Shown here piece by piece: positions 1 through 64,000 of a DNA stretch of 64,000 bases. The translations under genes and the position numbers were made by a program. Numbering within the stretch: position 1 is the first letter of the stretch; the number at the start of each line of letters is the position of its first letter. Under the pieces are notes generated by a model. The model was not told where the DNA came from and made no database searches. It saw only the letters and a program-made list of their open reading frames with translations. The DNA lies in NCBI GenBank assembly GCA_023091665.1, contig JALJCQ010000009.1, positions 1,922,001 to 1,986,000 of the forward strand. Direction: 5' to 3'. The stretch comes from Pythium myriotylum. Its lineage: Eukaryota; Oomycota; Peronosporomycetes; Pythiales; Pythiaceae.

Positions 1-302
1 TTAACAGTCTTGCGGTCGGGAAGGTGAAAAAGCGGCTAAGTGCTGAAGCGGGTAAGCGCGGAACCGGGCGTTCTATCGTCACGAATATCATCGCTCCGCA
101 GCGCAAGGACAGGTGGGGGCCTTGCGTGTGTGTTGCAGCAGAGTTTCGGGCGTCCACTTCAAAGAAGTTGTGATATCTCGAGGCGTCGCGTGCGTGTGAA
201 GCGAGCTATTCCTGCTTATTCTCGGTTGCGCTTTCGTTGTCTGGAGCGACCAGGATCGATCCGCGTACGCCGTTTCTCGATTCTAATCTTGCCCCGCGAC
301 AG
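1..302. other. Unidentified sequence left of copy A1
   Basis: This stretch matches none of the repeat families in the window. A 94-codon open frame crosses it on the plus strand, but its composition is Arg/Ser-rich, it shows no motif I recognise, and it runs into the antisense of element A1. I see no tRNA, LTR end or microsatellite. It is the only sequence here that may be host DNA outside the nest, or it may be a piece of another element. Homology with family A starts at about position 303, so this is a truncation junction. Confidence 0.4.
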
Positions 303-2917
303 TCCATGCCGAGGCAGCACTTGAGTTCGCCGAGGTCGGACATCTCGAAGCGCTCGCTGAGTGCGCGCTTGGTCGCCGTCAGCAACTCAATGCTGTTGCA
401 GGCGAGGATGAGGTCGTCGACGTAGATCACCACGAAGATCATCGCTGAGCCGCTCCGCTTGACGTACACGCAGTGGTCCATCTCGCACTTGGTGAAGCCG
501 ACCTTGCGCATGAAGGCGTCGATGGTCTGGTTCCACATGCGTGGCGACTGCTTGAGACCGTAGAGCGAGCGCTTGAGCTTGCACACGTACTCGGGGTGGC
601 GCTGGTCGACGAAGCCTTCGGGCTGCTTCATGTAGATTTCTTCGTCGAGGTTGCCGTTCAGGAACGCCGTCTTGACATCCATCTGATGGATCATGAGCTT
701 GTGTCGAGCGGCGATGCTGAGGATGGTCCGGATCGACGTGAACTTGGCGACGGGTGCGAACGTCTCTTCGAAGTCGATGCCGTACTTCTGCAGGAACCCC
801 TTGGCAACGAGTCGAGCCTTGTACCGCTCGACGAGTCCTTCGGCGGTTTCCTTGACCTTGAACACCCACTTGCTGGTGATGGCCTTGCGTCCGGCTGGCA
901 AAGGGACTAGGTCCCAGGTCTCGTTCTTCTTGAGCGACTCGAGCTCGGAGTCGCAGGCTTCCTTCCAGTTGCTGGCGTCGTCGGATTCCATCGCCGACTT
1001 GAACGATGTCGGCAACTCTCCCCCTGAATTCACGACGAGAGCAAACTCTTCGTAATCTTGGTCTTCTCCCCCTTGTTCTTGCACGTCTTCGCCTTCTTCG
1101 TCTTCATCTTCTACGCCTTCCTCTTCGATCGACGTGAGCAGTGCAGACAGATCTTCGAGCGATGTCCTTGGACCTTGCGTGGGTGGTGGAGTCGCACCAC
1201 TTGTGCGACCAACCCGTCCGTAGCGCTTCTCAACTGGCGGTTCAGCCAGGTTCTCGAGCGAGTGCGTGCGAGAGTGGCGCTTGGACCCCGGTGCGTAGTC
1301 GACATTCGGCTGCTGGGCCGATGCTGGTGCTGCTGGACGCTGCGACCGCTGGCCCTGTTGCCACTCCGGTCGCTCGTAGCTGCGCTGACTTGGTGCTGGT
1401 GAGGCTGGCTGCTCACCCATGTCTTCATCATCTTGGTTGTCGGTTGCTTCATCTTCATCATCTTCATCGTCGCGGAACTCGACGGACTTGCTCCAGGGTT
1501 CTTCGCGCTTGCCATCGTCGAATGTGTCTTCCGTGAACTGCGCGTCTCGACTGATGACGATCCGGCCGGTTGCGATTTCTTCAAACCGATACGCTTTCTC
1601 GTGGTCCGAGTAGCCGAGGAACCGACACAAGATGGCTCGGGCGTCGAACTTCGACCGCTTCTCCTTCGGCACGTGGACGTACGCATGGCAGCCGAACACC
1701 TTGAAGTTGGCGAGCAAGGGCTTCTTCCCGTACCATTCTTCGTACGGCGACTTGTACAAGTCTTGAGCGCGGGTCGGAAGTCGGTTGCGAACTTCGACTG
1801 CAGTCATGACGGCTTCACCCCAGTACTCGTCGGACAAGTTGGCATGGTGGAGCTTGCAACGACCACACTCACCGATGGTTCGGTTCATGCGCTCCGCCAC
1901 ACCGTTCAACTGAGGCGTGTATGGCGGCGTGACGTCGTGCTCGATGCCACGCTTGCGGCAGAACTTGGCAAGCTTGGCCGACTGGTACTCGCCGCCGCCG
2001 TCGGTTCGAAGCACCTTGACTCGACGACCGGTTTGGTTCTCGGCCCAGTTGACGAACTCGACGAACTTGTCGTAGACTTCGTCCTTGGACCGCATGAGGT
2101 ACAACTTGCACAGTCGAGACTTGTCGTCGGTGAAGGTGGCAAAGTACTTCATGCCGCCGAAAGTCGGAGTCTTCATGGGGCCGGCCACATCGCTGTACAC
2201 GACGTCAAGCAGATTCGCAGACCGCTTGGTCGTGCCCGACTGGAACTTGACGCGAGTCAGCTTGCCGAGTGCACAGCCTTCACAGACCTCCCACTCTTGC
2301 ACAGACCCAATGTCGAGTCCGTCGGCGAGGTCCTTCTTGACGATGGCTTCGAGACCGCTGAAGCCGATGTGACCGAGTCGGAGGTGCCACAGGTACGACT
2401 TGGACATGGCGCGACCTCGTCTTGTACTGGCGGCGTGGGCTGCTTCAGTCGACACTGGAGACATGTTGAGCTTGAACAGACCCTTGCCGATACGAGTGCC
2501 GATGGTCCGCTTGGCGCCCTTGAGCACGACGAAGCAACCGTCCTTGTCGAACGTCACGGGAGCAACGTCCTCCGTGAATCTTCCGACCGAGAACAGGTTG
2601 CGGCTGAGCTTGGGGATATGCCACACGTTGGTGAGCAAACCCTTCTTGACACCGCTTGGAGTCTTCATCGACATGAGAATGTCTCCCACGCCAACCGCTT
2701 GGACCGTGCCATCATCGGCCAGATGCACGTCGACTGGGTCGATCTTCCTGTAGTTCATCATGAACTGCTTGGTTCGCGACATGTGCTGAGTCGCACCCGA
2801 GTCGACCAACCACGCCGTGGATTGACTCGACTTGCCTTGGGTCTTCCCGACCGAGAACAGGTACTCGCCGGGGTCTTCATCTCGCGCAAGGTTCGCTCGC
2901 TGGAACCGTTGCCGAGG

Positions 2918-2948
<31 letters not shown>

Positions 2949-3757
2949 CCGGAGTTGCCGTTGCCGTTGCCGTTGCCGTTGTCCTTGACACGCGAGTGGC
3001 ACTCCGCGGCCCAATGACCGATCTTGCCGCAGTAGTTGCACGTGCCAGTCTTCTTCACTGCACGGCCCTTGGGCTTCGCGTCACTTGTCATGAACGCTTG
3101 GCCAAGCGTGGCTCCGTCGCCACCTTGCTCCTTGCGCTTCATGTCTTCATGGAGCAGCCGAGACGTCACGAGTTCCCACGTGAGCGCGTCGACACGCGAC
3201 TCCAACGCCGTGATGAGGAACTGGTACGACTCGCTGAGACTGCCGAGAAGCGTGATCACCAAGTCGTCTTCGCTGACCGGAGCGCCGACTGCGTCGAGTT
3301 GCTCCGCCAGGGTCTTGAGCTTGTTGATGTGCGTGAGCACATCGTCACCTTCTTCCATCATGGTCGTGAAGAAACGACGACGAAGAAAGAGCTTGTTGGC
3401 AAGGCTCTTCTTCTCGAAGTGTTCTTCCAGTCTTGACCATGCATCTTGCGCACCACTCGCCGACCGAACCAGCGGGAGCTGCGAGTCTTCCATCGCGAGA
3501 CAGATCATCGCGAGCGCCTTGCGAGACTTCTTCTTGAAGAGGGCTCGGTCCGCGTCGGTCTGGCACTGCTCGAGTTTGACCTGTCCACAGACAACTTCCC
3601 AGACGTCGCGTTCTTCGAGCACCATCTGCATCTTGAACTTCCATGTGTGGAAGTTGGTTCCGTCGAACTTGTTGATGCGAGCTGGGGTGGTCGAATCCAT
3701 GGCGAAGGCTGGGGAGGCGAAGTCGGTGGAGGCAGAGTCGGCTGGGCTTGGGCTCAT
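303..3757 (-). pseudogene. Truncated gag-pol polyprotein of A1
   Basis: Open for about 1150 codons from the ATG inside the primer binding site. In order it encodes the Gag domain, a CCHC zinc knuckle (C-x2-C-x4-H-x4-C, from about residue 240), an Asn-Gly hexanucleotide-encoded repeat, the protease motif DSGATQH, the pre-integrase HLRLGH...CEGC region, a DDE integrase with the usual NGVAER motif, and RT up to and just past YVDD. The frame is continuous across the Gag-protease region: A1 lacks the 4-nt duplication that breaks A2-A4. The homologous protein ends shortly after LGELKCCLG, where other copies read LGELKYCLG. The residual open frame into 206-302 is non-homologous. Without RNase H and the 3' LTR the copy cannot be autonomous. 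Confidence 0.88.
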
Positions 3758-3761
3758 AACC
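3748..3761 (-). other. Primer binding site of A1 (half-tRNA-iMet type)
   Basis: On the minus strand this reads GGTTATGAGCCCAA and follows the LTR end with no spacer. It is perfectly complementary to nt 26-39 of the initiator tRNA encoded in this window. The gag ATG is inside it. Confidence 0.85.
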
Positions 3762-4076
3762 TGTTGGAAGGTCGCTTGGTTGGTGGGATGCAAAATGCAA
3801 AGTGAATTGATCGGGACTTAGTTCGCTACTGCTACCTCTAAGCCGCCTGTGTGTGTCCTACGCTACCATAATCAAATGTATGTCCTACCTATCGTAAACA
3901 TATGCAAACATAAACTGACTTCGTGGATACTTCAACGAAGTCGATGGGTGGCACTGGATTCAAACCAGAACCAGACGGAGAATCTTCCACATGTCGAATC
4001 TTCTGCAGGAGAATCTTCTACAGCCGAGCTTCAACTGGAATGATGACGCTGGGTTCGAGGCGCATCATCTTCAACA
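3762..4076 (-). repeat. Family A LTR 1 (5' LTR of A1, 315 bp)
   Basis: TGTTG...CAACA ends. It is 60 bp shorter than the 375-bp form because it carries one instead of three copies of a 16-bp repeat (AATCTTCCACATGTCG on the plus strand), lacks an adjacent 14-bp related unit, and has one instead of two copies of a 14-bp GCCGAGCTTCAACT unit. Confidence 0.9.
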
Positions 4077-4298
4077 GGAGTCGCGTGTCGACGCGCTCAC
4101 GTGGGAACTCGTGACGTCTCGGCTGCTCCATGAAGACATGAAGCGCAAGGAGCAAGGTGGCGACGGAGCCACGCTTGGCCAAGCGTTCATGACAAGTGAC
4201 GCGAAGCCCAAGGGCCGTGCAGTCAAGAAGACTGGCACGTGCAACTACTGCGGCAAGATCGGTCATTGGGCCGCGGAGTGCCACTCGCGTGTCAAGGA

Positions 4299-4332
<34 letters not shown>

Positions 4333-7300
4333 TCCGGCGGCAACGGCAACGGCAACGGCAGCCCTCGGCAACGGTTCCAGCGAGCCAACCTTGCGCGAGA
4401 TGAAGACCCCGGCGAGTACCTGTTCTCGGTCGGGAAGACCCAAGGCAAGTCGAGTCAATCCACGGCGTGGTTGGTCGACTCGGGTGCGACTCAGCACATG
4501 TCGCGAACCAAGCAGTTCATGATGAACTAACTACAGGAAGATCGACCCAGTCGACGTGCATCTGGCCGATGATGGCACGGTCCAAGCGGTTGGCGTGGGA
4601 GACATTCTCATGTCGATGAAGACTCCAAGCGGTGTCAAGAAGGGTTTGCTCACCAACGTGTGGCATATCCCCAAGCTCAGCCGCAACCTGTTCTCGGTCG
4701 GAAGATTCACGGAGGACGTTGCTCCCGTGACGTTCGACAAGGACGGTTGCTTCGTCGTGCTCAAGGGCGCCAAGCGGACCATCGGCACTCGTATCGGCAA
4801 GGGTCTGTTCAAGCTCAACATGTCTCCAGTGTCGACTGAAGCAGCCCACGCCGCCAGTACAAGACGAGGTCGCGCCATGTCCAAGTCGTACCTGTGGCAC
4901 CTCCGACTCGGTCACATCGGCTTCAGCGGTCTCGAAGCCATCGTCAAGAAGGACCTCGCCGACGGACTCGACATTGGGTCTGTGCAAGAGTGGGAGGTCT
5001 GTGAAGGCTGTGCACTCGGCAAGCTGACTCGCGTCAAGTTCCAGTCGGGCACGACCAAGCGGTCTGCGAATCTGCTTGACGTCGTGTACAGCGATGTGGC
5101 CGGCCCCATGAAGACTCCGACTTTCGGCGGCATGAAGTACTTTGCCACCTTCACCGACGACAAGTCTCGACTGTGCAAGTTGTACCTCATGCGGTCCAAG
5201 GACGAAGTCTACGACAAGTTCGTCGAGTTCGTCAACTGGGCCGAGAACCAAACCGGTCGTCGAGTCAAGGTGCTTCGAACCGACGGCGGCGGCGAGTACC
5301 AGTCGGCCAAGCTTGCCAAGTTCTGCCGCAAGCGTGGCATCGAGCACGACGTCACGCCGCCATACACGCCTCAGTTGAACGGTGTGGCGGAGCGCATGAA
5401 CCGAACCATCGGTGAGTGTGGTCGTTGCAAGCTCCACCATGCCAACTTGTCCGACGAGTACTGGGGTGAAGCCGTCATGACTGCAGTCGAAGTTCGCAAC
5501 CGACTTCCGACCCGCGCTCAAGACTTGTACAAGTCGCCGTACGAAGAATGGTACGGGAAGAAGCCCTTGCTCGTCAACTTCAAGGTGTTCGGCTGCCATG
5601 CGTACGTCCACGTGCCGAAGGAGAAGCGGTCGAAGTTCGACGCCCGAGCCATCTTGTGTCGGTTCCTCGGCTACTCGGACCACGAGAAAGCGTATCGGTT
5701 TGAAGAAATCGCAACCGGCCGGATCGTCATCAGTCGAGACGCGCAGTTCACGGAAGACACATTCGACGATGGCAAGCGCGAAGAACCCTGGAGCAAGTCC
5801 GTCGAGTTCCGCGACGATGAAGATGATGAAGATGAAGCAACCGACAACCAAGATGATGAAGACATGGGTGAGCAGCCAGCCTCACCAGCACCAAGTCAGC
5901 GCAGCTACGAGCGACCGGAGTGGCAACAGGGCCAGCGGTCGCAGCGTCCAGCAGCACCAGCATCGGCCCAGCAGCCGAATGTCGACTACGCACCGGGGTC
6001 CAAGCGCCACTCTCGCACGCACTCGCTCGAGAACCTGGCTGAACCGCCAGTTGAGAAGCGCTACGGACGGGTTGGTCGCACAAGTGGTGCGACTCCACCA
6101 CCCACGCAAGGTCCAAGGACATCGCTCGAAGATCTGTCTGCACTGCTCACGTCGATCGAAGAGGAAGGCGTAGAAGATGAAGACGAAGAAGGCGAAGACG
6201 TGCAAGAACAAGGGGGAGAAGACCAAGATTACGAAGAGTTTGCTCTCGTCGTGAATTCAGGGGGAGAGTTGCCGACATCGTTCAAGTCGGCGATGGAATC
6301 CGACGACGCCAGCAACTGGAAGGAAGCCTGCGACTCGGAGCTCGAGTCGCTCAAGAAGAACGAGACCTGGGACCTAGTCCCTTTGCCAGCCGGACGCAAG
6401 GCCATCACCAGCAAGTGGGTGTTCAAGGTCAAGGAAACCGCCGAAGGACTCGTCGAGCGGTACAAGGCTCGACTCGTTGCCAAGGGGTTCCTGCAGAAGT
6501 ACGGCATCGACTTCGAAGAGACGTTCGCACCCGTCGCCAAGTTCACGTCGATCCGAACCATCCTCAGCATCGCCGCTCGACACAAGCTCATGATCCATCA
6601 GATGGATGTCAAGACGGCGTTCCTGAACGGCAACCTCGACGAAGAAATCTACATGAAGCAGCCCGAAGGCTTCGTCGACCACCGCCACCCCGACTACGTG
6701 TGCAAGCTCAAGCGCTCGCTCTACGGTCTCAAGCAGTCGCCACGCATGTGGAACCAGACCATCGACGCCTTCATGCGCAAGGTCGGCTTCACCAAGTGCG
6801 AGATGGACCACTGCGTGTACGTCAAGCGGAGCGGCTCGGCGATGATCTTCGTGGTGATCTACGTCGACGACCTCATCCTCGCCTGCAACAGCCTCGAGTT
6901 GCTCACGGCGACCAAGCGTGCACTCAGCGAACGCTTCGAGATGTCCGACCTCGGCGAACTCAAGTACTGCCTCGGCATGGAAGTTGATCAAGACCCCAAG
7001 TCCGGCGACGTGACCATGCGGCAGACCAAGTTCCTGCAGTCGATCCTGACCAAGTTCGGCATGCAAGACTGCAAACCAGTGAGGACTCCTCAAGACCCCG
7101 GACTCAAGCTGACCAAGGCCATGTGTGAAGGTGGTTGCAAGCACGAAGACACCATGAAGAACGTGCCGTACCGAAGTGCAGTCGGCGCACTGATGTACCT
7201 CATGGTCGGCACTCGACCAGACCTCGCAGCGGCAGTCGGCACACTCAGCCAGTTCGCCGCGGACCCGTGTCCAACACATTGGCAAGCTCTCAAGCGTGTG

Positions 7301-7894
7301 CTCCGATACCTGCAAGCGACTCCGACGTACGGCCTGCAGTTCTCGGCATCGAACGACGGAAGACTGGTCGGCTACTCCGACGCCGACTGGGCTGGCGACA
7401 TCGAGTCACGTCGAAGCACCAGCGGCTACGTGTTCATGCTCAACGGCGGATGCATCAGCTGGCGCAGCAAGAAGCAGCGAACTGTCGCCCTCTCCTCGAC
7501 CGAAGCAGAGTACATGGCTCTATCGGAAGCGATCCAAGAAGCCGTGTGGCTCAAGGCGTTCCTGTGCGAACTCGGCGAAGTTGCAAGCGACCAAGCGCTC
7601 ACGGTGTACGAAGACAACCAAGGTGCGATCGCGTTGGCCAAGAACCCCGAGTTCCACAAGCGCACCAAGCACATCGACATTCGCTACCACTTCGTTCGTG
7701 AGAAGGTCGAGGACGGCCAAGTGTCTCTCCAGTATTGCCCGACCCAAGACATGCTTGCCGACATCATGACCAAGCCGATCCCCGCGGTCCAGTTCGACGT
7801 GCTCCGCACCAAGCTCGGTGTCCAAGACGCAGTCGAGTCGAGGGGGAGTGTTGAAGATGATGCGCCTCGAACCCAGCGTCATCATTCCAGTTGA
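4077..7894 (+). pseudogene. gag-pol of A2, frameshifted
   Basis: Gag C-terminus with the CCHC knuckle and Asn-Gly repeat, protease DSGATQH, then a 4-nt tandem duplication (AACT) that creates TAA at 4528-4530 and shifts the frame. The downstream pol frame is open from just after it to 7894: pre-integrase, integrase, RT with YVDD, and RNase H ([26 protein letters not shown]). The stop codon lies 46 nt inside the 3' LTR, as in all family A copies that reach this point. Confidence 0.88.
7840..7848 (+). other. Polypurine tract of A2
   Basis: GAGGGGGAG lies immediately 5' of the 3' LTR, the expected place for plus-strand priming. The same tract precedes LTRs 4, 5, 6, 7, 8 and 10. It is translated as part of the C-terminal ESRGSVEDD peptide. 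Confidence 0.75.
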
Positions 7895-8207
7895 AGCTCG
7901 GCAGTTGAAGCTCGGCTGTAGAAGATTCTCCTGCAAAAGATTCTCCGTGGAAGATTCGACATGTGGAAGATTCGACATGTGGAAGATTCTCCGTCTGGTT
8001 CTGGTTTGAATCCAGTGCCACCCATCGACTTCGTTGAAGTATTCACGAAGTCAGTCTATGTTTGCATATGTTTACGATAGGTAGGACATACATTTGATTA
8101 TGGTAGCGTAGGACACACACAGACGGCTTAGAGGTAGCAGCAGCGAACTAAGTCCCGATCAATTCACTTTGCATTTTGCATCCCACCAACCAAGCGACCT
8201 TCCAACA
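7849..8207 (+). repeat. Family A LTR 2 (3' LTR of A2, 359 bp)
   Basis: TGTTGAAGATG start and CCTTCCAACA end. Contains two copies of the 16-bp repeat. Confidence 0.92.
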
Positions 8208-9330
8208 CGTGCAACTACTGCGGCAAGATCGGTCATTGGGCCGCGGAGTGCCACTCGCGTGTCAAGGACAACGGCAACGGCAACGGCAACGGCAACTCCG
8301 GCGGCAACGGCAACGGAAACGGCAACCCTCGGCAACGGTTCCAGCGAGCGAACCTTGCGCGAGATGAAGACCCCGGCGAGTACCTGTTCTCGGTCGGGAA
8401 GACCCAAGGCAAGTCGAGTCAATCCACGGCGTGGTTGGTCGACTCGGGTGCGACTCAGCACATGTCGCGAACCAAGCAGTTCATGATGAACTAACTACAG
8501 GAAGATCGACCCAGTCGACGTGCATCTGGCCGATGATGGCACGGTCCAAGCAGTTGGCGTGGGAGACATTCTCATGTCGATGAAGACTCCAAGCGGTGTC
8601 AAGAAGGGTTTGCTCACCAACGTGTGGCATATCCCCAAGCTCAGCCGCAACCTGTTCTCGGTCGGAAGATTCACGGAGGACGTTGCTCCCGTGACGTTCG
8701 ACAAGGACGGTTGCTTCGTCGTTCTCAAGGGCGCCAAGCGGACCATCGGCACTCGTATCGGCAAGGGTCTGTTCAAGCTCAACATGTCTCCAGTGTCGAC
8801 TGAAGCAGCCCACGCCGCCAGTACAAGACGAGGTCGCGCCATGTCCAAGTCGTACCTGTGGCACCTCCGACTCGGTCACATCGGCTTCAGCGGTCTCGAA
8901 GCCATCGTCAAGAAGGACCTCGCCGACGGACTCGACATTGGGTCTGTGCAAGAGTGGGAGGTCTGTGAAGGCTGTGCACTCGGCAAGCTGACTCGCGTCA
9001 AGTTCCAGTCGGGCACGACCAAGCGGTCTGCGAATCTGCTTGACGTCGTGTACAGCGATGTGGCCGGCCCCATGAAGACTCCGACTTTCGGCGGCATGAA
9101 GTACTTTGCCACGTTCACCGATGACAAGTCTCGACTGTGCAAGTTGTACCTCATGCGGTCCAAGGACGAAGTCTACGACAAGTTCGTCGAGTTCGTCAAC
9201 TGGGCCGAGAACCAAACCGGTCGTCGAGTCAAGGTGCTTCGAACCGACGGCGGCGGCGAGTACCAGTCGGCCAAGCTTGCCAAGTTCTGTCGCAAGCATG
9301 GCATCGAGCACGACGTCACGCCGCCATACA
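8208..9330 (+). pseudogene. Copia family A fragment A3 (left piece of host Z)
   Basis: Starts at the zinc knuckle ([14 protein letters not shown]), crosses the protease and the same 4-nt duplication/stop seen in A2 and A4, and continues through the pre-integrase region into the integrase, ending after [11 protein letters not shown]. It is cut on the left by LTR 2 and on the right by LTR 3. It shares the His variant (HGIEHD; other copies RGIEHD) with fragment A7, which suggests both come from one older element. Its last 47 bp (9284-9330) are repeated as the first 47 bp of A7. Confidence 0.85.
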
Positions 9331-9689
9331 TGTTGAAGATGATGCGCCTCGAACCCAGCGTCATCATTCCAGTTGAAGCTCGGCAGTTGAAGCTCGGCTG
9401 TAGAAGATTCTCCTGCAGAAGATTCTCCGTGGAAGATTCGACATGTGGAAGATTCGACATGTGGAAGATTCTCCGTCTGGTTCTGGTTTGAATCCAGTGC
9501 CACCCATCGACTTCGTTGAAGTATCCACGAAGTCAGTTTATGTTTGCATATGTTTACGATAGGTAGGACATACATTTGATTATGGTAGCGTAGGACACAC
9601 ACAGACGGCTTAGAGGTAGCAGCAGCGAACTAAGTCCCGATCAATTCACTTTGCATTTTGCATCCCACCAACCAAGCGACCTTCCAACA
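9331..9689 (+). repeat. Family A LTR 3 (5' LTR of A4, 359 bp)
   Basis: TGTTG...CAACA ends, two 16-bp repeats. Interrupts A3 after ...CCGCCATACA. Confidence 0.92.
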
Positions 9690-9703
9690 GGTTATGAGCC
9701 CAA
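9690..9703 (+). other. Primer binding site of A4 with embedded gag ATG
   Basis: GGTTATGAGCCCAA directly abuts the LTR and is complementary over all 14 nt to nt 26-39 of the window's tRNA-iMet (anticodon arm). The gag start ATG is at 9694-9696. Confidence 0.87.
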
Positions 9704-10469
9704 GCCCAGCCGACTCTGCCTCCACCGACTTCGCCTCCCCAGCCTTCGCCATGGATTCGACCACCCCAGCTCGCATCAACAAGTTCGACGGAACCAACTT
9801 CCACACATGGAAGTTCAAGATGCAGATGGTGCTCGAAGAACGCGACGTCTGGGAAGTTGTCTGTGGAGAGGTCAAACTCAAGCAGTGCCAGACCGACGCG
9901 GACCGAGCCCTCTTCAAGAAGAAGTCTCGCAAGGCGCTCGCGATGATCTGTCTCGCGATGGAAGACTCGCAGCTCCCGCTGGTTCGGTCGGCGAGTGGTG
10001 CGCAAGATGCATGGTCAAGACTGGAAGAACACTTCGAGAAGAAGAGCCTTGCCAACAAGCTCTTTCTTCGTCGTCGTTTCTTCACGACCATGATGGAAGA
10101 AGGTGACGATGTGCTCACGCACATCAACAAGCTCAAGACCCTGGCGGAGCAACTCGACGCAGTCGGCGCTCCGGTCAGCGAAGACGACTTGGTGATCACG
10201 CTTCTCGGCAGTCTCAGCGAGTCGTACCAGTTCCTCATCACGGCGTTGGAGTCGCGTGTCGACGCGCTCACGTGGGAACTCGTGACGTCTCGGCTGCTCC
10301 ATGAAGACATGAAGCGCAAGGAGCAAGGTGGCGACGGAGCCACGCTTGGCCAAGCGTTCATGACAAGTGACGCGAAGCCCAAGGGCCGTGCAGTCAAGAA
10401 GACTGGCACGTGCAACTACTGCGGCAAGATCGGTCATTGGGCCGCGGAGTGCCACTCGCGTGTCAAGGA

Positions 10470-10503
<34 letters not shown>

Positions 10504-13500
10504 TCCGGCGGCAACGGCAACGGCAACGGCAGCCCTCGGCAACGGTTCCAGCGAGCCAACCTTGCGCGAGATGAAGACCCCGGCGAGTACCTGTTCTCGG
10601 TCGGGAAGACCCAAGGCAAGTCGAGTCAATCCACGGCGTGGTTGGTCGACTCGGGTGCGACTCAGCACATGTCGCGAACCAAGCAGTTCATGATGAACTA
10701 ACTACAGGAAGATCGACCCAGTCGACGTGCATCTGGCCGATGATGGCACGGTCCAAGCGGTTGGCGTGGGAGACATTCTCATGTCGATGAAGACTCCAAG
10801 CGGTGTCAAGAAGGGTTTGCTCACCAACGTGTGGCATATCCCCAAGCTCAGCCGCAACCTGTTCTCGGTCGGAAGATTCACGGAGGACGTTGCTCCCGTG
10901 ACGTTCGACAAGGACGGTTGCTTCGTCGTGCTCAAGGGCGCCAAGCGGACCATCGGCACTCGTATCGGCAAGGGTCTGTTCAAGCTCAACATGTCTCCAG
11001 TGTCGACTGAAGCAGCCCACGCCGCCAGTACAAGACGAGGTCGCGCCATGTCCAAGTCGTACCTGTGGCACCTCCGACTCGGTCACATCGGCTTCAGCGG
11101 TCTCGAAGCCATCGTCAAGAAGGACCTCGCCGACGGACTCGACATTGGGTCTGTGCAAGAGTGGGAGGTCTGTGAAGGCTGTGCACTCGGCAAGCTGACT
11201 CGCGTCAAGTTCCAGTCGGGCACGACCAAGCGGTCTGCGAATCTGCTTGACGTCGTGTACAGCGATGTGGCCGGCCCCATGAAGACTCCGACTTTCGGCG
11301 GCATGAAGTACTTTGCCACCTTCACCGACGACAAGTCTCGACTGTGCAAGTTGTACCTGATGCGGTCCAAGGACGAAGTCTACGACAAGTTCGTCCAGTA
11401 CGTCAACTGGGCCGAGAACCAAACCGGTCGTCGAGTCAAGGTGCTTCGAACCGACGGCGGCGGCGAGTACCAGTCGGCCAAACTTGCCAAGTTCTGCCGC
11501 AAGCGTGGCATCGAGCACGACGTCACGCCGCCATACACGCCTCAGTTGAACGGTGTGGCGGAGCGCATGAACCGAACCATCGGTGAGTGTGGTCGTTGCA
11601 AGCTCCACCATGCCAACTTGTCCGACGAGTACTGGGGCGAAGCCGTCATGACTGCAGTCGAAGTTCGCAACCGACTTCCGACCCGCGCTCAAGACTTGTA
11701 CAAGTCGCCGTACGAAGAATGGTACGGGAAGAAGCCCTTGCTCGCCAACTTCAAGGTGTTCGGCTGCCATGCGTACGTCCACGTGCCCAAGGAGAAGCGG
11801 TCGAAGTTCGACGCCCGAGCCATCTTGTGTCGGTTCCTCGGCTACTCGGACCACGAGAAGGCGTATCGGTTTGAAGAAATCGCAACCGGTCGGATCGTCA
11901 TCAGTCGAGACGCGCAGTTCATGGAAGACACATTCGACGATGGCAAGCGCGAAGAACCCTGGAGCAAGTCCGTCGAGTTCCGCGACGATGAAGATGATGA
12001 AGATGAAGCAACCGACAACCAAGATGATGAAGACATGGGTGAGCAGCCAGCCTCACCAGCACCAAGTCAGCGCAGCTACGAGCGACCGGAGTGGCAACAG
12101 GGCCAGCGGTCGCAGCGTCCAGTAGCACCAGCATCGGCCCAGCAGCCGAATGTCGACTACGCACCAGGGTCCAAGCGCCACTCTCGCACGCACTCGCTCG
12201 AGAACCTGGCTGAACCGCCAGTTGAGAAGCGCTACGGACGTGTTGGACGCACAAGTGGTGCGACTCCACCACCCACGCAAGGTCCAAGGACATCGCTCGA
12301 AGATCTGTCTGCACTGCTCACGTCGATCGAAGAGGAAGGCGTAGAAGATGAAGACGAAGAAGGCGAAGACGTGCAAGAACAAGGGGGAGAAGACCAAGAT
12401 TACGAAGAGTTTGCTCTCGTCGTGAATTCAGGGGGAGAGTTGCCGACATCGTTCAAGTCGGCGATGGAATCCGACGACACCAGCAACTGGAAGGAAGCCT
12501 GCGACTCCGAGCTTGAGTCGCTCAAGAAGAACGAGACCTGGGACCTAGTCCCTTTGCCAGCCGGACGCAAGGCCATCACCAGCAAGTGGGTGTTCAAGGT
12601 CAAGGAAACCGCCGAAGGACTCGTCGAGCGGTACAAGGCTCGACTCGTTGCCAAGGGGTTCCTGCAGAAGTACGGCATCGACTTCGAAGAGACGTTCGCA
12701 CCCGTCGCCAAGTTCACGTCGATCCGAACCATCCTCAGCATCGCCGCTCGACACAAGCTCATGATCCATCAGATGGATGTCAAGACGGCGTTCCTGAACG
12801 GCAACCTCGACGAAGAAATCTACATGAAGCAGCCCGAAGGCTTCGTCGACCAGCGCCACCCCGACTACGTGTGCAAGCTCAAGCGCTCGCTCTACGGTCT
12901 CAAGCAGTCGCCACGCATGTGGAACCAGACCATCGACGCCTTCATGCGCAAGGTCGGCTTCACCAAGTGCGAGATGGACCACTGCGTGTACGTCAAGCGG
13001 AGCGGCTCGGCGATGATCTTCGTGGTGATCTACGTCGACGACCTCATCCTCGCCTGCAACAGCCTCGAGTTGCTCACGGCGACCAAGCGTGCACTCAGCG
13101 AACGCTTCGAGATGTCCGACCTCGGCGAACTCAAGTACTGCCTCGGCATGGAAGTTGATCAAGACCCCAAGTCCGGCGACGTGACCATGCGGCAGACCAA
13201 GTTCCTGCAGTCGATCCTGACCAAGTTCGGCATGCAAGACTGCAAACCAGTGAGGACCCCTCAAGACCCCGGACTCAAGCTGACCAAGGCCATGTGCGAA
13301 GGTGGTTGCAAGCACGAAGACACCATGAAGAACGTGCCGTACCGAAGTGCAGTCGGCGCACTGATGTACCTCATGGTCGGCACTCGACCAGACCTCGCAG
13401 CGGCAGTCGGCACACTCAGCCAGTTCGCCGCGGACCCGTGTCCAACACATTGGCAAGCTCTCAAGCGTGTGCTCCGATACCTGCAAGCGACTCCGACGTA

Positions 13501-14065
13501 CGGCCTGCAGTTCTCGGCATCGAACGACGGAAGACTGGTCGGCTACTCCGACGCCGACTGGGCTGGCGACATCGAGTCACGTCGAAGCACCAGCGGCTAC
13601 GTGTTCATGCTCAACGGCGGATGCATCAGCTGGCGCAGCAAGAAGCAGCGAACTGTCGCCCTCTCCTCGACCGAAGCAGAGTACATGGCTCTATCGGAAG
13701 CGATCCAAGAAGCCGTGTGGCTCAAGGCGTTCCTGTGCGAACTCGGCGAAGTTGCAAGCGACCAAGCGCTCACGGTGTACGAAGACAACCAAGGTGCCAT
13801 CGCGTTGGCCAAGAACCCCGAGTTCCACAAGCGCACCAAGCACATCGACATTCGCTACCACTTCGTTCGTGAGAAGGTCGAGGACGGTCAAGTGTGTCTG
13901 CAGTATTGCCCGACCCAAGACATGCTTGCCGACATCATGACCAAGCCGATCCCCACTGTCCAGTTCGACGTGCTCCGCACCAAGCTCGGTGTCCAAGACG
14001 CAGTCGAGTCGAGGGGGAGTGTTGAAGATGATGCGCCTCGAACCCAGCGTCATCATTCCAGTTGA
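9694..14065 (+). pseudogene. gag-pol of A4, split by a 4-nt duplication
   Basis: Gag with N-terminus [10 protein letters not shown] is open from 9694 to TAA at 10699-10701. The stop comes from the AACT tandem duplication just after protease [17 protein letters not shown], so the protease is cut in two. The second frame (10702-14065) holds pre-integrase, DDE integrase (NGVAER motif intact), RT (YVDD) and RNase H, and is otherwise open. An in-frame stretch upstream of the ATG runs back into the LTR but begins only with TTG; the ATG in the primer site is the first in-frame ATG. The stop codon is inside LTR 4. Confidence 0.88.
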
Positions 14066-14394
14066 AGCTCGGCAGTTGAAGCTCGGCTGTAGAAGATTCT
14101 CCTGCAGAAGATTCTCCGTGGAAGATTCGACATGTGGAAGATTCGACATGTGGAAGATTCGACATGTGGAAGATTCTCCGTCTGGTTCTGGTTTGAATCC
14201 AGTGCCACCCATCGACTTCGTTGAAGTATCCACGAAGTCAGTTTATGTTTGCATATGTTTACGATAGGTAGGACATACATTTGATTATGGTAGCGTAGGA
14301 CACACACAGACGGCTTAGAGGTAGCAGCAGCGAACTAAGTCCCGATCAATTCACTTTGCATTTTGCATCCCACCAACCAAGCGACCTTCCAACA
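14020..14394 (+). repeat. Family A LTR 4 (3' LTR of A4, 375 bp)
   Basis: Three copies of the 16-bp repeat; TGTTG...CAACA. Followed at once by mid-RT sequence of A5. Confidence 0.92.
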
Positions 14395-15660
14395 GGCAAC
14401 CTCGACGAAGAAATCTACATGAAGCAGCCCGAAGGCTTCGTCGACCAGCGCCACCCCGACTACGTGTGCAAGCTCAAGCGCTCGCTCTACGGTCTCAAGC
14501 AGTCGCCACGCATGTGGAACCAGACCATCGACGCCTCCATGCGCAAGGTCGGCTTCACCAAGTGCGAGATGGACCACTGCGTGTACGTCAAGCGGAGCGG
14601 CTCAGCGATGATCTTCGTGGTGATCTACGTCGACGACCTCATCCTCGCCTGCAACAGCCTCGAGTTGCTCACGGCGACCAAGCGTGCACTCAGCGAACGC
14701 TTCGAGATGTCCGACCTCGGCGAACTCAAGTACTGCCTCGGCATGGAAGTTGATCAAGACCCCAAGTCCGGCGACGTGACCATGCGGCAGACCAAGTTCC
14801 TGCAGTCGATCCTGACCAAGTTCGGCATGCAAGACTGCAAACCAGTGAGGACTCCTCAAGACCCCGGACTCAAGCTGACCAAGGCCATGTGTGAAGGTGG
14901 TTGCAAGCACGAAGACACCATGAAGAACGTGCCGTACCGAAGTGCAGTCGGCGCACTGATGTACCTCATGGTCGGCACTCGACCAGACCTCGCAGCGGCA
15001 GTCGGCACACTCAGCCAGTTCGCCGCGGACCCGTGTCCAACACATTGGCAAGCTCTCAAGCGTGTGCTCCGATACCTGCAAGCGACTCCGACGTACGGCC
15101 TGCAGTTCTCGGCATCGAACGACGGAAGACTGGTCGGCTACTCCGACGCCGACTGGGCTGGCGACATCGAGTCACGTCGAAGCACCAGCGGCTACGTGTT
15201 CATGCTCAACGGCGGATGCATCAGCTGGCGCAGCAAGAAGCAGCGAACTGTCGCCCTCTCCTCGACCGAAGCAGAGTACATGGCTCTATCGGAAGCGATC
15301 CAAGAAGCCGTGTGGCTCAAGGCGTTCCTGTGCGAACTCGGCGAAGTTGCAAGCGACCAAGCGCTCACGGTGTACGAAGACAACCAAGGTGCCATCGCGT
15401 TGGCCAAGAACCCCGAGTTCCACAAGCGCACCAAGCACATCGACATTCGCTACCACTTCGTTCGTGAGAAGGTCGAGGACGGTCAAGTGTGTCTGCAGTA
15501 TTGCCCGACCCAAGACATGCTTGCCGACATCATGACCAAGCCGATCCCCACTGTCCAGTTCGACGTGCTCCGCACCAAGCTCGGTGTCCAAGACGCAGTC
15601 GAGTCGAGGGGGAGTGTTGAAGATGATGCGCCTCGAACCCAGCGTCATCATTCCAGTTGA
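14395..15660 (+). pseudogene. 5'-truncated pol of A5 (RT C-terminal part and RNase H)
   Basis: Open frame from [10 protein letters not shown] through YGLKQSP, YVDDLIL and the RNase H motifs to the stop inside LTR 5. It lacks Gag, protease, integrase and the first half of RT, including the first catalytic Asp (QMDVKTAF). It differs from A6 at a few bases, for example Ser for Phe in IDASMRK. Confidence 0.85.
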
Positions 15661-15989
15661 AGCTCGGCAGTTGAAGCTCGGCTGTAGAAGATTCTCCTGC
15701 AGAAGATTCTCCGTGGAAGATTCGACATGTGGAAGATTCGACATGTGGAAGATTCGACATGTGGAAGATTCTCCGTCTGGTTCTGGTTTGAATCCAGTGC
15801 CACCCATCGACTTCGTTGAAGTATCCACGAAGTCAGTTTATGTTTGCATATGTTTACGATAGGTAGGACATACATTTGATTATGGTAGCGTAGGACACAC
15901 ACAGACGGCTTAGAGGTAGCAGCAGCGAACTAAGTCCCGATCAATTCACTTTGCATTTTGCATCCCACCAACCAAGCGACCTTCCAACA
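15615..15989 (+). repeat. Family A LTR 5 (375 bp)
   Basis: TGTTG...CAACA, three 16-bp repeats; looks the same as LTR 4. Confidence 0.92.
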
Positions 15990-17255
15990 GGCAACCTCGA
16001 CGAAGAAATCTACATGAAGCAGCCCGAAGGCTTCGTCGACCACCGCCACCCCGACTACGTGTGCAAGCTCAAGCGCTCGCTCTACGGTCTCAAGCAGTCG
16101 CCACGCATGTGGAACCAGACCATCGACGCCTTCATGCGCAAGGTCGGCTTCACCAAGTGCGAGATGGACCACTGCGTGTACGTCAAGCGGAGCGGCTCAG
16201 CGATGATCTTCGTGGTGATCTACGTCGACGACCTCATCCTCGCCTGCAACAGCCTCGAGTTGCTCACGGCGACCAAGCGTGCACTCAGCGAACGCTTCGA
16301 GATGTCCGACCTCGGCGAACTCAAGTACTGCCTCGGCATGGAAGTTGATCAAGACCCCAAGTCCGGCGACGTGACCATGCGGCAGACCAAGTTCCTGCAG
16401 TCGATCCTGACCAAGTTCGGCATGCAAGACTGCAAACCAGTGAGGACTCCTCAAGACCCCGGACTCAAGCTGACCAAGGCCATGTGTGAAGGTGGTTGCA
16501 AGCACGAAGACACCATGAAGAACGTGCCGTACCGAAGTGCAGTCGGCGCACTGATGTACCTCATGGTCGGCACTCGACCAGACCTCGCAGCGGCAGTCGG
16601 CACACTCAGCCAGTTCGCCGCGGACCCGTGTCCAACACATTGGCAAGCTCTCAAGCGTGTGCTCCGATACCTGCAAGCGACTCCGACGTACGGCCTGCAG
16701 TTCTCGGCATCGAACGACGGAAGACTGGTCGGCTACTCCGACGCCGACTGGGCTGGCGACATCGAGTCACGTCGAAGCACCAGCGGCTACGTGTTCATGC
16801 TCAACGGCGGATGCATCAGCTGGCGCAGCAAGAAGCAGCGAACTGTCGCCCTCTCCTCGACCGAAGCAGAGTACATGGCTCTATCGGAAGCGATCCAAGA
16901 AGCCGTGTGGCTCAAGGCGTTCCTGTGCGAACTCGGCGAAGTTGCAAGCGACCAAGCGCTCACGGTGTACGAAGACAACCAAGGTGCCATCGCGTTGGCC
17001 AAGAACCCCGAGTTCCACAAGCGCACCAAGCACATCGACATTCGCTACCACTTCGTTCGTGAGAAGGTCGAGGACGGTCAAGTGTGTCTGCAGTATTGCC
17101 CGACCCAAGACATGCTTGCCGACATCATGACCAAGCCGATCCCCACTGTCCAGTTCGACGTGCTCCGCACCAAGCTCGGTGTCCAAGACGCAGTCGAGTC
17201 GAGGGGGAGTGTTGAAGATGATGCGCCTCGAACCCAGCGTCATCATTCCAGTTGA
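15990..17255 (+). pseudogene. 5'-truncated pol of A6
   Basis: Same content as the A5 frame: RT C-terminal part with YVDD, then RNase H, stop inside LTR 6. Carries FVDHRHPDY where A5 has FVDQRHPDY, a variant also seen in A2. Confidence 0.85.
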
Positions 17256-17584
17256 AGCTCGGCAGTTGAAGCTCGGCTGTAGAAGATTCTCCTGCAGAAG
17301 ATTCTCCGTGGAAGATTCGACATGTGGAAGATTCGACATGTGGAAGATTCGACATGTGGAAGATTCTCCGTCTGGTTCTGGTTTGAATCCAGTGCCACCC
17401 ATCGACTTCGTTGAAGTATTCACGAAGTCAGTCTATGTTTGCATATGTTTACGATAGGTAGGACATACATTTGATTATGGTAGCGTAGGACACACACAGA
17501 CGGCTTAGAGGTAGCAGCAGCGAACTAAGTCCCGATCAATTCACTTTGCATTTTGCATCCCACCAACCAAGCGACCTTCCAACA
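17210..17584 (+). repeat. Family A LTR 6 (375 bp)
   Basis: TGTTG...CAACA, three 16-bp repeats. Followed by GTTCTGTCGC, the start of the 47-bp block shared with the end of A3. Confidence 0.92.
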
Positions 17585-18800
17585 GTTCTGTCGCAAGCAT
17601 GGCATCGAGCACGACGTCACGCCGCCATACACGCCTCAGTTGAACGGTGTGGCGGAGCGCATGAACCGAACCATCGGTGAGTGTGGTCGTTGCAAGCTCC
17701 ACCATGCCAACTTGTCCGACGAGTACTGGGGCGAAGCCGTCATGACTGCAGCCGAAGTTCGCAACCGACTTCCGACCCGCGCTCAAGACTTGTACAAGTC
17801 GCCGTACGAAGAATGGTACGGGAAGAAGCCCTTGCTCGCCAACTTCAAGGTGTTCGGCTGCCATGCGTACGTCCACGTGCCCAAGGAGAAGCGGTCGAAG
17901 TTCGACGCCCGAGCCATCTTGTGTCGGTTCCTCGGCTACTCGGACCACGAGAAGGCGTATCGGTTTGAAGAAATCGCAACCGGTCGGATCGTCATCAGTC
18001 GAGACGCGCAGTTCATGGAAGACACATTCGACGATGGCAAGCGCGAAGAACCCTGGAGCAAGTCCGTCGAGTTCCGCGACGATGAAGATGATGAAGATGA
18101 AGCAACCGACAACCAAGATGATGAAGACATGGGTGAGCAGCCAGCCTCACCAGCACCAAGTCAGCGCAGCTACGAGCGACCGGAGTGGCAACAGGGCCAG
18201 CGGTCGCAGCGTCCAGTAGCACCAGCATCGGCCCAGCAGCCGAATATCGACTACGCACCAGGGTCCAAGCGCCACTCTCGCACGCACTCGCTCGAGAACC
18301 TGGCTGAACCGCCAGTTGAGAAGCGCTACGGACGTGTTGGACGCACAAGTGGTGCGACTCCACCACCCACGCAAGGTCCAAGGACATCGCTCGAAGATCT
18401 GTCTGCACTGCTCACGTCGATCGAAGAGGAAGGCGTAGAAGATGAAGACGAAGAAGGCGAAGACGTGCAAGAACAAGGGGGAGAAGACCAAGATTACGAA
18501 GAGTTTGCTCTCGTCGTGAATTCAGGGGGAGAGTTGCCGACATCGTTCAAGTCGGCGATGGAATCCGACGACGCCAGCAACTGGAAGGAAGCCTGCGACT
18601 CGGAGCTTGAGTCGCTCAAGAAGAACGAGACCTGGGACCTAGTCCCTTTGCCAGCCGGACGCAAGGCCATCACCAGCAAGTGGGTGTTCAAGGTCAAGGA
18701 AACCGCCGAAGGACTCGTCGAGCGGTACAAGGCTCGACTCGTTGCCAAGGGGTTCCTGCAGAAGTACGGCATCGACTTCGAAGAGACGTTCGCACCCGTC
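17585..18800 (+). pseudogene. Copia family A fragment A7 (middle piece of host Z)
   Basis: Integrase C-terminal half ([22 protein letters not shown]), the acidic linker rich in Asp/Glu, and the start of RT up to DFEETFAPV. The frame is open throughout. It ends in CCGTC at the start of LTR 7; the same CCGTC restarts the gene after LTR 9 at 37960. A7 and A10a are therefore the two flanks of one insertion. Confidence 0.88.
18796..18800. other. Target site duplication CCGTC, left copy
   Basis: CCGTC precedes LTR 7 and recurs at 37960-37964 directly after LTR 9. Removing one copy rejoins the RT frame (FAPV-AKFTS). This marks 18801-37959 as a single net insertion into Z. Confidence 0.9.
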
Positions 18801-19175
18801 TGTTGGAAGGTCGCTTGGTTGGTGGGATGCAAAATGCAAAGTGAATTGATCGGGACTTAGTTCGCTGCTGCTACCTCTAAGCCGTCTGTGTGTGTCCTAC
18901 GCTACCATAATCAAATGTATGTCCTACCTATCGTAAACATATGCAAACATAAACTGACTTCGTGGATACTTCAACGAAGTCGATGGGTGGCACTGGATTC
19001 AAACCAGAACCAGACGGAGAATCTTCCACATGTCGAATCTTCCACATGTCGAATCTTCCACATGTCGAATCTTCCACGGAGAATCTTCTGCAGGAGAATC
19101 TTCTACAGCCGAGCTTCAACTGCCGAGCTTCAACTGGAATGATGACGCTGGGTTCGAGGCGCATCATCTTCAACA
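18801..19175 (-). repeat. Family A LTR 7 (3' LTR of A8, 375 bp)
   Basis: Inverted relative to LTRs 2-6. Three 16-bp repeats. Left outer flank is target duplication CCGTC. Confidence 0.92.
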
Positions 19176-22100
19176 CTCCCCCTCGACTCGACTGCGTCTT
19201 GGACACCGAGCTTGGTGCGGAGCACGTCGAACTGGACAGTGGGGATCGGCTTGGTCATGATGTCGGCAAGCATGTCTTGGGTCGGGCAATACTGCAGACA
19301 CACTTGACCGTCCTCGACCTTCTCACGAACGAAGTGGTAGCGAATGTCGATGTGCTTGGTGCGCTTGTGGAACTCGGGGTTCTTGGCCAACGCGATGGCA
19401 CCTTGGTTGTCTTCGTACACCGTGAGCGCTTGGTCGCTTGCAACTTCGCCGAGTTCGCACAGGAACGCCTTGAGCCACACGGCTTCTTGGATCGCTTCCG
19501 ATAGAGCCATGTACTCTGCTTCGGTCGAGGAGAGGGCGACAGTTCGCTGCTTCTTGCTGCGCCAGCTGATGCATCCGCCGTTGAGCATGAACACGTAGCC
19601 GCTGGTGCTTCGACGTGACTCGATGTCGCCAGCCCAGTCGGCGTCGGAGTAGCCGACCAGTCTTCCGTCGTTCGATGCCGAGAACTGCAGGCCGTACGTC
19701 GGAGTCGCTTGCAGGTATCGGAGCACACGCTTGAGAGCTTGCCAATGTGTTGGACACGGGTCCGCGGCGAACTGGCTGAGTGTGCCGACTGCCGCTGCGA
19801 GGTCTGGTCGAGTGCCGACCATGAGGTACATCAGTGCGCCGACTGCACTTCGGTACGGCACGTTCTTCATGGTGTCTTCGTGCTTGCAACCACCTTCACA
19901 CATGGCCTTGGTCAGCTTGAGTCCGGGGTCTTGAGGAGTCCTCACTGGTTTGCAGTCTTGCATGCCGAACTTGGTCAGGATCGACTGCAGGAACTTGGTC
20001 TGCCGCATGGTCACGTCGCCGGACTTGGGGTCTTGATCAACTTCCATGCCGAGGCAGTACTTGAGTTCGCCGAGGTCGGACATCTCGAAGCGTTCGCTGA
20101 GTGCACGCTTGGTCGCCGTGAGCAACTCGAGGCTGTTGCAGGCGAGGATGAGGTCGTCGACGTAGATCACCACGAAGATCATCGCTGAGCCGCTCCGCTT
20201 GACGTACACGCAGTGGTCCATCTCGCACTTGGTGAAGCCGACCTTGCGCATGAAGGCGTCGATGGTCTGGTTCCACATGCGTGGCGACTGCTTGAGACCG
20301 TAGAGCGAGCGCTTGAGCTTGCACACGTAGTCGGGGTGGCGCTGGTCGACGAAGCCTTCGGGCTGCTTCATGTAGATTTCTTCGTCGAGGTTGCCGTTCA
20401 GGAACGCCGTCTTGACATCCATCTGATGGATCATGAGCTTGTGTCGAGCGGCGATGCTGAGGATGGTTCGGATCGACGTGAACTTGGCGACGGGTGCGAA
20501 TGTCTCTTCGAAGTCGATGCCGTACTTCTGCAGGAACCCCTTGGCAACGAGTCGAGCCTTGTACCGCTCGACGAGTCCTTCGGCGGTTTCCTTGACCTTG
20601 AACACCCACTTGCTGGTGATGGCCTTGCGTCCGGCTGGCAAAGGGACTAGGTCCCAGGTCTCGTTCTTCTTGAGCGACTCGAGCTCCGAGTCGCAGGCTT
20701 CCTTCCAGTTGCTGGCGTCGTCGGATTCCATCGCCGACTTGAACGATGTCGGCAACTCTCCCCCTGAATTCACGACGAGAGCAAACTCTTCGTAATCTTG
20801 GTCTTCTCCCCCTTGTTCTTGCACGTCTTCGCCTTCTTCGTCTTCATCTTCTACGCCTTCCTCTTCGATCGACGTGAGCAGTGCAGACAGATCTTCGAGC
20901 GATGTCCTTGAACCTTGCGTGGGTGGTGGAGTCGCACCACTTGTGCGACCAACCCGTCCGTAGCGCTTCTCAACTGGCGGTTCAGCCAGGTTCTCGAGCG
21001 AGTGCGTGCGAGAGTGGCGCTTGGACCCTGGTGCGTAGTCGACATTCGGCTGCTGGGCCGATGCTGGTGCTACTGGACGCTGCGACCGCTGGCCCTGTTG
21101 CCACTCCGGTCGCTCGTAGCTGCGCTGACTTGGTGCTGGTGAGGCTGGCTGCTCACCCATGTCTTCATCATCTTGGTTGTCGGTTGCTTCATCTTCATCA
21201 TCTTCATCGTCGCGGAACTCGACGGACTTGCTCCAGGGTTCTTCGCGCTTGCCATCGTCGAATGTGTCTTCCATGAACTGCGCGTCTCGACTGATGACGA
21301 TCCGACCGGTTGCGATTTCTTCAAACCGATACGCCTTCTCGTGGTCCGAGTAGCCGAGGAACCGACACAAGATGGCTCGGGCGTCGAACTTCGACCGCTT
21401 CTCCTTGGGCACGTGGACGTACGCATGGCAGCCGAACACCTTGAAGTTGGCGAGCAAGGGCTTCTTCCCGTACCATTCTTCGTACGGCGACTTGTACAAG
21501 TCTTGAGCGCGGGTCGGAAGTCGGTTGCGAACTTCGGCTGCAGTCATGACGGCTTCACCCCAGTACTCGTCGGACAAGTTGGCATGGTGGAGCTTGCAAC
21601 GACCACACTCACCGATGGTTCGGTTCATGCGCTCCGCCACATCGTTCAACTGAGGCGTGTATGGCGGCGTGACATCGTGCTCGATGCCACGCTTGCGGCA
21701 GAACTTGGCAAGTTTGGCCGACTGGTACTCGCCGCCGCCGTCGGTTCGAAGCACCTTGACTCGACGACCGGTTTGGTTCTCGGCCCAGTTGACGTACTGG
21801 ACGAACTTGTCGTAGACTTCGTCCTTGGACCGCATCAGGTACAACTTGCACAGTCGAGACTTGTCGTCGGTGAACGTGGCAAAGTACTTCATGCCGCCGA
21901 AAGTCGGAGTCTTCATGGGGCCGGCCACATCGCTGTACACGACGTCAAGCAGATTCGCAGACCGCTTGGTCGTGCCCGACTGGAACTTGACGCGAGTCAG
22001 CTTGCCGAGTGCACAGCCTTCACAGACCTCCCACTCTTGCACAGACCCAATGTCGAGTCCGTCGGCGAGGTCCTTCTTGACGATGGCTTCGAGACCGCTG

Positions 22101-22687
22101 AAGCCGATGTGACCGAGTCGGAGGTGCCACAGGTACGACTTGGACATGGCGCGACCTCGTCTTGTACTGGCGGCGTGGGCTGCTTCAGTCGACACTGGAG
22201 ACATGTTGAGCTTGAACAGACCCTTGCCGATACGAGTGCCGATGGTCCGCTTGGCGCCATTGAGAACGACGAAGCAACCGTCCTTGTCGAACGTCACGGG
22301 AGCAACGTCCTCCGTGAATCTTCCGACCGAGAACAGGTTGCGGCTGAGCTTGGGGATATGCCACACGTTGGTGAGCAAACCCTTCTTGACACCGCTTGGA
22401 GTCTTCATCGACATGAGAATGTCTCCCACGCCAACCGCTTGGACCGTGCCATCATCGGCCAGATGCACGTCGACTGGGTCGATCTTCCTGTAGTTCATCA
22501 TGAACTGCTTGGTTCGCGACATGTGCTGAGTCGCACCCGAGTCGACCAACCACGCCGTGGATTGACTCGACTTGCCTTGGGTCTTCCCGACCGAGAACAG
22601 GTACTCGCCGGGGTCTTCATCTCGCGCAAGGTTGGCTCGCTGGAACCGTTGCCGAGGGTTGCCGTTTCCGTTGCCGTTGCCGCCGGA

Positions 22688-22727
<40 letters not shown>

Positions 22728-23503
22728 TCCTTGACACGCGAGTGGCACTCCGCGGCCCAATGACCGATCTTGCCGCAGTAGTTGCACGTGCCAGTCTTCT
22801 TGACTGCACGGCCCTTGGGCTTCGCGTCACTTGTCATGAACGCTTGGCCAAGCGTGGCTCCGTCGCCACCTTGCTCCTTGCGCTTCATGTCTTCATGGAG
22901 CAGCCGAGACGTCACGAGTTCCCACGTGAGCGCGTCGACACGCGACTCCAACGCCGTGATGAGGAACTGGTACGACTCGCTGAGACTGCCGAGAAGCGTG
23001 ATCACCAAGTCGTCTTCGCTGACCGGAGCGCCGACTGCGTCGAGTTGCTCCGCCAGGGTCTTGAGCTTGTTGATGTGCGTGAGCACATCGTCACCTTCTT
23101 CCATCATGGTCGTGAAGAAACGACGACGAAGAAAGAGCTTGTTGGCAAGGCTCTTCTTCTCGAAGTGTTCTTCCAGTCTTGACCATGCATCTTGCGCACC
23201 ACTCGCCGACCGAACCAGCGGGAGCTGCGAGTCTTCCATCGCGAGACAGATCATCGCGAGCGCCTTGCGAGACTTCTTCTTGAAGAGGGCTCGGTCCGCG
23301 TCGGTCTGGCACTGCTTGAGTTTGACCTCTCCACAGACAACTTCCCAGACGTCGCGTTCTTCGAGCACCATCTGCATCTTGAACTTCCATGTGTGGAAGT
23401 TGGTTCCGTCGAACTTGTTGATGCGGGCTGGGGTGGTCGAATCCATGGCGAAGGCTGGGGAGGCGAAGTCGGTGGAGGCAGAGTCGGCTGGGCTTGGGCT
23501 CAT
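19130..23503 (-). CDS. gag-pol: Copia gag-pol polyprotein (A8)
   Basis: Uninterrupted frame of 1457 codons from the ATG inside the primer binding site. Order: Gag (about 1-235), CCHC zinc knuckle Cys240-Cys253, Asn-Gly repeat (about 261-282), protease Asp321-Ser-Gly, pre-integrase HLRLGH/CEGC (about 460-500), integrase catalytic Asp525, Asp588 and Glu624 (35 residues between the last two), acidic linker (about 760-910), RT from about 965 with Asp1029 and YVDD at 1114-1117, and RNase H. The gene order PR-IN-RT-RH defines Ty1/Copia. Residue 621 is Asp in NDVAER where A1, A2, A4 and A7 have Gly; it is three residues before catalytic Glu624 and could impair integration. The stop is 46 nt inside the 3' LTR. 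The polyprotein would be cut by its own protease and act in virus-like particles. Confidence 0.93.
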
Positions 23504-23507
23504 AACC
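23494..23507 (-). other. Primer binding site of A8 with embedded gag ATG
   Basis: GGTTATGAGCCCAA on the minus strand, abutting LTR 8; gag ATG occupies 23501-23503. Same 14-nt match to the tRNA-iMet anticodon arm. Confidence 0.87.
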
Positions 23508-23866
23508 TGTTGGAAGGTCGCTTGGTTGGTGGGATGCAAAATGCAAAGTGAATTGATCGGGACTTAGTTCGCTGCTGCTACCTCTAAGCCGTCTGTGTGT
23601 GTCCTACGCTACCATAATCAAATGTATGTCCTACCTATCGTAAACATATGCAAACATAGACTGACTTCGTGGATACTTCAACGAAGTCGATGGGTGGCAC
23701 TGGATTCAAACCAGAACCAGACGGAGAATCTTCCACATGTCGAATCTTCCACATGTCGAATCTTCCACGGAGAATCTTCTGCAGGAGAATCTTCTACAGC
23801 CGAGCTTCAACTGCCGAGCTTCAACTGGAATGATGACGATGGGTTCGAGGCGCATCATCTTCAACA
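23508..23866 (-). repeat. Family A LTR 8 (shared by A8 and A9, 359 bp)
   Basis: Two 16-bp repeats. It has GATGACGATGGG where LTR 7 has GATGACGCTGGG, a variant shared with LTR 9. One side leads into A8's primer binding site and the other into the polypurine tract of A9. Confidence 0.92.
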
Positions 23867-23926
23867 CTCCCCCTCGACTCGACTGCGTCTTGGACACCGA
23901 GCTTGGTGCGGAGCACGTCGAACTGG
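23821..23926 (-). pseudogene. C-terminal end of A9 gag-pol
   Basis: Last codons of the A9 frame ([19 protein letters not shown]...), running through the polypurine tract into LTR 8, where the TGA stop lies. Separated from the rest of pol by B1. Confidence 0.8.
23922..23926. other. Target site duplication of B1 (ACTGG)
   Basis: ACTGG here and at 28629-28633 flank B1. Uninterrupted copies such as A8 have a single ACTGG in this context (GTCGAACTGGACAGTGG). Confidence 0.92.
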
Positions 23927-24281
23927 TATTAAAGGTCACGAAGTCGAGAAGAGGAGTGGACTTGACTGAAGCTTGGCAAAATGCAGAGTGAATTGATCGG
24001 GACTTAGTTCGCTGTCGCTACCTCTAAGCCGTCTTGTGTCCTACGCTACCATAAACATATGCATGTCCTACCTATCGTAATCATATGCAGAGGTATACAC
24101 ACTTCGTGGGTACTTCAACAAGGTTGATGGGTTGAACTGGGTTCAACCCAGAACTAGATGGAGAACTTTCCACCTGAGAATTTTCTACATGGGAATCTTC
24201 CACATGAGAATTTTCTACAGTTGAATCTTCCACAACTTGAACTTCAACTTCAAGATGTTGTGACACATTGTACCCATAATA
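23927..24281 (-). repeat. Family B LTR (3' LTR of B1, 355 bp)
   Basis: Ends TATTA...TAATA. An internal block from about TGAATTGATCGGGACTTAG to CCTACCTATCGTAA is closely similar to the family A LTR. Confidence 0.92.
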
Positions 24282-24288
24282 GCCCCCC

Positions 24289-27200
24289 TCAATGGTCACA
24301 GCCTTGAATTCCGAGGGCTTGAGTGAGCTCTTGGTGACGAGGACCGGGTAGACCCTTCGTGAGCAAGTCGGCGTTCATGGTTGAGCTTGGGCAGTACTTT
24401 ACTTCGACTTCCCCGGACTTGACTTCATCACGAATGTGGTGGTATTTGATGTCGATGTGCTTGGCACGACCATGGTTTACTGGGTTCTTGGTCATCTTGA
24501 TGCATGACTGGTTGTCTTCAAGAATCACCAACTTCGGACTTGGGACTTGTGCAGCGTCCAATGCTTCACACAGTAGGCGATGGACCCACTTGCCCTCTTG
24601 AATTGCGAGACTCAATGCGATGTACTCGGCTTCGCTTGTAGATAGGGAGACACTTGATTGCTTCTTGGATCCCCAGCTAATGGGTCCGCCGGCAAGTGTA
24701 AACACGTAGCCGGATGTTGACTTGCGGTCTGATATGTCACCGGCCCAATCGGCATCGGAGTAGCCAGCAAACTTCATGTCCGGGTCTGTGGTGAATCGAA
24801 TCCCGTGCGACTTGGTGCCTTGGAGGTAACGGAAGATGCGCTTGACGGCAATCCAATGGACTTCATGGGGCGCTTCCATGAATCGCGAGACCATTCCCAC
24901 GGCGAATGCAATGTCAGGTCGAGTGGCACACATTACATGCATCAGTGCACCAACTGCCTCGCGGTATGGGGCATTGGTGACCGGCACATCGTCTTCATTC
25001 GTCGTGGTGAGCTTGGCACTGACGTCAACTGGGCTTGCTACCGGCTTGCAGTCTTCCATGTTGAAGCGCTTTAAGATGTCACTGATGTAACGGCGCTGGC
25101 ACAGAGTAACCGAACCATCTGCATTGTCGACGAGTTCGATGCCGAGGACAAACTTGCATGGACCATTGTCGGTCATCTCGAATCGCGTCTTGAGTTGTGA
25201 CTTCACGTCCGTGATCAGGTCAGGCGAACTTCCAGTAATGATCACATCGTCAACGTAGACGAGTAGGAGCACACACTGGCCATCGATACACTTGATGTAC
25301 AGACACGGATCGGACTTGGATGCGTTGAAGCCGATCGATCGTACGTACTCGTCGAAGGTTTCGTTCCAGACCCGAGACGCCTGTTTTAGTCCGTAGATGG
25401 ACTTGAGTAGCTTGAGACAGTCGTAGCCTCGCTCGAGTTCCATGCCTTCGGGAGTCCGGATGAATACTTGTTCCTTCATCACGCCATAAAGGAAAGCAGT
25501 TACGACGTCGAGTTGCTCAACAGGCCAACCGAATGACTTTGCTAGTGCAATCATCATGCGAAGAGTCGTGTACTTGAATACTGGTGCAAACGTCTCGGTG
25601 TAGTCGATACCGTACTTCTGCTTGAATCCTCGAGCCACAAGTCGAGCCTTGTACTTGTCGATCGAACCATCGGCACGTCTTTTGATCTTGAACACCCACT
25701 TGGCGTCGATCGCTCGTTCGCCGTTTGGAAGCTTGGCTGGTGAGAACACTTCTCGTTCTTGCATAGATCGTAACTCGGCGGTAATCGCACGCTTCCAGTG
25801 TTCTTGATCTGGGCCACTGACGGCCTCTTCATACGTGCTTGGTTCAGTGAAATCGCTGGTCTCTGTCAGGTTCGCACTTGCACGCCACCACTCGACTGGG
25901 GACATTCGTCGTCGGGTTGATCTTCGAACACTTTCCGAACCGCTTGCTTCATCGTCTGCGTCGGATTGCATTGGTTCAACTGGTTGTGGGGCACCTGAGC
26001 GGCGTTTGCCACTGTACTTGAAATTGGCCAAGTTGAGACCACCTTCGTTGTCGATGTCATCGAGTCGTTCCAGCAAGTCGTCCATGCCTGATGTAGTGTT
26101 TTCGAGGTACCAGCCGCCGGGCTTGGTCTCGTCGAAATTGACATCGCGACTGATGACGATCTTGTTAGCTTCAATGTCGAAGATCCGATACGCTTTTGAT
26201 GACTCTTGATAACCGACGAATAGGCCAGGGCGAGACTTGGCATCCCACTTCTTGCGCATCTCACTTGGTGTGAGTACGAACGCGAGACAGCCGAAGACGC
26301 GCATGTGCTTGATGCTAGGTTTCTCACCGTAGACCAGTTCATACGGTGTCTTGTCGTTGGACTTCGGTGATGGCAAGCGATTCTTGATGTAGATCGCGGT
26401 CATTGCTGCTTCTGCCCAGAAGATTTTGTCCAAACCAGCATGATGGAGCATGCTGCGACCCATCGTGACGATACTTCGGATGTTGCGCTCGGCCGTACTG
26501 TTGGTTTGGTGCGCGTATGGCACAGTGACTTGCTGCTCGATGCCTTGGTCAGCATAGAACGCCTTGATTGCACTCGTAGCAAATTCCTTGGCTCCGTCGT
26601 GACGTACAAACTTGACACGGCGATCAAACTGGTTGCTGACTTGCTTGATGAATTTGATGATCAGTGCACTGCAGTCTGACTTGGACGCAATGCATGAACC
26701 GTGCATCAAACCACTGGATTCGTCCACGATCAGGAGCAAATACTTGCTGCCGCCGATGCTGTCGACCTCCATCGGGCCACAAAGGTCGAGATGGATGAGT
26801 TCGAACGGTTGAAACTTGCGCTTCTCGGTGTTGGACTTGAATGGCTTCTGGACCATTTTGCCTTGCTGGCACCCTTGGCACATCGGTGTAGCTTTGGTGC
26901 TCGTAGGCAGATCCGCGTCCTTCACCATTGACTTGTCGAGCAACAAGCGCAACAACGGAGTCGATGCATGACCCATGCGCTCGTGCAGGATCGAGATTGC
27001 GCGGTCCGCCGAGATTGTCAAAGCTGAAGGCGAAGTGGCGCGCGGGAATGAGCGGAGCCAAAACAACCCGAACGCAAGTTGAGCAGTCGCGACGACCTTC
27101 CGCGACCTTTTGTCGAATACGCTCATTGCAGGCCCTTCGAAGACAACGCGAAACTTGCCTGACTTGTTGATCTGCGGGATTGAAAGCAGATTCTTCTTGA

Positions 27201-28269
27201 TTCCTGGTACGTATAATACGTCGCGGAGTTCGAGGTCACGAACTTGTCCGCCGTGAATGATAGCGCGCTCGTGCACTGTGCCAACGCCGAGGATCTTGGT
27301 CTTCGTTCCTTCCGCGACCACAAGTTCACCGTGGTCGCCCTCAGCCAAACTGGCAAACATCGAGCGGTCGTTACAGACATGGTGCGTGGCACCACTGTCA
27401 ATCGCCCACTTCCCAATCATGGAAGTGTCCGGCGCTATACTGGCCTCCATTGATACAGCGAAGGCGATGGCGTCATCGTCTTCTTCATAGTCGCGTTGTA
27501 CGTGGTTCGCGCGTTTTCCGCCAAAGCGACCACCGCCGAATTTGCGACCTTCTTGCTTGTTCTTGGCCCAACAACGGTCAACTAAGTGACCAGTCTTGCC
27601 GCAGTGCGAGCATACACGAGTATCTTGCTCCGACACAAACGCCTTGGCTTGGTCGTCGAGCTTGGTGGCTGCAGTCTTCATCTCGCCGGCACGCTTCACG
27701 TGCTCGTTCGTGAGAGCCTTGATCACTTCTTTAGTTCTCAAGTCGGCATTGCTCATCTCGATGTGCAGAACCACGTTCTCATAGCTCTTAGGCAAACTGC
27801 GCAGCAGACAAATTGCCACATCTTCGTCCTCCATCTTCGCGCCGATGGCCACAAGCTTGGCGTGGATGTTGAGGATCTCGTTGCAGTGATGCAACACATT
27901 CGCGCCTTCCTTCATCTCCATACTAAAGAGCTGACGCTTCAAGTAGATTCGACCCGCCTTCTGCGACCCTTCGTACAACGAACGGAGTCGCTTCCATGCC
28001 ACATGAGCTTCTTCACAGTCGTCGACGATGTGGTGGTACTCCGCGTCGATATGGAGGAGCATCAGGCCGAACGCGATGTTGTTGGTCCTGATGTATTCGT
28101 CCTTGATCCGCGGGTCCGAGAACGTCGGCGTCTCGTTGATGTTCACGACATTCCACACCGACTTGGTTAGGAACACGCCTCGCATGTAGCGTGCCCACGA
28201 AGCGTAGTTGTCGCCACGGAACTTGTCAACGAGAGTCTTTGTCTTGTCCGTCATGGTACTTGGGCTCAT
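24289..28269 (-). CDS. gag-pol: Copia gag-pol polyprotein (B1)
   Basis: 1326 codons, uninterrupted. Gag (1-215; RGDNYASW, then UBN2-like), CCHC knuckle Cys220-Cys233, protease Asp291-Ser-Gly-Ala, pre-integrase with HERMGH and CQGC (about 429-467), integrase Asp495, Asp558 and Glu594 (35 residues between the last two), RT from about 855 with Asp921 and YVDD at 1005-1008, RNase H with SDAD (Asp1172), SEAEY, EDNQS and HIDIKYH. All catalytic residues I can check are present. The integrase motif before Glu594 reads NSTAERN, unlike NGVAERM in family A. The protein is clearly divergent from family A. The start ATG is inside the primer binding site. The stop lies just upstream of the 3' LTR, next to a G-rich polypurine tract. 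Confidence 0.95.
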   Translation of the reverse strand: MSPSTMTDKTKTLVDKFRGDNYASWARYMRGVFLTKSVWNVVNINETPTFSDPRIKDEYIRTNNIAFGLMLLHIDAEYHHIVDDCEEAHVAWKRLRSLYEGSQKAGRIYLKRQLFSMEMKEGANVLHHCNEILNIHAKLVAIGAKMEDEDVAICLLRSLPKSYENVVLHIEMSNADLRTKEVIKALTNEHVKRAGEMKTAATKLDDQAKAFVSEQDTRVCSHCGKTGHLVDRCWAKNKQEGRKFGGGRFGGKRANHVQRDYEEDDDAIAFAVSMEASIAPDTSMIGKWAIDSGATHHVCNDRSMFASLAEGDHGELVVAEGTKTKILGVGTVHERAIIHGGQVRDLELRDVLYVPGIKKNLLSIPQINKSGKFRVVFEGPAMSVFDKRSRKVVATAQLAFGLFWLRSFPRATSPSALTISADRAISILHERMGHASTPLLRLLLDKSMVKDADLPTSTKATPMCQGCQQGKMVQKPFKSNTEKRKFQPFELIHLDLCGPMEVDSIGGSKYLLLIVDESSGLMHGSCIASKSDCSALIIKFIKQVSNQFDRRVKFVRHDGAKEFATSAIKAFYADQGIEQQVTVPYAHQTNSTAERNIRSIVTMGRSMLHHAGLDKIFWAEAAMTAIYIKNRLPSPKSNDKTPYELVYGEKPSIKHMRVFGCLAFVLTPSEMRKKWDAKSRPGLFVGYQESSKAYRIFDIEANKIVISRDVNFDETKPGGWYLENTTSGMDDLLERLDDIDNEGGLNLANFKYSGKRRSGAPQPVEPMQSDADDEASGSESVRRSTRRRMSPVEWWRASANLTETSDFTEPSTYEEAVSGPDQEHWKRAITAELRSMQEREVFSPAKLPNGERAIDAKWVFKIKRRADGSIDKYKARLVARGFKQKYGIDYTETFAPVFKYTTLRMMIALAKSFGWPVEQLDVVTAFLYGVMKEQVFIRTPEGMELERGYDCLKLLKSIYGLKQASRVWNETFDEYVRSIGFNASKSDPCLYIKCIDGQCVLLLVYVDDVIITGSSPDLITDVKSQLKTRFEMTDNGPCKFVLGIELVDNADGSVTLCQRRYISDILKRFNMEDCKPVASPVDVSAKLTTTNEDDVPVTNAPYREAVGALMHVMCATRPDIAFAVGMVSRFMEAPHEVHWIAVKRIFRYLQGTKSHGIRFTTDPDMKFAGYSDADWAGDISDRKSTSGYVFTLAGGPISWGSKKQSSVSLSTSEAEYIALSLAIQEGKWVHRLLCEALDAAQVPSPKLVILEDNQSCIKMTKNPVNHGRAKHIDIKYHHIRDEVKSGEVEVKYCPSSTMNADLLTKGLPGPRHQELTQALGIQGCDH

Positions 28270-28273
28270 AACC
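28260..28273 (-). other. Primer binding site of B1 with embedded gag ATG
   Basis: GGTTATGAGCCCAA on the minus strand, identical to the family A site, abutting the LTR. The gag ATG is at 28267-28269. Confidence 0.87.
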
Positions 28274-28628
28274 TATTAAAGGTCACGAAGTCGAGAAGAG
28301 GAGTGGACTTGACTGAAGCTTGGCAAAATGCAGAGTGAATTGATCGGGACTTAGTTCGCTGTCGCTACCTCTAAGCCGTCTTGTGTCCTACGCTACCATA
28401 AACATATGCATGTCCTACCTATCGTAATCATATGCAGAGGTATACACACTTCGTGGGTACTTCAACAAGGTTGATGGGTTGAACTGGGTTCAACCCAGAA
28501 CTAGATGGAGAACTTTCCACCTGAGAATTTTCTACATGGGAATCTTCCACATGAGAATTTTCTACAGTTGAATCTTCCACAACTTGAACTTCAACTTCAA
28601 GATGTTGTGACACATTGTACCCATAATA
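28274..28628 (-). repeat. Family B LTR (5' LTR of B1, 355 bp)
   Basis: Same length and, by eye, same sequence as the 3' LTR; TATTA...TAATA. Confidence 0.92.
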
Positions 28629-28633
28629 ACTGG
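28629..28633. other. Target site duplication of B1, right copy (ACTGG)
   Basis: Second ACTGG, directly after the LTR end CCCATAATA. Confidence 0.92.
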
Positions 28634-31600
28634 ACAGTGGGGATCGGCTTGGTCATGATGTCGGCAAGCATGTCTTGGGTCGGGCAATACTGCAGACACA
28701 CTTGACCGTCCTCGACCTTCTCACGAACGAAGTGGTAGCGAATGTCGATGTGCTTGGTGCGCTTGTGGAACTCGGGGTTCTTGGCCAACGCGATGGCACC
28801 TTGGTTGTCTTCGTACACCGTGAGCGCTTGGTCGCTTGCAACTTCGCCGAGTTCGCACAGGAACGCCTTGAGCCACACGGCTTCTTGGATCGCTTCCGAT
28901 AGAGCCATGTACTCTGCTTCGGTCGAGGAGAGGGCGACAGTTCGCTGCTTCTTGCTGCGCCAGCTGATGCATCCGCCGTTGAGCATGAACACGTAGCCGC
29001 TGGTGCTTCGACGTGACTCGATGTCGCCAGCCCAGTCGGCGTCGGAGTAGCCGACCAGTCTTCCGTCGTTCGATGCCGAGAACTGCAGGCCGTACGTCGG
29101 AGTCGCTTGCAGGTATCGGAGCACACGCTTGAGAGCTTGCCAATGTGTTGGACACGGGTCCGCGGCGAACTGGCTGAGTGTGCCGACTGCCGCTGCGAGG
29201 TCTGGTCGAGTGCCGACCATGAGGTACATCAGTGCGCCGACTGCACTTCGGTACGGCACGTTCTTCATGGTGTCTTCGTGCTTGCAACCACCTTCACACA
29301 TGGCCTTGGTCAGCTTGAGTCCGGGGTCTTGAGGAGTCCTCACTGGTTTGCAGTCTTGCATGCCGAACTTGGTCAGGATCGACTGCAGGAACTTGGTCTG
29401 CCGCATGGTCACGTCGCCGGACTTGGGGTCTTGATCAACTTCCATGCCGAGGCAGTACTTGAGTTCGCCGAGGTCGGACATCTCGAAGCGTTCGCTGAGT
29501 GCACGCTTGGTCGCCGTGAGCAACTCGAGGCTGTTGCAGGCGAGGATGAGGTCGTCGACGTAGATCACCACGAAGATCATCGCTGAGCCGCTCCGCTTGA
29601 CGTACACGCAGTGGTCCATCTCGCACTTGGTGAAGCCGACCTTGCGCATGAAGGCGTCGATCGTCTGGTTCCACATGCGTGGCGACTGCTTGAGACCGTA
29701 GAGCGAGCGCTTGAGCTTGCACACGTAGTCGGGGTGGCGCTGGTCGACGAAGCCTTCGGGCTGCTTCATGTAGATTTCTTCGTCGAGGTTGCCGTTCAGG
29801 AACGCCGTCTTGACATCCATCTGATGGATCATGAGCTTGTGTCGAGCGGCGATGCTGAGGATGGTTCGGATCGACGTGAACTTGGCGACGGGTGCGAATG
29901 TCTCTTCGAAGTCGATGCCGTACTTCTGCAGGAACCCCTTGGCAACGAGTCGAGCCTTGTACCGCTCGACGAGTCCTTCGGCGGTTTCCTTGACCTTGAA
30001 CACCCACTTGCTGGTGATGGCCTTGCGTCCGGCTGGCAAAGGGACTAGGTCCCAGGTCTCGTTCTTCTTGAGCGACTCGAGCTCCGAGTCGCAGGCTTCC
30101 TTCCAGTTGCTGGCGTCGTCGGATTCCATCGCCGACTTGAACGATGTCGGCAACTCTCCCCCTGAATTCACGACGAGAGCAAACTCTTCGTAATCTTGGT
30201 CTTCTCCCCCTTGTTCTTGCACGTCTTCGCCTTCTTCGTCTTCATCTTCTACGCCTTCCTCTTCGATCGACGTGAGCAGTGCAGACAGATCTTCGAGCGA
30301 TGTCCTTGAACCTTGCGTGGGTGGTGGAGTCGCACCACTTGTGCGACCAACCCGTCCATAGCGCTTCTCAACTGGCGGTTCAGCCAGGTTCTCGAGCGAG
30401 TGCGTGCGAGAGTGGCGCTTGGACCCTGGTGCGTAGTCGACATTCGGCTGCTGGGCCGATGCTGGTGCTACTGGACGCTGCGACCGCTGGCCCTGTTGCC
30501 ACTCCGGTCGCTCGTAGCTGCGCTGACTTGGTGCTGGTGAGGCTGGCTGCTCACCCATGTCTTCATCATCTTGGTTGTCGGTTGCTTCATCTTCATCATC
30601 TTCATCGTCGCGGAACTCGACGGACTTGCTCCAGGGTTCTTCGCGCTTGCCATCGTCGAATGTGTCTTCCATGAACTGCGCGTCTCGACTGATGACGATC
30701 CGACCGGTTGCGATTTCTTCAAACCGATACGCTTTCTCGTGGTCCGAGTAGCCGAGGAACCGACACAAGATGGCTCGGGCGTCGAACTTCGACCGCTTCT
30801 CCTTGGGCACGTGGACGTACGCATGGCAGCCGAACACCTTGAAGTTGGCGAGCAAGGGCTTCTTCCCGTACCATTCTTCGTACGGCGACTTGTACAAGTC
30901 TTGAGCGCGGGTCGGAAGTCGGTTGCGAACTTCGGCTGCAGTCATGACGGCTTCACCCCAGTACTCGTCGGACAAGTTGGCATGGTGGAGCTTGCAACGA
31001 CCACACTCACCGATGGTTCGGTTCATGCGCTCCGCCACATCGTTCAACTGAGGCGTGTATGGCGGCGTGACATCGTGCTCGATGCCACGCTTGCGGCAGA
31101 ACTTGGCAAGTTTGGCCGACTGGTACTCGCCGCCGCCGTCGGTTCGAAGCACCTTGACTCGACGACCGGTTTGGTTCTCGGCCCAGTTGACGTACTGGAC
31201 GAACTTGTCGTAGACTTCGTCCTTGGACCGCATCAGGTACAACTTGCACAGTCGAGACTTGTCGTCGGTGAACGTGGCAAAGTACTTCATGCCGCCGAAA
31301 GTCGGAGTCTTCATGGGGCCGGCCACATCGCTGTACACGACGTCAAGCAGATTCGCAGACCGCTTGGTCGTGCCCGACTGGAACTTGACGCGAGTCAGCT
31401 TGCCGAGTGCACAGCCTTCACAGACCTCCCACTCTTGCACAGACCCAATGTCGAGTCCGTCGGCGAGGTCCTTCTTGACGATGGCTTCGAGACCGCTGAA
31501 GCCGATGTGACCGAGTCGGAGGTGCCACAGGTACGACTTGGACATGGCGCGACCTCGTCTTGTACTGGCGGCGTGGGCTGCTTCAGTCGACACTGGAGAC

Positions 31601-32527
31601 ATGTTGAGCTTGAACAGACCCTTGCCGATACGAGTGCCGATGGTCCGCTTGGCGCCATTGAGAACGACGAAGCAACCGTCCTTGTCGAACGTCACGGGAG
31701 CAACGTCCTCCGTGAATCTTCCGACCGAGAACAGGTTGCGGCTGAGCTTGGGGATATGCCACACGTTGGTGAGCAAACCCTTCTTGACACCGCTTGGAGT
31801 CTTCATCGACATGAGAATGTCTCCCACGCCAACCGCTTGGACCGTGCCATCATCGGCCAGATGCACGTCGACTGGGTCGATCTTCCTGTAGTTCATCATG
31901 AACTGCTTGGTTCGCGACATGTGCTGAGTCGCACCCGAGTCGACCAACCACGCCGTGGATTGACTCGACTTGCCTTGGGTCTTCCCGACCGAGAACAGGT
32001 ACTCGCCGGGGTCTTCATCTCGCGCAAGGTTGGCTCGCTGGAACCGTTGCCGAGGGTTGCCGTTGCCGTTGCCGTTGCCGCCGGAGTTGCCGTTGCCGTT
32101 GCCGTTGCCGTTGTCCTTGACACGCGAGTGGCACTCCGCGGCCCAATGACCGATCTTGCCGCAGTAGTTGCACGTGCCAGTCTTCTTGACTGCACGGCCC
32201 TTGGGCTTCGCGTCACTTGTCATGAACGCTTGGCCAAGCGTGGCTCCGTCGCCACCTTGCTCCTTGCGCTTCATGTCTTCATGGAGCAGCCGAGACGTCA
32301 CGAGTTCCCACGTGAGCGCGTCGACACGCGACTCCAACGCCGTGATGAGGAACTGGTACGACTCGCTGAGACTGCCGAGAAGCGTGATCACCAAGTCGTC
32401 TTCGCTGACCGGAGCGCCGACTGCGTCGAGTTGCTCCGCCAGGGTCTTGAGCTTGTTGATGTGCGTGAGCACATCGTCACCTTCTTCCATCATGGTCGTG
32501 AAGAAACGACGACGAAGAAAGAGCTTG

Positions 32528-32532
32528 TTGGC
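32528..32532. other. Target site duplication of B2 (TTGGC), left copy
   Basis: TTGGC here and at 37235-37239; A8 has one TTGGC in the matching gag position (GCTTGTTGGCAAGGC). Confidence 0.92.
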
Positions 32533-32887
32533 TATTAAAGGTCACGAAGTCGAGAAGAGGAGTGGACTTGACTGAAGCTTGGCAAAATGCAGAGTGAATT
32601 GATCGGGACTTAGTTCGCTGTCGCTACCTCTAAGCCGTCTTGTGTCCTACGCTACCATAAACATATGCATGTCCTACCTATCGTAATCATATGCAGAGGT
32701 ATACACACTTCGTGGGTACTTCAACAAGGTTGATGGGTTGAACTGGGTTCAACCCAGAACTAGATGGAGAACTTTCCACCTGAGAATTTTCTACATGGGA
32801 ATCTTCCACATGAGAATTTTCTACAGTTGAATCTTCCACAACTTGAACTTCAACTTCAAGATGTTGTGACACATTGTACCCATAATA
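32533..32887 (-). repeat. Family B LTR (3' LTR of B2, 355 bp)
   Basis: TATTA...TAATA ends; looks identical to the B1 LTRs. Confidence 0.92.
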
Positions 32888-32894
32888 GCCCCCC

Positions 32895-35800
32895 TCAATG
32901 GTCACAGCCTTGAATTCCGAGGGCTTGAGTGAGCTCTTGGTGACGAGGACCGGGTAGACCCTTCGTGAGCAAGTCGGCGTTCATGGTTGAGCTTGGGCAG
33001 TACTTTACTTCGACTTCCCCGGACTTGACTTCATCACGAATGTGGTGGTATTTGATGTCGATGTGCTTGGCACGACCATGGTTTACTGGGTTCTTGGTCA
33101 TCTTGATGCATGACTGGTTGTCTTCAAGAATCACCAACTTCGGACTTGGGACTTGTGCAGCGTCCAATGCTTCACACAGTAGGCGATGGACCCACTTGCC
33201 CTCTTGAATTGCGAGACTCAATGCGATGTACTCGGCTTCGCTTGTAGATAGGGAGACACTTGATTGCTTCTTGGATCCCCAGCTAATGGGTCCGCCGGCA
33301 AGTGTAAACACGTAGCCGGATGTTGACTTGCGGTCTGATATGTCACCGGCCCAATCGGCATCGGAGTAGCCAGCAAACTTCATGTCCGGGTCTGTGGTGA
33401 ATCGAATCCCGTGCGACTTGGTGCCTTGGAGGTAACGGAAGATGCGCTTGACGGCAATCCAATGGACTTCATGGGGCGCTTCCATGAATCGCGAGACCAT
33501 TCCCACGGCGAATGCAATGTCAGGTCGAGTGGCACACATTACATGCATCAGTGCACCAACTGCCTCGCGGTATGGGGCATTGGTGACCGGCACATCGTCT
33601 TCATTCGTCGTGGTGAGCTTGGCACTGACGTCAACTGGGCTTGCTACCGGCTTGCAGTCTTCCATGTTGAAGCGCTTTAAGATGTCACTGATGTAACGGC
33701 GCTGGCACAGAGTAACCGAACCATCTGCATTGTCGACGAGTTCGATGCCGAGGACAAACTTGCATGGACCATTGTCGGTCATCTCGAATCGCGTCTTGAG
33801 TTGTGACTTCACGTCCGTGATCAGGTCAGGCGAACTTCCAGTAATGATCACATCGTCAACGTAGACGAGTAGGAGCACACACTGGCCATCGATACACTTG
33901 ATGTACAGACACGGATCGGACTTGGATGCGTTGAAGCCGATCGATCGTACGTACTCGTCGAAGGTTTCGTTCCAGACCCGAGACGCCTGTTTTAGTCCGT
34001 AGATGGACTTGAGTAGCTTGAGACAGTCGTAGCCTCGCTCGAGTTCCATGCCTTCGGGAGTCCGGATGAATACTTGTTCCTTCATCACGCCATAAAGGAA
34101 AGCAGTTACGACGTCGAGTTGCTCAACAGGCCAACCGAATGACTTTGCTAGTGCAATCATCATGCGAAGAGTCGTGTACTTGAATACTGGTGCAAACGTC
34201 TCGGTGTAGTCGATACCGTACTTCTGCTTGAATCCTCGAGCCACAAGTCGAGCCTTGTACTTGTCGATCGAACCATCGGCACGTCTTTTGATCTTGAACA
34301 CCCACTTGGCGTCGATCGCTCGTTCGCCGTTTGGAAGCTTGGCTGGTGAGAACACTTCTCGTTCTTGCATAGATCGTAACTCGGCGGTAATCGCACGCTT
34401 CCAGTGTTCTTGATCTGGGCCACTGACGGCCTCTTCATACGTGCTTGGTTCAGTGAAATCGCTGGTCTCTGTCAGGTTCGCACTTGCACGCCACCACTCG
34501 ACTGGGGACATTCGTCGTCGGGTTGATCTTCGAACACTTTCCGAACCGCTTGCTTCATCGTCTGCGTCGGATTGCATTGGTTCAACTGGTTGTGGGGCAC
34601 CTGAGCGGCGTTTGCCACTGTACTTGAAATTGGCCAAGTTGAGACCACCTTCGTTGTCGATGTCATCGAGTCGTTCCAGCAAGTCGTCCATGCCTGATGT
34701 AGTGTTTTCGAGGTACCAGCCGCCGGGCTTGGTCTCGTCGAAATTGACATCGCGACTGATGACGATCTTGTTAGCTTCAATGTCGAAGATCCGATACGCT
34801 TTTGATGACTCTTGATAACCGACGAATAGGCCAGGGCGAGACTTGGCATCCCACTTCTTGCGCATCTCACTTGGTGTGAGTACGAACGCGAGACAGCCGA
34901 AGACGCGCATGTGCTTGATGCTAGGTTTCTCACCGTAGACCAGTTCATACGGTGTCTTGTCGTTGGACTTCGGTGATGGCAAGCGATTCTTGATGTAGAT
35001 CGCGGTCATTGCTGCTTCTGCCCAGAAGATTTTGTCCAAACCAGCATGATGGAGCATGCTGCGACCCATCGTGACGATACTTCGGATGTTGCGCTCGGCC
35101 GTACTGTTGGTTTGGTGCGCGTATGGCACAGTGACTTGCTGCTCGATGCCTTGGTCAGCATAGAACGCCTTGATTGCACTCGTAGCAAATTCCTTGGCTC
35201 CGTCGTGACGTACAAACTTGACACGGCGATCAAACTGGTTGCTGACTTGCTTGATGAATTTGATGATCAGTGCACTGCAGTCTGACTTGGACGCAATGCA
35301 TGAACCGTGCATCAAACCACTGGATTCGTCCACGATCAGGAGCAAATACTTGCTGCCGCCGATGCTGTCGACCTCCATCGGGCCACAAAGGTCGAGATGG
35401 ATGAGTTCGAACGGTTGAAACTTGCGCTTCTCGGTGTTGGACTTGAATGGCTTCTGGACCATTTTGCCTTGCTGGCACCCTTGGCACATCGGTGTAGCTT
35501 TGGTGCTCGTAGGCAGATCCGCGTCCTTCACCATTGACTTGTCGAGCAACAAGCGCAACAACGGAGTCGATGCATGACCCATGCGCTCGTGCAGGATCGA
35601 GATTGCGCGGTCCGCCGAGATTGTCAAAGCTGAAGGCGAAGTGGCGCGCGGGAATGAGCGGAGCCAAAACAACCCGAACGCAAGTTGAGCAGTCGCGACG
35701 ACCTTCCGCGACCTTTTGTCGAATACGCTCATTGCAGGCCCTTCGAAGACAACGCGAAACTTGCCTGACTTGTTGATCTGCGGGATTGAAAGCAGATTCT

Positions 35801-36875
35801 TCTTGATTCCTGGTACGTATAATACGTCGCGGAGTTCGAGGTCACGAACTTGTCCGCCGTGAATGATAGCGCGCTCGTGCACTGTGCCAACGCCGAGGAT
35901 CTTGGTCTTCGTTCCTTCCGCGACCACAAGTTCACCGTGGTCGCCCTCAGCCAAACTGGCAAACATCGAGCGGTCGTTACAGACATGGTGCGTGGCACCA
36001 CTGTCAATCGCCCACTTCCCAATCATGGAAGTGTCCGGCGCTATACTGGCCTCCATTGATACAGCGAAGGCGATGGCGTCATCGTCTTCTTCATAGTCGC
36101 GTTGTACGTGGTTCGCGCGTTTTCCGCCAAAGCGACCACCGCCGAATTTGCGACCTTCTTGCTTGTTCTTGGCCCAACAACGGTCAACTAAGTGACCAGT
36201 CTTGCCGCAGTGCGAGCATACACGAGTATCTTGCTCCGACACAAACGCCTTGGCTTGGTCGTCGAGCTTGGTGGCTGCAGTCTTCATCTCGCCGGCACGC
36301 TTCACGTGCTCGTTCGTGAGAGCCTTGATCACTTCTTTAGTTCTCAAGTCGGCATTGCTCATCTCGATGTGCAGAACCACGTTCTCATAGCTCTTAGGCA
36401 AACTGCGCAGCAGACAAATTGCCACATCTTCGTCCTCCATCTTCGCGCCGATGGCCACAAGCTTGGCGTGGATGTTGAGGATCTCGTTGCAGTGATGCAA
36501 CACATTCGCGCCTTCCTTCATCTCCATACTAAAGAGCTGACGCTTCAAGTAGATTCGACCCGCCTTCTGCGACCCTTCGTACAACGAACGGAGTCGCTTC
36601 CATGCCACATGAGCTTCTTCACAGTCGTCGACGATGTGGTGGTACTCCGCGTCGATATGGAGGAGCATCAGGCCGAACGCGATGTTGTTGGTCCTGATGT
36701 ATTCGTCCTTGATCCGCGGGTCCGAGAACGTCGGCGTCTCGTTGATGTTCACGACATTCCACACCGACTTGGTTAGGAACACGCCTCGCATGTAGCGTGC
36801 CCACGAAGCGTAGTTGTCGCCACGGAACTTGTCAACGAGAGTCTTTGTCTTGTCCGTCATGGTACTTGGGCTCAT
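32895..36875 (-). CDS. gag-pol: Copia gag-pol polyprotein (B2)
   Basis: 1326 codons with the same protein sequence as the B1 product, including the CCHC knuckle, protease DSGA, integrase Asp495/Asp558/Glu594, RT YVDD and RNase H motifs. The start ATG is in the primer binding site. With intact LTRs and frame, this copy and B1 are the best candidates for recently mobile elements in the window. Confidence 0.95.
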   Translation of the reverse strand: MSPSTMTDKTKTLVDKFRGDNYASWARYMRGVFLTKSVWNVVNINETPTFSDPRIKDEYIRTNNIAFGLMLLHIDAEYHHIVDDCEEAHVAWKRLRSLYEGSQKAGRIYLKRQLFSMEMKEGANVLHHCNEILNIHAKLVAIGAKMEDEDVAICLLRSLPKSYENVVLHIEMSNADLRTKEVIKALTNEHVKRAGEMKTAATKLDDQAKAFVSEQDTRVCSHCGKTGHLVDRCWAKNKQEGRKFGGGRFGGKRANHVQRDYEEDDDAIAFAVSMEASIAPDTSMIGKWAIDSGATHHVCNDRSMFASLAEGDHGELVVAEGTKTKILGVGTVHERAIIHGGQVRDLELRDVLYVPGIKKNLLSIPQINKSGKFRVVFEGPAMSVFDKRSRKVVATAQLAFGLFWLRSFPRATSPSALTISADRAISILHERMGHASTPLLRLLLDKSMVKDADLPTSTKATPMCQGCQQGKMVQKPFKSNTEKRKFQPFELIHLDLCGPMEVDSIGGSKYLLLIVDESSGLMHGSCIASKSDCSALIIKFIKQVSNQFDRRVKFVRHDGAKEFATSAIKAFYADQGIEQQVTVPYAHQTNSTAERNIRSIVTMGRSMLHHAGLDKIFWAEAAMTAIYIKNRLPSPKSNDKTPYELVYGEKPSIKHMRVFGCLAFVLTPSEMRKKWDAKSRPGLFVGYQESSKAYRIFDIEANKIVISRDVNFDETKPGGWYLENTTSGMDDLLERLDDIDNEGGLNLANFKYSGKRRSGAPQPVEPMQSDADDEASGSESVRRSTRRRMSPVEWWRASANLTETSDFTEPSTYEEAVSGPDQEHWKRAITAELRSMQEREVFSPAKLPNGERAIDAKWVFKIKRRADGSIDKYKARLVARGFKQKYGIDYTETFAPVFKYTTLRMMIALAKSFGWPVEQLDVVTAFLYGVMKEQVFIRTPEGMELERGYDCLKLLKSIYGLKQASRVWNETFDEYVRSIGFNASKSDPCLYIKCIDGQCVLLLVYVDDVIITGSSPDLITDVKSQLKTRFEMTDNGPCKFVLGIELVDNADGSVTLCQRRYISDILKRFNMEDCKPVASPVDVSAKLTTTNEDDVPVTNAPYREAVGALMHVMCATRPDIAFAVGMVSRFMEAPHEVHWIAVKRIFRYLQGTKSHGIRFTTDPDMKFAGYSDADWAGDISDRKSTSGYVFTLAGGPISWGSKKQSSVSLSTSEAEYIALSLAIQEGKWVHRLLCEALDAAQVPSPKLVILEDNQSCIKMTKNPVNHGRAKHIDIKYHHIRDEVKSGEVEVKYCPSSTMNADLLTKGLPGPRHQELTQALGIQGCDH

Positions 36876-36879
36876 AACC
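36866..36879 (-). other. Primer binding site of B2 with embedded gag ATG
   Basis: Same 14-nt site as in B1; gag ATG at 36873-36875. Confidence 0.87.
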
Positions 36880-37234
36880 TATTAAAGGTCACGAAGTCGA
36901 GAAGAGGAGTGGACTTGACTGAAGCTTGGCAAAATGCAGAGTGAATTGATCGGGACTTAGTTCGCTGTCGCTACCTCTAAGCCGTCTTGTGTCCTACGCT
37001 ACCATAAACATATGCATGTCCTACCTATCGTAATCATATGCAGAGGTATACACACTTCGTGGGTACTTCAACAAGGTTGATGGGTTGAACTGGGTTCAAC
37101 CCAGAACTAGATGGAGAACTTTCCACCTGAGAATTTTCTACATGGGAATCTTCCACATGAGAATTTTCTACAGTTGAATCTTCCACAACTTGAACTTCAA
37201 CTTCAAGATGTTGTGACACATTGTACCCATAATA
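36880..37234 (-). repeat. Family B LTR (5' LTR of B2, 355 bp)
   Basis: TATTA...TAATA ends; followed by the right TTGGC duplication. Confidence 0.92.
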
Positions 37235-37596
37235 TTGGCAAGGCTCTTCTTCTCGAAGTGTTCTTCCAGTCTTGACCATGCATCTTGCGCACCACTCGCC
37301 GACCGAACCAGCGGGAGCTGCGAGTCTTCCATCGCGAGACAGATCATCGCGAGCGCCTTGCGAGACTTCTTCTTGAAGAGGGCTCGGTCCGCGTCGGTCT
37401 GGCACTGCTTGAGTTTGACCTCTCCACAGACAACTTCCCAGACGTCGCGTTCTTCGAGCACCATCTGCATCTTGAACTTCCATGTGTGGAAGTTGGTTCC
37501 GTCGAACTTGTTGATGCGAGCTGGGGTGGTCGAATCCATGGCGAAGGCTGGGGAGGCGAAGTCGGTGGAGGCAGAGTCGGCTGGGCTTGGGCTCAT
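37235..37596 (-). pseudogene. N-terminal Gag of A9
   Basis: About 120 codons, [10 protein letters not shown] to EKKSLAN, from the ATG in the primer binding site up to the B2 insertion point. Downstream Gag resumes at 32532. Confidence 0.88.
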
Positions 37597-37600
37597 AACC
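37587..37600 (-). other. Primer binding site of A9 with embedded gag ATG
   Basis: GGTTATGAGCCCAA on the minus strand, abutting LTR 9; gag ATG at 37594-37596. Confidence 0.87.
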
Positions 37601-37959
37601 TGTTGGAAGGTCGCTTGGTTGGTGGGATGCAAAATGCAAAGTGAATTGATCGGGACTTAGTTCGCTGCTGCTACCTCTAAGCCGTCTGTGTGTGTCCTAC
37701 GCTACCGTAATCATATGTATGTCCTACCTATCGTAAACATATGCAAACATAGACTGACTTCGTGGATACTTCAACGAAGTCGATGGGTGGCACTGGATTC
37801 AAACCAGAACCAGACGGAGAATCTTCCACATGTCGAATCTTCCACATGTCGAATCTTCCACGGAGAATCTTCTGCAGGAGAATCTTCTACAGCCGAGCTT
37901 CAACTGCCGAGCTTCAACTGGAATGATGACGATGGGTTCGAGGCGCATCATCTTCAACA
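37601..37959 (-). repeat. Family A LTR 9 (5' LTR of A9, 359 bp)
   Basis: Two 16-bp repeats; GATGACGATGGG variant as in LTR 8. Its outer end is followed by the right CCGTC duplication. Confidence 0.92.
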
Positions 37960-37964
37960 CCGTC
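37960..37964. other. Target site duplication CCGTC, right copy
   Basis: Partner of 18796-18800 across the A8-A9 tandem. Confidence 0.9.
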
Positions 37965-38226
37965 GCCAAGTTCACGTCGATCCGCACCATCCTCAGCATC
38001 GCCGCTCGACACAAGCTCATGATCCATCAGATGGATGTCAAGACGGCGTTCCTGAACGGCAACCTCGACGAAGAAATCTACATGAAGCAGCCCGAAGGCT
38101 TCGTCGACCAGCGCCACCCCGACTACGTGTGCAAGCTCAAGCGCTCGCTCTACGGTCTCAAGCAGTCGCCACGCATGTGGAACCAGACCATCGACGCCTT
38201 CATGCGCAAGGTCGGCTTCACCAAGT
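37960..38226 (+). pseudogene. Copia family A fragment A10a (RT piece of host Z)
   Basis: Starts with target duplication CCGTC and continues the RT frame of A7 (VAKFTSIRT...[11 protein letters not shown]...[10 protein letters not shown]...KVGFTK). It stops abruptly after GFTK at 38226. The next residues of family A (CEMDHCVYV) are found in inverted orientation from 49697 leftwards. The break is thus the left inversion junction. Confidence 0.9.
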
Positions 38227-38227
38227 T
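38226..38227. other. Left inversion junction (Copia Z / tRNA long unit)
   Basis: ...TTCACCAAGT of Copia RT is joined to TACAGCGCACCG of the tRNA long unit. In undisturbed units TACAGCG is preceded by CTGGGTAA, and that end is found at 49698. One T is present at both junctions. Confidence 0.88.
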
Positions 38228-39097
38228 ACAGCGCACCGTTGTTGGCAGCTAAAATCCCCAATATTGTGGAAGATGGGGAGGGGGCTTGGTGTTTTTAATG
38301 CGAGGCCTCTTCGACTTGACTGTTGGAAAAGCCCAGGGCTTCGATGAGTCTTGTTACTTGTTGGAGCTTGATGCTTGAGTGGGGTCCCGAGTCTCAGAAG
38401 GAAAGGCGAAGTTTAAGCTAGACTAGGCTAATTAGGCTAATATGTAGGGTACAGGTAGTAGGCGTAGGCTAGGTGCTGGATCTCGTGTCTCATGGTCTGA
38501 TTTTGTGTGGAACACCCGGATCCGGGGTTAAAACCGGATTTATGTGGACCACATAAGTTGGGTCCGGACACGTGTCTGACCGATAACAAACAAGTTGCGA
38601 TTTTCCCCCCTCAAGCTCAAGTCCCCGGACCAAGCGGCGAACAAGAGGGAAGGTCAGAGGCACGCGTCAGCTGCGGTCAAGGTCAGGAGAACCCAGCGCG
38701 CCCCCCGCCTCGTGCAGCTTCAACCCGCAAGTCCCGTGGGTGGCAAGCAGCCCACGTTAAAGTTCCAGTGTCCCGAGACACTGTGGGAAGGTCAAGGTCG
38801 TTTTCAAGGTCGGATCCAAGCCTCGCGGCGCGGATCCCGTGTCAAGTCCTGCCGGTCGTGCTACGCACCGGATCCAGGCCACGTGTAATCGCTGCGGCGC
38901 GTCTCTTCCGCTCAAGGCTCAACGGATCTTGTCTTCTCCGCGCTTGCAACGCGGGATCTCGAGTCCACGGTCCCAGAACGGGTACAAGACCAAAGAACTG
39001 GGGCGTTTGTGTCCAGGGTGCGGTTGTTACCGAATCCTGCACAGACGCTGACGTGGGAAGCGCCCAGCAAGAGTAATTTTGCTGCCGCTACACCACA
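38227..39097 (-). repeat. 1205-bp segment, partial (cut by the inversion)
   Basis: 871 bp of the long-unit-specific segment. The missing 334 bp are at 49698-50031; 871 + 334 = 1205, so nothing was lost at the break. Confidence 0.88.
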
Positions 39098-39460
39098 GGA
39101 ACAGCACCCGCATACCAGCGCAGCCAGGAACGAAGAGTTTCGCAACCGACCCAGCCAGCCGTGTGGGCGGGGCCGGTCGTCCAGGGACGATGTCACTCCA
39201 CGTCGAACCCACGAGGTTAGGCGAGGGCACGGTGATGCGTACGGCGAGAAGGCACCGACAAGGGCAGCCGTCCTCCTTGGCGCACTCGCCCCTTCCCTCT
39301 CTCTTTCCCTCCCTCTCCTCCCACGATGTCAACCCCCACTGCGACGCGTCTTCCCACGCCACCTGCACTTCTTCCTCCCCTACACCAACAGGCAAGTTTA
39401 CGACGAGGGAGCTCACCGACATGAGGGGACACACACACACCAACACACCAACTCACACAC

Positions 39461-39497
<37 letters not shown>

Positions 39498-39710
39498 AAA
39501 ATGTCGCCAGAGTCGTTGCCACTGCCGCTGCGACAGTCGTATCCGAGACAAACGACGACGTCCACCGCGACGAGTGCGTGCCGCGAGGTCCACGTGAGAC
39601 GACATCGCCCCAGCGCTGTCGATAGCAACAGCAAAGAGAATGGACGAGTGTTGGTGTCCGTGTGTCCGTGCATCCCGCCATTGACGGACGCGGTGTGTTT
39701 TGCAAAAGAA

Positions 39711-39782
39711 TAGCACTTGTTGGTCTCGATCCAACGACCTTTGGGTTATGAGCCCAACACGCTTCCTCTGCGCCAAAGTGCT
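39711..39782 (-). tRNA. tRNA-iMet (CAT), array copy L1
   Basis: 72 nt, no intron, folds as a full cloverleaf: 7-bp acceptor stem AGCACTT/AAGTGCT, D stem, anticodon stem TTGGG/CCCAA with loop CTCATAA, T stem GTTGG/CCAAC. Initiator hallmarks are the A1:T72 pair, three G:C pairs at the base of the anticodon stem, and T loop ATCGAGA with A at positions 54 and 60 in place of T54. Internal A box (TGGCGCAGAGG) and B box (GGATCGAGACC) are present, and a TTCTTTT terminator follows the gene. Confidence 0.96.
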
Positions 39783-39942
39783 GCTTCAAAACGATACTTA
39801 CCGCCCACACAATCGCATACTCGCACTATACACGCCGCGCGCGCAACCAACTCACGAGTAAAATGAACATACACAACCTATACATCAACACCAGGCCACC
39901 GACACCACCCCTCGCGACCTCCACAACCCACGAGTACGAACC

Positions 39943-39984
<42 letters not shown>

Positions 39985-39991
39985 GCGGGAA

Positions 39992-41196
39992 TTTGGTGGT
40001 GTGGATTGAAGGAGAGAGGCCGCGGTCTCTCACCACCGTCTACCCTGTGGATCCGATGGTTAGACTGTCCCGCAGGAGCTCCGGTTAGGGATCCAGAGGG
40101 CCCTAATGTCCCTCATTGTGGGTCCCGAGTCTCAGATAAATAAATTCCATTACACTTAGGGGGGTGTGACTTCTCAATCTGCTTTTCTAGCTAAAATGTA
40201 TGGGGCGTAATATAATTGCAATAATTTGCTATCAAATATTGTCCTTGACTTGACTTGAGTATATACCGAAATGCCTTGAGTAATACTTCCCGGGTAAAAT
40301 ATTACTATCTTGTAATACTGGGTAATACAGCGCACCGTTGTTGGCAGCTAAAATCCCCAATATTGTGGAAGATGGGGAGGGGGCTTGGTGTTTTTAATGC
40401 GAGGCCTCTTCGACTTGACTGTTGGAAAAGCCCAGGGCTTCGATGAGTCTTGTTACTTGTTGGAGCTTGATGCTTGAGTGGGGTCCCGAGTCTCAGAAGG
40501 AAAGGCGAAGTTTAAGCTAGACTAGGCTAATTAGGCTAATATGTAGGGTACAGGTAGTAGGCGTAGGCTAGGTGCTGGATCTCGTGTCTCATGGTCTGAT
40601 TTTGTGTGGAACACCCGGATCCGGGGTTAAAACCGGATTTATGTGGACCACATAAGTTGGGTCCGGACACGTGTCTGACCGATAACAAACAAGTTGCGAT
40701 TTTCCCCCCTCAAGCTCAAGTCCCCGGACCAAGCGGCGAACAAGAGGGAAGGTCAGAGGCACGCGTCAGCTGCGGTCAAGGTCAGGAGAACCCAGCGCGC
40801 CCCCCGCCTCGTGCAGCTTCAACCCGCAAGTCCCGTGGGTGGCAAGCAGCCCACGTTAAAGTTCCAGTGTCCCGAGACACTGTGGGAAGGTCAAGGTCGT
40901 TTTCAAGGTCGGATCCAAGCCTCGCGGCGCGGATCCCGTGTCAAGTCCTGCCGGTCGTGCTACGCACCGGATCCAGGCCACGTGTAATCGCTGCGGCGCG
41001 TCTCTTCCGCTCAAGGCTCAACGGATCTTGTCTTCTCCGCGCTTGCAACGCGGGATCTCGAGTCCACGGTCCCAGAACGGGTACAAGACCAAAGAACTGG
41101 GGCGTTTGTGTCCAGGGTGCGGTTGTTACCGAATCCTGCACAGACGCTGACGTGGGAAGCGCCCAGCAAGAGTAATTTTGCTGCCGCTACACCACA
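39992..41196 (-). repeat. 1205-bp long-unit segment, copy 2
   Basis: Bounded by GGAA (TTCC on the other strand) at both ends; absent from short units, which have one TTCC there. It contains a 17-bp direct repeat (GGGTCCCGAGTCTCAGA at 40120 and 40481) and an AT-rich part with a potential hairpin at 40279-40306. Confidence 0.88.
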
Positions 41197-41559
41197 GGAA
41201 CAGCACCCGCATACCAGCGCAGCCAGGAACGAAGAGTTTCGCAACCGACCCAGCCAGCCGTGTGGGCGGGGCCGGTCGTCCAGGGACGATGTCACTCCAC
41301 GTCGAACCCACGAGGTTAGGCGAGGGCACGGTGATGCGTACGGCGAGAAGGCACCGACAAGGGCAGCCGTCCTCCTTGGCGCACTCGCCCCTTCCCTCTC
41401 TCTTTCCCTCCCTCTCCTCCCACGATGTCAACCCCCACTGCGACGCGTCTTCCCACGCCACCTGCACTTCTTCCTCCCCTACACCAACAGGCAAGTTTAC
41501 GACGAGGGAGCTCACCGACATGAGGGGACACACACACACCAACACACCAACTCACACAC

Positions 41560-41594
<35 letters not shown>

Positions 41595-41807
41595 AAAATG
41601 TCGCCAGAGTCGTTGCCACTGCCGCTGCGACAGTCGTATCCGAGACAAACGACGACGTCCACCGCGACGAGTGCGTGCCGCGAGGTCCACGTGAGACGAC
41701 ATCGCCCCAGCGCTGTCGATAGCAACAGCAAAGAGAATGGACGAGTGTTGGTGTCCGTGTGTCCGTGCATCCCGCCATTGACGGACGCGGTGTGTTTTGC
41801 AAAAGAA

Positions 41808-41879
41808 TAGCACTTGTTGGTCTCGATCCAACGACCTTTGGGTTATGAGCCCAACACGCTTCCTCTGCGCCAAAGTGCT
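41808..41879 (-). tRNA. tRNA-iMet (CAT), array copy L2
   Basis: Same 72-nt sequence as copy L1, including A54, A60, A1:T72 and the T-run terminator. 2097 bp from L1. Confidence 0.96.
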
Positions 41880-42039
41880 GCTTCAAAACGATACTTACCG
41901 CCCACACAATCGCATACTCGCACTATACACGCCGCGCGCGCAACCAACTCACGAGTAAAATGAACATACACGACCTATACATCAACACCAGGCCACCGAC
42001 ACCACCCCTCGCGACCTCCACAACCCACGAGTACGAACC

Positions 42040-42079
<40 letters not shown>

Positions 42080-42086
42080 GCGGGAA

Positions 42087-43291
42087 TTTGGTGGTGTGGA
42101 TTGAAGGAGAGAGGCCGCGGTCTCTCACCACCGTCTACCCTGTGGATCCGATGGTTAGACTGTCCCGCAGGAGCTCCGGTTAGGGATCCAGAGGGCCCTA
42201 ATGTCCCTCATTGTGGGTCCCGAGTCTCAGATAAATAAATTCCATTACACTTAGGGGGGTGTGACTTCTCAATCTGCTTTTCTAGCTAAAATGTATGGGG
42301 CGTAATATAATTGCAATAATTTGCTATCAAATATTGTCCTTGACTTGACTTGAGTATATACCGAAATGCCTTGAGTAATACTTCCCGGGTAAAATATTAC
42401 TATCTTGTAATACTGGGTAATACAGCGCACCGTTGTTGGCAGCTAAAATCCCCAATATTGTGGAAGATGGGGAGGGGGCTTGGTGTTTTTAATGCGAGGC
42501 CTCTTCGACTTGACTGTTGGAAAAGCCCAGGGCTTCGATGAGTCTTGTTACTTGTTGGAGCTTGATGCTTGAGTGGGGTCCCGAGTCTCAGAAGGAAAGG
42601 CGAAGTTTAAGCTAGACTAGGCTAATTAGGCTAATATGTAGGGTACAGGTAGTAGGCGTAGGCTAGGTGCTGGATCTCGTGTCTCATGGTCTGATTTTGT
42701 GTGGAACACCCGGATCCGGGGTTAAAACCGGATTTATGTGGACCACATAAGTTGGGTCCGGACACGTGTCTGACCGATAACAAACAAGTTGCGATTTTCC
42801 CCCCTCAAGCTCAAGTCCCCGGACCAAGCGGCGAACAAGAGGGAAGGTCAGAGGCACGCGTCAGCTGCGGTCAAGGTCAGGAGAACCCAGCGCGCCCCCC
42901 GCCTCGTGCAGCTTCAACCCGCAAGTCCCGTGGGTGGCAAGCAGCCCACGTTAAAGTTCCAGTGTCCCGAGACACTGTGGGAAGGTCAAGGTCGTTTTCA
43001 AGGTCGGATCCAAGCCTCGCGGCGCGGATCCCGTGTCAAGTCCTGCCGGTCGTGCTACGCACCGGATCCAGGCCACGTGTAATCGCTGCGGCGCGTCTCT
43101 TCCGCTCAAGGCTCAACGGATCTTGTCTTCTCCGCGCTTGCAACGCGGGATCTCGAGTCCACGGTCCCAGAACGGGTACAAGACCAAAGAACTGGGGCGT
43201 TTGTGTCCAGGGTGCGGTTGTTACCGAATCCTGCACAGACGCTGACGTGGGAAGCGCCCAGCAAGAGTAATTTTGCTGCCGCTACACCACA
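42087..43291 (-). repeat. 1205-bp long-unit segment, copy 3
   Basis: Same length and GGAA borders as copy 2. Confidence 0.88.
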
Positions 43292-43654
43292 GGAACAGCA
43301 CCCGCATACCAGCGCAGCCAGGAACGAAGAGTTTCGCAACCGACCCAGCCAGCCGTGTGGGCGGGGCCGGTCGTCCAGGGACGATGTCACTCCACGTCGA
43401 ACCCACGAGGTTAGGCGAGGGCACGGTGATGCGTACGGCGAGAAGGCACCGACAAGGGCAGCCGTCCTCCTTGGCGCACTCGCCCCTTCCCTCTCTCTTT
43501 CCCTCCCTCTCCTCCCACGATGTCAACCCCCACTGCGACGCGTCTTCCCACGCCACCTGCACTTCTTCCTCCCCTACACCAACAGGCAAGTTTACGACGA
43601 GGGAGCTCACCGACATGAGGGGACACACACACACCAACACACCAACTCACACAC

Positions 43655-43691
<37 letters not shown>

Positions 43692-43904
43692 AAAATGTCG
43701 CCAGAGTCGTTGCCACTGCCGCTGCGACAGTCGTATCCGAGACAAACGACGACGTCCACCGCGACGAGTGCGTGCCGCGAGGTCCACGTGAGACGACATC
43801 GCCCCAGCGCTGTCGATAGCAACAGCAAAGAGAATGGACGAGTGTTGGTGTCCGTGTGTCCGTGCATCCCGCCATTGACGGACGCGGTGTGTTTTGCAAA
43901 AGAA

Positions 43905-43976
43905 TAGCACTTGTTGGTCTCGATCCAACGACCTTTGGGTTATGAGCCCAACACGCTTCCTCTGCGCCAAAGTGCT
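43905..43976 (-). tRNA. tRNA-iMet (CAT), array copy L3
   Basis: Same sequence as L1; intact acceptor, anticodon and T stems; T-run terminator follows. Confidence 0.96.
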
Positions 43977-44136
43977 GCTTCAAAACGATACTTACCGCCC
44001 ACACAATCGCATACTCGCACTATACACGCCGCGCGCGCAACCAACTCACGAGTAAAATGAACATACACAACCTATACATCAACACCAGGCCACCGACACC
44101 ACCCCTCGCGACCTCCACAACCCACGAGTACGAACC

Positions 44137-44176
<40 letters not shown>

Positions 44177-44183
44177 GCGGGAA

Positions 44184-45388
44184 TTTGGTGGTGTGGATTG
44201 AAGGAGAGAGGCCGCGGTCTCTCACCACCGTCTACCCTGTGGATCCGATGGTTAGACTGTCCCGCAGGAGCTCCGGTTAGGGATCCAGAGGGCCCTAATG
44301 TCCCTCATTGTGGGTCCCGAGTCTCAGATAAATAAATTCCATTACACTTAGGGGGGTGTGACTTCTCAATCTGCTTTTCTAGCTAAAATGTATGGGGCGT
44401 AATATAATTGCAATAATTTGCTATCAAATATTGTCCTTGACTTGACTTGAGTATATACCGAAATGCCTTGAGTAATACTTCCCGGGTAAAATATTACTAT
44501 CTTGTAATACTGGGTAATACAGCGCACCGTTGTTGGCAGCTAAAATCCCCAATATTGTGGAAGATGGGGAGGGGGCTTGGTGTTTTTAATGCGAGGCCTC
44601 TTCGACTTGACTGTTGGAAAAGCCCAGGGCTTCGATGAGTCTTGTTACTTGTTGGAGCTTGATGCTTGAGTGGGGTCCCGAGTCTCAGAAGGAAAGGCGA
44701 AGTTTAAGCTAGACTAGGCTAATTAGGCTAATATGTAGGGTACAGGTAGTAGGCGTAGGCTAGGTGCTGGATCTCGTGTCTCATGGTCTGATTTTGTGTG
44801 GAACACCCGGATCCGGGGTTAAAACCGGATTTATGTGGACCACATAAGTTGGGTCCGGACACGTGTCTGACCGATAACAAACAAGTTGCGATTTTCCCCC
44901 CTCAAGCTCAAGTCCCCGGACCAAGCGGCGAACAAGAGGGAAGGTCAGAGGCACGCGTCAGCTGCGGTCAAGGTCAGGAGAACCCAGCGCGCCCCCCGCC
45001 TCGTGCAGCTTCAACCCGCAAGTCCCGTGGGTGGCAAGCAGCCCACGTTAAAGTTCCAGTGTCCCGAGACACTGTGGGAAGGTCAAGGTCGTTTTCAAGG
45101 TCGGATCCAAGCCTCGCGGCGCGGATCCCGTGTCAAGTCCTGCCGGTCGTGCTACGCACCGGATCCAGGCCACGTGTAATCGCTGCGGCGCGTCTCTTCC
45201 GCTCAAGGCTCAACGGATCTTGTCTTCTCCGCGCTTGCAACGCGGGATCTCGAGTCCACGGTCCCAGAACGGGTACAAGACCAAAGAACTGGGGCGTTTG
45301 TGTCCAGGGTGCGGTTGTTACCGAATCCTGCACAGACGCTGACGTGGGAAGCGCCCAGCAAGAGTAATTTTGCTGCCGCTACACCACA
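44184..45388 (-). repeat. 1205-bp long-unit segment, copy 4
   Basis: Same length and GGAA borders as copy 2. Confidence 0.88.
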
Positions 45389-45751
45389 GGAACAGCACCC
45401 GCATACCAGCGCAGCCAGGAACGAAGAGTTTCGCAACCGACCCAGCCAGCCGTGTGGGCGGGGCCGGTCGTCCAGGGACGATGTCACTCCACGTCGAACC
45501 CACGAGGTTAGGCGAGGGCACGGTGATGCGTACGGCGAGAAGGCACCGACAAGGGCAGCCGTCCTCCTTGGCGCACTCGCCCCTTCCCTCTCTCTTTCCC
45601 TCCCTCTCCTCCCACGATGTCAACCCCCACTGCGACGCGTCTTCCCACGCCACCTGCACTTCTTCCTCCCCTACACCAACAGGCAAGTTTACGACGAGGG
45701 AGCTCACCGACATGAGGGGACACACACACACCAACACACCAACTCACACAC

Positions 45752-45786
<35 letters not shown>

Positions 45787-45999
45787 AAAATGTCGCCAGA
45801 GTCGTTGCCACTGCCGCTGCGACAGTCGTATCCGAGACAAACGACGACGTCCACCGCGACGAGTGCGTGCCGCGAGGTCCACGTGAGACGACATCGCCCC
45901 AGCGCTGTCGATAGCAACAGCAAAGAGAATGGACGAGTGTTGGTGTCCGTGTGTCCGTGCATCCCGCCATTGACGGACGCGGTGTGTTTTGCAAAAGAA

Positions 46000-46071
46000 T
46001 AGCACTTGTTGGTCTCGATCCAACGACCTTTGGGTTATGAGCCCAACACGCTTCCTCTGCGCCAAAGTGCT
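46000..46071 (-). tRNA. tRNA-iMet (CAT), array copy L4
   Basis: Same sequence as L1. This is the copy closest to the Gypsy LTR; the next unit lost its tRNA region at the Gypsy junction. Confidence 0.96.
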
Positions 46072-46231
46072 GCTTCAAAACGATACTTACCGCCCACACA
46101 ATCGCATACTCGCACTATACACGCCGCGCGCGCAACCAACTCACGAGTAAAATGAACATACACAACCTATACATCAACACCAGGCCACCGACACCACCCC
46201 TCGCGACCTCCACAACCCACGAGTACGAACC

Positions 46232-46275
<44 letters not shown>

Positions 46276-46282
46276 GCGGGAA

Positions 46283-47487
46283 TTTGGTGGTGTGGATTGA
46301 AGGAGAGAGGCCGCGGTCTCTCACCACCGTCTACCCTGTGGATCCGATGGTTAGACTGTCCCGCAGGAGCTCCGGTTAGGGATCCAGAGGGCCCTAATGT
46401 CCCTCATTGTGGGTCCCGAGTCTCAGATAAATAAATTCCATTACACTTAGGGGGGTGTGACTTCTCAATCTGCTTTTCTAGCTAAAATGTATGGGGCGTA
46501 ATATAATTGCAATAATTTGCTATCAAATATTGTCCTTGACTTGACTTGAGTATATACCGAAATGCCTTGAGTAATACTTCCCGGGTAAAATATTACTATC
46601 TTGTAATACTGGGTAATACAGCGCACCGTTGTTGGCAGCTAAAATCCCCAATATTGTGGAAGATGGGGAGGGGGCTTGGTGTTTTTAATGCGAGGCCTCT
46701 TCGACTTGACTGTTGGAAAAGCCCAGGGCTTCGATGAGTCTTGTTACTTGTTGGAGCTTGATGCTTGAGTGGGGTCCCGAGTCTCAGAAGGAAAGGCGAA
46801 GTTTAAGCTAGACTAGGCTAATTAGGCTAATATGTAGGGTACAGGTAGTAGGCGTAGGCTAGGTGCTGGATCTCGTGTCTCATGGTCTGATTTTGTGTGG
46901 AACACCCGGATCCGGGGTTAAAACCGGATTTATGTGGACCACATAAGTTGGGTCCGGACACGTGTCTGACCGATAACAAACAAGTTGCGATTTTCCCCCC
47001 TCAAGCTCAAGTCCCCGGACCAAGCGGCGAACAAGAGGGAAGGTCAGAGGCACGCGTCAGCTGCGGTCAAGGTCAGGAGAACCCAGCGCGCCCCCCGCCT
47101 CGTGCAGCTTCAACCCGCAAGTCCCGTGGGTGGCAAGCAGCCCACGTTAAAGTTCCAGTGTCCCGAGACACTGTGGGAAGGTCAAGGTCGTTTTCAAGGT
47201 CGGATCCAAGCCTCGCGGCGCGGATCCCGTGTCAAGTCCTGCCGGTCGTGCTACGCACCGGATCCAGGCCACGTGTAATCGCTGCGGCGCGTCTCTTCCG
47301 CTCAAGGCTCAACGGATCTTGTCTTCTCCGCGCTTGCAACGCGGGATCTCGAGTCCACGGTCCCAGAACGGGTACAAGACCAAAGAACTGGGGCGTTTGT
47401 GTCCAGGGTGCGGTTGTTACCGAATCCTGCACAGACGCTGACGTGGGAAGCGCCCAGCAAGAGTAATTTTGCTGCCGCTACACCACA
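46283..47487 (-). repeat. 1205-bp long-unit segment, copy 5
   Basis: Same length and GGAA borders; the last complete copy before the Gypsy LTR. Confidence 0.88.
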
Positions 47488-47584
47488 GGAACAGCACCCG
47501 CATACCAGCGCAGCCAGGAACGAAGAGTTTCGCAACCGACCCAGCCAGCCGTGTGGGCGGGGCCGGTCGTCCAGGGACGATGTC

Positions 47585-47854
47585 TGTAACGGGGTACAAG
47601 GTTACACAAGTAGGTTAGGTTGTGTAGGTACATAACGTGTGTGGTCCACTTAGGGGAAAAGTTACCCTAAGTAGTGACTCTAATAAGATACCGGGGATAT
47701 CAGGTATAGGGGGGATTATTCCCCAGGGGAATAATCTAAATACAGACAGTTCGCCTTTTGCCAAGTCCTTGGCGCTCGTCGACAGGGGTCGACTCGGAGC
47801 GGCTGCTCACGCTTCCTCAAGCGCAGGTGCTGTGTACGGTCGTGGACCGTTACA
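47585..47854 (+). repeat. Gypsy 5' LTR (270 bp)
   Basis: TGTAACGG start and CCGTTACA end form an 8-bp terminal inverted repeat with canonical TG...CA ends. A tRNA-type primer site follows 2 bp later. Confidence 0.8.
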
Positions 47855-47856
47855 CT

Positions 47857-47869
47857 TGGTAGCACTTGT
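47857..47869 (+). other. Gypsy primer binding site (3' end of tRNA-iMet)
   Basis: TGGTAGCACTTGT is the exact complement of CCA plus the last 10 nt of the tRNA-iMet encoded in this window (ACAAGTGCTA + CCA), 13 nt in all. The following base differs. Confidence 0.85.
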
Positions 47870-47893
47870 CGTCAATGCGACGCCGACATCGTT

Positions 47894-48270
47894 ATGTCCG
47901 AAGCTTCCGACTTCGTGATGGCGTCAAGCCATTCGACGCTGTCGCGTCAAGACCATCCGTACCTGGATGAGGCCCAGTGGGCCTATCTCCAGAAGATGGA
48001 GGCCATCAATGGCCGTGCAAGTGTCATCGAGCTGCTCCGACGCGGCTCTGGCGAAGTCCTCGCCCATGTCGCGCGTTTTCGCGACTACGAGACAGCTCTC
48101 GAGAAGTATCTTCTCGACGTCGTGACGTCCCGCGTATCTGCGACTCAGGCTACTCAGCCAGCTCAGGTGCCGCCGACGGTTACGTATGTGCTGTCGCCGG
48201 CACCTCCGGAACGTCCGAAGGCCGTGAAGGTTACGGTGTCCCCGTATTCGGGTGAAGAAAGCGACAATCT
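47894..48270 (+). pseudogene. N-terminal fragment of a Gypsy-like Gag
   Basis: ATG start 25 nt after the primer site. 125 homologous codons: MSEASDF..., a helical region (about 20-75), a Pro/Ala-rich linker, then KVTVSPYSGEESDNL. The final motif resembles the start of the retrotransposon Gag domain in oomycete Gypsy elements (my recollection of the style, not a search). It is truncated by LTR 10, after which the frame runs into LTR sequence. No zinc knuckle or pol remains. Confidence 0.65.
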
Positions 48271-48645
48271 TGTTGAAAGGTCGCTTGGTTGGTGGGATGC
48301 AAAATGCAAAGTGAATTGATCGGGACTTAGTTCGCTGCTGCTACCTCTAAGCCGTCTGTGTGTGTCCTACGCTACCGTAATCATATGTATGTCCTACCTA
48401 TCGTAAACATATGCAAACATAGACTGACTTCGTGGATACTTCAACGAAGTCGATGGGTGGCACTGGATTCAAACCAGAACCAGACGGAGAATCTTCCACA
48501 TGTCGAATCTTCCACATGTCGAATCTTCCACATGTCGAATCTTCCACGGAGAATCTTTTGCAGGAGAATCTTCTACAGCCGAGCTTCAACTGCCGAGCTT
48601 CAACTGGAATGATGACGCTGGGTTCGAGGCGCATCATCTTCAACA
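48271..48645 (-). repeat. Family A LTR 10 (3' LTR of Z, 375 bp)
   Basis: Three 16-bp repeats. Outer end reads TGTTGAAAGG where other copies have TGTTGGAAGG. It shares the GCTACCGTAATCATATG variant with LTR 9. The outer 5 bp AATCT would be the target duplication; its partner is outside the window. Confidence 0.9.
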
Positions 48646-49697
48646 CTCCCCCTCGACTCGACTGCGTCTTGGACACCGAGCTTGGTGCGGAGCACGTCGA
48701 ACTGGACAGTGGGGATCGGCTTGGTCATGATGTCGGCAAGCATGTCTTGGGTCGGGCAATACTGGAGAGACACTTGGCCGTCCTCGACCTTCTCACGAAC
48801 GAAGTGGTAGCGAATGTCGATGTGCTTGGTGCGCTTGTGGAACTCGGGGTTCTTGGCCAACGCGATGGCACCTTGGTTGTCTTCGTACACCGTGAGCGCT
48901 TGGTCGCTTGCAACTTCGCCGAGTTCGCACAGGAACGCCTTGAGCCACACGGCTTCTTGGATCGCTTCCGATAGAGCCATGTACTCTGCTTCGGTCGAGG
49001 AGAGGGCGACAGTTCGCTGCTTCTTGCTGCGCCAGCTGATGCATCCGCCGTTGAGCATGAACACGTAGCCGCTGGTGCTTCGACGTGACTCGATGTCGCC
49101 AGCCCAGTCGGCGTCGGAGTAGCCGACCAGTCTTCCGTCGTTCGATGCCGAGAACTGCAGGCCGTAGGTCGGAGTCGCTTGCAGATACCGGAGCACACGC
49201 TTGAGAGCTTGCCAATGTGTTGGACACGGGTCCGCGGCGAACTGGCTGAGTGTGCCGACTGCCGCTGCGAGGTCTGGTCGAGTGCCGACCATGAGGTACA
49301 TCAGTGCGCCGACTGCACTTCGGTACGGCACGTTCTTCATGGTGTCTTCGTGCTTGCAACCACCTTCACACATGGCCTTGGTCAGCTTGAGTCCGGGGTC
49401 TTGAGGAGTCCTCACTGGTTTGCAGTCTTGCATGCCGAACTTGGTCAGGATCGACTGCAGGAACTTGGTCTGCCGCATGGTCACGTCGCCGGACTTGGGG
49501 TCTTGATCAACTTCCATGCCGAGGCAGTACTTGAGTTCGCCGAGGTCGGACATCTCGAAGCGTTCGCTGAGTGCACGCTTGGTCGCCGTGAGCAACTCGA
49601 GGCTGTTGCAGGCGAGGATGAGGTCGTCGACGTAGATCACCACGAAGATCATCGCTGAGCCGCTCCGCTTGACGTACACGCAGTGGTCCATCTCGCA
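48600..49697 (-). pseudogene. RT end and RNase H of host Z (A10b)
   Basis: Open frame from [11 protein letters not shown] through YVDDLIL, the RNase H motifs ([26 protein letters not shown]) to the stop inside LTR 10. The upstream residues (...RKVGFTK) are in A10a on the other side of the inverted block. Confidence 0.9.
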
Positions 49698-49698
49698 T
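49697..49698. other. Right inversion junction (Copia Z / tRNA long unit)
   Basis: CTCGCA (reverse complement TGCGAG of Copia RT) is joined to TTACCCAGTATTAC of the long unit. Together with 38226/38227 it rebuilds both parent sequences with a single extra T. Confidence 0.88.
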
Positions 49699-50031
49699 TA
49701 CCCAGTATTACAAGATAGTAATATTTTACCCGGGAAGTATTACTCAAGGCATTTCGGTATATACTCAAGTCAAGTCAAGGACAATATTTGATAGCAAATT
49801 ATTGCAATTATATTACGCCCCATACATTTTAGCTAGAAAAGCAGATTGAGAAGTCACACCCCCCTAAGTGTAATGGAATTTATTTATCTGAGACTCGGGA
49901 CCCACAATGAGGGACATTAGGGCCCTCTGGATCCCTAACCGGAGCTCCTGCGGGACAGTCTAACCATCGGATCCACAGGGTAGACGGTGGTGAGAGACCG
50001 CGGCCTCTCTCCTTCAATCCACACCACCAAA
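49698..50031 (+). repeat. 1205-bp segment, partial (334 bp)
   Basis: Right-hand remainder of the segment cut by the inversion; complements 38227-39097. A potential hairpin (AGTAATA...TATTACT) lies about 20 bp from the break. Confidence 0.88.
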
Positions 50032-50038
50032 TTCCCGC

Positions 50039-50080
<42 letters not shown>

Positions 50081-50240
50081 GGTTCGTACTCGTGGGTTGT
50101 GGAGGTCGCGAGGGGTGGTGTCAGTGGCCTGGTGTTGATGTATAGGTCGTGTATGTTCATTTTACTCGTGAGTTGGTTGCGCGCGCGGCGTGTATAGTGC
50201 GAGTATGCGATTGTGTGGGCGGTAAGTATCGTTTTGAAGC

Positions 50241-50312
50241 AGCACTTTGGCGCAGAGGAAGCGTGTTGGGCTCATAACCCAAAGGTCGTTGGATCGAGAC
50301 CAACAAGTGCTA
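50241..50312 (+). tRNA. tRNA-iMet (CAT), array copy R1
   Basis: 72-nt intronless initiator tRNA with the same sequence as the inverted copies: A1:T72, anticodon loop CTCATAA, T loop ATCGAGA, boxes A and B intact, TTCTTTT downstream. Confidence 0.96.
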
Positions 50313-50525
50313 TTCTTTTGCAAAACACACCGCGTCCGTCAATGGCGGGATGCACGGACACACGGACACCAACACTCGTCCATTCTCTTTGCTGTTGCTA
50401 TCGACAGCGCTGGGGCGATGTCGTCTCACGTGGACCTCGCGGCACGCACTCGTCGCGGTGGACGTCGTCGTTTGTCTCGGATACGACTGTCGCAGCGGCA
50501 GTGGCAACGACTCTGGCGACATTTT

Positions 50526-50586
<61 letters not shown>

Positions 50587-50949
50587 GTGTGTGAGTTGGT
50601 GTGTTGGTGTGTGTGTGTCCCCTCATGTCGGTGAGCTCCCTCGTCGTAAACTTGCCTGTTGGTGTAGGGGAGGAAGAAGTGCAGGTGGCGTGGGAAGACG
50701 CGTCGCAGTGGGGGTTGACATCGTGGGAGGAGAGGGAGGGAAAGAGAGAGGGAAGGGGCGAGTGCGCCAAGGAGGACGGCTGCCCTTGTCGGTGCCTTCT
50801 CGCCGTACGCATCACCGTGCCCTCGCCTAACCTCGTGGGTTCGACGTGGAGTGACATCGTCCCTGGACGACCGGCCCCGCCCACACGGCTGGCTGGGTCG
50901 GTTGCGAAACTCTTCGTTCCTGGCTGCGCTGGTATGCGGGTGCTGTTCC

Positions 50950-52154
50950 TGTGGTGTAGCGGCAGCAAAATTACTCTTGCTGGGCGCTTCCCACGTCAGC
51001 GTCTGTGCAGGATTCGGTAACAACCGCACCCTGGACACAAACGCCCCAGTTCTTTGGTCTTGTACCCGTTCTGGGACCGTGGACTCGAGATCCCGCGTTG
51101 CAAGCGCGGAGAAGACAAGATCCGTTGAGCCTTGAGCGGAAGAGACGCGCCGCAGCGATTACACGTGGCCTGGATCCGGTGCGTAGCACGACCGGCAGGA
51201 CTTGACACGGGATCCGCGCCGCGAGGCTTGGATCCGACCTTGAAAACGACCTTGACCTTCCCACAGTGTCTCGGGACACTGGAACTTTAACGTGGGCTGC
51301 TTGCCACCCACGGGACTTGCGGGTTGAAGCTGCACGAGGCGGGGGGCGCGCTGGGTTCTCCTGACCTTGACCGCAGCTGACGCGTGCCTCTGACCTTCCC
51401 TCTTGTTCGCCGCTTGGTCCGGGGACTTGAGCTTGAGGGGGGAAAATCGCAACTTGTTTGTTATCGGTCAGACACGTGTCCGGACCCAACTTATGTGGTC
51501 CACATAAATCCGGTTTTAACCCCGGATCCGGGTGTTCCACACAAAATCAGACCATGAGACACGAGATCCAGCACCTAGCCTACGCCTACTACCTGTACCC
51601 TACATATTAGCCTAATTAGCCTAGTCTAGCTTAAACTTCGCCTTTCCTTCTGAGACTCGGGACCCCACTCAAGCATCAAGCTCCAACAAGTAACAAGACT
51701 CATCGAAGCCCTGGGCTTTTCCAACAGTCAAGTCGAAGAGGCCTCGCATTAAAAACACCAAGCCCCCTCCCCATCTTCCACAATATTGGGGATTTTAGCT
51801 GCCAACAACGGTGCGCTGTATTACCCAGTATTACAAGATAGTAATATTTTACCCGGGAAGTATTACTCAAGGCATTTCGGTATATACTCAAGTCAAGTCA
51901 AGGACAATATTTGATAGCAAATTATTGCAATTATATTACGCCCCATACATTTTAGCTAGAAAAGCAGATTGAGAAGTCACACCCCCCTAAGTGTAATGGA
52001 ATTTATTTATCTGAGACTCGGGACCCACAATGAGGGACATTAGGGCCCTCTGGATCCCTAACCGGAGCTCCTGCGGGACAGTCTAACCATCGGATCCACA
52101 GGGTAGACGGTGGTGAGAGACCGCGGCCTCTCTCCTTCAATCCACACCACCAAA
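50950..52154 (+). repeat. 1205-bp long-unit segment, last copy before short units
   Basis: Flanked by TTCC at 50946-50949 and 52155-52158. In every following unit the site reads ...GTGCTGTTCCCGCCACC with one TTCC, as in an empty site or a microhomology deletion. Confidence 0.9.
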
Positions 52155-52161
52155 TTCCCGC

Positions 52162-52207
<46 letters not shown>

Positions 52208-52367
52208 GGTTCGTACTCGTGGGTTGTGGAGGTCGCGAGGGGTGGTGTCAGTGGCCTGGTGTTGATGTATAGGTCGTGTATGTTCATTTTACTCGTGAGT
52301 TGGTTGCGCGCGCGGCGTGTATAGTGCGAGTATGCGATTGTGTGGGCGGTAAGTATCGTTTTGAAGC

Positions 52368-52439
52368 AGCACTTTGGCGCAGAGGAAGCGTGTTGGGCTC
52401 ATAACCCAAAGGTCGTTGGATCGAGACCAACAAGTGCTA
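52368..52439 (+). tRNA. tRNA-iMet (CAT), array copy R2
   Basis: Same sequence as R1; 2127 bp downstream of it. First gene of the short-unit series. Confidence 0.96.
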
Positions 52440-53045
52440 TTCTTTTGCAAAACACACCGCGTCCGTCAATGGCGGGATGCACGGACACACGGACACCAAC
52501 ACTCGTCCATTCTCTTTGCTGTTGCTATCGACAGCGCTGGGGCGATGTCGTCTCACGTGGACCTCGCGGCACGCACTCGTCGCGGTGGACGTCGTCGTTT
52601 GTCTCGGATACGACTGTCGCAGCGGCAGTGGCAACGACTCTGGCGACATTTTGCTCTCTCTCTCTCTCTCTCTCTCTGCGTGTGTGAGTTGGTGTGTTGG
52701 TGTGTGTGTGTCCCCTCATGTCGGTGAGCTCCCCCGTCGTAAACTTGCCTGTTGGTGTAGGGGAGGAAGAAGTGCAGGTGGCGTGGGAAGACGCGTCGCA
52801 GTGGGGGTTGACATCGTGGGAGGAGAGGGAGGGAAAGAGAGAGGGAAGGGGCGAGTGCGCCAAGGAGGACGGCTGCCCTTGTCGGTGCCTTCTCGCCGTA
52901 CGCATCACCGTGCCCTCGCCTAACCTCGTGGGTTCGATGTGGAGTGACATCGTCCCTGGACGACCGGCCCCGCCCACACGGCTGGCTGGGTCGGTTGCGA
53001 AACTCTTCGTTCCTGGCTGCGCTGGTATGCGGGTGCTGTTCCCGC

Positions 53046-53105
<60 letters not shown>

Positions 53106-53265
53106 GGTTCGTACTCGTGGGTTGTGGAGGTCGCGAGGGGTGGTGTCGGTGGCCTGGTGTTGATGTATAGGTCGTGTATGTTCATTTTACTCGTGAGTTG
53201 GTTGCGTGCGCGGCGTGTATAGTGCGAGTATGCGATTGTGTGGGCGGTAAGTATCGTTTTGAAGC

Positions 53266-53337
53266 AGCACTTTGGCGCAGAGGAAGCGTGTTGGGCTCAT
53301 AACCCAAAGGTCGTTGGATCGAGACCAACAAGTGCTA
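53266..53337 (+). tRNA. tRNA-iMet (CAT), array copy R3
   Basis: Same sequence as R1; 898 bp from R2. Confidence 0.96.
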
Positions 53338-53943
53338 TTCTTTTGCAAAACACACCGCGTCCGTCAATGGCGGGATGCACGGACACACGGACACCAACAC
53401 TCGTCCATTCTCTTTGCTGTTGCTATCGACAGCGCTGGGGCGATGTCGTCTCACGTGGACCTCGCGGCACGCACTCGTCGCGGTGGACGTCGTCGTTTGT
53501 CTCGGATACGACTGTCGCAGCGGCAGTGGCAACGACTCTGGCGACATTTTGCTCTCTCTCTCTCTCTCTCTCTCTGCGTGTGTGAGTTGGTGTGTTGGTG
53601 TGTGTGTGTCCCCTCATGTCGGTGAGCTCCCCCGTCGTAAACTTGCCTGTTGGTGTAGGGGAGGAAGAAGTGCAGGTGGCGTGGGAAGACGCGTCGCAGT
53701 GGGGGTTGACATCGTGGGAGGAGAGGGAGGGAAAGAGAGAGGGAAGGGGCGAGTGCGCCAAGGAGGACGGCTGCCCTTGTCGGTGCCTTCTCGCCGTACG
53801 CATCACCGTGCCCTCGCCTAACCTCGTGGGTTCGATGTGGAGTGACATCGTCCCTGGACGACCGGCCCCGCCCACACGGCTGGCTGGGTCGGTTGCGAAA
53901 CTCTTCGTTCCTGGCTGCGCTGGTATGCGGGTGCTGTTCCCGC

Positions 53944-53989
<46 letters not shown>

Positions 53990-54149
53990 GGTTCGTACTC
54001 GTGGGTTGTGGAGGTCGCGAGGGGTGGTGTCGGTGGCCTGGTGTTGATGTATAGGTCGTGTATGTTCATTTTACTCGTGAGTTGGTTGCGTGCGCGGCGT
54101 GTATAGTGCGAGTATGCGATTGTGTGGGCGGTAAGTATCGTTTTGAAGC

Positions 54150-54221
54150 AGCACTTTGGCGCAGAGGAAGCGTGTTGGGCTCATAACCCAAAGGTCGTTG
54201 GATCGAGACCAACAAGTGCTA
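54150..54221 (+). tRNA. tRNA-iMet (CAT), array copy R4
   Basis: Same sequence as R1; 884 bp from R3. Followed by the longest (CT)n tract. Confidence 0.96.
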
Positions 54222-54434
54222 TTCTTTTGCAAAACACACCGCGTCCGTCAATGGCGGGATGCACGGACACACGGACACCAACACTCGTCCATTCTCTTTG
54301 CTGTTGCTATCGACAGCGCTGGGGCGATGTCGTCTCACGTGGACCTCGCGGCACGCACTCGTCGCGGTGGACGTCGTCGTTTGTCTCGGATACGACTGTC
54401 GCAGCGGCAGTGGCAACGACTCTGGCGACATTTT

Positions 54435-54435
<1 letters not shown>

Positions 54436-54527
<92 letters not shown>
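54436..54527 (+). repeat. (CT)46 microsatellite
   Basis: 92 bp of uninterrupted CT, the longest such tract in the array. The equivalent tract in R2 and R3 is under 30 bp. Confidence 0.95.
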
Positions 54528-54529
<2 letters not shown>

Positions 54530-54895
54530 GTGTGTGAGTTGGTGTGTTGGTGTGTGTGTGTCCCCTCATGTCGGTGAGCTCCCCCGTCGTAAACTTGCCT
54601 GTTGGTGTAGGGGAGGAAGAAGTGCAGGTGGCGTGGGAAGACGCGTCGCAGTGGGGGTTGACATCGTGGGAGGAGAGGGAGGGAAAGAGAGAGGGAAGGG
54701 GCGAGTGCGCCAAGGAGGACGGCTGCCCTTGTCGGTGCCTTCTCGCCGTACGCATCACCGTGCCCTCGCCTAACCTCGTGGGTTCGATGTGGAGTGACAT
54801 CGTCCCTGGACGACCGGCCCCGCCCACACGGCTGGCTGGGTCGGTTGCGAAACTCTTCGTTCCTGGCTGCGCTGGTATGCGGGTGCTGTTCCCGC

Positions 54896-54899
<4 letters not shown>

Positions 54900-54987
<88 letters not shown>

Positions 54988-55002
54988 TGTGTGTGTGTGT
55001 GT
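54900..55002 (+). repeat. (TG)n microsatellite with one TA interruption
   Basis: About 103 bp of alternating TG with a single A replacing G near 54981. The interruption recurs in most later units. Confidence 0.93.
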
Positions 55003-55163
55003 TGGTTCGTACTCGTGGGTTGTGGAGGTCGCGAGGGGTGGTGTCGGTGGCCTGGTGTTGATGTATAGGTTGTGTATGTTCATTTTACTCGTGAGTTGGT
55101 TGCGCGCGCGGCGTGTATAGTGCGAGTATGCGATTGTGTGGGCGGTAAGTATCGTTTTGAAGC

Positions 55164-55235
55164 AGCACTTTGGCGCAGAGGAAGCGTGTTGGGCTCATAA
55201 CCCAAAGGTCGTTGGATCGAGACCAACAAGTGCTA
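55164..55235 (+). tRNA. tRNA-iMet (CAT), array copy R5
   Basis: Same sequence as R1; 1014 bp from R4, the largest short-unit spacing because both dinucleotide tracts are long. Confidence 0.96.
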
Positions 55236-55448
55236 TTCTTTTGCAAAACACACCGCGTCCGTCAATGGCGGGATGCACGGACACACGGACACCAACACTC
55301 GTCCATTCTCTTTGCTGTTGCTATCGACAGCGCTGGGGCGATGTCGTCTCACGTGGACCTCGCGGCACGCACTCGTCGCGGTGGACGTCGTCGTTTGTCT
55401 CGGATACGACTGTCGCAGCGGCAGTGGCAACGACTCTGGCGACATTTT

Positions 55449-55483
<35 letters not shown>

Positions 55484-55847
55484 GTGTGTGAGTTGGTGTG
55501 TTGGTGTGTGTGTCCCCTCATGTCGGTGAGCTCCCCCGTCGTAAACTTGCCTGTTGGTGTAGGGGAGGAAGAAGTGCAGGTGGCGTGGGAAGACGCGTCG
55601 CAGTGGGGGTTGACATCGTGGGAGGAGAGGGAGGGAAAGAGAGAGGGAAGGGGCGAGTGCGCCAAGGAGGACGGCTGCCCTTGTCGGTGCCTTCTCGCCG
55701 TACGCATCACCGTGCCCTCGCCTAACCTCGTGGGTTCGATGTGGAGTGACATCGTCCCTGGACGACCGGCCCCGCCCACACGGCTGGCTGGGTCGGTTGC
55801 GAAACTCTTCGTTCCTGGCTGCGCTGGTATGCGGGTGCTGTTCCCGC

Positions 55848-55907
<60 letters not shown>

Positions 55908-56067
55908 GGTTCGTACTCGTGGGTTGTGGAGGTCGCGAGGGGTGGTGTCGGTGGCCTGGTGTTGATGTATAGGTCGTGTATGTTCATTTTACTCGTGAGT
56001 TGGTTGCGTGCGCGGCGTGTATAGTGCGAGTATGCGATTGTGTGGGCGGTAAGTATCGTTTTGAAGC

Positions 56068-56139
56068 AGCACTTTGGCGCAGAGGAAGCGTGTTGGGCTC
56101 ATAACCGAAAGGTCGTTGGATCGAGACCAACAAGTGCTA
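56068..56139 (+). tRNA. tRNA-iMet (CAT), array copy R6, with an anticodon-stem mutation
   Basis: Same as R1 except C to G at 56107 (gene nt 40, standard position 41), making the 3' anticodon strand CCGAA. This turns one of the three G:C pairs characteristic of initiators into G:G. A and B boxes are untouched, so it may be transcribed but is probably a defective initiator. Confidence 0.9.
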
Positions 56140-56352
56140 TTCTTTTGCAAAACACACCGCGTCCGTCAATGGCGGGATGCACGGACACACGGACACCAAC
56201 ACTCGTCCATTCTCTTTGCTGTTGCTATCGACAGCGCTGGGGCGATGTCGTCTCACGTGGACCTCGCGGCACGCACTCGTCGCGGTGGACGTCGTCGTTT
56301 GTCTCGGATACGACTGTCGCAGCGGCAGTGGCAACGACTCTGGCGACATTTT

Positions 56353-56353
<1 letters not shown>

Positions 56354-56435
<82 letters not shown>
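56354..56435 (+). repeat. (CT)41 microsatellite
   Basis: 82 bp of uninterrupted CT following tRNA copy R6. Confidence 0.93.
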
Positions 56436-56437
<2 letters not shown>

Positions 56438-56803
56438 GTGTGTGAGTTGGTGTGTTGGTGTGTGTGTGTCCCCTCATGTCGGTGAGCTCCCCCGTCGTAA
56501 ACTTGCCTGTTGGTGTAGGGGAGGAAGAAGTGCAGGTGGCGTGGGAAGACGCGTCGCAGTGGGGGTTGACATCGTGGGAGGAGAGGGAGGGAAAGAGAGA
56601 GGGAAGGGGCGAGTGCGCCAAGGAGGACGGCTGCCCTTGTCGGTGCCTTCTCGCCGTACGCATCACCGTGCCCTCGCCTAACCTCGTGGGTTCGATGTGG
56701 AGTGACATCGTCCCTGGACGACCGGCCCCGCCCACACGGCTGGCTGGGTCGGTTGCGAAACTCTTCGTTCCTGGCTGCGCTGGTATGCGGGTGCTGTTCC
56801 CGC

Positions 56804-56857
<54 letters not shown>

Positions 56858-57033
56858 TGTGTGTGTGTGTGTTGGTTCGTACTCGTGGGTTGTGGAGGTC
56901 GCGAGGGGTGGTGTCGGTGGCCTGGTGTTGATGTATAGGTTGTGTATGTTCATTTTACTCGTGAGTTGGTTGCGCGCGCGGCGTGTATAGTGCGAGTATG
57001 CGATTGTGTGGGCGGTAAGTATCGTTTTGAAGC

Positions 57034-57105
57034 AGCACTTTGGCGCAGAGGAAGCGTGTTGGGCTCATAACCCAAAGGTCGTTGGATCGAGACCAACAAG
57101 TGCTA
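57034..57105 (+). tRNA. tRNA-iMet (CAT), array copy R7
   Basis: Same sequence as R1; 966 bp from R6, with the normal CCCAA stem restored. Confidence 0.96.
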
Positions 57106-57318
57106 TTCTTTTGCAAAACACACCGCGTCCGTCAATGGCGGGATGCACGGACACACGGACACCAACACTCGTCCATTCTCTTTGCTGTTGCTATCGACAG
57201 CGCTGGGGCGATGTCGTCTCACGTGGACCTCGCGGCACGCACTCGTCGCGGTGGACGTCGTCGTTTGTCTCGGATACGACTGTCGCAGCGGCAGTGGCAA
57301 CGACTCTGGCGACATTTT

Positions 57319-57367
<49 letters not shown>

Positions 57368-57731
57368 GTGTGTGAGTTGGTGTGTTGGTGTGTGTGTCCC
57401 CTCATGTCGGTGAGCTCCCCCGTCGTAAACTTGCCTGTTGGTGTAGGGGAGGAAGAAGTGCAGGTGGCGTGGGAAGACGCGTCGCAGTGGGGGTTGACAT
57501 CGTGGGAGGAGAGGGAGGGAAAGAGAGAGGGAAGGGGCGAGTGCGCCAAGGAGGACGGCTGCCCTTGTCGGTGCCTTCTCGCCGTACGCATCACCGTGCC
57601 CTCGCCTAACCTCGTGGGTTCGATGTGGAGTGACATCGTCCCTGGACGACCGGCCCCGCCCACACGGCTGGCTGGGTCGGTTGCGAAACTCTTCGTTCCT
57701 GGCTGCGCTGGTATGCGGGTGCTGTTCCCGC

Positions 57732-57783
<52 letters not shown>

Positions 57784-57943
57784 GGTTCGTACTCGTGGGT
57801 TGTGGAGGTCGCGAGGGGTGGTGTCGGTGGCCTGGTGTTGATGTATAGGTCGTGTATGTTCATTTTACTCGTGAGTTGGTTGCGCGCGCGGCGTGTATAG
57901 TGCGAGTATGCGATTGTGTGGGCGGTAAGTATCGTTTTGAAGC

Positions 57944-58015
57944 AGCACTTTGGCGCAGAGGAAGCGTGTTGGGCTCATAACCCAAAGGTCGTTGGATCGA
58001 GACCAACAAGTGCTA
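57944..58015 (+). tRNA. tRNA-iMet (CAT), array copy R8
   Basis: Same sequence as R1; 910 bp from R7. The upstream region is a mix of the two spacer subtypes. Confidence 0.96.
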
Positions 58016-58228
58016 TTCTTTTGCAAAACACACCGCGTCCGTCAATGGCGGGATGCACGGACACACGGACACCAACACTCGTCCATTCTCTTTGCTGTTG
58101 CTATCGACAGCGCTGGGGCGATGTCGTCTCACGTGGACCTCGCGGCACGCACTCGTCGCGGTGGACGTCGTCGTTTGTCTCGGATACGACTGTCGCAGCG
58201 GCAGTGGCAACGACTCTGGCGACATTTT

Positions 58229-58277
<49 letters not shown>

Positions 58278-58641
58278 GTGTGTGAGTTGGTGTGTTGGTG
58301 TGTGTGTCCCCTCATGTCGGTGAGCTCCCCCGTCGTAAACTTGCCTGTTGGTGTAGGGGAGGAAGAAGTGCAGGTGGCGTGGGAAGACGCGTCGCAGTGG
58401 GGGTTGACATCGTGGGAGGAGAGGGAGGGAAAGAGAGAGGGAAGGGGCGAGTGCGCCAAGGAGGACGGCTGCCCTTGTCGGTGCCTTCTCGCCGTACGCA
58501 TCACCGTGCCCTCGCCTAACCTCGTGGGTTCGATGTGGAGTGACATCGTCCCTGGACGACCGGCCCCGCCCACACGGCTGGCTGGGTCGGTTGCGAAACT
58601 CTTCGTTCCTGGCTGCGCTGGTATGCGGGTGCTGTTCCCGC

Positions 58642-58719
<78 letters not shown>

Positions 58720-58895
58720 TGTGTGTGTGTGTGTTGGTTCGTACTCGTGGGTTGTGGAGGTCGCGAGGGGTGGTGTCGGTGGCCTGGTGTTGATGTATAG
58801 GTTGTGTATGTTCATTTTACTCGTGAGTTGGTTGCGCGCGCGGCGTGTATAGTGCGAGTATGCGATTGTGTGGGCGGTAAGTATCGTTTTGAAGC

Positions 58896-58967
58896 AGCAC
58901 TTTGGCGCAGAGGAAGCGTGTTGGGCTCATAACCCAAAGGTCGTTGGATCGAGACCAACAAGTGCTA
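58896..58967 (+). tRNA. tRNA-iMet (CAT), array copy R9
   Basis: Same sequence as R1; 952 bp from R8. Confidence 0.96.
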
Positions 58968-59180
58968 TTCTTTTGCAAAACACACCGCGTCCGTCAATGG
59001 CGGGATGCACGGACACACGGACACCAACACTCGTCCATTCTCTTTGCTGTTGCTATCGACAGCGCTGGGGCGATGTCGTCTCACGTGGACCTCGCGGCAC
59101 GCACTCGTCGCGGTGGACGTCGTCGTTTGTCTCGGATACGACTGTCGCAGCGGCAGTGGCAACGACTCTGGCGACATTTT

Positions 59181-59231
<51 letters not shown>

Positions 59232-59595
59232 GTGTGTGAGTTGGTGTGTTGGTGTGTGTGTCCCCTCATGTCGGTGAGCTCCCCCGTCGTAAACTTGCCT
59301 GTTGGTGTAGGGGAGGAAGAAGTGCAGGTGGCGTGGGAAGACGCGTCGCAGTGGGGGTTGACATCGTGGGAGGAGAGGGAGGGAAAGAGAGAGGGAAGGG
59401 GCGAGTGCGCCAAGGAGGACGGCTGCCCTTGTCGGTGCCTTCTCGCCGTACGCATCACCGTGCCCTCGCCTAACCTCGTGGGTTCGATGTGGAGTGACAT
59501 CGTCCCTGGACGACCGGCCCCGCCCACACGGCTGGCTGGGTCGGTTGCGAAACTCTTCGTTCCTGGCTGCGCTGGTATGCGGGTGCTGTTCCCGC

Positions 59596-59671
<76 letters not shown>

Positions 59672-59847
59672 TGTGTGTGTGTGTGTTGGTTCGTACTCGT
59701 GGGTTGTGGAGGTCGCGAGGGGTGGTGTCGGTGGCCTGGTGTTGATGTATAGGTTGTGTATGTTCATTTTACTCGTGAGTTGGTTGCGCGCGCGGCGTGT
59801 ATAGTGCGAGTATGCGATTGTGTGGGCGGTAAGTATCGTTTTGAAGC

Positions 59848-59919
59848 AGCACTTTGGCGCAGAGGAAGCGTGTTGGGCTCATAACCCAAAGGTCGTTGGA
59901 TCGAGACCAACAAGTGCTA
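59848..59919 (+). tRNA. tRNA-iMet (CAT), array copy R10
   Basis: Same sequence as R1; 952 bp from R9. The whole unit looks the same as that of R12. Confidence 0.96.
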
Positions 59920-60132
59920 TTCTTTTGCAAAACACACCGCGTCCGTCAATGGCGGGATGCACGGACACACGGACACCAACACTCGTCCATTCTCTTTGCT
60001 GTTGCTATCGACAGCGCTGGGGCGATGTCGTCTCACGTGGACCTCGCGGCACGCACTCGTCGCGGTGGACGTCGTCGTTTGTCTCGGATACGACTGTCGC
60101 AGCGGCAGTGGCAACGACTCTGGCGACATTTT

Positions 60133-60177
<45 letters not shown>

Positions 60178-60541
60178 GTGTGTGAGTTGGTGTGTTGGTG
60201 TGTGTGTCCCCTCATGTCGGTGAGCTCCCCCGTCGTAAACTTGCCTGTTGGTGTAGGGGAGGAAGAAGTGCAGGTGGCGTGGGAAGACGCGTCGCAGTGG
60301 GGGTTGACATCGTGGGAGGAGAGGGAGGGAAAGAGAGAGGGAAGGGGCGAGTGCGCCAAGGAGGACGGCTGCCCTTGTCGGTGCCTTCTCGCCGTACGCA
60401 TCACCGTGCCCTCGCCTAACCTCGTGGGTTCGATGTGGAGTGACATCGTCCCTGGACGACCGGCCCCGCCCACACGGCTGGCTGGGTCGGTTGCGAAACT
60501 CTTCGTTCCTGGCTGCGCTGGTATGCGGGTGCTGTTCCCGC

Positions 60542-60603
<62 letters not shown>

Positions 60604-60777
60604 TGTGTGTGTGTGTTGGTTCGTACTCGTGGGTTGTGGAGGTCGCGAGGGGTGGTGTCGGTGGCCTGGTGTTGATGTATAGGTTGTGTATGTTCATTTT
60701 ACTCGTGAGTTGGTTGCGCGCGCGGCGTGTATAGTGCGAGTATGCGATTGTGTGGGCGGTAAGTATCGTTTTGAAGC

Positions 60778-60849
60778 AGCACTTTGGCGCAGAGGAAGCG
60801 TGTTGGGCTCATAACCCAAAGGTCGTTGGATCGAGACCAACAAGTGCTA
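60778..60849 (+). tRNA. tRNA-iMet (CAT), array copy R11
   Basis: Same sequence as R1; 930 bp from R10. Its spacer carries GAGCTCCCTCG as in long units, where other short units have GAGCTCCCCCG. Confidence 0.96.
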
Positions 60850-61062
60850 TTCTTTTGCAAAACACACCGCGTCCGTCAATGGCGGGATGCACGGACACAC
60901 GGACACCAACACTCGTCCATTCTCTTTGCTGTTGCTATCGACAGCGCTGGGGCGATGTCGTCTCACGTGGACCTCGCGGCACGCACTCGTCGCGGTGGAC
61001 GTCGTCGTTTGTCTCGGATACGACTGTCGCAGCGGCAGTGGCAACGACTCTGGCGACATTTT

Positions 61063-61109
<47 letters not shown>

Positions 61110-61677
61110 GTGTGTGAGTTGGTGTGTTGGTGTGTGTGTGTCCCCTCATGTCGGTGAGCTCCCTCGTCGTAAACTTGCCTGTTGGTGTAGGGGAGGAAGA
61201 AGTGCAGGTGGCGTGGGAAGACGCGTCGCAGTGGGGGTTGACATCGTGGGAGGAGAGGGAGGGAAAGAGAGAGGGAAGGGGCGAGTGCGCCAAGGAGGAC
61301 GGCTGCCCTTGTCGGTGCCTTCTCGCCGTACGCATCACCGTGCCCTCGCCTAACCTCGTGGGTTCGATGTGGAGTGACATCGTCCCTGGACGACCGGCCC
61401 CGCCCACACGGCTGGCTGGGTCGGTTGCGAAACTCTTCGTTCCTGGCTGCGCTGGTATGCGGGTGCTGTTCCCGCCACCTGTGTGTGTGTGTGTATGTGT
61501 GTGTGTGTGTGTGTGTTGGTTCGTACTCGTGGGTTGTGGAGGTCGCGAGGGGTGGTGTCGGTGGCCTGGTGTTGATGTATAGGTTGTGTATGTTCATTTT
61601 ACTCGTGAGTTGGTTGCGCGCGCGGCGTGTATAGTGCGAGTATGCGATTGTGTGGGCGGTAAGTATCGTTTTGAAGC

Positions 61678-61749
61678 AGCACTTTGGCGCAGAGGAAGCG
61701 TGTTGGGCTCATAACCCAAAGGTCGTTGGATCGAGACCAACAAGTGCTA
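61678..61749 (+). tRNA. tRNA-iMet (CAT), array copy R12
   Basis: Same sequence as R1; 900 bp from R11. Confidence 0.96.
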
Positions 61750-61962
61750 TTCTTTTGCAAAACACACCGCGTCCGTCAATGGCGGGATGCACGGACACAC
61801 GGACACCAACACTCGTCCATTCTCTTTGCTGTTGCTATCGACAGCGCTGGGGCGATGTCGTCTCACGTGGACCTCGCGGCACGCACTCGTCGCGGTGGAC
61901 GTCGTCGTTTGTCTCGGATACGACTGTCGCAGCGGCAGTGGCAACGACTCTGGCGACATTTT

Positions 61963-62007
<45 letters not shown>

Positions 62008-62371
62008 GTGTGTGAGTTGGTGTGTTGGTGTGTGTGTCCCCTCATGTCGGTGAGCTCCCCCGTCGTAAACTTGCCTGTTGGTGTAGGGGAGGAAGAAGTG
62101 CAGGTGGCGTGGGAAGACGCGTCGCAGTGGGGGTTGACATCGTGGGAGGAGAGGGAGGGAAAGAGAGAGGGAAGGGGCGAGTGCGCCAAGGAGGACGGCT
62201 GCCCTTGTCGGTGCCTTCTCGCCGTACGCATCACCGTGCCCTCGCCTAACCTCGTGGGTTCGATGTGGAGTGACATCGTCCCTGGACGACCGGCCCCGCC
62301 CACACGGCTGGCTGGGTCGGTTGCGAAACTCTTCGTTCCTGGCTGCGCTGGTATGCGGGTGCTGTTCCCGC

Positions 62372-62433
<62 letters not shown>

Positions 62434-62607
62434 TGTGTGTGTGTGTTGGTTCGTACTCGTGGGTTGTGGAGGTCGCGAGGGGTGGTGTCGGTGGCCTGGT
62501 GTTGATGTATAGGTTGTGTATGTTCATTTTACTCGTGAGTTGGTTGCGCGCGCGGCGTGTATAGTGCGAGTATGCGATTGTGTGGGCGGTAAGTATCGTT
62601 TTGAAGC

Positions 62608-62679
62608 AGCACTTTGGCGCAGAGGAAGCGTGTTGGGCTCATAACCCAAAGGTCGTTGGATCGAGACCAACAAGTGCTA
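62608..62679 (+). tRNA. tRNA-iMet (CAT), array copy R13
   Basis: Same sequence as R1; 930 bp from R12. Confidence 0.96.
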
Positions 62680-62892
62680 TTCTTTTGCAAAACACACCGC
62701 GTCCGTCAATGGCGGGATGCACGGACACACGGACACCAACACTCGTCCATTCTCTTTGCTGTTGCTATCGACAGCGCTGGGGCGATGTCGTCTCACGTGG
62801 ACCTCGCGGCACGCACTCGTCGCGGTGGACGTCGTCGTTTGTCTCGGATACGACTGTCGCAGCGGCAGTGGCAACGACTCTGGCGACATTTT

Positions 62893-62941
<49 letters not shown>

Positions 62942-63305
62942 GTGTGTGAGTTGGTGTGTTGGTGTGTGTGTCCCCTCATGTCGGTGAGCTCCCCCGTCGT
63001 AAACTTGCCTGTTGGTGTAGGGGAGGAAGAAGTGCAGGTGGCGTGGGAAGACGCGTCGCAGTGGGGGTTGACATCGTGGGAGGAGAGGGAGGGAAAGAGA
63101 GAGGGAAGGGGCGAGTGCGCCAAGGAGGACGGCTGCCCTTGTCGGTGCCTTCTCGCCGTACGCATCACCGTGCCCTCGCCTAACCTCGTGGGTTCGATGT
63201 GGAGTGACATCGTCCCTGGACGACCGGCCCCGCCCACACGGCTGGCTGGGTCGGTTGCGAAACTCTTCGTTCCTGGCTGCGCTGGTATGCGGGTGCTGTT
63301 CCCGC

Positions 63306-63359
<54 letters not shown>

Positions 63360-63535
63360 TGTGTGTGTGTGTGTTGGTTCGTACTCGTGGGTTGTGGAGG
63401 TCGCGAGGGGTGGTGTCGGTGGCCTGGTGTTGATGTATAGGTTGTGTATGTTCATTTTACTCGTGAGTTGGTTGCGCGCGCGGCGTGTATAGTGCGAGTA
63501 TGCGATTGTGTGGGCGGTAAGTATCGTTTTGAAGC

Positions 63536-63607
63536 AGCACTTTGGCGCAGAGGAAGCGTGTTGGGCTCATAACCCAAAGGTCGTTGGATCGAGACCAACA
63601 AGTGCTA
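63536..63607 (+). tRNA. tRNA-iMet (CAT), array copy R14
   Basis: Same sequence as R1; 928 bp from R13. The unit is cut by the window edge, so the array probably continues. Confidence 0.96.
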
Positions 63608-64000
63608 TTCTTTTGCAAAACACACCGCGTCCGTCAATGGCGGGATGCACGGACACACGGACACCAACACTCGTCCATTCTCTTTGCTGTTGCTATCGAC
63701 AGCGCTGGGGCGATGTCGTCTCACGTGGACCTCGCGGCACGCACTCGTCGCGGTGGACGTCGTCGTTTGTCTCGGATACGACTGTCGCAGCGGCAGTGGC
63801 AACGACTCTGGCGACATTTTGCTCTCTCTCTCTCTCTCTCTCTCTCTGCGTGTGTGAGTTGGTGTGTTGGTGTGTGTGTGTCCCCTCATGTCGGTGAGCT
63901 CCCCCGTCGTAAACTTGCCTGTTGGTGTAGGGGAGGAAGAAGTGCAGGTGGCGTGGGAAGACGCGTCGCAGTGGGGGTTGACATCGTGGGAGGAGAGGGA

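Follow-up and report, generated by a model that had tools for sequence, protein, structure and literature searches.

Comparison of the Copia elements in a 64,000-nt stretch of Pythium myriotylum DNA (hereafter the window) with those elsewhere in the genome and with homologous proteins indicates that the location of the Gag start codon inside the primer binding site (PBS) is a real and well-supported arrangement in Hemivirus-type Copia elements. In the explanation that we hold, as a whole, with good confidence, priming by one half of the initiator tRNA (tRNA-iMet) would put an AUG into the PBS, and most of the assessed families would use this AUG as the start of Gag. The elements would be oomycete Copia elements (Pseudoviridae, Hemivirus-like) whose primer is a 39-nt fragment, the 5' half of the initiator tRNA; since such a primer would end in the anticodon arm, the PBS beside the LTR must carry the complement of CAU, and an AUG would thus be forced into it. 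The features of the window that bear on the arrangement are the following.

28260..28273, minus strand: PBS of element B1, GGTTATGAGCCCAA (14 nt), which abuts the LTR and holds the Gag start ATG (28269..28267)
24289..28269, minus strand: Gag-Pol ORF of B1, 1326 aa, starting MSPSTMTDK at the PBS ATG, with Pfam Retrotran_gag_2 (29-195), rve and RVT_2
28274..28628, minus strand: 5' LTR of B1, 355 bp, TATTA...TAATA, with the 5-bp target duplication CCAGT outside
23927..24281, minus strand: 3' LTR of B1, with 0 differences to the 5' LTR in 355
37234..36880 and 32887..32533, minus strand: LTRs of element B2, with the target duplication GCCAA
36866..36879, minus strand: PBS of B2, in the same layout as in B1, with the ORF at 36875..32895 (1326 aa)
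19130..23503, minus strand: Gag-Pol ORF of a family A element, 1457 aa, whose next Met is residue 20
23494..23507, minus strand: PBS of this family A element, whose ATG (23503..23501) opens the Gag-Pol ORF
37587..37600, minus strand: PBS of the family A element that hosts the nested B1 and B2, with a frame of 142 codons from the PBS and a stop inside the B2 LTR
3748..3761, minus strand: PBS of a further family A copy, with 1183 codons open from the ATG
9690..9703, plus strand: PBS of a further family A copy, with 335 codons open from the ATG
39711..39782, minus strand: tRNA-Met(CAT) gene, one of 18, the putative source of the primer half

B1 and B2 are intact, young elements, both complete, with four identical 355-bp LTRs, two 5-bp target duplications and two 1326-aa ORFs. 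Both have inserted into a single family A element (23508-37959), whose body at 28597-32493, 99% like other A elements, is flanked by B LTRs. A chimera or an assembly error was considered for this structure and was ruled out by the target duplications CCAGT and GCCAA, which indicate that two B elements inserted into the same A element. The 3' LTR of the host A element (23866-23508) appears to double as the 5' LTR for the A element that follows, giving a tandem with one shared LTR. The LTRs of family B start with TATTA and finish with TAATA, in place of TG...CA.

Between their LTRs the elements have a single ORF that encodes Gag and places integrase ahead of reverse transcriptase, as expected for Pseudoviridae (Ty1/Copia), and the Pfam domains of families A, B and E follow the Copia order gag_2, Pol_BBD, gag_pre-integrs, rve and RVT_2. 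Among the best 120 each of 507, 143 and 274 protein matches, the best named relatives were nearly all oomycete Copia polyproteins. The genus Hemivirus is defined by the use of a short tRNA segment as primer, and the ICTV expects the genera to be revised on the basis of phylogeny (PMC8515867). The PBS described here is complementary to an internal segment of the initiator tRNA in the anticodon arm and not to its 3' end, so that the elements fall under this definition by complementarity.

The 14 nucleotides of GGTTATGAGCCCAA pair 14/14 with linear nucleotides 26-39 of the 72-nt tRNA-iMet of the window, with the CAT anticodon opposite the Gag ATG. We take this tRNA-Met to be the initiator from its sequence, the A:U pair at the start of the acceptor stem being presumably initiator-like. 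The LTR end TTTAATA lies directly 5' of the B1 PBS, and the family A PBS, identical in all 14 nt, directly follows an LTR ending in CCAACA. The original prediction that the PBS ATG is the first in-frame ATG in both families was borne out: it is the first after the upstream in-frame stop, and the resulting ORFs of 1326 aa (B) and 1457 aa (A) both begin with Met-Ser-Pro-Ser. The 39-nt tRNA fragment named there fits the data since the 14-nt PBS is complementary to nucleotides 26-39; the primer would then be a 5' half of the size known for Drosophila copia.

With up to one mismatch allowed, the 12-mer GGTTATGAGCCC returned 24 matches in the window, all of them exact, against 0.16 expected. Eighteen of these are antisense to the 18 tRNA-Met genes that ARAGORN detected in the window, while the other six are PBSs of elements. 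Throughout the searched genome (58.7 Mb in 55 contigs, the window being part of it), HGGTTATGAGCCC gave 491 matches compared with a single one for the reversed control; a variant tRNA gene accounts for one or more of these. In the first 100 sites listed, most matches sit in a few dense blocks per contig, on C1, C3 and C4.

The relation between the PBS and the Gag frame was assessed across the Copia families of the genome. Most of the 491 sites are A- or B-like. The flanks were read for 28 PBS sites that differ from A and B just 3' of the PBS, in a listing that covered all continuations of the PBS other than two small classes, A[CGT] and AAGC[AGT]. Five sites were set aside and the other 23 made up 11 families, which together with A and B gave 13 assessable families, each represented by one copy. 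Families were defined by eye from the N-terminal reading, and 12 of the 13 (all except N), compared by blastp, were at most 59% identical. The sites dropped from the family count were a tRNA gene (L059), a B copy (L040) and three sites (L039, L062 and L065) at which no Copia Gag core was seen in the first 600 nt in any of the three frames. L065 carries the same PBS (15 nt, 1501-1516), followed by an ORF that lacks a recognisable Copia core and starts MTDRTPRDEDIEDD in another frame.

The Gag core and the PBS ATG share a frame in 12 of the 13 families, and in 11 of them (A, B, C, D, E, F, G, I, J, K and N) the frame is also open from this ATG to the core, the core itself being decayed in K and N. 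Taking the families as unrelated, the binomial probability of 12 out of 13 in frame at 1/3 is about 2e-5; since families and homologues are of common ancestry, this value and the one given below for the homologues overstate independence. Eight different distances from the PBS to the core, ranging from 36 to 102 nt, occur in the 11 open families. In four of the 11 (C, I, J and K) the stretch from the PBS to the core is free of any further Met, and the first one downstream in C and J falls within Pfam gag_2. Blastp returned 28% identity between A and B over about 250 aa of Gag and 23-30% between A or B and the C-L clade, with no reported match of I to A or B; this divergence suggests that the layout is either old or was regained. 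A selection test on copies of family A was uninformative, as the 31 copies, picked by their common first 18 nt, are identical over the first 66 nt.

Two families separate the PBS from the Gag start. Family H (L054-L056) keeps the PBS and has the Gag core in another frame; the PBS ATG opens a 7-codon uORF in all three copies, and Gag starts at its own ATG (MKKPQDLL...) in L055 and L056. Family N, by eye close to H, is in frame, with 39 nt between the two ATGs against 38 in H, so that a one-base difference parts the states of the two families. In family L two stops follow the PBS ATG.

Homologous proteins provided a second line of evidence. The best 120 each of the 507, 143 and 274 matches correspond to 356 distinct proteins, 244 of which start with Met and have the Gag core in the first 75 residues; 110 proteins without the core there and two with the core but no initial Met were left out. 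Among the matches listed, 36 of the 244 core-bearing homologues begin with Met-Ser-Pro. In the preferred explanation, the complement of the tRNA anticodon arm would supply the first three codons (Met-Ser-Pro) and the opening base of codon 4, and if Met-Ser-Pro is translated PBS, codon 4 must start with A. Position 4 is occupied by a residue that has at least one codon starting with A (S, R, T, N, K, I or M) in 35 of these 36 proteins, P0116 being the sole exception, against 103 of the 208 other core-bearing proteins among the matches listed (Fisher 6e-9, a figure that overstates the evidence since the proteins are mutually related). P0066 and P0251 also begin with Met-Ser-Pro and, having no core in the first 75 residues, stand outside the 36. 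No other Met precedes the core in 13 of the 36; the Met of P0318 lies inside the core motif, hence 13 and not 14. The 16 named proteins of the 36 belong to Phytophthora, Peronospora, Pythium, Lagenidium and Aphanomyces, all of which we take to be oomycetes, and the other 20 are unnamed. Globisporangium, also among the genera of the relatives, is an oomycete. The remaining 208 of the 244 core-bearing homologues are annotated with another N-terminus, many at a later Met, the presence and frame of a PBS being features that are not visible from proteins.

DNA from other sources was also searched. Pattern scans gave 85, 45 and at least 120 stretches, and tblastn of ten Copia proteins against these 250 found matches in three, L234, L211 and L204, all of them contigs filed as prokaryotic genomes and probably representing eukaryotic contamination. 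Only L234, where a contig of an Acidobacteria MAG contains a Copia fragment, has Gag near the PBS: the 12-nt PBS is the same, a 4-codon uORF follows and Gag starts at codon 35, whereas in L211 and L204 the matched Gag-Pol begins hundreds of bases from the PBS. One protein-guided scan of viral contigs gave no match and a second gave one distant match, L318.

The leaders upstream of the PBS contain candidate transcription start sites, which in the two families of the window are located as follows.

28333..28339, minus strand: INR-like TTCACTC followed by TGCATTTT, family B, with transcription predicted to begin at an A near 28336, which leaves 67 nt to the ATG and no ATG between
23546..23552, minus strand: INR-like TTCACTT followed by TGCATTTT, family A, with a predicted leader of 46 nt without ATG

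An INR-like NTCACTY motif, picked after the leaders had been seen, occurs 30-66 nt upstream of the PBS in 11 of the 13 families, against 1.0 expected from mononucleotide shuffles; family D has two matches, of which the nearer was taken, and the leaders of families I and K have none. The oomycete INR is defined as YCAYTYY in the relevant passage of PMC3599244, and 10 of the 11 motifs fit this consensus in full, that of family H being off at the last base. From the INR A to the PBS ATG the 11 families span 31-67 nt, in total 510 nt without a single ATG, compared with 30 ATGs in the 1650 nt made up of the 150 nt upstream of each. We infer from these motifs that transcription starts at the INR-like element, and the PBS AUG is therefore the predicted first AUG of the RNA. 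The predicted fold hides this AUG in family B, in a U5-PBS hairpin, and only partly in family A, so that RNA structure offers no common answer. In family B (28267-28287) pairing is possible between CGTGACC at the LTR end and GGTTATG in the PBS, as a hairpin around TTTAATA that would hide the AUG.

In the preferred explanation, transcription would probably begin at the oomycete INR 31-67 nt before the AUG, and scanning ribosomes would meet the PBS AUG first. From this we infer initiation at the PBS AUG, which in all likelihood is the main Gag start wherever it is in frame and open. Gag expression could be kept in two ways: either the AUG stays in frame, as in most of the assessed families, or it is followed almost directly by a stop, leaving a tiny uORF (H, L and L234), these lineages starting Gag downstream of the neutralised PBS AUG. 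The original prediction had the PBS fix the N-terminus of Gag, and named a downstream start in relatives with the same PBS as evidence against it. The frame across families, the Met-Ser-Pro homologues and the leaders favour a PBS-encoded N-terminus; an obligatory link did not hold, as some relatives do start downstream (H and L234 behind a uORF, L behind two stops), while most assessed families retain the PBS start. The layout is thus common, and with the PBS apart from the Gag start in H, L and L234 the coupling is optional. On the sequences compared, neither these three cases nor the results on Met6 of family B contradict a start at the PBS AUG in families A, B, C, I or J.

Leaky scanning might modify this outcome. 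The PBS AUG would be met first but would be weak, and much or most Gag would be made from the second Met (residue 6 in B, residue 20 in A), which we consider possible although improbable. The sequence ACCATGA around Met6 of family B, which we take to be a good initiation context, compares favourably with GGTTATGA at the PBS, and many homologues among the matches listed are annotated from a Met of the Met6 type. However, such a Met is missing from families C, I, J and K and from the 13 Met-Ser-Pro homologues mentioned above, and three relatives of family B (P0017, P0061 and P0081) have no Met at position 6 and retain MSPS. In families that have a second Met, leaky scanning overlaps with a start at the PBS AUG, and both starts may be used.

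The identity of start codon and primer site also raises the question of a switch between translation and packaging. By geometry, annealed primer would mask the start codon; start codon and primer site being the same nucleotides, the two uses exclude each other, and one RNA should not be initiated and primed there simultaneously. An annealed half-tRNA primer might then take an RNA out of translation and into packaging and reverse transcription, a tentative idea that we rate below leaky scanning and that would add to the preferred explanation without excluding it. The case for it is a geometric one: every base of the AUG would be paired with the primer, and the pairing of the PBS with the 39-nt fragment has a predicted energy of -28.1 kcal/mol, the fragment's own small hairpin included. 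By analogy, the passages on Ty1 describe a 5' RNA domain that unites translation initiation, packaging and priming (PMC5454406). On the other hand, H, L and L234 keep the PBS apart from the Gag start, which makes the coupling dispensable, and since priming is described as taking place inside particles (PMC8515867), masking may follow commitment and not cause it. It is more doubtful still that the identity of anticodon and start codon is exploited, such that a cut and annealed 5' half of tRNA-iMet shuts Gag initiation on an RNA and commits that RNA to packaging; if this were true, a single 14-nt site would both sense the supply of tRNA halves and switch the fate of the RNA.

That the frame is a coincidence, with Gag always starting downstream and the PBS AUG ignored, is very improbable, for although H and L234 show that Gag manages without the PBS AUG, the frame is kept in 12 of 13 families, residue 4 is biased in the Met-Ser-Pro homologues and families exist without any other Met.

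A PBS-located Gag start can be compared with several known systems. The Gag start of Drosophila copia lies well downstream; the ORF of yeast Ty5 is about as long as its internal region and its layout may be similar to that described here, which would lower the novelty of the arrangement. Both elements use an internally cut initiator tRNA that primes at the anticodon arm, as is proposed here, according to the passages devoted to them (PMC5371799, PMC10886601); in comparison with these descriptions, the AUG required in the PBS would here be the probable Gag start. Ty1, in the parts of PMC5454406 that treat its 5' RNA, also has the PBS inside GAG near a short 5' UTR and one RNA domain for the three functions, but it uses full-length tRNA(iMet), with a 53-nt 5' UTR and a PBS at nt 95-104 that pairs with the 3' end of the tRNA and lies apart from the start codon. 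A PBS complementary to half of tRNA-Met, as found here, is reported for the plant Copia lineages Osser, Bryco and part of Gymco-II (PMC6317226), and an anticodon-loop PBS for fungal Copia (PMC10886601); these plant and fungal passages do not state where Gag starts with respect to the PBS, and the term 'start codon' is absent from the main text of PMC6317226. CoLT, a centromere-enriched element of Phytophthora sojae, is by description likewise an oomycete Copia element with one Gag-Pol ORF, and its passages in PMC7082073 report LTRs marked by TG...CA, in contrast to the TATTA...TAATA of family B. CoLT clusters in centromeres in the same passages, and the dense blocks of PBS sites noted above are likened to these clusters by position only; the term 'primer binding' is absent from the main text of that paper (PMC7082073). 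A Gag start inside a half-tRNA PBS was not found described in the passages of the open-licence literature searched.

How the RNA of an LTR retroelement is divided between its roles as mRNA and genome is a long-standing question, for which families H and L, with their separated layout, are natural controls within one genome. The signature of Met-Ser-Pro followed by an A-initial codon at the Gag start may flag Copia elements primed by half of tRNA(iMet) from protein sequence, with the warning that gene predictors may pick a later Met.

The elements adjoin arrays of the gene for the tRNA that would prime them. The 18 tRNA-Met(CAT) genes at 38227-64000 stand in tandem arrays with units of about 0.9 kb and 2.1 kb, in both orientations and with long inverted arms. 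One tRNA-iMet copy (56068-56139) has a single base changed in the anticodon stem (CGGTTATG versus GGGTTATG, opposite strand).
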